This document shows, piece by piece, positions 1 through 36,550 of a stretch of 36,550 nt of DNA. This stretch comes from Myxococcales bacterium. Its GTDB lineage: Bacteria > Myxococcota_A > Polyangia > GCA-2747355. Every line of letters starts with the position of its first letter. The stretch's first letter is position 1. Location of the stretch: contig JAGQIK010000164.1 of NCBI GenBank assembly GCA_020431405.1, forward strand, positions 1 through 36,550. The letters run 5' to 3'. The translations under genes were made by a program, and so were the position numbers. The notes under the pieces are model-generated. The model saw only the letters and a program-made list of their open reading frames with translations, had not been told where the DNA came from and ran no database searches.

Positions 1-1823
1 CCGATGTTCTTGCCGCTCTTTTGCGGGTCCTTCTGGCCGATGCGCGTCAAGGCGACGATGCACCAGCCGCGCTGCTCGACGTGGGTGCCGTCGAAGGCCT
101 TGTCGACGAGCTTGGAGATGGCTTGGCCGCCCATGTTGACGAGCTTCTGCATGGCGGCGCTGGCCTTCTTGGCGTCCTTGAGCTGGGCGACGAGGGCGCC
201 GGCGTCTTCGGCACGCGCGTCGCGGGCGCCGGCGAACAGCAGCGAGGCGCCGATGATCAGCGCCAGTGGTCCGACGTAGCGGCCGCGGCGGCGGCGGTCG
301 TCAGGCTGGCCGCCGAGAAGCCTTCGGCGGCGAAACAACCCCAGCAGCGAGGCGAGGCCGATCGAAGCGAGGCCGAGGCCGATGGCGACGGGCGCGCGCA
401 GCAGCGAGGCACGGCGGCGCTCGGGCTTGACGGCGCCAGGCCAGTCGCGCTGGCGCATCTGGCGCAGCATGTTCTCGATGGAGCCGCGGTAGAGCACGCC
501 GCCCTGTCCGGAGTTATCGGGGCCCATGGTGCGCGCGTTGTAGCTCTTGGTGTTGTTGCGCTCGCGCGGCATGCGAAACCAAGCGAACTGCAGGTTGGCT
601 TTGGCCACGGTGTCGCGCGCGAAGTCGCCATCGACGACGCTCAGCGACATGCGCTTGACGAAACGCAGCGCGCGATTGACGGCCTTCTTGCGCGCCTTGC
701 CGAGCACCTGCGCGTTGAGCGCGTCGATGGCGGCGCCGCGCATGCCGAGCTCCTCGCCGATGTTGAGCAACACCTTCTCCTTCTCCTCGAACGGGTGCGA
801 CAGCCGTCGCTTACGGGCGGCCAGCACATCGGACGCGAACAGCTCGGCGGCGATGCCGTTGTGCGGCACGGGGTTGCGGCGGCTCTTGAGGCTCTGCTTT
901 TGGTAGGGCTGCAGATCCTTGAAGGTGCCGCCGAAGACGCGCAGCGGCAGCGGGCGCGTCAGGTTGCGATAGATCTTCCAGCCCGGCAGCTGGCGCATGA
1001 CGTACTTCTGCGGGATGCGCTTGATGCGCTTGGGACCGGTCGAGAGGATGTAGACGATGTTGCGCAGGCGGCCCTTGTTGAAGGCCGACAGGCGCATGGG
1101 CACGACGAGGCCGTCGGTCTTGAAGCGAAAGCCCATGCCCTGCACGTGGCCCGAGAAGCTGCCGCCCGGCGGCAGCCCCGTCTTGGCCTTGCGCATGCCC
1201 GGGCGCGGGTTGACGTTGCTCTTGGGGCCGACGCGCGTCTTGACGGCGACGAAGCACCAGCCGGCCTTGACGTAGTCGTTGACCGGCTGATCCATCCCCT
1301 TGGGGTACTTGTAGCTGTGCTGCGTCATCCAGCGCTCGAGCGCTTTGGCCGAGCCGGCCTCGAGCACGGCGACCTCGTACATGCCGACCGCCTCCTTGCG
1401 CAGCACGCGCACGCTCTCGCGCACGGCGAGGCGATCGTCGGCCTTGGCGGAGGCGGCGGGCATCGGCATGCCGCGCGAGCGGCGCCGCGGGTAGTAGCGG
1501 CGCACCCACACGCGCACCTCGGGCGGGTCGACGGCGGCGGCGATGTGGCTGAAGACCTTGTCGTCCACCTTGCGGATCGCCGGGGGCTTGGGAAACGGGA
1601 TCAGCATGCCGAACTCTTCGACCTGCCCGCGGAAGCCGGGGCGAATGACGAAGGTCTCGATGCCGCTGCTGTAGAAGACGTACGTGCGCTGCGCGCCGAC
1701 GCGCTCGATGGGGTCCTGCATGCCCTGGATGACCGGCGGCACCATGCCGCAGGGATCGGCGCTGGCGACGCGGGCGCCGAGCAGCGTAGTCAACATCGCG
1801 CAGACGAAGTGGGCTCGTCTCAT
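1..1823 (-). CDS. DUF2330 family exported/membrane protein with C-terminal HEAT-like region (3' end cut by window)
   Basis: The reading frame is open from an ATG at 1823 to the window edge (over 607 residues), so the C-terminus is missing. A good ribosome site (AAGGAAG) lies 6 nt upstream. The N-terminus is a signal peptide ending near ARVASADPCG. The block with VEEFGMLIPFPKPPAIRKV and HIAAAVDPPEVRVWV is what I know from DUF2330 proteins of myxobacteria and planctomycetes, whose function is unknown. About 150 residues from the visible end there is a membrane segment (APVAIGLGLASIGLASLLGL) followed by RRRR. A second hydrophobic stretch ending in an ARA-ED signal-peptidase-like site follows, then a helical stretch of HEAT-repeat character (LVAQLKDAKKASAAMQKLV...). 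It starts 30 nt after the extended frame of the preceding gene and may share its transcript. Family call fairly sure; role unknown. Confidence 0.7.
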   Translation of the reverse strand, partial: MRRAHFVCAMLTTLLGARVASADPCGMVPPVIQGMQDPIERVGAQRTYVFYSSGIETFVIRPGFRGQVEEFGMLIPFPKPPAIRKVDDKVFSHIAAAVDPPEVRVWVRRYYPRRRSRGMPMPAASAKADDRLAVRESVRVLRKEAVGMYEVAVLEAGSAKALERWMTQHSYKYPKGMDQPVNDYVKAGWCFVAVKTRVGPKSNVNPRPGMRKAKTGLPPGGSFSGHVQGMGFRFKTDGLVVPMRLSAFNKGRLRNIVYILSTGPKRIKRIPQKYVMRQLPGWKIYRNLTRPLPLRVFGGTFKDLQPYQKQSLKSRRNPVPHNGIAAELFASDVLAARKRRLSHPFEEKEKVLLNIGEELGMRGAAIDALNAQVLGKARKKAVNRALRFVKRMSLSVVDGDFARDTVAKANLQFAWFRMPRERNNTKSYNARTMGPDNSGQGGVLYRGSIENMLRQMRQRDWPGAVKPERRRASLLRAPVAIGLGLASIGLASLLGLFRRRRLLGGQPDDRRRRGRYVGPLALIIGASLLFAGARDARAEDAGALVAQLKDAKKASAAMQKLVNMGGQAISKLVDKAFDGTHVEQRGWCIVALTRIGQKDPQKSGKNI

Positions 1824-1853
1824 GCCGTCTTCCTTGTGTTTGCCTTTTTGGTG

Positions 1854-2024
1854 CTAGAGCGATGCGTGCGTCTCGGCGCGCGGCTCGAGCTCCATGCGGA
1901 TCTGCACCTTGGCCGGGCCGTCTTTGGAGCCGTTGCTCAGCCAGATGGTGTCGAGGGTCTTCCAGGGGCTGCCAGACTGTTGAACCGTGAACCACGGTCC
2001 TGCCACGAAGTGGACTCCCTCCAC
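1854..2024 (-). other. In-frame coding-like extension downstream of the TGA of the preceding gene
   Basis: These are 56 sense codons plus TAG in the same frame as the 195-residue protein, beginning with GTG directly after its TGA. Third-position GC is about 86% (8 of 56 codons end in A or T), as expected for coding DNA here. No ribosome site precedes the GTG, so independent translation looks unlikely. The sequence spanning the stop can form a hairpin (AGTGGA, loop GGGAG, TCCACT) that includes the A of the TGA. Either one gene of 252 codons has been interrupted, or the stop is read through. Confidence 0.45.
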
Positions 2025-2612
2025 TCAGTACCGTGACCAGAGGTGGTAGAGCCCGACGCGCATCACGGTGCCGTTGAACTCGAGCGACTGCACGGCGCTC
2101 AGCCTGACCGAGCGCAGGTGCTGCTTCTGGCCGACGGGCACGTGCATGGGGCCAGTGGAGGCGCGCACCTCGCCTTTGTCGTCGACGATGCGCAGCGTGA
2201 CCGTGGCGTGGGTGCGCGACAGCTCGCGTAGCAGGAACTGGCGGCGGTCGCGCGGCAGGTCGAAGGTGCCGTGCTTGCGCATCAGCTCGCGCGTGCGCTC
2301 GCCGTAGAAGAGCAGCGTCTCGAGCCCTTTGCTGCCCTCGGCCATCGGCTCTTTCTTGTAGAGCGCGATGGCGTGTTTGTAGTCATCGAGCAGGAAGGGC
2401 GCGACGTAGTGCTTCTTCAGCGAGCAGCCGGTGTTGCAGCCGACCCCGCTGCCGCTGCCCGTGCCGTGGTGGTCGTCGCCGTCATCGCTGCCGGGTGGCG
2501 CGACGATGGTGACTTCCTTGCCGGCGTCGCTGCGTGGCTCGGGAAAGATCACGTATGTGGCGGCGAGAGCAACGCCGCCCACGACCAGTCCCAGCGCTAT
2601 CCATCTGCGCAT
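2025..2612 (-). CDS. Membrane-anchored protein of unknown function; frame continues beyond its TGA
   Basis: This encodes 195 residues from an ATG at 2612 with a strong ribosome site (GAGGGAG, 4 nt spacer). Residues 1-22 form an N-terminal membrane or signal segment. A low-complexity D/G/H/S-rich linker follows (DDGDDHHGTGSGSG), then two cysteines (CNTGC), an alpha-helical part and a probable beta-rich C-terminal part (ATVTLRIVDDKGEVRASTG). I do not recognise the family. The TGA at 2027-2025 is followed in frame by 56 more sense codons to a TAG at 1856-1854. That stretch has about 86% G or C in third positions and reads like protein (HFVAGPWFTVQQSGSPWKTL), so the stop may be a nonsense mutation, a sequencing error or a readthrough site. 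It lies between the RRE-flavoprotein-methyltransferase gene (127 bp upstream) and the DUF2330 gene. Confidence 0.6.
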   Translation of the reverse strand: MRRWIALGLVVGGVALAATYVIFPEPRSDAGKEVTIVAPPGSDDGDDHHGTGSGSGVGCNTGCSLKKHYVAPFLLDDYKHAIALYKKEPMAEGSKGLETLLFYGERTRELMRKHGTFDLPRDRRQFLLRELSRTHATVTLRIVDDKGEVRASTGPMHVPVGQKQHLRSVRLSAVQSLEFNGTVMRVGLYHLWSRY

Positions 2613-2704
2613 GGCGCTCCCTCGAGTGGCTCACTGTCGTTGCAGGTGAGCCTCTTAGACGCACGACTTGTCTCAAAGTTTGGTAGCACGAGGGTAGGGC
2701 CTGG

Positions 2705-2718
2705 GACGGCACGCCGTC
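2705..2718. terminator. Short inverted repeat in the gap 2613-2739, possible terminator
   Basis: GACGGC-AC-GCCGTC forms a 6 bp stem with a minimal loop just after the stop of the three-domain gene. No T-run follows on either strand, so it is at best a weak or factor-assisted terminator. On the minus strand the TTGACG on its upstream side could serve as a -35 element for the 195-residue gene, but I see no convincing -10 at the right distance. Confidence 0.2.
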
Positions 2719-2739
2719 AACGCGCGCAATGCCCCAACC

Positions 2740-4296
2740 CTAGGTTGTCGCGGAGGATTTTTTCGCGCCGGCCCTGACCAGGCGGGCCAAGAGCGCCGGC
2801 GCGTCGGGGCCGAGGGACGCCGGCTGGCAGCTTTGCAGCTCGAGGCCGGCGGGCGAGAAGAGGGCTCGCAAGGTCTCGGCGTCGAAGGGGGTGGTGCGGT
2901 AGGGGTTGTCGGGGCCCGCTTCGTGCACCTTGAGCAGCAGCATGCCTTCGTCGGCGAGCAGCTCGGCCACGCTGCGGGCGTAGCGCGGCTGGTCTGTGGG
3001 CGCCAGGCAGTGCAGGCAGCCGCGGTCGACGATGATCTCGAAGCGCGTGCCATCGATGGGGCACTCGGTGATGTCGCCGCGCAGCCACAGCACGCGCGAG
3101 GCTTGGTCGCGCTGGCGCGCGCGGGCGAGGGCGGCCGACGAGATGTCGAGGGCGACGGCCTGATAGCCGCGTCGCGCGGCCTCGATGGCGACGGTGCCCG
3201 TGCCGCTGCCCACGTCGAGCAGGCGCGCGGGCGGCGGCGTGCTGTCGAGCGCTTCGGCGATGTCGGCGTCGAGCGCGTCGGTCTGCCAGCTCGGTGGCGC
3301 GGCGTCGCTCGAGAAGAGCGCGTCCCACTCGGCGACGGTGGTCGCCGCGCCGTTGGTCGCCGCGCCGGTGGTCGCCGCGCCGGTTGTTGTCGTCGCGGCG
3401 CGGGATGGCAGCTCGGAGGCGATGTGCGCTGCGAGATCGGCGATGCGCTGGGCGGTGGGCGCGCCGCCCATCATGCGCTCGCGCGCGTGCGGCGCGTCGG
3501 CGACCTCGTAGCTCCAGCGCGGGTGGACCATCACGAAGCCATCGTCGGCGAGCTGCTGCAGGTTGCGCTGCACCGCGGGTGTGCTGCGCATGCGCTCGTT
3601 CATCGACGGACAGAGCACCACCGGCGCGCGGGTGGCGAGCGCGATGGCGGCGACGAGGCTCGAAAAGTCGCCGGCGGCGAGGCGCGAGAGCGTGGTGGCG
3701 CTGGCTGGCGCGATGATCATCAGATCAGCCCAGCGCGCGAGCTCGATGTGCGGTACCGAGCCGGGCTCGTCACGCTGCCACATCGAGCCGAGCAGCCGCT
3801 TGTGCGTCAGCACCTCGATGGCTTCTGCGGTGATGAAGCGCGCGGCGTCGTCGGTGGCGACGACCTGCACTTCGAAGCCGCGCGCGAGCAGCGCGCTGAC
3901 AAGCGACGGCGTGAACGCCGTGCGTACGGCGCCGCAGACGCCGAGCACCAGGCGCCGTGCGGCGGCGGGCTCGCTGGCGCTGTCGCTGGCGCGCTGCGGT
4001 CGCGCGGTGGCGAAGGGCTCGATGGCGCCCCAGGCGTGAAGCTGCTCGACGAGCTGCGACACGATGGCGGTGCCGCCGCCGGAGTCGAGCTCGAAGTGCT
4101 CGGCGACGTCCTGCTCGATCTCTTCGAGGGTGCAGGGGCGCGCGAGGGCCTCGAGGATCGTGCGCGCCAGCTCGGCGCTGGCGTCGTCGAGGCGACGCAC
4201 GGCGCCGTCGGCGCAGAGGATGGTGAGCTGATCGGCGCGATCGTAGAGCGCCGCGGCGCCGCTTCGCGCCCAGCGTTTGGGTTGGTCTTGGCTCAT
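2740..4296 (-). CDS. Three-domain protein: PqqD-like (RRE) domain, Dfp/EpiD-type flavoprotein, class I SAM methyltransferase
   Basis: The protein has 518 residues. I start at MSQDQPK (4296); an ATG 33 nt upstream lacks a ribosome site. Residues about 18-95 resemble PqqD-like peptide-binding domains (VRRLDDASAELARTILEALA, then TLEEIEQDVAEHFEL). Residues about 115-295 show the hallmarks of homo-oligomeric flavin-containing Cys decarboxylases such as Dfp/CoaC and EpiD: HIELARWAD with catalytic-type His183, PASATT (197-202) and CPSMNERM (229-236). An A/T/G-rich linker encoded by a 15 bp tandem repeat follows. Residues about 340-518 are a Rossmann methyltransferase with motif I LLDVGSGTG (359-367) and DRGCLHCLAP. 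Inference: the first domain recruits a peptide, the flavoprotein decarboxylates or dehydrates a C-terminal Cys or related group, and the last domain methylates. Alternatively it acts on a small molecule. I know no characterised protein with this architecture. Confidence 0.72.
   Translation of the reverse strand: MSQDQPKRWARSGAAALYDRADQLTILCADGAVRRLDDASAELARTILEALARPCTLEEIEQDVAEHFELDSGGGTAIVSQLVEQLHAWGAIEPFATARPQRASDSASEPAAARRLVLGVCGAVRTAFTPSLVSALLARGFEVQVVATDDAARFITAEAIEVLTHKRLLGSMWQRDEPGSVPHIELARWADLMIIAPASATTLSRLAAGDFSSLVAAIALATRAPVVLCPSMNERMRSTPAVQRNLQQLADDGFVMVHPRWSYEVADAPHARERMMGGAPTAQRIADLAAHIASELPSRAATTTTGAATTGAATNGAATTVAEWDALFSSDAAPPSWQTDALDADIAEALDSTPPPARLLDVGSGTGTVAIEAARRGYQAVALDISSAALARARQRDQASRVLWLRGDITECPIDGTRFEIIVDRGCLHCLAPTDQPRYARSVAELLADEGMLLLKVHEAGPDNPYRTTPFDAETLRALFSPAGLELQSCQPASLGPDAPALLARLVRAGAKKSSATT
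3337..3381 (-). repeat. 15 bp tandem repeat, three copies, in an interdomain linker
   Basis: Three consecutive 15 bp units (plus strand GGTGGTCGCCGCGCC, with one copy starting GTTGG) encode the ATTGA-type linker between the flavoprotein and methyltransferase domains. The copy number is a whole number of codons, so length changes would keep the frame. Confidence 0.75.
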
Positions 4297-4377
4297 CGGT
4301 GGTGCGCCCCGAGCGGGCGCGCAGAGCATATCAGGCGTTGGCGGGGAAGCGTTGGAGGGAGCGGCCAGCTGTGTCGT

Positions 4378-4393
4378 ACGCCCGACCGGGCGT
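4378..4393 (-). terminator. Hairpin after the small lipoprotein gene, possible terminator
   Basis: ACGCCCG-AC-CGGGCGT is a perfect 7 bp inverted repeat (or 6 bp with a GACC loop) 15 nt beyond the stop of the 71-residue gene. That gene ends in two consecutive stops, TGA TAA. There is no T-run, so intrinsic termination is uncertain. It may separate this gene from the downstream three-domain gene. Confidence 0.35.
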
Positions 4394-4407
4394 TAGTCTG
4401 ACCCTTA

Positions 4408-4623
4408 TCAAACCACCAGGTCGGGCGCGTCCATTCCCGCGTCCGCGACTTGCGCCTCGGCGCCTTTGTCGAGCTGGCTGACGGTGTCCGGCTTGGTGTC
4501 GCTGTCGCCACAGGCTGTCATCAGGCCGGCGCCGCCGGTGAGCAGTGAGACGGCGAGGACGGCGGGCAGCAGCAGCTTGCGCTTCTTTTTCTTCTTGTCG
4601 GGTTTGTTTCCGGCGTCGTGCAT
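4408..4623 (-). CDS. Small lipoprotein-like peptide (71 residues)
   Basis: The start at 4623 is chosen because an AGGAGG lies 9 nt upstream; the ATG at 4653 has none. The N-terminus is very basic (DKKKKKRK) and is followed by a hydrophobic core and a lipobox-like LMTAC with Cys38, as in exported lipoproteins. The mature part would be only 34 residues, acidic and low in complexity, ending DAGMDAPDLVV. This resembles the spacer found after the lipid anchor in many myxobacterial lipoproteins, but no folded domain follows. It could be a free-standing mini-lipoprotein, a remnant of a longer gene, or a peptide substrate for its neighbours. It has no Cys near the C-terminus, which argues against being an EpiD-type substrate. 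Confidence 0.6.
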   Translation of the reverse strand: MHDAGNKPDKKKKKRKLLLPAVLAVSLLTGGAGLMTACGDSDTKPDTVSQLDKGAEAQVADAGMDAPDLVV

Positions 4624-4696
4624 GAGCGAGTGCCTCCTAGAGCAGGGGTTCATGCTCGCGCCGTACGTTCGTAAGTTCTAACAGTTACTTTCGATA

Positions 4697-5545
4697 CTAC
4701 GGAATGGCGCGGCCGATGACGCCGACGACGATGGGCGAGAACAGCATCACGGCGGGGTCGAGCTTCTGGCCGTCGAGCTCGTCGATGCAGCGCTGGTAGT
4801 CCTCGCGCGACAGCTCGCCTTCGGCGACGAGGCTGGGGCCGTGGCCGCGCACGAACTGCTCGACCCAGCGGTAGACGGGCGAGCCGGGCGCGCCGGCCTT
4901 CTGGTGCGGGTAGACGCCTTCGCAGTGAAAGCCGCTCTTGTGCAGCGCGCCGGCGAGCGTGCCGGCCACCCATAGATCGCCGCCGGCGTTGTGGTACCAG
5001 CTGCGGAAGGCTTCGATGACGCGGTCGAAGGCGGGTGCGCTGGGGAAGATGCGCACGCCGTCGTGGTTGTAGTCGATGACGGCGAGCGCGCCGCCGGAGG
5101 CGAGCAAGGTGCGCAGGCGCACGAGCAGCGTCTCGACCTCGGCGTAGAAGGACAGCACCCAGCGGGCGAAGATCAGGTCGAACTTGCCGGGGACAACGGC
5201 GCCGCGGTTTGGGTCGTTGCTCGACGAGAGCGCGATGGTGTGGATGTCGCCGTCGACCACGCGCACGTTTGCGAGGCGTTGCTGCTCGACGAGCGCGCGG
5301 CTGGCGCGGGCGTAGACGGCGTTGCGCTCGATGGCGACGACCTCGCCGGCGGGGCCGACGCGGCGGGCGAGGCGCGGCAAGCTGAGGCCGATGCCGCAGC
5401 CGATCTCGAGCACGCGGGCGCCGGGGGCGATCTCGAGGCGGTCGAGGAAGGCTTCGGTCTCGTCCTCCCAGACCTCGTCTTGAAAGCGCAGCCGCTCGAG
5501 CTCGTCGGGGGCTGCGCCTAGCAGGTAATCGTGAGCGTTGTTCAT
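4697..5545 (-). CDS. Class I SAM-dependent methyltransferase
   Basis: The protein has 282 residues from ATG 5545 (MNNAHDYL). An ATG at 5593 would add 16 residues but lies inside the operator region of imuA. Neither start has a clear ribosome site. Motif I is VLEIGCGIGLSLPRL, followed by an acidic motif (VVAIERN) and post-motif VVDGDIHTI, then FDLIFARWVLSFY and a strand with GGALAVIDYNHDG. This is a standard seven-strand SAM methyltransferase fold; the substrate cannot be told from sequence. It is transcribed away from imuA across a roughly 100 bp gap holding two LexA-type boxes, so damage-induced expression is possible. Downstream are the small lipoprotein and the three-domain protein. Confidence 0.8.
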   Translation of the reverse strand: MNNAHDYLLGAAPDELERLRFQDEVWEDETEAFLDRLEIAPGARVLEIGCGIGLSLPRLARRVGPAGEVVAIERNAVYARASRALVEQQRLANVRVVDGDIHTIALSSSNDPNRGAVVPGKFDLIFARWVLSFYAEVETLLVRLRTLLASGGALAVIDYNHDGVRIFPSAPAFDRVIEAFRSWYHNAGGDLWVAGTLAGALHKSGFHCEGVYPHQKAGAPGSPVYRWVEQFVRGHGPSLVAEGELSREDYQRCIDELDGQKLDPAVMLFSPIVVGVIGRAIP

Positions 5546-5585
5546 CGCCCGCGGTTCTACCAAGTGTCGTGGCGCCTCAGCGAAC

Positions 5586-5602
5586 ATGAACATTTGTTCA
5601 GT
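5586..5602 (+). promoter_or_regulatory. LexA-box-like operator 1 (GAAC-N4-GTTC)
   Basis: GAACATTTGTTC at 5588-5599 is a near-palindrome of the GAAC-N4-GTTC kind. Extended to ATGAACATTTGTTCAGT it also fits the Myxococcus LexA consensus as I remember it (CTRHAMRYBYGTTCAGS) at 15 of 17 positions. It lies 44 bp upstream of imuA and 40 bp upstream of the divergent methyltransferase start, so it could control both. Confidence 0.55.
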
Positions 5603-5632
5603 TGCGGGTAGATCTCGGCAGGGAGATCGTTA

Positions 5633-5652
5633 TACTGATCACATGTTCAGTA
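5633..5652 (+). promoter_or_regulatory. LexA-box-like operator 2 (TACTG-N10-CAGTA) over the imuA start
   Basis: TACTG, ten bases, CAGTA matches both outer halves of the enterobacterial SOS box exactly, and it contains the imuA ATG (5643-5645). A -10-like TATACT at 5631-5636 overlaps its left edge, so bound repressor would cover the promoter and start site. No good -35 is visible. A start of transcription about 7 nt after this -10 would fall on or next to the ATG, suggesting a leaderless or nearly leaderless imuA mRNA. Confidence 0.6.
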
Positions 5653-6518
5653 TCGCCAGGGATGGAGGCGCCGCCGAGGCGCGCAAAGGGCTCGCAAAGG
5701 TCATCTCTGCTTCCACAGCGACAAAGCTGCGACCAGCCGCTGACGTCGAGCGCCCGAGCGAGGTGCTCGCGACGGGGCTGGCCAAGCTCGACGCGCTGTT
5801 GCCCGACGGCGGCGTTCCGCGCGGGCAGCTGAGCGAGATCAGCGGCGGGCGTTCGTGCGGCAAGCGCGCGCTGGCCTGCGCGCTGGTGGCGCGCACGCTG
5901 CGACAGCACGAACGCGCGGTGTGGATCGACGGCAGCGGCGGCTTCTATCCGCTGTTGCCGCTCGAGTTCGGCGTGCCGCTCGATCGGCTGGTGGTGGTGC
6001 GGGTGCCGGTGGAGAAGGGCAGGATGTCTGGCGGCGCGCGTGGGCGGCGCCGGTCGCGCTCGGCGAGCACGCGCGGGAGCAAGCAGGTGCGCTGTTTCCC
6101 GAGCGCGCGCGCCGAGTCGCTCAACCACTGCCCGCCGGCGCTCAAAGCGGCAGACATGTTGATGCAGGCCGGCAGCGCCTTGACCCTCTGCATCGTCGAT
6201 CTACCGGCGCGCACGACGATCTCGCCGCGGCTGTTAGCGCGCCTGCGCCTCGGCGCCGAGACGAGCGGCGCGGCGGTGCTGTTCATCACCGAGCAAACAA
6301 CGCTGGCCGGCGGGCGCACTGCAGGCGGCGGCTACAATCGACGGCTCGAGTCGCTCGGCACGTTCATCAGCTTGCAGCTGTCGATCACGCGCGACACGAC
6401 GACCGCCGCTGGCGCCATCGACGTGCACATCGCCAAGAGCAAGCGCGGCTGCATGGAGCAGCACGCGATCGTGACCCTCGATGAGCCGCACAGCATGCGC
6501 CTGGATACCACGGTTTGA
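5643..6518 (+). CDS. imuA: ImuA, RecA/SulA-related accessory factor of mutagenic repair
   Basis: The protein has 291 residues. ImuA works with ImuB and DnaE2 in damage-induced translesion synthesis. The sequence shows a RecA-like core: VLATGLAKLDALLPDGGVPRG leads into a degenerate Walker A (GGRSCGKRAL, with Arg where RecA has Thr), then AVWIDGSGGFYPLLPLEFG and LCIVDLPARTTISPRLLARL. The context immediately upstream of imuB and dnaE2 supports the name. The start at 5643 (MFSIARDGG) lacks a well-placed ribosome site (GGGAG is 17 nt away) and is covered by a LexA-like box, fitting leaderless translation. The last 38 bp overlap imuB, suggesting translational coupling. The degenerate P-loop is seen in other ImuA proteins. 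Confidence 0.85.
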   Translation: MFSIARDGGAAEARKGLAKVISASTATKLRPAADVERPSEVLATGLAKLDALLPDGGVPRGQLSEISGGRSCGKRALACALVARTLRQHERAVWIDGSGGFYPLLPLEFGVPLDRLVVVRVPVEKGRMSGGARGRRRSRSASTRGSKQVRCFPSARAESLNHCPPALKAADMLMQAGSALTLCIVDLPARTTISPRLLARLRLGAETSGAAVLFITEQTTLAGGRTAGGGYNRRLESLGTFISLQLSITRDTTTAAGAIDVHIAKSKRGCMEQHAIVTLDEPHSMRLDTTV

Positions 6519-8082
6519 GCTGAGGGCGCGGCTTTCCGAGCAGCCCGAGCTCGGTGGTCAGGCGCTGATCATCGCCGACGCCAGCTCGACGCGCTCGGTG
6601 GTGGTTGGCGCGTCGGACGAGGCGCGCGAGCAGGGCGTGGCGGTCGGCATGTCGATGGTGACGGCGCGCGCGCTGTGTCCCGAGGCGTTGATCATCCCGC
6701 CCGACGCGGCTTTCGTGCGCGAGGTCAGCGAGCGCGTGCTGCGCGCGCTGTATCGCTTCGCGCCGGTGGTGGGACGCGACGGTCACGGCGCGTTTTTCCT
6801 CGACCTGCGTGGGCTCGAGCGGCTGCACCCGGACGAGCAGGCGCTGGCGGCGGCGATCGCGCGCGCCACCGCCGAGCTGTGCTTGCCTTCGCTGGTGGCC
6901 ATCGCCGACGAGCCGATCACGGCTTGGATCGCGTCGCGCTGTCTGGAGCGCTCTGTGGTGATCACGATCCCGCCCGGCGAAGACGAGGCGTTTCTGGCGC
7001 AGCTGCCGATGAGCGCGCTGCCGATGCCCGACGAGATCGGGCGGCTGTGTCGCGTGCTGGGGCTCGAAAAGGTCGCCGATCTGCAGCGGCTGCCACCGGG
7101 CGCGCTGTGCCGGCGCTTCGGGCGCGTCGGCGAGGAGGTCGAGCTGCGCGCCAAGGCGCGCGCGCACGAGGTCTACAGCGTCGAGATCCCCGTCGACCCC
7201 GAGCGCGTCGAGCTGCCGCTCGACGATCCTACCGACGACTACGAGGTGCTGCTCTTTCTGCACAAGAGCGTGCTCGACCGGCTGCTCAAGCAGGTGGCGG
7301 CGCGGCGTCGCGCGCTGGCGGCGCTGTCGATCGAGCTCGTGCTCTCGGACAGCGATCGCAGCGTGGTGACGCACGTGCTGCGGCCGGCGCGGCCGACGCT
7401 CGACGGGCGCGCGATGCTCGAGCTGGTGCGGCTGTGGCTCGAGCGCGGGCCGCTACCGGCGACGAGCGATGAAGACGGGTCGGCAGCAAATGCGAATGCC
7501 GCGGACGACTGCTACGCGGCCAACGCGATGGTCGACAGCATCGGCATGACGGCCATCGAGGTGGCGGTGGCCGAGGCGCGGCAGCTCGCGTTGTTCGAGC
7601 GCAACGCGGTGCTCGACGACGACGCCATGGCGGCGGCCATCGCGCGGCTGGTCGCGGCCTTCGGCAGCGACTCGGTGGTGCGGCCGCAGCTGACGTCGAG
7701 CTACCGGCCCGAGACGCGCATTCAGTGGGTGCCCTGCGTCGGCGCGAGCGCGAAAGCGCAGGGCGATAGCGCAGCCGTTGGCGCTGGCGCTGGCGCTGGC
7801 GATGGCGATGTCCCGCCGGTGTTGTCGCTGCTCGCCGAGGCGACGCCGGTGACGCTCGATCTGACGCGCCGCTGGCTGGCCTTCGGCGAGCACGAGCAGC
7901 GCGAGCTGGTGCAGATCGACGGGCCGTTTCACCTCGAAGGCCAGTGGTGGGATCAGGGCTTTCGGCGGCGCTACCTGCTGGTGCGCACCGATCTGGGCGA
8001 GGTCTGCCTGCTCTATCAGGAGGCGGCGCTGCGTTTTGGTGGCGCGCTGGGCGAGTGGTACCTGCAAGGCTTTCTCGACTGA
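6481..8082 (+). CDS. imuB: ImuB, Y-family polymerase-like protein of the mutasome
   Basis: The protein has 533 residues from ATG 6481, overlapping imuA by 38 bp. It has the layout of a Y-family (DinB/UmuC) polymerase: N-terminal ACAWIPRFELRARL, VVGASDEAREQGVAVGMSMVTAR, and FFLDLRGLERL. Acidic catalytic residues of active family members are not conserved at the N-terminus (WIPRFEL where DinB has a D-D type motif), as is known for ImuB. ImuB acts as an adaptor joining DnaE2 to the sliding clamp. A clamp-binding pentapeptide QLALF is present around residue 368. The A/G-rich insert GAGAGAGDGD near residue 435 is low complexity. A C-terminal region with RRRYLLVRTDLGEVCLLYQ follows. Start and frame are unambiguous. 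Confidence 0.88.
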   Translation: MSRTACAWIPRFELRARLSEQPELGGQALIIADASSTRSVVVGASDEAREQGVAVGMSMVTARALCPEALIIPPDAAFVREVSERVLRALYRFAPVVGRDGHGAFFLDLRGLERLHPDEQALAAAIARATAELCLPSLVAIADEPITAWIASRCLERSVVITIPPGEDEAFLAQLPMSALPMPDEIGRLCRVLGLEKVADLQRLPPGALCRRFGRVGEEVELRAKARAHEVYSVEIPVDPERVELPLDDPTDDYEVLLFLHKSVLDRLLKQVAARRRALAALSIELVLSDSDRSVVTHVLRPARPTLDGRAMLELVRLWLERGPLPATSDEDGSAANANAADDCYAANAMVDSIGMTAIEVAVAEARQLALFERNAVLDDDAMAAAIARLVAAFGSDSVVRPQLTSSYRPETRIQWVPCVGASAKAQGDSAAVGAGAGAGDGDVPPVLSLLAEATPVTLDLTRRWLAFGEHEQRELVQIDGPFHLEGQWWDQGFRRRYLLVRTDLGEVCLLYQEAALRFGGALGEWYLQGFLD

Positions 8083-8101
8083 ATTGGCAATGAGCAATGA
8101 G

Positions 8102-8280
8102 GAACCAGTCAATGCGAATACATGAACGACGGAATCGAAGAACGCGAAGTACGAATGGGTGGCTCGCGACACCTTCGCTGTACGACGTGCGCCCGCGTCG
8201 CAAGCATTCTGAATTCGCGTTCCTTGTTCCGTCGTTCATGTATTCAAGCTCGTTGTTGCGAATTCACAATTGACCAGTTC
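8102..8280. repeat. 179 bp imperfect inverted-repeat element between imuB and dnaE2
   Basis: Two perfect 19 bp arms, GAATACATGAACGACGGAA at 8116-8134 and its reverse complement at 8227-8245, are extended inward by matching AACGCGAA (8141-8148 and 8214-8221) and GAATG (8153-8157 and 8205-8209). Outward, GAACCAGTCAAT (8102-8113) matches the complement of 8269-8280 at 10 of 12 bases. The whole could fold into one long stem with a loop of about 47 nt. It is visibly richer in A and T than its neighbours and codes for nothing convincing. A MITE- or REP-like insertion is the likeliest reading. Its right end covers the dnaE2 start codon. It fills the gap between imuB and dnaE2. Confidence 0.65.
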
Positions 8281-11200
8281 TTTGTATGCGGAGCTTCACT
8301 GTCGCTCCAACTTCAGCTTCCTGCGCGGCGCGTCGCATCCGCGCGAGCTGGTGGCGCAGGCGGCGGAGCTGGGGCTCGAGACGCTGGCGCTCGTCGACCT
8401 GAGCGGCTTCTATGGCGTGGTGCACGCTTGGGAGGCGCGCGGCGACATCGCCGAGGCGCTCGACAAGCAGCAGCTCACCATTGTCGATCCAAGAGAGATA
8501 CCACGCGAGGCTCGGCGCGTGGCCGACGCGCGCAACTGGCCTGGCGCGACGCTGCCGCCCGAGCTTTCGGGCGCACACCGCGAGGAGCGCGACGAGCGCG
8601 ACGACGACGTCAGCGAAGGCGATGGCTTCGTGCTGTCCAGCGTGCGCTGTCTGCCGCGGCTGCTCTACGGCAGCGAGCTCGAGATCCGCAGCGAGCGCGC
8701 CGAGAGTGCGATGGCGCGCGCGCGGCGAATGGCGCGGCCCGCGGGCGAGCGCGAGGCGCCGCCGCCCGACGACGCGCTGGTTATGCTGGCGCGCGATCGC
8801 GACGGCTACGCGTTGATCTCGCAGCTGGTCAGCCGCGGGCGGCTGCGCGTGGAGAAGGGCGGCATCGAGCTCTATCGCGACGAGCTGCTCGAGCTCGCCG
8901 CCGGCAGCGGCGGGGAGGGCGTGATCGTGCTCGCCGGCGGGCCGCGCAGCCGCCTGCTGCGACGCCTGCGCGACGGCGACGAGGCCGGCGCGCGGCGCGA
9001 GCTGGGCGAGCTGCGCGAAGTCTTCGGCGACGCGCTGTATGTCGAGCTGACGCGCCACTTGCGGCCAGGCGACGTCGAGCGCTCGCTGGCGCTGCGCGCG
9101 CTGGCGGACGCGTCGGGGGTCGAGGCCATCGCCAGCAACGACGTCTTCTTTCACACGCGCGAGCGCAAGATGCTGCACGACGTGCTGACCTGCATCCGCG
9201 AGGGCCTCACGCTGCGCGAAGCGGGGCGCGCGCTGCTGCCCAACGCCGAGCGCGCGCTCAAGACCGGGCGCGAGATGCTGGCGCTCTTTCGCGACATGCC
9301 CGACGTGGTCCATCGCACCGTCGAGGCGGCGAGCCGCGTGACGTTCACCCTCGACGAGCTGTCGTACTGCTATCCGGCCGAGGCGGTGCCGCCGGGACAC
9401 AGCGCCGACTCGTTTCTCGCCGAGCTCGCACGGCGCGGGCTCGAGCAGCGCCTCGGGCGCCGCCGCGCGCGCGACCTGCTGCCGCAGCTTCGCCGCGAGC
9501 TCGCGATCATCGGCGAGTTGCGCTACGCCGGCTATTTTCTGACCATGTGGGAGGTGGTGCAGTACTGCCGCCAGCACGGGATCCTCTGTCAGGGCCGTGG
9601 CTCGGCGGCCAACTCGCTGGTCTGCTTCTCCACCGGCATCACCTCGGTCTCGCCCGATCAGATCGACATGCTCTTCGAGCGCTTCTTGTCGGTAGAGCGC
9701 AAGGAGCCGCCCGACATCGATCTCGACATCGAGCACGACCGGCGCGAGGAGGTGCTGCAGTACGTCTACAAGAAGTACGGGCGCGACCGCGCGGCGATGG
9801 TGGCGACGGTGATCCGCTATCGCGCGCGCTCGGCGATCCGCGACGTGGGCAAGACGCTGGGGCTCAGCGAGCAGACCGTGCTGCGCATCAGCAAGTTCAC
9901 CACGCACGGCTGGGAGAAACCCGAGGACGGCTCGCCCGATCCGCACGAGCGCGCCGCGCTGGCGGCGGGGCTCGATCCCAAGGGTCGCACCTGGCGCCAG
10001 CTGGTCGGTCTCGCCGCCGAGCTGCAGAGCTTTCCGCGCCACCTGTCGATCCACACCGGCGGCTTCATGCTCTCGAGCCGGCCGGTGGCCGACATCGTGC
10101 CCGTGGAGAACGGCCGCATGCCCGACCGCACGGTGATCCAGTGGGACAAGGACGACATCGACTCGCTCAAGATCTTCAAGGTCGACCTGCTCGGGCTCGG
10201 CATGCTCAACGTCATCGCGCGCGCCTTCCGGCTGATCAAAGCGCACCGCGGCGTCGAGCTCGAGCTTCACAGCGTGCCGCAGGACGACCGCGCCACCTAC
10301 GAGATGATCCAGCGCGCCGACACGCTCGGCGTCTTTCAGATCGAGTCGCGCGCGCAGATGGGCATGCTGCCGCGGCTCAAGCCGGCCTGCTTCTACGACC
10401 TCGTGATCGAGGTCGCGCTGGTGCGTCCAGGACCGATCCAGGGCGGCATGGTGCACCCCTACCTGCGGCGCCGGCGCGGCGAGGAGCGCGTCGACTATCC
10501 GCACCCCAAGCTGCGCCCGATCCTCGAGCGCACGCTGGGCGTGCCGATCTTTCAAGAGCAGGTGATGAAGATGGCCATCGAGGTCGGCGGCTACTCGCCG
10601 GGCGAGGCCGATCAGCTGCGCCGCGACATGGCGGCCTGGCGCCGCAGCGGCAAGATGGAGCGCCACCAGGCGCGGCTGTTTCGCAAGATGTGCGAGAGCG
10701 GCATCGACGAGGAGTTCGCCGAGCGCATCGTGCGCCAGATCGAAGGCTTTGGCTCCTACGGCTTTCCCGAGTCACACGCGGCGGCCTTCGCGCACCTGGT
10801 CTACGTCTCGGCCTACATCAAGTGCCACTACGCGCCGGAGTTTGCTGCGGCGCTGTGCAACGCGCAGCCGATGGGCTTCTATCACGTCTCGTCGATCGTC
10901 GCCGACGCGCACCGCCACGGCATCCCGATCCGGCCGGTGTGCGTGCAGCGCAGCGAGTACGAGGCGACGCTCGAGGAGGTCGACGAGCACCTGCCGCCGC
11001 CGCCCGCGGACAGCGCGCGCTACAAGCGACGTACGCTGGCGCTGCGCATGGGGCTGCGCTCGGTGCGCGGGCTCAACGAGGCGGCCGCGCGCGCGGTCGT
11101 CGCCGAGCGGCAGCGCGGCGGACCGTTTGCCAGCATCGCTGACCTAGCGCGCCGCTGCGCGGTGGTGCGCGGCGATGACGACGAGGCCAAGCCGCTGCGG

Positions 11201-11770
11201 CGTCGTGACGTGGCACAGCTCGCTTACGCCGGCGCCTTCGGCGCGCTGGTCGAGCGGCGCGGTGCGATCTGGCAGGCGGTGGCGCTCGGCGGCAGCGACC
11301 TGGTGGCCAACGTGCTCGACGAAAAGCCGATGCACTTCGACCCGCTGCCTCGCAGCGAGCGCGTGCGCATGGACTACTGGTACTCGGAGAGCTTTCTCGA
11401 GGACCACCCGATGAAGCTCTATCGCTCGCGGCTGCGCGGGCGCGGCGTGACGCGCTCGCTCGAGCTCAAACGCGTACCGCCGGGGCGGCTGGTCAAGGTC
11501 GCTGGCGTGGTGATCGTGAGGCAGCGCCCGAGCGGTCCCGGCGGCGTGGTGTTCATGGCGCTCGAGGACGAGACGGGGCTGGTCGACATCGTGCTGCGGC
11601 CGGAGATCTTCGAGCGCAACCGCGTGCTGATCTGTATGGCCGAGATGCTGCTCATCGAAGGGCAGCTGCAGGCCGACGGCGACGCGCGCAGCGTGATGGC
11701 TCATCGGCTCGAGACGCTGGCGCGCGAGGGCGACGGCGCCTACGGCGTTCGCTCGCACGACTTTCATTGA
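8270..11770 (+). CDS. dnaE2: DnaE2 (ImuC), error-prone DNA polymerase III alpha subunit
   Basis: The protein has 1166 residues, slightly long for the family. It is the catalytic polymerase of the ImuA-ImuB-DnaE2 translesion system. The N-terminal PHP domain begins YAELHCRSNFSFLRGASHP. The polymerase core has CQGRGSAANSLVCF (about residue 442) and the catalytic aspartates in PPDIDLDIEHDRREEV (about 480). Helix-hairpin-helix and C-terminal OB-fold parts (VKVAGVVIVRQRPSGPGG) follow. The frame is closed upstream by TGA at 8210 and contains no ATG or GTG before YAELH, so the start must be TTG at 8270 (or TTG 8282), with no ribosome site. Both codons lie at the end of the inverted-repeat element. 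An extra stretch of about 60 charged residues (roughly 65-125) interrupts the PHP domain. Confidence 0.9.
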   Translation: MTSSLYAELHCRSNFSFLRGASHPRELVAQAAELGLETLALVDLSGFYGVVHAWEARGDIAEALDKQQLTIVDPREIPREARRVADARNWPGATLPPELSGAHREERDERDDDVSEGDGFVLSSVRCLPRLLYGSELEIRSERAESAMARARRMARPAGEREAPPPDDALVMLARDRDGYALISQLVSRGRLRVEKGGIELYRDELLELAAGSGGEGVIVLAGGPRSRLLRRLRDGDEAGARRELGELREVFGDALYVELTRHLRPGDVERSLALRALADASGVEAIASNDVFFHTRERKMLHDVLTCIREGLTLREAGRALLPNAERALKTGREMLALFRDMPDVVHRTVEAASRVTFTLDELSYCYPAEAVPPGHSADSFLAELARRGLEQRLGRRRARDLLPQLRRELAIIGELRYAGYFLTMWEVVQYCRQHGILCQGRGSAANSLVCFSTGITSVSPDQIDMLFERFLSVERKEPPDIDLDIEHDRREEVLQYVYKKYGRDRAAMVATVIRYRARSAIRDVGKTLGLSEQTVLRISKFTTHGWEKPEDGSPDPHERAALAAGLDPKGRTWRQLVGLAAELQSFPRHLSIHTGGFMLSSRPVADIVPVENGRMPDRTVIQWDKDDIDSLKIFKVDLLGLGMLNVIARAFRLIKAHRGVELELHSVPQDDRATYEMIQRADTLGVFQIESRAQMGMLPRLKPACFYDLVIEVALVRPGPIQGGMVHPYLRRRRGEERVDYPHPKLRPILERTLGVPIFQEQVMKMAIEVGGYSPGEADQLRRDMAAWRRSGKMERHQARLFRKMCESGIDEEFAERIVRQIEGFGSYGFPESHAAAFAHLVYVSAYIKCHYAPEFAAALCNAQPMGFYHVSSIVADAHRHGIPIRPVCVQRSEYEATLEEVDEHLPPPPADSARYKRRTLALRMGLRSVRGLNEAAARAVVAERQRGGPFASIADLARRCAVVRGDDDEAKPLRRRDVAQLAYAGAFGALVERRGAIWQAVALGGSDLVANVLDEKPMHFDPLPRSERVRMDYWYSESFLEDHPMKLYRSRLRGRGVTRSLELKRVPPGRLVKVAGVVIVRQRPSGPGGVVFMALEDETGLVDIVLRPEIFERNRVLICMAEMLLIEGQLQADGDARSVMAHRLETLAREGDGAYGVRSHDFH

Positions 11771-11780
11771 GGCAGGGCGG

Positions 11781-11800
11781 CCGCTATGCTCAGATAGCGG
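11781..11800 (+). terminator. Hairpin between dnaE2 and the lipoprotein gene
   Basis: CCGCTAT-GCTCAG-ATAGCGG is a perfect 7 bp stem with a 6 nt loop, 10 nt after the dnaE2 stop. No T-run follows, so it may be a weak terminator or a stabilising 3' end. It ends 4 nt before the GAGGAG ribosome site of the next gene and could also affect that gene's translation. Confidence 0.4.
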
Positions 11801-11817
11801 TGATGAGGAGCAGTACG

Positions 11818-12525
11818 GTGACAAAGGCGATCGCGACTTTCGGGGTGATGCTGCTGGTCAGCGCGTGCGGCGGACGCAGCGTACCTGGCAGCGGAACACA
11901 GAACGACCCACCGCCGGTGAGCAAGGTCACGCCGACGCCGCCGACAACACCGACACCGACGCCGAACCCGAACCCGCCATCCACACCGCCGTCGACGCCG
12001 ACCGATCCTGATCCGCCGGATCCGCCGCCGCCGCCGCCAAGCGTCCCGCCCGTGGTCGAGGAAGTGGCGACCTGCGTGTTCAACGGCGTGACGACGATGC
12101 AGGCCTGCTACTCGGACACCGGCGAAAAGTGCGCGGGCGTTGGCAGCTGCGACGTGTTGATGCGCGGGCTCTACGGTCGACCCGTGCAGTGGAAGAGCAG
12201 CTGCGGCGGCTACGCCAGCACCATCCTCGACGGCGTCAACGAGAAGGTCGTCTTTCGCTGCGGACCGCAACCACCGCCGCCGCCTCCGCCGCCGCCGCTG
12301 ATCACCGAAGTCGTGACCTGCATCTTCAGCAACACCAGCATCGAGAACGAGTGCTACACGGCCGCGCTCGGCGGACAGCTGAGCTGTCGTGGCATCGGCA
12401 GCTGCCAAGTGAAGGTCACGGCGCAGGTCGGCACCAAGATCGAGTGGAAGAGCACCTGTGGCGGCTACGCGTACACCGTCGTCGACGGTGCCGACGAGAA
12501 CGCGCCCTTCACCTGCGCGCCCTGA
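11818..12525 (+). CDS. Lipoprotein with proline-rich spacer and duplicated Cys-rich domain
   Basis: The protein has 235 residues. The start is GTG 11818 because GAGGAG lies 7 nt upstream; an ATG at 11803 is in frame but has no such site. A signal peptide with lipobox LVSAC (Cys17) is followed by a long Pro/Thr/Asp spacer, then two homologous domains of about 67 residues, joined by a run of nine prolines. Each domain has six cysteines in the same order, with matching GVGSC/GIGSC, VQWKSSCGGYAST/IEWKSTCGGYAYT and a closing F-x-C. Three disulphides per domain are likely. The spacing of C-x-V and CGGY recalls rhamnose-binding lectin domains, but that is only a resemblance. Probably a surface-exposed binding protein; ligand unknown. 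Confidence 0.75.
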   Translation: MTKAIATFGVMLLVSACGGRSVPGSGTQNDPPPVSKVTPTPPTTPTPTPNPNPPSTPPSTPTDPDPPDPPPPPPSVPPVVEEVATCVFNGVTTMQACYSDTGEKCAGVGSCDVLMRGLYGRPVQWKSSCGGYASTILDGVNEKVVFRCGPQPPPPPPPPPLITEVVTCIFSNTSIENECYTAALGGQLSCRGIGSCQVKVTAQVGTKIEWKSTCGGYAYTVVDGADENAPFTCAP

Positions 12526-12572
12526 GGACCTTCAGTTGCAAGGCGGAGCTGCTCCAGGCATCAGGCTTCGGG

Positions 12573-12589
12573 GCGAGCCGTAGGCTCGC
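12573..12589. terminator. Hairpin between convergent genes
   Basis: GCGAGCC-GTA-GGCTCGC is a perfect 7 bp stem with a 3 nt loop in the 123 bp gap between the lipoprotein gene (plus) and the zinc-ribbon gene (minus). Both genes converge here, so a bidirectional terminator role fits, although neither strand has a T-run after it. Confidence 0.45.
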
Positions 12590-12607
12590 GCTGCGCGCTT
12601 CGCAGTT

Positions 12608-12642
12608 GGCCCGAGGCCCGAGGCCGGAGGCCCGAGGCCGCG
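12608..12642. repeat. Five tandem 7 bp units (GGCCCGA-type)
   Basis: GGCCCGA, GGCCCGA, GGCCGGA, GGCCCGA and GGCCGCG run head to tail just beyond the stop of the zinc-ribbon gene. The unit is one base longer than two codons and the region is not coding. It may be slippage-prone filler or assist termination. Confidence 0.6.
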
Positions 12643-12648
12643 AGAGAC

Positions 12649-13584
12649 CTACTCGTTGATCTTGTACTTGTCTTCGGAGGGCAGGTTGTCTTTGGGCTTG
12701 CGCGTGGTCGCCGGCGGCGGAGAGTCCGGCGGCGGCTCGTGCTGCGGGGCGCCGCGCGGCGGCGGCGGCGGCTCGTCGTAGCGACGGCTGGTGCGGCGGC
12801 GGTTCTTGCGTGGGCTCGCCTTGCGCCGAGTCTGGTGCTGCTTGGGCGTGATGCGGTGCTGAGCCTTGGTCGCCGAGAACGGGCGCCAGAAGAGCCCCCA
12901 CGAGACGTTGCCTGGGCGGTCGAGCACGATGCGCGCGGCGAACGAGCCGGTGTCCTCGGGGCAGACGCGCAGCATGGCGCGATGACTGCGCGGCCGCTGC
13001 ACCACCTTAGGGATGGTCTGCACGATGATGGCGACGATGCGGCTCGGGCTGCCGGCCGCGAGCGCGTAGCAGTTGCCCTTGGCCAAGTTGAGCTGGACGC
13101 GCGCTTCGGGCTCGGCCGCGTTGATCTCCATCGTGCCGACGAGGTCGTAGTTCTCGCCCTTGAGCTGCGTAGCGAGCGCGCGGTAGTGAATCTCGCCGGT
13201 GGGGCCGTCGAGGATTCCGTGGCGTCCGCCGGCTGGGCCGCCGTAGCCGCCGCCGTGTGGGCCGAACATCTTGTCGAAGACGCCGTTGCTGTAGAGCACG
13301 ATGCCTACGATGATGATCGGCAGCAGCGTGCCGAAGAGGGCGATCAGACGGCCGATGCCCGCGGCCTTGGCCGCTTGCTTCTGCTGTTTGGCCTTCTGAT
13401 CGCGCTTGAGCGCTTCTTGCTCGGCGTTGCGGCGAGTGCGCTCCTCCTGCTCCATCCGCTTCTGACGCGCCTTGGCGTCGGGCACGGGGCGCGAGAACCC
13501 GCAGTACTCGCAGGTCATGCTCAGGCCGGTGGGAGGAACGCTATTGTCGGCGCCGCATTGCGGGCACTTGAGTTCGGCTGCCAT
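12649..13584 (-). CDS. Zinc-ribbon membrane protein of unknown function
   Basis: The protein has 311 residues from ATG 13584. It starts with a zinc ribbon (Cys7, Cys10, Cys25, Cys28: CPQCG and CEYCG). A charged, probably coiled-coil stretch (about 37-75, rich in K, R, E, Q) and one membrane span (about 77-100) follow. After a glycine-rich piece comes a folded part of about 120 residues (GEIHYRALATQLKGENYDLVG), and the protein ends in a basic then Pro-rich tail. With the ribbon and coil inside, the domain after the span would be periplasmic. It is the last gene of the minus-strand respiratory block, 60 bp after oxidase subunit IV, so an assembly role is conceivable but unproven. I do not recognise a named family. 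Confidence 0.65.
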   Translation of the reverse strand: MAAELKCPQCGADNSVPPTGLSMTCEYCGFSRPVPDAKARQKRMEQEERTRRNAEQEALKRDQKAKQQKQAAKAAGIGRLIALFGTLLPIIIVGIVLYSNGVFDKMFGPHGGGYGGPAGGRHGILDGPTGEIHYRALATQLKGENYDLVGTMEINAAEPEARVQLNLAKGNCYALAAGSPSRIVAIIVQTIPKVVQRPRSHRAMLRVCPEDTGSFAARIVLDRPGNVSWGLFWRPFSATKAQHRITPKQHQTRRKASPRKNRRRTSRRYDEPPPPPRGAPQHEPPPDSPPPATTRKPKDNLPSEDKYKINE

Positions 13585-13644
13585 GGGTGAGGTCAGTATA
13601 GCAGCCGAGCAGGAGGGCGGAAAAAGGGGAGGTCGAGGTGCTCG

Positions 13645-14412
13645 CTAGTGCGCCTTCTTGGCGGGCGCCTTCTTGGCGGGCGCCTTCTTGGCAGGTGCCT
13701 TGGCCTTCGCCGCAGGCGCTGCCGAGCCGCTGCCTGGCGCCGCCGAAGCGCTGCCAGCCACGCTCCCCGTCCCAGCGGCCGTTCCGCCGCCAGCCGGCTC
13801 ACTCGTTCCAGCACCCGTTCCGGTTCCAGGATCAGCGCCGGTTCCAGCAGCCGTGCCGGTGCCAGCAGCAGCGCCAGTACCCGCGGCCGCGCCAGTGCCC
13901 GCGGCTGCACCGGTGCCAGCGGCTGCGCCCGTGCCAGCAGCCGTGCCTGCAGCCGGCTTGGGGGCTTTCTTCACTTCGGGCGCCTTGGGCAGCACCGGCG
14001 GGTTGGCCCCGCTGCGGAAGCGCTTGATGCCCACCGTGACGCTGCCGGTGCTCTCTTCTTGGATGTCCTGGTGCTTGCGCAACGTGAAGTTGGCCTGGTT
14101 TTGGTCGATACGGTCGCGCGATGTCAGGTCGATGAAGGTGAAGGCGAAAAAGATCACCAGGAATATCAGCGACCCGAAGAAGACCAGGCTCAGGAAACGC
14201 GTGTCGTAGCGCAGGTGCATGAAGTAGCCGACGACGAAGCCGGCCTTGATCACGGCCACGAGCATCGCGATGTAGATCGCGTTGGGGCCGAGATCGAGCA
14301 GCGAGACGCCGACGGTGGCGCCCGTCAGCACCAAAAGCGCGCCGTAGACCTGAAAGTAGATCTTCAGCGGGAGGACATGGGGCTCGGAGCTGTCGTGTGC
14401 GTGTGCACTCAT
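13645..14412 (-). CDS. Cytochrome c oxidase subunit IV with long low-complexity tail
   Basis: The protein has 255 residues; the first 100 match the small bacterial subunit IV family (PLKIYFQVYGALLVLTGATV, AMLVAVIKAGFVVGYFMHL, a third span FLSLVFFGSLIFLVIFFAF). These three membrane helices make a minor subunit of the caa3 oxidase. The remaining 150 residues are unusual. A linker leads to six-residue repeats of the AAAGTG kind (about 154-195), then an A/G/S/P-rich part, and finally AKKAP repeats ending in KKAH, which give a strongly basic end. The tail is longer than the functional part. The gene follows subunit III by 31 bp in the same operon. Confidence 0.82.
   Translation of the reverse strand: MSAHAHDSSEPHVLPLKIYFQVYGALLVLTGATVGVSLLDLGPNAIYIAMLVAVIKAGFVVGYFMHLRYDTRFLSLVFFGSLIFLVIFFAFTFIDLTSRDRIDQNQANFTLRKHQDIQEESTGSVTVGIKRFRSGANPPVLPKAPEVKKAPKPAAGTAAGTGAAAGTGAAAGTGAAAGTGAAAGTGTAAGTGADPGTGTGAGTSEPAGGGTAAGTGSVAGSASAAPGSGSAAPAAKAKAPAKKAPAKKAPAKKAH
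13828..13953 (-). repeat. 18 bp repeats encoding AAAGTG units in subunit IV tail
   Basis: The segment codes for residues about 154-195 of oxidase subunit IV as repeated Ala-Ala-Ala-Gly-Thr-Gly hexapeptides; on the plus strand the unit reads like GCCAGTGCCCGCGGCTGC with variations. Such in-frame minisatellites are prone to change in copy number. Confidence 0.7.
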
Positions 14413-14443
14413 CGTATTTCTCTATCCTTCGACTTACCGCTCG

Positions 14444-15091
14444 CTATTTAACGAGGTAGAGCAGCGGGAAGAGGAAGATCCAGATCAGGTCGACCAGGTG
14501 CCAGTACAGCCCAGCGTTCTCGACCGGTGTGAAGTACGCAGAGCTAAAGTCGCCGCGTCGCGCGCGCATCAGGATCCAGGCGAGCACGATGATTCCTACC
14601 AGCACGTGCAGACCGTGCAGGCCAGTCATCGCGAAGTAGAGGCTGAAGAAGATGTGCGGGCTGCCGGCGATGCCGGTAGCGGAGAAGCTGCGCGCCGTCA
14701 CCAGGCCGACGTGGATCTTGTGCGAGTACTCGAAGTACTTCACGACCAGGAAGCCGCACGCGAACAAGATCGTCAGCGCCAGCATCAGCACGGTTTGCTT
14801 CTGATTGTTGGTCTGCGCGGCGCGCACACCGAGGGCCATCGTCAGGCTGCTGGTGATCAGGATCACCGTGTTGATGGCGCCCATCTTGACGTCGAGGTAG
14901 GCGTGAGCCGCCAGGAACGTCTCGGGGTAGAGGAAACGCAGCACGCCGTAGGCGACGAAGATGCCGCCGAAGAAGAGCACTTCCTGCGCGAGGAAGAGCC
15001 ACATGCCGAGCTTGCTCGCCGAAGCTTGCTGCTCCGCCGAGTGAAAGTGGTGCTGTAGGAACTTCGGGTGGTCCCCGTGTGCAGCGCTCAT
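14444..15091 (-). CDS. ctaE: Cytochrome c oxidase subunit III
   Basis: The protein has 215 residues with five predicted membrane helices ([58 protein letters not shown], a Leu/Val-rich helix after [20 protein letters not shown], and a last one with [17 protein letters not shown]). This is the compact form without the first two helices of mitochondrial COX3, usual in bacterial caa3 oxidases. The family signatures EVLFFGG, KYFEY, GLHGLHV and [18 protein letters not shown] are intact. It stabilises the catalytic core. It sits between subunit I (38 bp upstream) and subunit IV. Confidence 0.92.
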
Positions 15092-15129
15092 CGTCTATCC
15101 AATCATCCGCGCGGTAGAAGCGGCGGTGG

Positions 15130-17112
<1,983 letters not shown>

Positions 17113-17131
17113 ATCTGATCTCGCCTTACAG

Positions 17132-18103
17132 TTACTTCAGCGACTTGATGTAGTCGATCAGCGCGTTCATCTGCTTGGGTGTGATGCGCCCCTTGAAGGT
17201 CGGCATCACCGGCCCGAAGCCCTTAACCACCTTGGCGTTGGGATTCATGATCGACTCGCGAATGTACTCGTCGTCGATCTTGACCTTGCTGCCGTCGGCG
17301 AGCGTCTCGATGGTGCCGTACTTGCCAGCCAGCCACGGCCCCGTCCCCTTGACGCCCTTCTTGATGCTGTGACAGGCGGGGCAGCCGCGCATCTTGAAGA
17401 TCTTGGGCCCCAGCTCCTTGGGCGACAGGTTGTCCATGCCGCAGCCCGACTTGGTCCACTTGTCGTATTCAGCGCGCGTGACGACCTTGATCTTGGAGTA
17501 CATCGTCGAGTGCTTGGTGCCGCAGTACTCGGTGCAGAAGACGTCGAACGTTCCGAGCTTGGTCGCGTTGAACCACAGCACCGTGTAGCGGTTGGGCAGC
17601 GCGTCCTTCTTCACGCGGAAGGCGGGCACGTAGAAGCTGTGCAGCACGTCGATGGACGACATGGTCAGCTTCACCGGCTCGTTGATCGGCACGCGTAGCT
17701 CGTCGACGCCGTCGCAGCCATGCCTGGGCAGCGCGTAGTTCCACTGCCAGCGCTGCGCGGTGACGCGCACGTCGATGGCGCCCTCGGGCGCGACGTTGAG
17801 GCTCATCCAGTCGCGGAAGCCCCACATGAACATCACCAGCAGCAGCACCGACGGGATCACGCTCCACGCGATCTCGAGCCGCGTGTTGCCCTCGATGTCC
17901 GACGTGCGATCGTGTGCACCTCGGCGGCGGTACTTGATGACGAAGTAGATCATCACGCCGACGATCAGCACGAAGAAGAAGACGCACAGCCAGTAGATGA
18001 AGTAGAAAATGCCGTCGACGTTCTCGGCCTGCGTGGCCGCCGTCTCCGGCATCCAGAACGTTCGTTTGGCGGCTCCCGCCAGCAGTGTCTGCATATAGCT
18101 CAT
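17132..18103 (-). CDS. ctaC: Cytochrome c oxidase subunit II fused to cytochrome c (caa3 type)
   Basis: The protein has 323 residues. Two membrane helices (about 31-57 and 78-97) precede the periplasmic cupredoxin domain with a complete CuA site: His155, Cys190, Glu192, Cys194, His198 and Met201. A C-terminal class I cytochrome c domain follows, with heme motif CPACH (241-245) and a later Met in PVMPTF as probable axial ligand. Electrons from ACIII would reach CuA through this heme. There is no obvious cleavable signal peptide or lipobox at the N-terminus. Its ATG overlaps the TGA of the upstream SCO gene by 4 bp (ATGA), tying it to the act operon. Confidence 0.94.
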
Positions 18104-19065
18104 GAGCGCGTCCTAGCGTGCTGTTTGCCGATCAGCGCCCGCGCTTCGGGCGCGTGGCGCTTTCGCTCTCTCAGCTTGAGCACGATGATCAGAATCGCGA
18201 GGATGATGATCGTGAGCACGCCGCCGATGCGCATGAAACCGAACGCGAAGGCGGTGTAGCTTCCCGAGTTAGGGTCGTAGTGAAAGCAGCTGAGGATGAT
18301 GCGGTCGACCGTCGATCCGATCTTGCCGCGCGAGGCATCCATCAGCGCGAAGCGCACGTGCTGCGGCTGGTAGACCAGGCCGTAGAGGTAGCGCGAGATC
18401 TTGCCGTCCGGTGCGATGACGTAGATCGCCGCCGTGTGTGCGAACTGGTCCTCGGAGGCGAGGTACTTGTATTCGTAGCCCACGCTGGCGGCGAGCTTGG
18501 CGACGTTTTCGAGCCGCTTGCCGCCGTCGCTAGCCGGCTGGCGCTTGCCGACGAGGAACGCCCAGTCCGCCTCGCGCTTGACGCCGCGCTTGGCCAGCGC
18601 CTTGTTCAGCGTCTCGAGGTAGTTCTTGCGCTTCGCGGCGGCGACCTCGTAGGAATCGCGCGGGTCGAAGCTGACCGTGACCATGCGGTACTTGTCGCCT
18701 GCCACCCACTCGAGCTGCTTGAGCGTGTCGGTGATCGCGTTGAGCTGCAGGCTGCAGAGGTTCTCGCAGCGGTAGTAGTTCAACGACAGGATCATCGGTT
18801 TGCCGCCGGCGACGTACTGGCGCAGGGTGACGCGCTTGCCGCGGTGATCGATGAAGGCCGCGTCGAGATCGATACGCTTGCCGAGGCGCTCCTTGATCCC
18901 CACGCCCACGAGCTGCTTGGGCAGCGCGTTGCCACCGCCGGCGCTCGGCGCTGGCGGCATGTCTCGCCCCCACGCCGAGGCCGCGCCGAGCAGCGTGCCG
19001 AGGAGCATCGTCACGACAAATGTCGCGAGGCGCCGCGTCGCGAGTATGTACAGCCGCTTCGACAC
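18100..19065 (-). CDS. SCO1/SenC-type copper chaperone with C-terminal membrane span
   Basis: The protein has 321 residues from GTG 19065, whose G is shared with the TAG of the gene before. SCO proteins are thioredoxin-fold copper chaperones that load the CuA site. An N-terminal signal or anchor helix, the copper motif C-x3-C (Cys100 ENL Cys104) and the third ligand His in FAHTAAIYVIAPDG are present. Unlike typical SCO proteins it has a second hydrophobic helix near the C-terminus (GFMRIGGVLTIIILAILIIV) followed by a basic tail, preceded by SCFHYDPNSGSYTAFAFG. It lies directly upstream of subunit II, its expected client. It is clearly different from the SCO gene at 27749-28483. Confidence 0.88.
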   Translation of the reverse strand: MSKRLYILATRRLATFVVTMLLGTLLGAASAWGRDMPPAPSAGGGNALPKQLVGVGIKERLGKRIDLDAAFIDHRGKRVTLRQYVAGGKPMILSLNYYRCENLCSLQLNAITDTLKQLEWVAGDKYRMVTVSFDPRDSYEVAAAKRKNYLETLNKALAKRGVKREADWAFLVGKRQPASDGGKRLENVAKLAASVGYEYKYLASEDQFAHTAAIYVIAPDGKISRYLYGLVYQPQHVRFALMDASRGKIGSTVDRIILSCFHYDPNSGSYTAFAFGFMRIGGVLTIIILAILIIVLKLRERKRHAPEARALIGKQHARTRS

Positions 19066-19475
19066 TACTTCTTCGGCTCCGCGGGCTTCTCCGGCGGCTT
19101 CGCCGGTGCTTTTGTCGGTGCGGGCTTGTCGTCGGGAATATCGGCCGGCAGCAGCAGCGTCGGCGTGCGCATCAGCATGTCTTGCGCCATGCGGATCGGG
19201 ATGCGGTAGAGGTTCTTCTTCTTGCTGACGACCCCGTAGCCCGCCGCCGCGCGCTTGTCGGCTTGCGCCGCCTTGGCCAGCGCTGGCTCGATGCGCGCGA
19301 GCTGCTTCTTCTGCATCTCGCGCGTCGTCGCGTGGTTGAACTCTTGCCAGACCATGATCGTCACCACGATGACGACCGCGCACATGGCGCCGACCCAGAC
19401 GAAGAGCTTGCCCGACGGCATGACGTCGGGCTCGACGGGAACGTCGGGGTGCTTCTTGAACTGCTGATCGCTCAT
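19065..19475 (-). CDS. Small single-span membrane protein of the act-cox operon
   Basis: The protein has 136 residues from ATG 19475 (MSDQQFKKHPDVP), with GGCGGGAG upstream. One membrane helix (about 24-46, FVWVGAMCAVVIVVTIMVW) is followed by a helical segment, then GYGVVSKKKNLYRIPIRMAQDMLM and a Lys/Pro/Ala-rich end. With the N-terminus inside, most of it would be periplasmic. It stands between actF (14 bp gap) and the SCO gene (1 bp overlap), so it is made with the complex. It may be an accessory or assembly subunit of ACIII or the ACIII-caa3 supercomplex. No heme, Fe-S or copper motif is seen. I cannot name the family. Confidence 0.7.
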   Translation of the reverse strand: MSDQQFKKHPDVPVEPDVMPSGKLFVWVGAMCAVVIVVTIMVWQEFNHATTREMQKKQLARIEPALAKAAQADKRAAAGYGVVSKKKNLYRIPIRMAQDMLMRTPTLLLPADIPDDKPAPTKAPAKPPEKPAEPKK

Positions 19476-19489
19476 TCGTCCACTCCCGC

Positions 19490-20704
19490 CTAGATATTCT
19501 TGAAGGCGAGCGACTCCTTGAGCCGCGGGTCGCCTGCCGGGATGAGCTTGTGGCGCGCCAGGCCGTAGCCGAAGACGGCGAGGAACACGCCGCCGACGCC
19601 GACGAAGGTCGTCAGGTCGACGATGGTGAAGTGCGGTCCGTGGTGGTGGTACGTCGGCATGATCAGCCAGTACATGTCGAAGTAGTGCACCGTCAGGACC
19701 ATCAGCGCGCCGATGATCAGCGTCGGTTTGAAGCGCTTGATCGTGCGGTTGATCATGAAGAAGAACGGCACGGCGAAGTGGCCCACGCCCTGGAAGATGC
19801 TCATGCCGAGCCACGCGCCGCCGCGGTGTTTGAACCACACCGTCTCTTCAGGGATGTTGCCGTACCAGATCAGCATGTACTGCGAGAACGCGATGTAGGC
19901 CCAGAACACCGTGAAGGCGAAGATCAGCTTGCCGAGGTCGTGATAGTGCTCGGACGTGATCACGTCCTTGAGCACGCCGCTGCGCTGCAGCAGCACGCCC
20001 ATCAAGCTGATGAACGAGAAGATCGCCAGCGTGGTGCCCGCGAAGTAATAAGGACCGAAGATCGTCGAGTACCAGTGCGGGTCGAGCGACATGATCCAGT
20101 CGAAGGCGGCGAAGGTCAGCGTCAGCGCGAAGATGACGATCGACGGGCCCGCGACGATCTGCATGCGCTTGGTGGCAGCAGCCTCTTTGCTCTCGTCCTG
20201 CGCCGTGGACTTCTTCCAGAAGTACCAGGCCAGCACGAACCAGAGGATGAAGTACGCGCCGGCGCGCGTGTAGAAACCCGTCGTGTTGAGGTACGCCGCC
20301 TTGTCTTGCAGCACCAAGTCCTTTGCGACGGCTTCAGCGTGAGACCAGTGATAGAGATCGTGTAGCCCCAACGCGATGGGTATGAAGAGCACCGCGAATG
20401 CCGGCAGCGCCAGCATGGCGTGCTCGGCGATGCGCCGCACCACCACGCTCCAGCCGGCGCGCGCGGCGAACTGGACGATGACGAAGAACAGGCCGCCCAG
20501 CGCGAGGCTGAGCCAGTAGGCGTACGCCACGAGGTACGAGAAGTAGAACTGCGGGTGCAGCTTGCCGCCCTTCCAGGCGATGCCGGCCGACGCGCCCAGA
20601 CCGATGACGGCCAGCGCGACGCCGATCAGCGGCAGCTTGCGCCACAGGCTGTTCTGCGGCAGCTCGATGTCTTGAGCTGTGATCTTTTTGGGTGAGTGGC
20701 TCAC
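19490..20704 (-). CDS. actF: ActF, integral membrane subunit of Alternative Complex III
   Basis: The protein has 404 residues. I prefer GTG 20704 because it overlaps the actE TGA (GTGA) and has AAGGGG 8 nt upstream; GTG 20713 would add three residues. About ten membrane helices are expected. ActF is related to ActC/NrfD but shorter. Recognisable parts are HPQFYFSYLVAYAYWLSLALGG, AGPSIVIFALTLTFAAFDWIMSLDPHWYST, SQYMLIWYGNIPEET and WYFWKKS. In known ACIII structures this subunit sits beside ActC in the membrane and may form a proton path. Order actA to actF with short or overlapping junctions shows one operon. Confidence 0.9.
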   Translation of the reverse strand: MSHSPKKITAQDIELPQNSLWRKLPLIGVALAVIGLGASAGIAWKGGKLHPQFYFSYLVAYAYWLSLALGGLFFVIVQFAARAGWSVVVRRIAEHAMLALPAFAVLFIPIALGLHDLYHWSHAEAVAKDLVLQDKAAYLNTTGFYTRAGAYFILWFVLAWYFWKKSTAQDESKEAAATKRMQIVAGPSIVIFALTLTFAAFDWIMSLDPHWYSTIFGPYYFAGTTLAIFSFISLMGVLLQRSGVLKDVITSEHYHDLGKLIFAFTVFWAYIAFSQYMLIWYGNIPEETVWFKHRGGAWLGMSIFQGVGHFAVPFFFMINRTIKRFKPTLIIGALMVLTVHYFDMYWLIMPTYHHHGPHFTIVDLTTFVGVGGVFLAVFGYGLARHKLIPAGDPRLKESLAFKNI

Positions 20705-21330
20705 TTGCTCCACCCCTTGCGCTGGCGCACCGCCGAGGGAATGCGCTCGATGGGCTGCGATCCAGCGATCTGCAGCACGCGGACGTAGGCGGCGATGGCC
20801 CAGCGGTCATGCACGGGGATCTGCACCGCGTACGAGGGCATGTTGCGGATGCCCTTGGTGATGACCTGGAAGAAGTGTCCGATGGGCATCTTGCGCAGCC
20901 GCGTCTCGAGATACGAGGTGGGCTGGATGACGATGCCCTTGGTCACCACCGGCGCGTTCTTGCCGGTGCCTGTGCGGCCGTGGCAGGGACGACAGTAGAT
21001 GTTGTAGCGCTCTTTGCCGCGCTTGAGCAGGTTCTCGGTGAGCTTGACGGGCAGCTTCTTGGTGAGCTGGTTTCCGACCATGCCGCGATAGAGGCGGTCG
21101 TTTTCGCGCAGCTCGCCGATGGCGATGGTGCCCTTGACCTGCGGGCGCATGCCGCGCCCGTCCTTCCAGAACTTCGAGCCTTCCTGCGACTCGATGTACT
21201 TCTGGTTGTCCATGTTGGGGTTGAGGTGAATCGGCGGCTCGATCGCGAGGTCGCCACGGCAACCCGCAGCGAGCAGCACTGACGCGAGCAGCACTGACGC
21301 GAGCAAGAGCAGCGAGTGGGTTCGGCGCAT
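20701..21330 (-). CDS. actE: ActE, monoheme cytochrome c lipoprotein of ACIII
   Basis: The protein has 209 residues. A lipoprotein signal with LLAAGC (Cys24) tethers it to the outer face of the membrane. A single class I heme site CRPCH (113-117) and a probable Met ligand in IRNMPSY follow; this is the usual ActE layout, handing electrons onward to the oxidase. The signal peptide contains a doubled ASVLL-type segment caused by a perfect 15 bp tandem repeat. The start ATG 21330 lies 2 bp after the actD stop and its TGA overlaps the actF start. Confidence 0.92.
   Translation of the reverse strand: MRRTHSLLLLASVLLASVLLAAGCRGDLAIEPPIHLNPNMDNQKYIESQEGSKFWKDGRGMRPQVKGTIAIGELRENDRLYRGMVGNQLTKKLPVKLTENLLKRGKERYNIYCRPCHGRTGTGKNAPVVTKGIVIQPTSYLETRLRKMPIGHFFQVITKGIRNMPSYAVQIPVHDRWAIAAYVRVLQIAGSQPIERIPSAVRQRKGWSK
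21271..21300 (-). repeat. Perfect 15 bp tandem duplication in the actE signal peptide
   Basis: GAGCAGCACTGACGC occurs twice in a row on the plus strand. In the protein it doubles five residues of the hydrophobic core (ASVLLASVLLA), lengthening the signal without changing frame. Complete identity of both copies suggests a recent event. Confidence 0.85.
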
Positions 21331-21332
21331 GG

Positions 21333-21881
21333 TTATTCCTCCACCAGCTCGACGTGGGTGGCGCCGATGTCTTTGAGGAACTGCACCGTCTTGACCTCGT
21401 CGAAGCGCGGATCAGCCGACTCGATGGAGATGAAGAACTTGTCGTCGGTGACGCGCTCGAAGCGCTCCGAGCGGAACAGCGAGTGGTACAGCTGCGGCAG
21501 CTTGTTGAAGTGCAGCATGCCGAAGAAGCAGGCGAAGGCCGAGAAGAGCACCATCAGCTCGAAGCACACCGGCACGAAGGCCTGCCACGAGAAGAGCGGC
21601 TTGCCGCTGATGATGAACGGGTAGTCGACCGCGTTGGTCCACCACTGCAAGAGCAGTCCAGCCGATGCGCCGGTGAGGCCCACCACGAACACGACGTAGC
21701 CGAGCTTCGACGGGGGGATGCCCATCGCGTCCTCGATCCCGTGGATCGGGAACGGCGAGTGCGCGTCCCACTTGCGATACTTGGCGTCGCGCACCTTCTC
21801 GCAGGCCGACACCAGGCTCGCAGCGCCGTCGAACTCGGCGAGCGCGCCGAAGGACTTGCTGGGAGAGTTGGAGCTCGCCAT
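21333..21881 (-). CDS. actD: ActD, DUF3341 membrane subunit of ACIII
   Basis: The protein has 182 residues with two membrane helices (about 59-80 and 101-123) and a C-terminal ferredoxin-like cytoplasmic part. Family features are the N-terminal LAEFDGAASLVSACEKVRDA, PFPIHGIEDAMGIPPSKLGY and the end FLKDIGATHVELVEE. ActD is a structural subunit without cofactors that contacts ActC and ActF. Its ATG follows the actC TAA immediately (TAAATG), and actE starts 2 bp after its stop. Confidence 0.92.
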   Translation of the reverse strand: MASSNSPSKSFGALAEFDGAASLVSACEKVRDAKYRKWDAHSPFPIHGIEDAMGIPPSKLGYVVFVVGLTGASAGLLLQWWTNAVDYPFIISGKPLFSWQAFVPVCFELMVLFSAFACFFGMLHFNKLPQLYHSLFRSERFERVTDDKFFISIESADPRFDEVKTVQFLKDIGATHVELVEE

Positions 21882-23393
<1,512 letters not shown>

Positions 23394-23396
23394 CGG

Positions 23397-26300
23397 TCAC
23401 ACCAGGCGGGGGTTGGGGTTGCGGATCTTGGCGAGATACGTCGTGCGCGGCCGGTTGTTGAGCTCGCGCAGCAGCGTGTAGTCACGGTCCTGCTTCTTGA
23501 GGCGCGAGACGCGGCTGCTCGGGTCGTTGATATCGCCGAACACGATCGAGTCTGTCGGGCAGGTCTGCGCGCAGGCCGGCACGATGGCGCCGTCGGGCAC
23601 CTTGTCGCGCTGCACGCGCAGCGCAGAGTGGCGCGCCTCGCTGATGCGCTGCACGCAGTAGGTGCACTTCTCCATCACGCCGCGGAAGCGCACGCTGACG
23701 TCCGGGTTGCGCTGCATGGTCAGCAGCGGGTTGGCGTGATCGTTCTCTTTGGAGAAGTTGAAGTAGTTGAAGCGCCGCACCTTGTACGGGCAGTTGTTCG
23801 AGCAGTAGCGCGTGCCGATGCAGCGGTTGTAGACCATGTCGTTGAGCCCGTCGGGGCTGTGCATGGTCGCCGCCACCGGGCAGACCTGCTCGCAGGGCGC
23901 GTTCTCGCACTGCTGGCAGGGCATCGGCTGAATCACCACCTCGGGCTGCTCTTCGTCGCCCGCGTAGTAGCGGTCGAGTCGGATCCAGTGCAGCTCGCGG
24001 CCATTGGCCACGCGGTCCTTGCCGACGATCGAGATGTTGTTCTCGGAGATGCAGGCCAGCAGGCAGCTATTGCAGCCGGTGCAGGTGTTGAGGTCGATCG
24101 ACATGCCCCACTGCTGGCCCTTGCTGTAGTCGGCGGGCGACTCCCACAGCTGGGTCAGCTTGTCCTTCGGCATGACCTCGAACTTCTCGACGAACTTCGG
24201 GTTCTTCTTGTACTCGGTGAGCGTCGCCTCTCGCACGAGCGGCCGCGTCTTCGAGGTGTAGAACGCCTTGCCCGGCGTCTGCGGCAGGCCGTGCGCGACG
24301 TTGGTCGACGGCGTGAGCGAGCCGTACTCCTGCGTGGTGACCAGCTTGTAGGTGCCGCGGCCGCGCGCGAGCGATCCGCCGCTGATGACCCACGGGGTCT
24401 TGCTGGTGCGCAGCGCGTAGCCGTTGAAGCCGCGACCGTGCGCCAGCTTCGGTCCGGCGGTGCGTCCCCAGCCGAGCTGCACGACGGCGCTGCCGGTGGC
24501 CACGCCGGGAATGACCCACACCGCGGCGGTGAGCTTGCTTTCGCCCGCAGAGAGCGTGCACATGTCGCCCGAGGTGACGCCGACCTTGCGCGCCGTCTCG
24601 GGTCCGAGCAGCAGCGCGTTGTCCCACGACAGCTTGCTGAGCGGATCGGGTACCTCGAGCAGCCAGCCGTTGTGGCCGTAGCGGCCATCGTAGGTCGACC
24701 AGTCGAGGCCCAGCGTGACCTCGAGGCTCTTGGGTGTCGGCCACGGCGTGACCTTGCGCGCGCCCCAGGCCGCGCCGATCTTGCTCCACTCGAAGCGTGC
24801 GCTCGCCGGCACGAGCTTGCGGATCAGCCGCCCGTCGTGAAGCGCGTAGCGCCACACGGTCTCGGCCTGCGGCCCCGGCGAGACGCGCGACGTGAAGTGC
24901 GCGCGCACCTGCGTGTAGGGCGACGCATCCTTCTCGCCGAGCAGGCGCGCGAGCACCTCGATCTCGTTGAGCGACTTGTAAAGCGGCGCGATCAGCGGTT
25001 GCTGGATCGCGAAGGTGCCGTCGATGGCGCGCAGGTCGCCCCACGTCTCGAGGAAGTGCGAGCGCGGCACGTGCAGCTTGCAGTGCGCGCTGGTCTCGTT
25101 GACGTGATCCGAGAGGTGGATCGTGTCGGCGATCTTGCTCAGCGCGGCGCCAAGCTTGATGTCTACCGGCGCGCTGAAGACCGGATTGTCGGCGATGACG
25201 ATCAGCGTCTTGATGCTCGCCGCGTCGCGCACGAGATGCGCCATCGAGCTGGCCGGCGGGCGGTCCATCTCGTTGACGAACTCGATCGCGCGGCCGTTGT
25301 TGCCGAGCATCTCGTTGAGCAGGTGCGCTAGCGCGTGCACCTCGGGCGGCTGCCGCTCGCCGACGATGATCGCGCTCTGCTTGCGGTTGGGCGCGTCGCG
25401 CAGATCCTTGGCGACCTCGTCGGCCCACTTGGCCAGCGACGGGCGGCGCGGTTTGCCGCGCTGCTCGCCGTCGAGCCCCTTGCGCGACTTGAGCGCCGCC
25501 ACCAGCGCCTCGGCGCCTTGCGGTGCGTTGACGCCGCTATTGAACATCGCCTGGGCGATGGCGGCGAGCATCTCGCCGCACTTCGACGCCGGCAGCGTGA
25601 GCCGGTGGTCGGCGGTGGCGCCGGTGAGGCTCACCGCGGGCTCGACCGCGTAGAGGCGGTTCATTTTGCTCGCCGTCGACGCTACGCGGCGGCGCTGGGC
25701 GAACAGGCGCGCGTTGCGCACGGTGTCGCCTTCGGTGCCGAGAAAGTCGCAGTCGATGGCGACGATCACCTTGGCGCGGTGAAGCTGGTAGATCGGGCGC
25801 ATGTAGGCCGCGCCGACCATCGCGGCGCCGTCGCGCGCGTTGTTGGTGTCGGCTGGCTCGTGGCGGTAGATGCGTGACTTGGGCAGGCGCGTCTTGATCT
25901 GCTCGATCAGCGCTGCGTAGGTTGGCGAGGGGCGGGCGTCGACGAGCAACGCCAGGCCGTCACCCTCGTTCTTCGAGGCGGCCTCGCCGAGCGCGTCGAG
26001 CTTCTTGCGCACGTACTCGAGGTCGACCTTGGCGCGGCCCTTGGCGACGTGGGTCTTGAACGGGTTGTCGTCGCCGCCATGCGCCGCCGCGGCACCATGG
26101 CCGCCGCCGTGCGCGTCCTTCTTTTTCGCTGCGCCGCTGTGCGGATCCAACTTCGACGGCACCTGCGCGCGATCGGCGTTCCACAGCTCGAGCACCGAAG
26201 CCTGCGCCCAGTGGTTGACGCGGCCCTTGTTCATCGGGTGGCGGAAGTTGCCTTCGATCTTCGTCGGGCGCCCGTCCTGGCTCTCGACGACGAGGCCAAG

Positions 26301-26732
26301 CACCTCGCTGCCCGAGAGCATCGTGGTGGCGAAGTAGCGCGGCTTGCCCGGGATCTGCATCTCGGGGCGGTTGTTGTAGGGCAGGATGTGCTGCTCGGGC
26401 TTGCGGATGCAGCCGGCCAGCGTGGCGGCGGCCATGCCGGAGCCGACGAGGCCCATGAAGCCGCGGCGCGTGGTGCCGCTCTTGGGCTCCTCCGCGACGA
26501 CCTCGACCTTCACGCCCTCGCCCGCCAATCCGTTGGCCGCGGAGAGGTCTTCCGCGGCGCGTTGAAGCTCCGGGAACTCGGCCTCGGAGGCGGGCTTTTC
26601 GTGCAGCGCGCGCCAGTACTGCTTGGGCTGCTCGCTCGGCGCTTCGCACGCCGGCGCGACGTTGGAATCGACAAACGTGGAGTCGAGCACGAGCTTCGGC
26701 TCGAAGCGCTGCTTGCGTCGCTGCTTTCTCAT
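23397..26732 (-). CDS. actB: ActB, molybdopterin-oxidoreductase-like Fe-S subunit of ACIII
   Basis: The protein has 1111 residues from ATG 26732; a longer frame upstream would lie inside actA. The N-terminal 85 residues include KQYWRALHEKPASEAEFPEL, the extension known to precede Tat signals in these proteins. The twin-arginine motif TTRRGFMGL lies at 87-95, with LAGC (Cys108) as a possible lipobox. A long molybdopterin-enzyme-like domain follows, which in ACIII has no Mo cofactor. From about residue 880 comes a ferredoxin-like region with four cluster motifs: CTGCNSCLLAC, CQQCENAPCEQVCP, CIGTRYCSNNCPYKVRRFNY, and CTYC with CAQTCP. These clusters take electrons from quinol toward the ActA and ActE hemes. 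It overlaps actA by 4 bp. Confidence 0.95.
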   Translation of the reverse strand: MRKQRRKQRFEPKLVLDSTFVDSNVAPACEAPSEQPKQYWRALHEKPASEAEFPELQRAAEDLSAANGLAGEGVKVEVVAEEPKSGTTRRGFMGLVGSGMAAATLAGCIRKPEQHILPYNNRPEMQIPGKPRYFATTMLSGSEVLGLVVESQDGRPTKIEGNFRHPMNKGRVNHWAQASVLELWNADRAQVPSKLDPHSGAAKKKDAHGGGHGAAAAHGGDDNPFKTHVAKGRAKVDLEYVRKKLDALGEAASKNEGDGLALLVDARPSPTYAALIEQIKTRLPKSRIYRHEPADTNNARDGAAMVGAAYMRPIYQLHRAKVIVAIDCDFLGTEGDTVRNARLFAQRRRVASTASKMNRLYAVEPAVSLTGATADHRLTLPASKCGEMLAAIAQAMFNSGVNAPQGAEALVAALKSRKGLDGEQRGKPRRPSLAKWADEVAKDLRDAPNRKQSAIIVGERQPPEVHALAHLLNEMLGNNGRAIEFVNEMDRPPASSMAHLVRDAASIKTLIVIADNPVFSAPVDIKLGAALSKIADTIHLSDHVNETSAHCKLHVPRSHFLETWGDLRAIDGTFAIQQPLIAPLYKSLNEIEVLARLLGEKDASPYTQVRAHFTSRVSPGPQAETVWRYALHDGRLIRKLVPASARFEWSKIGAAWGARKVTPWPTPKSLEVTLGLDWSTYDGRYGHNGWLLEVPDPLSKLSWDNALLLGPETARKVGVTSGDMCTLSAGESKLTAAVWVIPGVATGSAVVQLGWGRTAGPKLAHGRGFNGYALRTSKTPWVISGGSLARGRGTYKLVTTQEYGSLTPSTNVAHGLPQTPGKAFYTSKTRPLVREATLTEYKKNPKFVEKFEVMPKDKLTQLWESPADYSKGQQWGMSIDLNTCTGCNSCLLACISENNISIVGKDRVANGRELHWIRLDRYYAGDEEQPEVVIQPMPCQQCENAPCEQVCPVAATMHSPDGLNDMVYNRCIGTRYCSNNCPYKVRRFNYFNFSKENDHANPLLTMQRNPDVSVRFRGVMEKCTYCVQRISEARHSALRVQRDKVPDGAIVPACAQTCPTDSIVFGDINDPSSRVSRLKKQDRDYTLLRELNNRPRTTYLAKIRNPNPRLV

Positions 26733-27379
26733 CGGTGACACCCCGAGCAGTACGTGGGCGGGTTGACCTTGCGCTTGCGCATCGGGTCTTTGTCGGGGTC
26801 GTAGCCCGCCTTTTTGCTGTCCCAGGCCATGTTGGTGATCTGGTCGAGGGGACGCAGGTGAGGTTTGGGATTGCGGTGGCACTCGAGACACCAGCTCATG
26901 CTCAGCGGCTGCTTCTGCGTGACGATCGGCATCTGATCGATGCGTCCGTGGCAGCTCGTGCAGCCGACGCCGGCGGCGAGGTGAACGCTATGATTGAAGT
27001 AGGCGTAGTCCGGCAGCATGTGGACCTTGACCCACTTGACCGGCTTGCCGGCGGCGTGCGCGGCGCGCAGCGGGGCGAGCGGGATGCTGTTGGGTTTGAC
27101 CAGCTTCTCGTGGCAGCCCATGCACGTCGAGGTGGGCGGAATCGCCGCGTGCGCGGCGCGCTCGACCGTGTTGTGGCAATACCGACAGTCGAGACCGAGG
27201 TTGCCCGCGTGCAGCTTGTGGCTGAACGGGATCGGTTGTCGCGGCTGATAGCCGACGTCGGTGTATTGGGGGGAGAACCAGTACCAGATGGCGAAGATCA
27301 GGCCACCGAGAACGACCGGACCGCCTGCCCCGAGGTAGAACGGGATGCGGTTGGTCCATCGCGGGAATATGACAGCCAC
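26729..27379 (-). CDS. actA: ActA, pentaheme cytochrome c of ACIII
   Basis: The protein has 216 residues from GTG 27379, with AGGGGA 6 nt upstream. One N-terminal membrane helix (about 12-35) anchors a periplasmic part with five CxxCH motifs: CRYCH (65), CMGCH (86), CTSCH (140), CLECH (164) and CSGCH (211). Extra His residues in PFSHKLHAGN and FNHSVHLAAGV are likely distal ligands. This is the standard first subunit of ACIII. It opens the act operon after a 369 bp non-coding gap. Confidence 0.95.
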   Translation of the reverse strand: MAVIFPRWTNRIPFYLGAGGPVVLGGLIFAIWYWFSPQYTDVGYQPRQPIPFSHKLHAGNLGLDCRYCHNTVERAAHAAIPPTSTCMGCHEKLVKPNSIPLAPLRAAHAAGKPVKWVKVHMLPDYAYFNHSVHLAAGVGCTSCHGRIDQMPIVTQKQPLSMSWCLECHRNPKPHLRPLDQITNMAWDSKKAGYDPDKDPMRKRKVNPPTYCSGCHR

Positions 27380-27456
27380 GTAAAGTCCCCTACGTGTCTA
27401 ACTGCCACCGACTGTGCTGTCTTGCGCGGCCGGTGTTTCGGATCACTGACGGCACC

Positions 27457-27473
27457 CACCGCGGGACGCGGTG
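27457..27473. other. Hairpin in the actA leader, proximal
   Basis: CACCGCG-GGA-CGCGGTG is a perfect 7 bp stem with a 3 nt loop, about 78 nt upstream of the actA start. No T-run follows on the minus strand. It may be a protein-binding palindrome or a leader RNA hairpin. Confidence 0.4.
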
Positions 27474-27564
27474 AGCAACGCAGTGGGTATCTACCGGGCA
27501 CTGACCGACGGAAGCGTGATGCTACCGATACCGCGACTTACAACCTATTCCCTCGCCGCACCGA

Positions 27565-27583
27565 GAGAGATGCCGCATCTCTC
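27565..27583. other. Hairpin in the actA leader, distal
   Basis: GAGAGATG-CCG-CATCTCTC is a perfect 8 bp stem with a 3 nt loop. It lies about 90 bp downstream of the candidate -10. It could be an RNA hairpin or an operator palindrome. Confidence 0.45.
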
Positions 27584-27748
27584 GATACCGAGGCCAACAA
27601 CACAGTGCCCGCCCCTCCTGCTAGATCTCATGGACAGAGATGAAACCTGCCCAACATCGTTGAAATCCCGAGCTTCATATCCTCGTTGACGGTTTTTCGC
27701 AATAGCTTTTCCGACCCACCGAGTGCCGCCAACGGGCGTAAAAACACG

Positions 27749-28483
27749 CTACTTGTCGCCTGGCTTCAAGATCGTTTGCACGGCGCGGTGGGCGATCTCC
27801 TGGATGCCCCACTGCTTGTCGCGCTTGTAGTAGCCGCGGATGCGGTTGTGCTGATCGACGAGGATCATGCTCGCCGAGTGCGCGATCGACATCGCGGCGC
27901 CGTGGCTCACCGGGTGCTTGCCCTTTGCCGGCGGTGTGCCCATGTGCTGCAAGAATCCCTTCACCGCCAGCTCGTGGATCACCTTCGGCGTCTTCGCGGT
28001 GAGCAGCGTCCAGCGCCCGGGCTTGACGCCGTAGGTCTTGGCCACCTCGCGCAGCTTCTCGGGCGTGTCGTTTTCGGGATCGACGGTGATGCTGACCAGC
28101 CGCACGTCGACCTTGAGCCGCTCGATCTCGGTCTGCAGCTCGGCCATGGCGCGCATCAGCGGCGGGCAGACCGTCGTGCAGCTCTTGAAGAAGAAGTTCA
28201 CCACGTAGACGTGGCCGGCGAGATCCTTGCTGCCGAAGGCCTTGCCGTCCTGGTCGATCAGCGTGTACGCGGGCAGCTGGCGGATCGGCGGCGGCGGGTC
28301 GGGCACGCGGCGCGTGCACTGGCGCAGCATCGGGATCGTGAGCATGCCCGCCACGGCGGCCCAGAGGAACGGGTTGAAGTACCAGGGGCGCTTGAGGCCG
28401 GGCGGCGGCTTGGCGTAGCGCACCTCGCCGTCGACGATGCGCGCGCCCTCGGGCAGCTTGCCGTCGGTCTCGTGCTCGCTCAT
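27749..28483 (-). CDS. SCO1/SenC-type copper chaperone
   Basis: The protein has 244 residues. After an acidic N-terminal stretch comes one membrane helix (about 36-52) and a thioredoxin-like domain with the copper motif CTTVC (Cys102 and Cys106). Further features are SITVDPENDTPEKL and the third ligand His202 in SIAHSASMILVDQ. This is a conventional single-anchor SCO. It overlaps the ABC permease gene by 4 bp (ATGA), placing it in one transcript with heme O synthase and the transporter, just before the act operon. It may supply copper to the oxidase CuA site or act as a thiol reductase in assembly. Confidence 0.9.
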   Translation of the reverse strand: MSEHETDGKLPEGARIVDGEVRYAKPPPGLKRPWYFNPFLWAAVAGMLTIPMLRQCTRRVPDPPPPIRQLPAYTLIDQDGKAFGSKDLAGHVYVVNFFFKSCTTVCPPLMRAMAELQTEIERLKVDVRLVSITVDPENDTPEKLREVAKTYGVKPGRWTLLTAKTPKVIHELAVKGFLQHMGTPPAKGKHPVSHGAAMSIAHSASMILVDQHNRIRGYYKRDKQWGIQEIAHRAVQTILKPGDK

Positions 28484-29286
28484 CGTCGCGACACCGCCGC
28501 CGCCATCGCCAGCGTCAGCGTGGCGAAGCCGCCCAGCACCAGCAGGCTCAGCGCGAGATCACCGCTGCCGCCGAGCGCCGCGCGCGTGCCCTCGACGGCG
28601 TAGCCGAGCGGGTTGGCGCGGATCACGTAGCGCATGAAGTTGCCGCCGGCCGGAAACATCGCGCCCGAGACGATCCACAGCGGAAGCAGCACCACGCTCA
28701 TGATCGCGTGGTAGGCCTGGCTCGAGCTGAGCACCCACGCCATGGTCACCGTCAGGCCGGTCAGCCCGACGGTGGTCAGCACCATCACCAGCGCGAGGAT
28801 CGGCCAGTGGATCGTGCCGTAGGCGTAGCCGGCGAGCGGCGCCATGGCGACGAACAGCGCCGACTGAATCAGCACCATCGTGCAGATGCCGCAGACCTTG
28901 CCGAGCACGAGCGAGATGCGCGAGCCAGGCGCGACGAGCACGCCTTGCAGAAAGCCGCTCTTGCGGTCCTCGATGATCGTGATCGTGCCGTAGATCGCCG
29001 AGAACAGCGGCACCATGATCAGCACGCCAGGGAAGAAGAAGTGCAGGTAGCTCTCGCCGCTGCCCAGCTTGAACGTGTCGGCCATGCCGCTGCCGAGCAG
29101 AAACCAGAAGAACAGCGGCTGCATCACGACGCCGAGCCAGCGCGAGCGCTCGCGCAGCAGGTGCAGCATGTCGCGGCGCCACAGCGCGGCGATGATCGCC
29201 AGCTCTTGCGAGAGCGCCGAGCGCGGCTCGCGCTGTGCGCGCTCCGCGGGCGCCGTCGTGGCGAGATCTTCGACCTTCTCGCTCAT
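28480..29286 (-). CDS. ABC-2 type transporter permease
   Basis: The protein has 268 residues with about six membrane helices. An N-terminal cytoplasmic part is followed by LWRRDMLHLLRERSRWLGVV, the usual entry into ABC-2 permeases. FFFPGVLIMVPLFSAIYGTITIIEDRKSGFLQGVLVAP is the family core, and PLWIVSGAMFPAGG with NPLGYAVEGTRAAL is near the end. It pairs with the ATPase gene 4 bp upstream and overlaps the SCO gene. The substrate is unknown; the position between heme O synthase and SCO suggests a part in oxidase biogenesis, by analogy to Nos- or Ccm-type systems. Confidence 0.9.
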   Translation of the reverse strand: MSEKVEDLATTAPAERAQREPRSALSQELAIIAALWRRDMLHLLRERSRWLGVVMQPLFFWFLLGSGMADTFKLGSGESYLHFFFPGVLIMVPLFSAIYGTITIIEDRKSGFLQGVLVAPGSRISLVLGKVCGICTMVLIQSALFVAMAPLAGYAYGTIHWPILALVMVLTTVGLTGLTVTMAWVLSSSQAYHAIMSVVLLPLWIVSGAMFPAGGNFMRYVIRANPLGYAVEGTRAALGGSGDLALSLLVLGGFATLTLAMAAAVSRR

Positions 29287-29290
29287 CGCT

Positions 29291-30280
29291 TCATGCCGCC
29301 TTCTCGCCCGCGTCGCCTGCGCCGTCGTCTTCGAGCGCGTGGCCGGTGATCTTGAGGAAGGCGTCGGCCAGCGTCGGCCGGCGCAGGCTGATCGAGCGCA
29401 CGCGCCCTTCGGGCAGGCGCTCGACGAGGCGCGGGATCAGCTCGTGCCCGCGCTCGTGCTCCACCAGCAACGTGTTGCGCTCGCCGGAGATGCAGGGCAG
29501 CTCGATCGCCTCGCTGACCTCGCGGCGCTGCGCCTCGCTGTCGCGCGCGTCCTCGCTCGGCTCGAGCTCGAGCACGATCACATCTTTGGAGAGCTTGGCG
29601 CGCAGCTGCTCGGGCGTGTCGATGGCGGCCACGCGGCCGGCCTCTAGCACGGCGAGGCGATCACAGCGCTCGGCCTCGTCGGGGCGGTGCGTGGCGACGA
29701 TGATGGTCAGCTCGCGGCGAGCGCGCTCGGCGTCGAGCTGCTCCCAGGTGCGCCGAAACGACGCCTCGTCGAGGCCCGACGTGGGCTCGTCGAGCAGCAG
29801 CAGGCGCGGCTCGTCGAGCAGCGCGCGCGCGATGTCGAGCCGGCGCTTCATGCCGCCGGAGAGCTTCTTGACGAGATCGTCGGCGCGCGATTCGAGCGCC
29901 GCGTCGGCGAGGCCGCGCGCCACGCGCTCGCGCGCGAGGCTGCCGCTGATGCCGCGCAGGCGTGCGGCGAGCGAGAGGTTTTCGCGCACGCTGAGCCCGT
30001 CGTCGAGGGCAGGGCGCTGAAAGACGACGGCCAGAACGGCGCGCTCGTGACGGCTGACGGCGGCGACCTCGCGGCCGTCGAAGCGCATCGCGCCGCTGCC
30101 GGCGACGCGCAGCCCGCAGGCGATGGCCAGCGCGGTGGACTTGCCGCTGCCGTTGGGGCCGAGCAGCCCGAAGACCTCACCGCGTGCGACCTCGAAGCTG
30201 ACGCCGTCGAGCACGCGCCGATCGCCATACGAAAACGACAGCTCGCGGGCTTCGAAGGCTGGGGGGTCAGCGCGAGGCAT
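29291..30280 (-). CDS. ABC transporter ATP-binding protein
   Basis: The protein has 329 residues. Walker A GPNGSGKST, the Q-loop VVFQRP, the signature LSGGMKRRLDIARALL, Walker B LLLLDEPTSGLD and the H-loop in IIVATHRPDEAE are all intact, so it should be active. The roughly 100 residues after the nucleotide-binding domain form a small accessory domain, and RRPTLADAFLKITGHAL is the typical end of ABC-2 partner ATPases. It is 24 bp downstream of heme O synthase and 4 bp upstream of the permease. I see no ribosome site before ATG 30280. Confidence 0.92.
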   Translation of the reverse strand: MPRADPPAFEARELSFSYGDRRVLDGVSFEVARGEVFGLLGPNGSGKSTALAIACGLRVAGSGAMRFDGREVAAVSRHERAVLAVVFQRPALDDGLSVRENLSLAARLRGISGSLARERVARGLADAALESRADDLVKKLSGGMKRRLDIARALLDEPRLLLLDEPTSGLDEASFRRTWEQLDAERARRELTIIVATHRPDEAERCDRLAVLEAGRVAAIDTPEQLRAKLSKDVIVLELEPSEDARDSEAQRREVSEAIELPCISGERNTLLVEHERGHELIPRLVERLPEGRVRSISLRRPTLADAFLKITGHALEDDGAGDAGEKAA

Positions 30281-30304
30281 CAGAAAAGAAGCGTGCCTGC
30301 GGCC

Positions 30305-31237
30305 TCAGCGGACGATGGCGTCGAGCACGAGCGCGATCGTCAGCAGCGGCAGGTACAGCAGGGTGACCAAAAAGAAGCGCCGCGCGCCGCGGTTTCCGCG
30401 TACGGCGCGCAGGTCGTAAGTGGCGCCGCCGAGCATCAGCGCGCCGGCGAGGCCAGCCACGACCAAATACGCAGCGCCGGCCACGCCGTAGGGCACCAGC
30501 ACCAGGCTCGCCGGCAGCAAGAGCGCCGAGTAGAAGATCGACTGCAGTCGCGCCGCGTCGGCGTTGCGCTCGTTGGGCAGCACCTTGATGCCGGCCTTCT
30601 TGTACTCGGCGGCGCGGTACAGCGCGATGGCGAAGAAGTGCGGCAGCTGCCAAAGCACCAGCACGAGCAGCAGCGCCATGCCGGGGGCGTCGACGCTGGC
30701 GGTGACGGCGGTCCAGCCGATGAGCGGCGGCATCGCGCCGGGCACGGCGCCGACGAAGACGGCCAGCCACGTACGTCGCTTGAGCGGCGTGTAGAGCAGC
30801 ACGTAGGTGTCGAGGGCCAGGGCGGCGAGCAGCGCCGAGAGCGGGTTGACGAGCGCGGCGAGCACCACCAGCGCCACGGCGCCGAGCGCGAGGCCGAAGA
30901 CCAACGCCACGCGCGGGTGGAGCCGTCCGGCGGGCAGCGGGCGCGTGCGCGTGCGCTGCATCAATCGGTCACCGTCGCGCTCGAGATACATGTTGAGCGC
31001 GTTGGCCGCGCCGACGGCGGCGGCCGTGCCGAACAGCGCGGCGATCACCTTCAGCGCGCCGAGCGCCATCTCGGGGCGCAGCATCGAGGCTAGCCACAGC
31101 CCAGCGGCGGTCGTCACCAGACACATGGTGACGATGCCCGGCTTGGTCAGCGCCCACAGCTCCGGGAGCACTGCGCGAATGGAGGTTGCCGGGGTGGACG
31201 CGGCGACGGCGGACTTAGCGGGGTTGGCTTGGCTCAT
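30305..31237 (-). CDS. ctaB: Heme O synthase (protoheme IX farnesyltransferase)
   Basis: The protein has 310 residues with about eight to nine membrane helices of the UbiA family. It farnesylates heme B to heme O, the precursor of heme A in aa3-type oxidases. Key signatures are LTKPGIVTMCLVTTAAG, the first prenyl-diphosphate motif in NMYLERDGDRLMQRTRTRPLP, and the loop YTPLKRRTWLAVFVGAVPGAMPPLIGW, followed by WQLPHFFAIAL with YKKAGIKVLP. All are intact. It starts the ctaB-ABC-SCO group. No heme A synthase (ctaA) is visible in this window, so it must be elsewhere. Confidence 0.94.
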   Translation of the reverse strand: MSQANPAKSAVAASTPATSIRAVLPELWALTKPGIVTMCLVTTAAGLWLASMLRPEMALGALKVIAALFGTAAAVGAANALNMYLERDGDRLMQRTRTRPLPAGRLHPRVALVFGLALGAVALVVLAALVNPLSALLAALALDTYVLLYTPLKRRTWLAVFVGAVPGAMPPLIGWTAVTASVDAPGMALLLVLVLWQLPHFFAIALYRAAEYKKAGIKVLPNERNADAARLQSIFYSALLLPASLVLVPYGVAGAAYLVVAGLAGALMLGGATYDLRAVRGNRGARRFFLVTLLYLPLLTIALVLDAIVR

Positions 31238-31302
31238 GGGGACGTCTTAAACCGCGCGGACCATAGACCATTGTGCGCCCGGACTCAACGGTGGGCTCGG
31301 AC

Positions 31303-31800
31303 TCAACGCTTGGCCGAGTGCTCGGCGGGCACCTCGCGATCGCGCGCGCGCTTGCAGTGCGCGTCGATCTGGCGATAGGCCTGTGCGCAGGCCTTCTTGG
31401 GCAGTCCGCGCTTGGCGCCGCGCGACTGGCATTCCTTGTAGCCGAAGCGCGTGTCGCCGGTGGGTTGTGCGAGCGCCTTGCAGTAGGCGAGGCGATCCTG
31501 ACCACGCAGGCAGGCGCGCATCAGGCGCGGCACCGACTGTAGGCACATGCTCTCCATCGCCTGGCAGCGGCGCGACCAGCCGACGAGCTCGTCGACGCAA
31601 CGCTCCACCGACAGCGTGGCGCCGCGCTGCTCGAACTTGGCGAGGGTCTTGAGGATGTACGTCTCGCCGCTGCGGTAGCGGTAGTAGCCGAGCCCGCCGA
31701 GGCCGAACGTCAATGTGATCAGCACGATCACGAGCACGCGCAGGCCGGGGCTCTTGCGCGTGGCGCGTTTGAGGCCGCGCGGCTCGGAGGACGTGGTCAA
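31303..31800 (-). CDS. Membrane-anchored Cys-rich protein with CX10C/CX9C spacing
   Basis: The protein has 165 residues. The start is TTG 31800, overlapping the apaG TGA (TTGA); no ATG precedes the membrane segment in the right place. A basic N-terminus and one helix (about 20-40) put the rest in the periplasm. Eight cysteines follow at 68, 79, 86, 97, 107, 124, 138 and 149. Spacings of 10, 10, 9 and 10 residues between pairs resemble helical hairpins stapled by disulphides, like the twin CX9C proteins of mitochondria. The sequence is highly basic. It ends 65 bp before ctaB. I cannot assign a family; a redox or copper role is speculation. Confidence 0.65.
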   Translation of the reverse strand: MTTSSEPRGLKRATRKSPGLRVLVIVLITLTFGLGGLGYYRYRSGETYILKTLAKFEQRGATLSVERCVDELVGWSRRCQAMESMCLQSVPRLMRACLRGQDRLAYCKALAQPTGDTRFGYKECQSRGAKRGLPKKACAQAYRQIDAHCKRARDREVPAEHSAKR

Positions 31801-32230
31801 TTGACGCTCTGCTCGCGCGTCAGCACGAAGGCCGGGATCGGCGCGTCGAAGTGCTCGCCCTGGGCGTTGACCATCTGGTACGAGCCGCGCATCGAGCCCA
31901 CCGGCGTACGCAGCGGGCAAGCGCTGGTGTAGCTAAACGACTCGCCGGGCTCGAGGTACGGCTGCTGGCCGACCACGCCGGGGCCGCGCACCTCTTCGAC
32001 GTGGCCGGTGGCGTCGGTGATGATCCAGTGGCGGCTCAGCAGCTGGCAGCCGATCTTGCCCTCGTTGCGGATCGTGATCGTGTAGGCGTAGAACCACATG
32101 CTCGACGAGGGGTCCGAGCGCTCGGGGACGTACTGCACGTCGGCGCTCACTGCCACGCGGTTGATCGCGTCCTCGTCTTGAGCCTGCGCGCCGCCCTCGT
32201 TGTCGCCGCTGGCGTCGATGTACTCGGTCA

Positions 32231-32231
<1 letters not shown>
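31797..32231 (-). CDS. apaG: ApaG domain protein
   Basis: The protein has 144 residues from GTG 32231, which shares its G with the pruA TAG. After 25 polar residues the whole ApaG fold is visible: VAVSADVQYVPERSDP, WFYAYTITIRNEGKIGCQLL, SRHWIITDATGHVEEVRGPG, VVGQQPYLEPGESFSYTS, then TPVGSMRGSYQMV and FDAPIPAFVL. This is a small immunoglobulin-like domain linked to cobalt and magnesium resistance in Salmonella, with an unclear biochemical role. It is translationally coupled to genes on both sides. Confidence 0.93.
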
Positions 32232-33862
<1,631 letters not shown>

Positions 33863-33943
33863 CGCGGCTCCTCCCCTCTGGTCGCAGATAGGGAGGTGGC
33901 GTAGCACGCCCGTATCCGGAGGGTCAAACCAGGAGCGAGCGCT

Positions 33944-35164
33944 CTAGCTCTTGAGCCGCGAGACCAAACGCTTGAACCAGCCGCCGCCGCCGTAGACCGC
34001 CTGCGCGACCTGCAGGATCTCCTCGCCCGACAAGGACGTGCCGGTGCGGCGCGGCGAGCCGCCGATGTCGCCCGAGCCGCCCCAGCGGTTGTCGCCGTCG
34101 GCCTCGACGTTGGGGTCGCGCTCGTTGAGCGCGGCGTAGAGGTGGGTCAGGTCCTTCTGCAGGAACGAGTCGACCTGGCGCACGGTGAAGCGGCCCTCGC
34201 CGTTGTCGAGCACGATCAGCGCCAGCTCCTTGTCGTGGCGCTGCTTGAGCTCGCGCTCGACGGCGTAGATGCCCTGGCGCGAGCGGCAAAGCAGCGCCAC
34301 GCGGCGCTTCTTGTCGATGTGCGCGCGCGCCAGCTCGGCGATCTCGAGCGCACGGTCTAGATAGCCCGGCGGGTAGAGCACCTGGTCGAGGGCGCCGAGC
34401 ATGCGGCGGCTGTATTCGACGAGGTCGATGGTGCCCCAGCTGCCGGTGGACTTGACGCTCTGCTCGCGCGCGACGATGAGGTCGATCTGGCGCTTGCGCG
34501 CGTTGTAGACGGGCGGCGGGAAGGCGCTCAGCGTGGCGGCCATCTCGAGGCCGTGGGCGTCGATGAGCCCCTCGATGCGCACGAACGACATCACCTCGCG
34601 CAGAAGCATCGCGCCCTCGCGCGCGAGCTCGCCATGGTTGAGCAGCAGCCACGCGGCGAGCAGCGCGTCGAGGTCCGGATCGTTGATGTAGATGCGCCAG
34701 GTGCCCTCTTCGAGCGGCAGGCCCGAGAGCACCATCACGGCGGCTTGCTCGCAGGTGGCGAGGGTGAAGGCGCGGATGCAGCCCTCGTGGTGGTCGAGCG
34801 AGTAGTGACGTGCTTGGTTGTCGAAGAGCGGGCCCGCGTAGGCGCCGTCGAGAAAGATCGTCTGCTTGGGATAGCGCACGCGCGTCTCGGCGGTGACGAC
34901 GAGGCCGCGCTCGACGAGCAGCTGTACGTTGCTGCTCGCGATGCACGTCACGTGGCAGAAGCCGCTCTGCTCGACCAGCTCGTAGCGGCCGCGATCGACG
35001 TCGAGGTTCGCGTCCGGCACCAGCGCCAGCGGGACGCTCGGCAGCGAGTGATCGTGCAGCGAGTGGTCACCCGTAGGGTCGGTGCGCGGCGCCGCTTCGA
35101 CGCCGACGCCAGCGACGCCGCCGGCAGCTGGGCGGATGCCTTCTTTTTCTGGGTGATCGCTCAC
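33944..35164 (-). CDS. DHH-phosphoesterase-like protein, function unknown
   Basis: The protein has 406 residues if it starts at GTG 35164 (VSDHPEKEG); no clear ribosome site is seen and the frame stays open further upstream. Features recalling the DHH/DHHA1 superfamily are the literal DHH in YSLDHHEGC and the acidic NDPDLDALLAAWLLL. A C-terminal part with RRVALLCRSRQGIY and a glycine-rich NRWGGSGDIGGSPR corresponds in place to the GGGH-type motif of DHHA1 domains. Order of motifs differs from classical RecJ or NrnA proteins, so the match is distant. The first 40 residues and the linker before the Gly motif are low complexity. It is divergent from the M1-like lipoprotein gene. Confidence 0.6.
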   Translation of the reverse strand: MSDHPEKEGIRPAAGGVAGVGVEAAPRTDPTGDHSLHDHSLPSVPLALVPDANLDVDRGRYELVEQSGFCHVTCIASSNVQLLVERGLVVTAETRVRYPKQTIFLDGAYAGPLFDNQARHYSLDHHEGCIRAFTLATCEQAAVMVLSGLPLEEGTWRIYINDPDLDALLAAWLLLNHGELAREGAMLLREVMSFVRIEGLIDAHGLEMAATLSAFPPPVYNARKRQIDLIVAREQSVKSTGSWGTIDLVEYSRRMLGALDQVLYPPGYLDRALEIAELARAHIDKKRRVALLCRSRQGIYAVERELKQRHDKELALIVLDNGEGRFTVRQVDSFLQKDLTHLYAALNERDPNVEADGDNRWGGSGDIGGSPRRTGTSLSGEEILQVAQAVYGGGGWFKRLVSRLKS

Positions 35165-35271
35165 GTGAGGACCGATAGGTGTCGCCGCCGCGCGGCGAGC
35201 CTTCGTGGTCCCGAGTATTTCACGAGAGCGTCCGACATAAAAGGGATGCGGATTCACGTACAGTGTCTGTG

Positions 35272-36550
35272 GTGAGCAACGCAGCGAGAGTGCTGCTGCT
35301 GTTCGGCGCCGCGGCGCTGGTGGCAAGCGGCTGCAAGAAAAACGGCGCCGGAGCGCGTGGCGGCGGCGCCGGCGGCGGCAAGGGCGCAGCGCGTGCGCCC
35401 GGCAGCTACGACGTCAAGCCGCTGCTCGGCGCGCTTCGCCCGTCGCAGCGCGCGGGGCAGGCCAAGCGGCTGGGCATCGCTTCGCTCGGCGACCTGCCGC
35501 TCTACGATATCGCGCTGGTGCTCGACCCGGCGGCGGGCGCGCTGCGCGGGCGGCTCAAGCTGAGCTACCGCAACCCGCTCGCCAAGCCGCTGGCGCGGCT
35601 GCCGCTGCTGCTGCACCCCAACGCGCCGCGCGAGCTCGGCGTGACGCAGAGCGGCAAGCTCGACGTCACCGGCGCGCGCGCGCAGATCGGGCCCGCGGTG
35701 ACGCTGTCGCGCGAGCGGCCGACGCTGGTGTGGCTGAGCTTCGCGCGGCCGCTGCGCGCTGGCGAACGCGTGGTCGTCGACATCGACTTTCGCGGCACGC
35801 TGCGGCGGCTCGAGGCGAGCGCCAACGACATCTTCTCGCAGGCGCTGACGTCGCTCGGTATCGGCGGCGGCGGCAGCGGCGCGTCGGACTACGGGCTGCT
35901 CGCGGTGGGCGACGGCATCGTCACGGCGGCATCGGCCTATCCGATGGTGGCGCCGTTTCGGCGCGGGGGCTTCGACGTGGGCAAGCCGACGCGCTTCGGC
36001 GATCTGGCCTACAACGGCCTCGCCAACTTCAAGGTCAACGTCAGCGTGCCGGCGGGCGTGAAGGTCTACACCAACCTGCACGACATCAACCTCGACAGGG
36101 CGCCGGCCGCGCTGGCGGCCAAGCCAGGACAGCAGGGCGCGCGCCAGCGTTTCAGCGCCAGCGGCGCGCTCAACCGCGATCTGGTGATCGTCGCCGGCGC
36201 CGAGCTGGTGCACAGCGCGCGCGTGGTGCGCGGCAGCGGCAGCGGCGGTGGCGAGCCGGTGACCGTGCGCAGCATCTACAAACGCGGAGACGCAGCGGCC
36301 GGCCGTCGCGCGCTGCAGACCGCGGTGACCTCGCTGGAGCTCTTTCAGCGCCGCTTTGGACCATATCCGTACCGCGAGCTCGACGTGGCCGAGGCCACGC
36401 TGGTCGGCGGCGCTGGCGGTGTCGAGTTTCCCGGGCTGGTGCTGGTGGCCGGCATGTTCTACCGGCCGCCGTCGCGCTCGAGCTCGCCGATGGCCTTCAT
36501 GATGCGGCTGCTCGGCCAGCTCGGATCGCTGCTCGGTCGCGGCATGCACA
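35272..36550 (+). CDS. M1-family-metallopeptidase-like lipoprotein (3' end cut by window)
   Basis: At least 426 residues are encoded up to the window edge. GTG 35272 gives MSNAARVLLL; GTG 35263 and 35269 are also possible and none has a well-placed ribosome site. A signal with lipobox VASGC (Cys21) is followed by a Gly-rich linker and a beta-rich region (YDIALVLDPAAGALRGRLKLSY) that resembles the N-terminal saddle domain of M1 aminopeptidases. FGPYPYRELDVAEATL and GGAGGVEFPGLVLV correspond to the substrate-binding region (GGMEYPG type). The zinc motif HExxH would come about 40-60 residues later, outside the window, so activity cannot be judged. Confidence 0.7.
   Translation, partial: MSNAARVLLLFGAAALVASGCKKNGAGARGGGAGGGKGAARAPGSYDVKPLLGALRPSQRAGQAKRLGIASLGDLPLYDIALVLDPAAGALRGRLKLSYRNPLAKPLARLPLLLHPNAPRELGVTQSGKLDVTGARAQIGPAVTLSRERPTLVWLSFARPLRAGERVVVDIDFRGTLRRLEASANDIFSQALTSLGIGGGGSGASDYGLLAVGDGIVTAASAYPMVAPFRRGGFDVGKPTRFGDLAYNGLANFKVNVSVPAGVKVYTNLHDINLDRAPAALAAKPGQQGARQRFSASGALNRDLVIVAGAELVHSARVVRGSGSGGGEPVTVRSIYKRGDAAAGRRALQTAVTSLELFQRRFGPYPYRELDVAEATLVGGAGGVEFPGLVLVAGMFYRPPSRSSSPMAFMMRLLGQLGSLLGRGMH

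Follow-up and report, generated by a model that had tools for sequence, protein, structure and literature searches.

An RRE-flavoprotein-methyltransferase fusion and an adjacent precursor-like peptide as a candidate RiPP cassette of one myxobacterial class

Can a single polypeptide recruit a ribosomally made peptide, oxidize it, and methylate it? The question is raised by a fusion gene in a 36,550-nucleotide stretch of Myxococcales DNA (hereafter, the window), which an earlier note had read as a single-chain peptide-tailoring enzyme that recruits, decarboxylates, and methylates its substrate. The fusion and its parts are as follows, with the source of each assignment in brackets.

2740..4296 (-), fusion protein of 518 aa, RRE - HFCD flavoprotein - SAM methyltransferase (Pfam, family alignment, orthologs)
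4012..4275 (-), PqqD-like RRE domain, residues about 8-95 (hhalign, AF2, Foldseek)
3427..3960 (-), HFCD-type flavoprotein domain, residues about 113-290 (Pfam, alignment, PDB profile search)
3748-3750 (-), codon of His183 (conserved in the family)
3598-3600 (-), codon of Asn233 of PSMN (conserved in the family)
3337..3405 (-), Ala/Thr-rich linker, longer than in relatives, with low pLDDT at 301-316 (family alignment)
2767..3336 (-), SAM methyltransferase, TPMT/thiol-methyltransferase-like, residues about 321-510 (Pfam, alignment, PDB relatives)

The 518-aa frame starts at the ATG at 4296; an alternative ATG at 4329 would give 529 aa. Codon-position G+C on the minus strand (0.72/0.55/0.92) is normal for a coding frame and, together with homology, rules out a 522-aa plus-strand ORF across the same DNA, which is a shadow ORF. 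Orthologs with 36-42% identity occur in about 30 genomes, all within one myxobacterial class, and a search of 318 genomes of this class returned ~27 further proteins or fragments of identical domain order and ~40% identity from four other families. Matches in 379 sampled genomes of the phylum were confined to that class, which suggests that the family is limited to it. The fusion is missing from the three other genomes sampled from the source organism's order. Scanning genome contigs with the fusion alignment gave results dominated by CoaBC and recovered only three family members. Among open-licence papers, a scope that leaves novelty unproven, we found no report of the RRE-HFCD-methyltransferase architecture.

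We next consider what each domain is likely to do. The Pfam PqqD model (PF05402) scores the fusion at only E = 0.005, under the cut-off, and as a single-sequence score is detected in 2 of the 21 members of the family alignment; a PDB search using the N-terminal profile alone gave nothing useful. When 25 N-terminal domains were aligned by hhalign with 30 PqqD-family domains drawn from the fusion's own class, the two profiles matched over 85 columns with 92% probability (E = 6.5e-7), and 20 column shuffles and a reversed profile all stayed at or below 0.5%. AlphaFold2 modeled the N-terminal domain from four sequences (pLDDT 83) as strands followed by three helices. Each of the first 15 Foldseek matches of this model in the PDB is an RRE domain or a RiPP enzyme that contains one; the best matches include TbiB1 with leader peptide, ThcOx, MibB, TbtB, NisB, PqqD, TruD, and PbtF. 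Despite the sub-cut-off Pfam score, therefore, the profile-profile match and the predicted fold establish the N-terminal domain as a RiPP recognition element, as far as a predicted fold can.

The central domain matches Pfam Flavoprotein (PF02441) at 1.4e-26, and its His (PHI), PASATT, and PSMN motifs are invariant across 21 family sequences. By family profile, the closest solved relatives are TvaF (6jls; 6.8e-38), then CoaBC and SpaF; CypD and CypM are also among the fusion's solved relatives. The best NCBIfam flavoprotein score is to CoaBC (8.5e-40), under the cut-off (TIGR00521, 137 bits vs 219.7) and far better than that of the CypD model (31 bits vs a cut-off of 215). The Cys of the CoaC ACG motif is Ala in 24 of 24 aligned fusions; it is kept in the separate CoaBC that the source genome encodes and in six other CoaBC proteins. 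Loss of this Cys halts the HFCD reaction at the enethiol, and PDB entry 1mvn, AtHAL3a C175S with pantothenoylaminoethenethiol, is consistent with such a halt. Since the His and Asn are kept while the reducing Cys is replaced by Ala, oxidative (enethiol) chemistry would be expected of this domain from its residues. In Phycisphaerae, two flavoproteins (L092 and L125) carry PSMNETM and RRNLAQL.DDGF segments that look more like the fusion's HFCD domain than like the usual CoaC.

The C-terminal domain matches Methyltransf_25 (2.7e-16) and TPMT (9.6e-7) in Pfam. SAM motif I (LLDVGSGTGTVA) is intact and conserved in the family, and WD...W and DRGCLH motifs are present. The TPMT model matches all 21 family members, and the solved relatives include thiol and halide methyltransferases, so sulfur is a plausible methylation target. 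The earlier note's description of the protein thus holds throughout: one unbroken three-domain frame on the minus strand (2740-4296), a PqqD-like N terminus (hhalign, AF2 fold, and Foldseek RRE matches), an EpiD/Dfp-type flavoprotein with its His, PASATT, and PSMN motifs (Pfam and PDB relatives), and a methyltransferase with a family-conserved motif I. The domain order proved conserved among class orthologs. Two findings that would have told against its peptide reading, a missing profile match to PqqD and homologs placed in CoA pathways, did not turn up: the profile-profile match exists, the homologs do not lie in CoA loci, and CoaBC is separate.

If the enzyme acts on a peptide, a precursor gene might be expected beside it. 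The earlier note had asked for a survey of conserved small ORFs nearby, and one lies directly upstream.

4408..4623 (-), small precursor-like ORF of 71 aa; an alternative ATG at 4653 gives 81 aa
4549..4581 (-), leader motif RKLLLPAVLAV, which fits L-x-[LIV]-P-[AT]-x-L-[AST]-[VI] (aligned peptides)
4510..4521 (-), lipobox-like MTAC with the sole Cys of the 71-aa peptide (by eye)
4633..4638 (-), Shine-Dalgarno-like AGGAGG preceding the peptide start at 4623

The peptide has a basic start, a hydrophobic segment (RKLLLPAVLAVSLLTGGAGLMTAC), the lipobox-like Cys, and an Asp/Ala-rich tail ending DAPDLVV. An equivalent peptide adjoins the fusion in 20 of the 29 loci with enough flank to evaluate, on the same strand and upstream, 36-111 bases off or overlapping. 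In G304, where a leader-alignment search found it, the peptide is directly downstream of the enzyme gene; three loci (L068, L069, and L074) have tandem peptide pairs. Nine evaluable orthologs, including all five genomes of family f22, lack an adjacent peptide, and none was found in L054, L059, L064, L065, L070, L071, L073, and L076. The aligned peptides share the leader consensus, located in the signal-peptide region, with an invariant Pro and a nearly invariant Leu. Judged by eye, a hydrophobic segment and a Cys point to a putative lipobox-type signal peptide, with two SPI-like exceptions. Between families the tails are unrelated: f17 and f30 carry Cys-rich modules, f10 and the window tails rich in Asp and Ala. 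No clear signature of selection emerged when substitutions were counted in the Nannocystaceae-like peptides.

When leader profiles were built with one family left out, a true peptide of that family ranked first each time. With a profile trained without its family, the window peptide came first at E = 3.1e-5, and the next of 293 ORFs scored 0.03; when f10 was held out, two of its peptides came at the top and the remaining f10 peptides scored weakly. Searching the whole class with the peptide profile gave matches at roughly 1e-5 or lower for 19 of the 30 genomes with a fusion and for none of the remaining 288; this count is partly in-sample, most matches having belonged to the training set, and its p-value is therefore not independent. 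Two cassettes that had not gone into the profiles were nevertheless recovered, that of G304 and that of G063, in which a truncated fusion comes after the peptide where the contig ends.

Copies of the peptide also occur away from the enzyme (G105, G110, and G116). Two orphan paralogs of Nannocystaceae type, at L212 5354-5750 (+) and L213 about 5358-5760 (-), lie far from a fusion gene and carry the leader and the Cys-rich module. A TANNNT element 6-7 bases before the peptide start (L055, L060-L063, L066, L067, L069, L074, L212, and L213) suggests leaderless transcription of the peptide genes. Two further small Cys-rich peptides with a similar leader do not sit beside the enzyme: one at L248 (G042:C1430; RRLKLPTTLVVVVLG...) and one at L078 1-147 (-) (G040:C51; SLRIPAALAFT...CQVLCIPQGG). 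These are perhaps in-trans substrates or a separate peptide family.

The small peptide is the enzyme's only neighbor conserved across families. A larger conserved gene cluster is ruled out, the other neighbors being lineage-specific (nuo-like in f22, nusG/tuf-like in g57, and hisZ/purA-like in f10). In the window, a second SAM methyltransferase gene at 4697 to 5545 or 5593 (-) lies upstream of the peptide gene; we do not count it as a cassette member, as it has no counterpart beside the fusion in other genomes. Divergent from the fusion, RecA-like (ImuA/SulA-type), Y-family polymerase, and DnaE2-like genes stand in a row at 5541-11770 (+); this is an ImuA-ImuB-DnaE2 mutagenesis cassette, with an inverted repeat (GAATACATGAACGACGGAA ... 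TTCCGTCGTTCATGTATTC) at about 8117-8247 between the ImuB-like and DnaE2-like genes. The region 13645-28483 (-) encodes cytochrome oxidase subunits, SCO-like proteins, NrfD, and subunits of Fe-S and multihaem cytochrome type, a set that fits alternative complex III together with a terminal oxidase.

Which residue of the peptide could the flavoprotein act on? In the textbook HFCD reaction, the substrate ends in Cys. Beside methyltransferase-fused members, the window included, no peptide does so; those of the window and f10 have no Cys but the lipobox-like one, which leaves these members without the classical HFCD substrate. A C-terminal Cys is found only in the peptides of two relatives that have RRE-HFCD and no methyltransferase, L079 (G211), 9646-10775 (-), and L081 (G212:C79), about 9330-10400 (+). 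Both peptides keep the leader (RLYLPPAFALTVLTG and RLHLPPAIAFTVLTG, respectively), lack the lipobox, and end ...SGAAFVGAGCC and ...SGAIFMGAGCC, respectively. The enzyme frame of G212:C79 is interrupted by a frameshift, which may be an assembly error or decay. A third relative, in G040, likewise keeps RRE-HFCD without the methyltransferase. Of the earlier single-chain tailoring reading, then, the RRE, the HFCD domain, the architecture, and the peptide gene stand; decarboxylation and methylation of the peptide are so far unsupported. The single Cys of the window peptide is that of the lipobox and is not C-terminal.

These observations allow several accounts of what the enzyme does. Its substrate could be a small molecule, coenzyme A or a pantetheine-like thiol, with the small lipoprotein merely an operon partner; the NCBIfam preference for CoaBC, sub-cut-off as it is, over CypD and the nine orthologs without an adjacent peptide would fit. 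We consider this unlikely given the RRE fold, the absence of the CoaC Cys in every aligned fusion, the separate CoaBC of the source genome, and a leader motif that is common to several families and linked to the enzyme. Membership of the CoA pathway itself is rejected, given the loss of the reducing Cys and a CoaBC encoded elsewhere in the genome. Alternatively, the maturase might work on the segment that precedes and includes the lipobox-like Cys: cleavage behind this Cys would leave it C-terminal and yield a linaridin-like hydrophobic peptide whose ends are decarboxylated and methylated as by CypD and CypM. Both of those enzymes are among the solved relatives, the window and f10 peptides contain no other Cys, and every methyltransferase-fused member examined has this Cys in its peptide; however, the residues around it fit a lipobox, the tail beyond it is kept and is Cys-rich in several families, and no protease gene is conserved, which together make this account quite improbable. 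Least probable of all is that only the methyltransferase works and the flavin domain, without catalytic activity, binds the signal peptide as a chaperone or regulator: most candidate substrates lack a C-terminal Cys and the HFCD-fold protein Hal3 has a regulatory role, but the His and Asn and the motifs around them do not vary among 21 sequences and three relatives retain RRE-HFCD without the methyltransferase.

We favor, with moderate confidence, a two-gene RiPP cassette in which the fusion is the maturase and the small peptide its precursor, on account of the RRE fold, the HFCD residues, the conserved peptide, the held-out leader profiles, and the relatives whose peptides end in GAGCC. Counting against it, the peptides of methyltransferase-fused members lack a C-terminal Cys, no protease or transporter is conserved near the fusion, the peptide tails look like ordinary myxobacterial lipoprotein linkers, single-sequence PqqD scores are sub-cut-off, and nine orthologs have no adjacent peptide. 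From the observed domain architecture, active-site residues, peptide linkage, and shared leader motif, we propose the following mechanism. In the cytosol, the RRE would bind the precursor at its start, through the motif R/K-x-L-x-[LIV]-P-[AT]-x-L-[AST]-[VI] that lies in the signal-peptide region. The FMN-binding HFCD domain would then oxidize the RRE-bound peptide, in a reaction that should stop at the oxidized enethiol stage as in EpiD and TvaF. The thiol/halide-type methyltransferase would next cap a reactive group, perhaps a thiol, on the same peptide. The modified peptide would be exported and, in most members, become a diacylglyceryl lipoprotein via the lipobox Cys.

How does this proposed cassette compare with known systems? 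TvaF is the decarboxylase of thioviridamide, acting on peptidyl-cysteine. Like TvaF, the best solved relative, SpaF, EpiD, and MrsD share with the fusion the fold, the His and Asn, and the lack of a CoaC-type Cys; unlike it, all four are single-domain RiPP-pathway decarboxylases without RRE or methyltransferase that act on a C-terminal Cys. CoaC of CoaBC resembles the fusion in its HFCD domain (about 30-40% identity) and PxMN motif, whereas the fusion has no CoaB domain, has Ala for the ACG Cys, and adds an RRE. Linaridins (cypemycin CypD and CypM) also combine decarboxylase and methyltransferase on one peptide, but as separate proteins with a different precursor ending in Cys, and the fusion misses the CypD cut-off (31 vs 215 bits). 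RRE fusions to tailoring enzymes are catalogued by RRE-Finder (PMC7470986, PMC12710340), and the main text of these papers mentions no flavoprotein or decarboxylase. Lipoprotein-RiPP hybrids made by MNIO enzymes (DAG-RiPPs; DybA, NedA) were described in 2025 by authors who expect that non-MNIO hybrids may exist (PMC12636315). There, as would be the case here, a precursor with a lipoprotein signal is modified in the cytosol before export; the DybH subfamily of MNIO enzymes, however, reads a C-terminal motif, in contrast to the N-terminal motif and RRE-HFCD-methyltransferase enzyme of our system. No MNIO (DUF692) maturase is present among the neighbors scanned in the window.

The cassette thus probably yields RiPP-lipoprotein hybrids through a non-MNIO enzyme, and we regard the RRE-HFCD-methyltransferase system as a candidate RiPP class. 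More tentatively, it is possible that this new class comprises the first non-MNIO RiPP-lipoprotein hybrids, in which the signal peptide doubles as the RRE leader and a single polypeptide oxidizes (HFCD) and methylates the precursor before lipidation. The cassette raises the questions of whether a signal peptide can act as an RRE leader and how an HFCD enzyme might act on a substrate that does not end in Cys, and its two genes are compact enough to be expressed whole in E. coli. If the proposal is true, RiPP biology would gain a single-chain recruit-oxidize-methylate maturase, and lipoprotein-RiPP hybrids, now described for MNIO enzymes, would extend to an unrelated enzyme.

Follow-up and report, generated by a model that had tools for sequence, protein, structure and literature searches.

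A mobile palindrome that appears to have landed between imuB and dnaE2 in a Myxococcales bacterium

MITEs and the small palindromic repeats of bacteria (e.g. Correia/NEMIS, RUP, ERIC, YPAL and RPE) are small, dispersed, intergenic sequences with inverted ends and long stems. The relevant part of PMC2229807 describes such repeats as mostly A+T-rich with TA ends, and reports some that are fused in frame to genes. REP families, whose units are palindromes of 20–40 bp, are described in part of PMC3733652, together with TIR families associated with Y1 transposases; the TIR repeats of the TIRYT/TIRtron systems are inverted-repeat units present as solo or dimer copies, while REPINs, the REP dimers moved by RAYTs, consist of two inverted intergenic units with a spacer and are likewise accompanied by solo units. 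The gene for the error-prone polymerase DnaE2 is described in PMC5285347 as normally sharing an operon with imuA and imuB. Here we describe an element of similar build in a 36,550 nt stretch of a Myxococcales genome (the window), where a mobile palindrome appears to have landed between imuB and dnaE2 (Table 1).

Table 1. Positions of the genes, the palindromic element and its parts in the window
Feature	Position	Strand	Remarks
imuB	6481–8082	+	Pfam IMS; C-terminus matched beside dnaE2 in relatives
Whole inserted palindromic element	8083–8275	.	Outer limits approximate; based on fold, G003 empty site and arms common to 12 other loci
Left arm	8090–8159	+	Less typical end, B-like, weakly assigned; model R1 55.0 bits, E 4.9e-14
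GAGGA, possible Shine-Dalgarno site of the 53-codon frame	8099–8103	+	8 nt before ATG 8112
53-codon frame across the element	8112–8273	+	ATG 8112 to TGA 8271–8273
19-bp core, left arm	8116–8134	+	Perfect match to 8227–8245
Centre of element	8157–8204	.	Without clear homology to centres of other copies
Right arm	8203–8270	-	A-type end; model R1 70.9 bits, E 5.6e-19
19-bp core, right arm	8227–8245	-	Perfect match to 8116–8134
dnaE2, error-prone polymerase III alpha subunit	8270–11770	+	Pfam PHP, DNA_pol3_alpha, DNA_pol3_finger, HHH_6
TTG, candidate present dnaE2 start	8270–8272	+	Choice of start is our interpretation
TTG, alternative dnaE2 start	8282–8284	+	Directly 5' of YAELH

The preliminary description of this locus, made from the sequence letters, had reported a palindrome filling the gap between the two genes, and this was borne out: the perfect 19-bp arms were found, and the RNA fold of 8090–8300 (-88.7 kcal/mol, z -6.07) was matched in stability by 0 of 200 dinucleotide shuffles. 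Additional 29-nt arms (8140–8168 and 8194–8222) are 72% complementary, and the palindrome as a whole is asymmetric, its arms being identical at 42 of 61 compared positions. An intrinsic terminator (GC-rich stem, short loop, T run) was sought in 7950–8400 and a sigma-70 promoter in the element; neither was found, and both roles were rejected.

The dnaE2 frame is closed upstream by TGA 8210–8212, and the only ATG, GTG or TTG codons between this stop and the YAELH motif are TTG 8270 and TTG 8282, as the preliminary description had it. If only these three codons count, one of the two TTGs must now be the start; we consider TTG 8270 the likelier. No Shine-Dalgarno-like sequence was seen by eye in the 20 nt upstream of either, in agreement with the earlier claim that both lack a ribosome site. 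That description had also placed TTG 8270 in the outer arm; as similarity to other copies spans about 8090–8270, the codon can now be assigned more precisely, to the right arm's outer edge. A 1006-codon open frame (8122–11142) overlaps dnaE2 in a different frame and probably results from the high G+C content of the coding sequence. Further upstream in the window, within an imuA-like open frame from TTG 5538, lies TGAACATTTGTTCA (5587–5600), with 6-bp inverted arms and a 2-nt spacer, which resembles a LexA (SOS) operator.

Further copies of the element, which the preliminary description had proposed to look for, were first revealed by a DNA search of the bacterium's own genome (11.2 Mb in 733 contigs, estimated 95.7% complete) and by a search with the 19-base core, which gave 22 matches with up to 3 mismatches, compared to 0 for the reversed control. 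A model of the arms, R1, placed 22 arms at 13 loci (E 2.2e-20 to 4.9e-14), with the next match at E 0.11; since R1 was built from the same 22 arms, it is the clean score gap below them, rather than their recovery, that constitutes the result. Few candidate stretches were scored in this search (150 of 3471), as in those of relatives and of the class described below, so decayed copies could be missed. Nine loci carry two arms (the window copy on C641, two on C393, and one each on C150, C465, C312, C49, C723 and C214) and four carry a solo arm (C388, C384, C390 and C24). By our own gene calls and Pfam, the flanking genes run in the same direction at nine copies, converge at two and diverge at one, with the C150 copy being unclear; the adjoining genes include der, gpsA, a UDPGP-family uridylyltransferase and M1 and M13 peptidases.

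Some copies touch neighbouring genes or repeats. At C723 (L036/L113) a GTG before AATTC, at the outer end of an arm, may serve as start of the M1-peptidase gene, in the same frame as the dnaE2 start at the window copy, and at C24 (L040/L117) a 2-oxoacid dehydrogenase acyltransferase-like gene ends at a stop codon provided by the solo arm. GGGCCTC heptamer repeats adjoin three copies (L032, L038), clearly at one C393 copy and at C390 and imperfectly at the other C393 copy; a search for GAAT-periodic repeats, made on a guess, gave 0 matches.

Two types of arm end, A and B, each about 60–70 bp long, can be told apart. The distinction is clear in C150, in the two copies on C393 and in C312, less marked in C641, C465 and C49 (left side), and almost lost in C723 and C214; the right arm of the window copy shares 0.89 identity with arms C465_R and C150_L. 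Identity between arms is lower within elements (mean 0.738) than between elements (0.778), a value as low being reached in 0.6% of 20,000 random matchings, and units with two unlike ends therefore seem to spread as wholes. Once 22 nt of inner arm are trimmed off, the centres are 5 to 91 nt long, and they have 65–80% G+C; among the eight of nine long enough to compare, only matches of 7–10 bases were shared (best E 0.008 in this small set). No consistent target duplication emerged: at the best fixed offset a repeat was shared by at most 3 of 9 copies, a count to be read with the fuzzy ends of the element and the lack of a chance control in mind. All nine two-armed copies (143–229 bp as cut for folding) fold better than their shuffles (z -5.3 to -11.2, 60 shuffles each), in contrast to the 22 arms folded alone, which are no more stable than shuffled sequence, with a mean z of +0.59 on one strand and +0.56 on the other.

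In relatives the element appears to be absent. It had 0 DNA matches in 58 relatives, none of them from the same genus, with up to 13 candidates scored per genome. A class-wide search with the arm model (317 genomes including the bacterium's own, stricter filters, 15 candidates scored each) returned nothing from the 316 other genomes except one weak match in G244 (27.6 bits), which we take as chance and reject as a family member since inverted repeats do not surround it and, judged by eye, the stretch looks like coding sequence. The exact core had 0 matches in viral contigs, and the C150 copy had no match in plasmids.

Of the relatives in which a dnaE2 could be located, G003 is the nearest; it is a distant member of the same order, and its DnaE2 is 69% identical over 1031 aligned codons. 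There the imuB TGA is followed by cgcccATGgcc and then by the TAC of YAELH, so that the distance from imuB stop to YAELH is 11 nt compared to 202 nt in the window, and the dnaE2 start lies 5 nt from the imuB stop (TGA 8080–8082 in the window) compared to 187 nt for TTG 8270. Two members of the same family, G001 and G002 (83% and 67% complete), have only DnaE matches of 33–34% identity and are thus uninformative about the dnaE2 site; the bacterium itself has a second strong DnaE match (C708, 33% identical), presumably the replicative DnaE. Among 66 loci with DnaE2 matches the dnaE2 N-terminus is present in 63, and in 21 of these, the window included, an imuB C-terminal match (counted if reaching residue 480 or more) lies directly upstream. 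The gap in the other 20 pairs ranges from -8 to 124 nt (median 17), and the nearest in-frame dnaE2 start is ATG in 17, GTG in three and TTG in none, lying more than 10 codons upstream in two.

Two further loci could be compared with relatives. At C312 the distance from der to its convergent neighbour is 194 nt, compared to 39 nt in G001 and 14 nt in G003. The solo arm at C24 sits between two genes and supplies the upstream gene's stop, while the best match of that gene in G003 (59% identical; a second match is 49% identical) overlaps the next gene at TGA/ATG; the downstream proteins of the two genomes show no convincing match to each other, and the case for synteny at C24 is that both resemble lipoproteins by eye. 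Three of the 13 loci were thus compared, and in relatives all three look empty. As the repeat is dispersed and the sites compared look empty in relatives, the native dnaE2 start was most likely replaced by an insertion, as the preliminary description had proposed: with arms at 13 loci, 0 of 58 relatives matched and an 11-nt gap with ATG in G003, the sequence comparisons support this well. A lack of other copies together with conservation in relatives, the pattern it had set against an insertion, was not what the searches returned. It is unlikely that native intergenic DNA was caught between two arms, the native gap in G003 being 11 nt compared to a centre of 48 nt.

The element thus behaves like a MITE: it is small, its inverted arms are both present at nine of 13 loci and single at four, and it is dispersed, with empty sites in relatives. 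It differs from MITEs and the other small palindromic repeats in that neither a target duplication nor a transposon with matching ends was detected and the centres of its copies show no clear homology, and its G+C-rich centres set it apart from the A+T-rich majority of such repeats described in PMC2229807. No autonomous transposon sharing ends with the 22 arms was found, and a Pfam scan of 24 predicted genes neighbouring the copies revealed no transposase family; the genome being 95.7% complete in 733 contigs, an autonomous partner may be missing from it. Since no such partner was detected and no consistent duplication was seen at the fuzzy ends, we do not claim membership of the MITEs.

Solo and two-armed copies are also features of the TIR repeats (PMC3733652), and the genome holds 12 Y1 transposase matches (L118–L129). 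Inverted repeats of 160–260 bp surround three of the 12 loci (L119, L121 and L123) within the DNA examined, and many of the loci, among the matches listed, share flanking sequence in the manner of TIR-associated tyrosine transposases. In contrast to TIRYT-linked repeats, the arms of our element flank none of these genes: there were 0 arm matches in the 12 loci, some of which are cut by contig ends, and no contig carried both an arm and a Y1 match. Mobilisation by the resident Y1 transposases was rejected on this ground, though they might act in trans. The arms were also rejected as REP units, since at 60–70 bp they are longer than REPs and do not form hairpins alone.

We consider it quite probable that a small, non-autonomous, MITE-like palindrome of about 190 bp, with inverted but distinct conserved ends A and B and a variable centre, landed just 3' of the imuB stop and displaced a dnaE2 start that, as in relatives, would have lain close behind imuB. 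Direct coupling of dnaE2 to imuB has probably been lost, judging from the spacing of the two genes, and DnaE2 output would then fall relative to ImuB. Residual translation of DnaE2 most likely proceeds by weak initiation at TTG, perhaps aided by reinitiation from the 53-codon frame, while the hairpin would be a by-product rather than an evolved regulator, the stem being present because the two ends are inverted.

It is possible, if doubtful, that the element itself restores coupling, with ribosomes leaving imuB starting at ATG 8112, crossing the hairpin and reinitiating at TTG 8270. The GAGGA site stands 8 nt before this ATG, and the TGA of the frame overlaps TTG 8270 in the four bases TTGA, so ribosomes translating a frame that crosses the hairpin and overlaps the TTG might open the hairpin. 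With TTGA held fixed, 39 of 3000 shuffles gave such a frame with a Shine-Dalgarno-like site and 416 of 3000 gave the frame when the site was not required, an estimate that is conditional on TTGA and concerns a frame noticed post hoc. However, ATG 8112 is 29 nt past the imuB stop, and in the pairs tested in the relevant part of PMC10666635 an intergenic distance of about 20 nt almost abolished termination-reinitiation coupling, so that such a relay would depend on its own Shine-Dalgarno site. The frame is also particular to the window copy, since other copies do not share its centre. We hold it improbable that the family, with its conserved asymmetric ends, has a centre captured or remade at each move, and that the dnaE2 copy in this way rewired translation through a frame ending in TTGA.

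We think it unlikely that the insertion instead crippled dnaE2, leaving a hardly translated gene on its way to becoming a pseudogene. The gene does lack an ATG or GTG start, close coupling to imuB and a Shine-Dalgarno-like site at either TTG, but counting from TTG 8270 it keeps 1166 codons free of stops, and it departs from G003 most often at the third codon position (0.24, 0.19 and 0.41 at positions 1, 2 and 3), an excess which may itself reflect constraint from before the insertion. It is in our view very unlikely that selection maintains the element as a regulatory RNA hairpin which keeps synthesis of the mutagenic polymerase low, for example by masking the TTG or by offering a site to RNase III; that the folded RNA could restrict translation had been suggested in the preliminary description. 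The fold is very stable and TTG 8270 lies at the foot of the stem, but the same arms adjoin unrelated genes at the 12 other loci, and an arm agrees with its own partner no more closely than with the partners from other copies (0.738 compared to 0.747 after swapping B partners; p 0.90 for an own-partner excess, 0.81 with G-U allowed), so that selection for the hairpin was not detected. No compensatory changes between arms were detected, and Rfam covariance models gave 0 matches to 8000–8400 up to E 1.

Under the insertion reading that we prefer, the element is a fairly ordinary, familiar sort of mobile repeat, and the locus provides a before-and-after case in which a small mobile repeat replaces the start codon of a mutagenesis polymerase, with relatives representing the empty state. 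The insertion pushes apart two genes that normally lie close together, and a connection of mutation rate with a selfish repeat thereby becomes testable.
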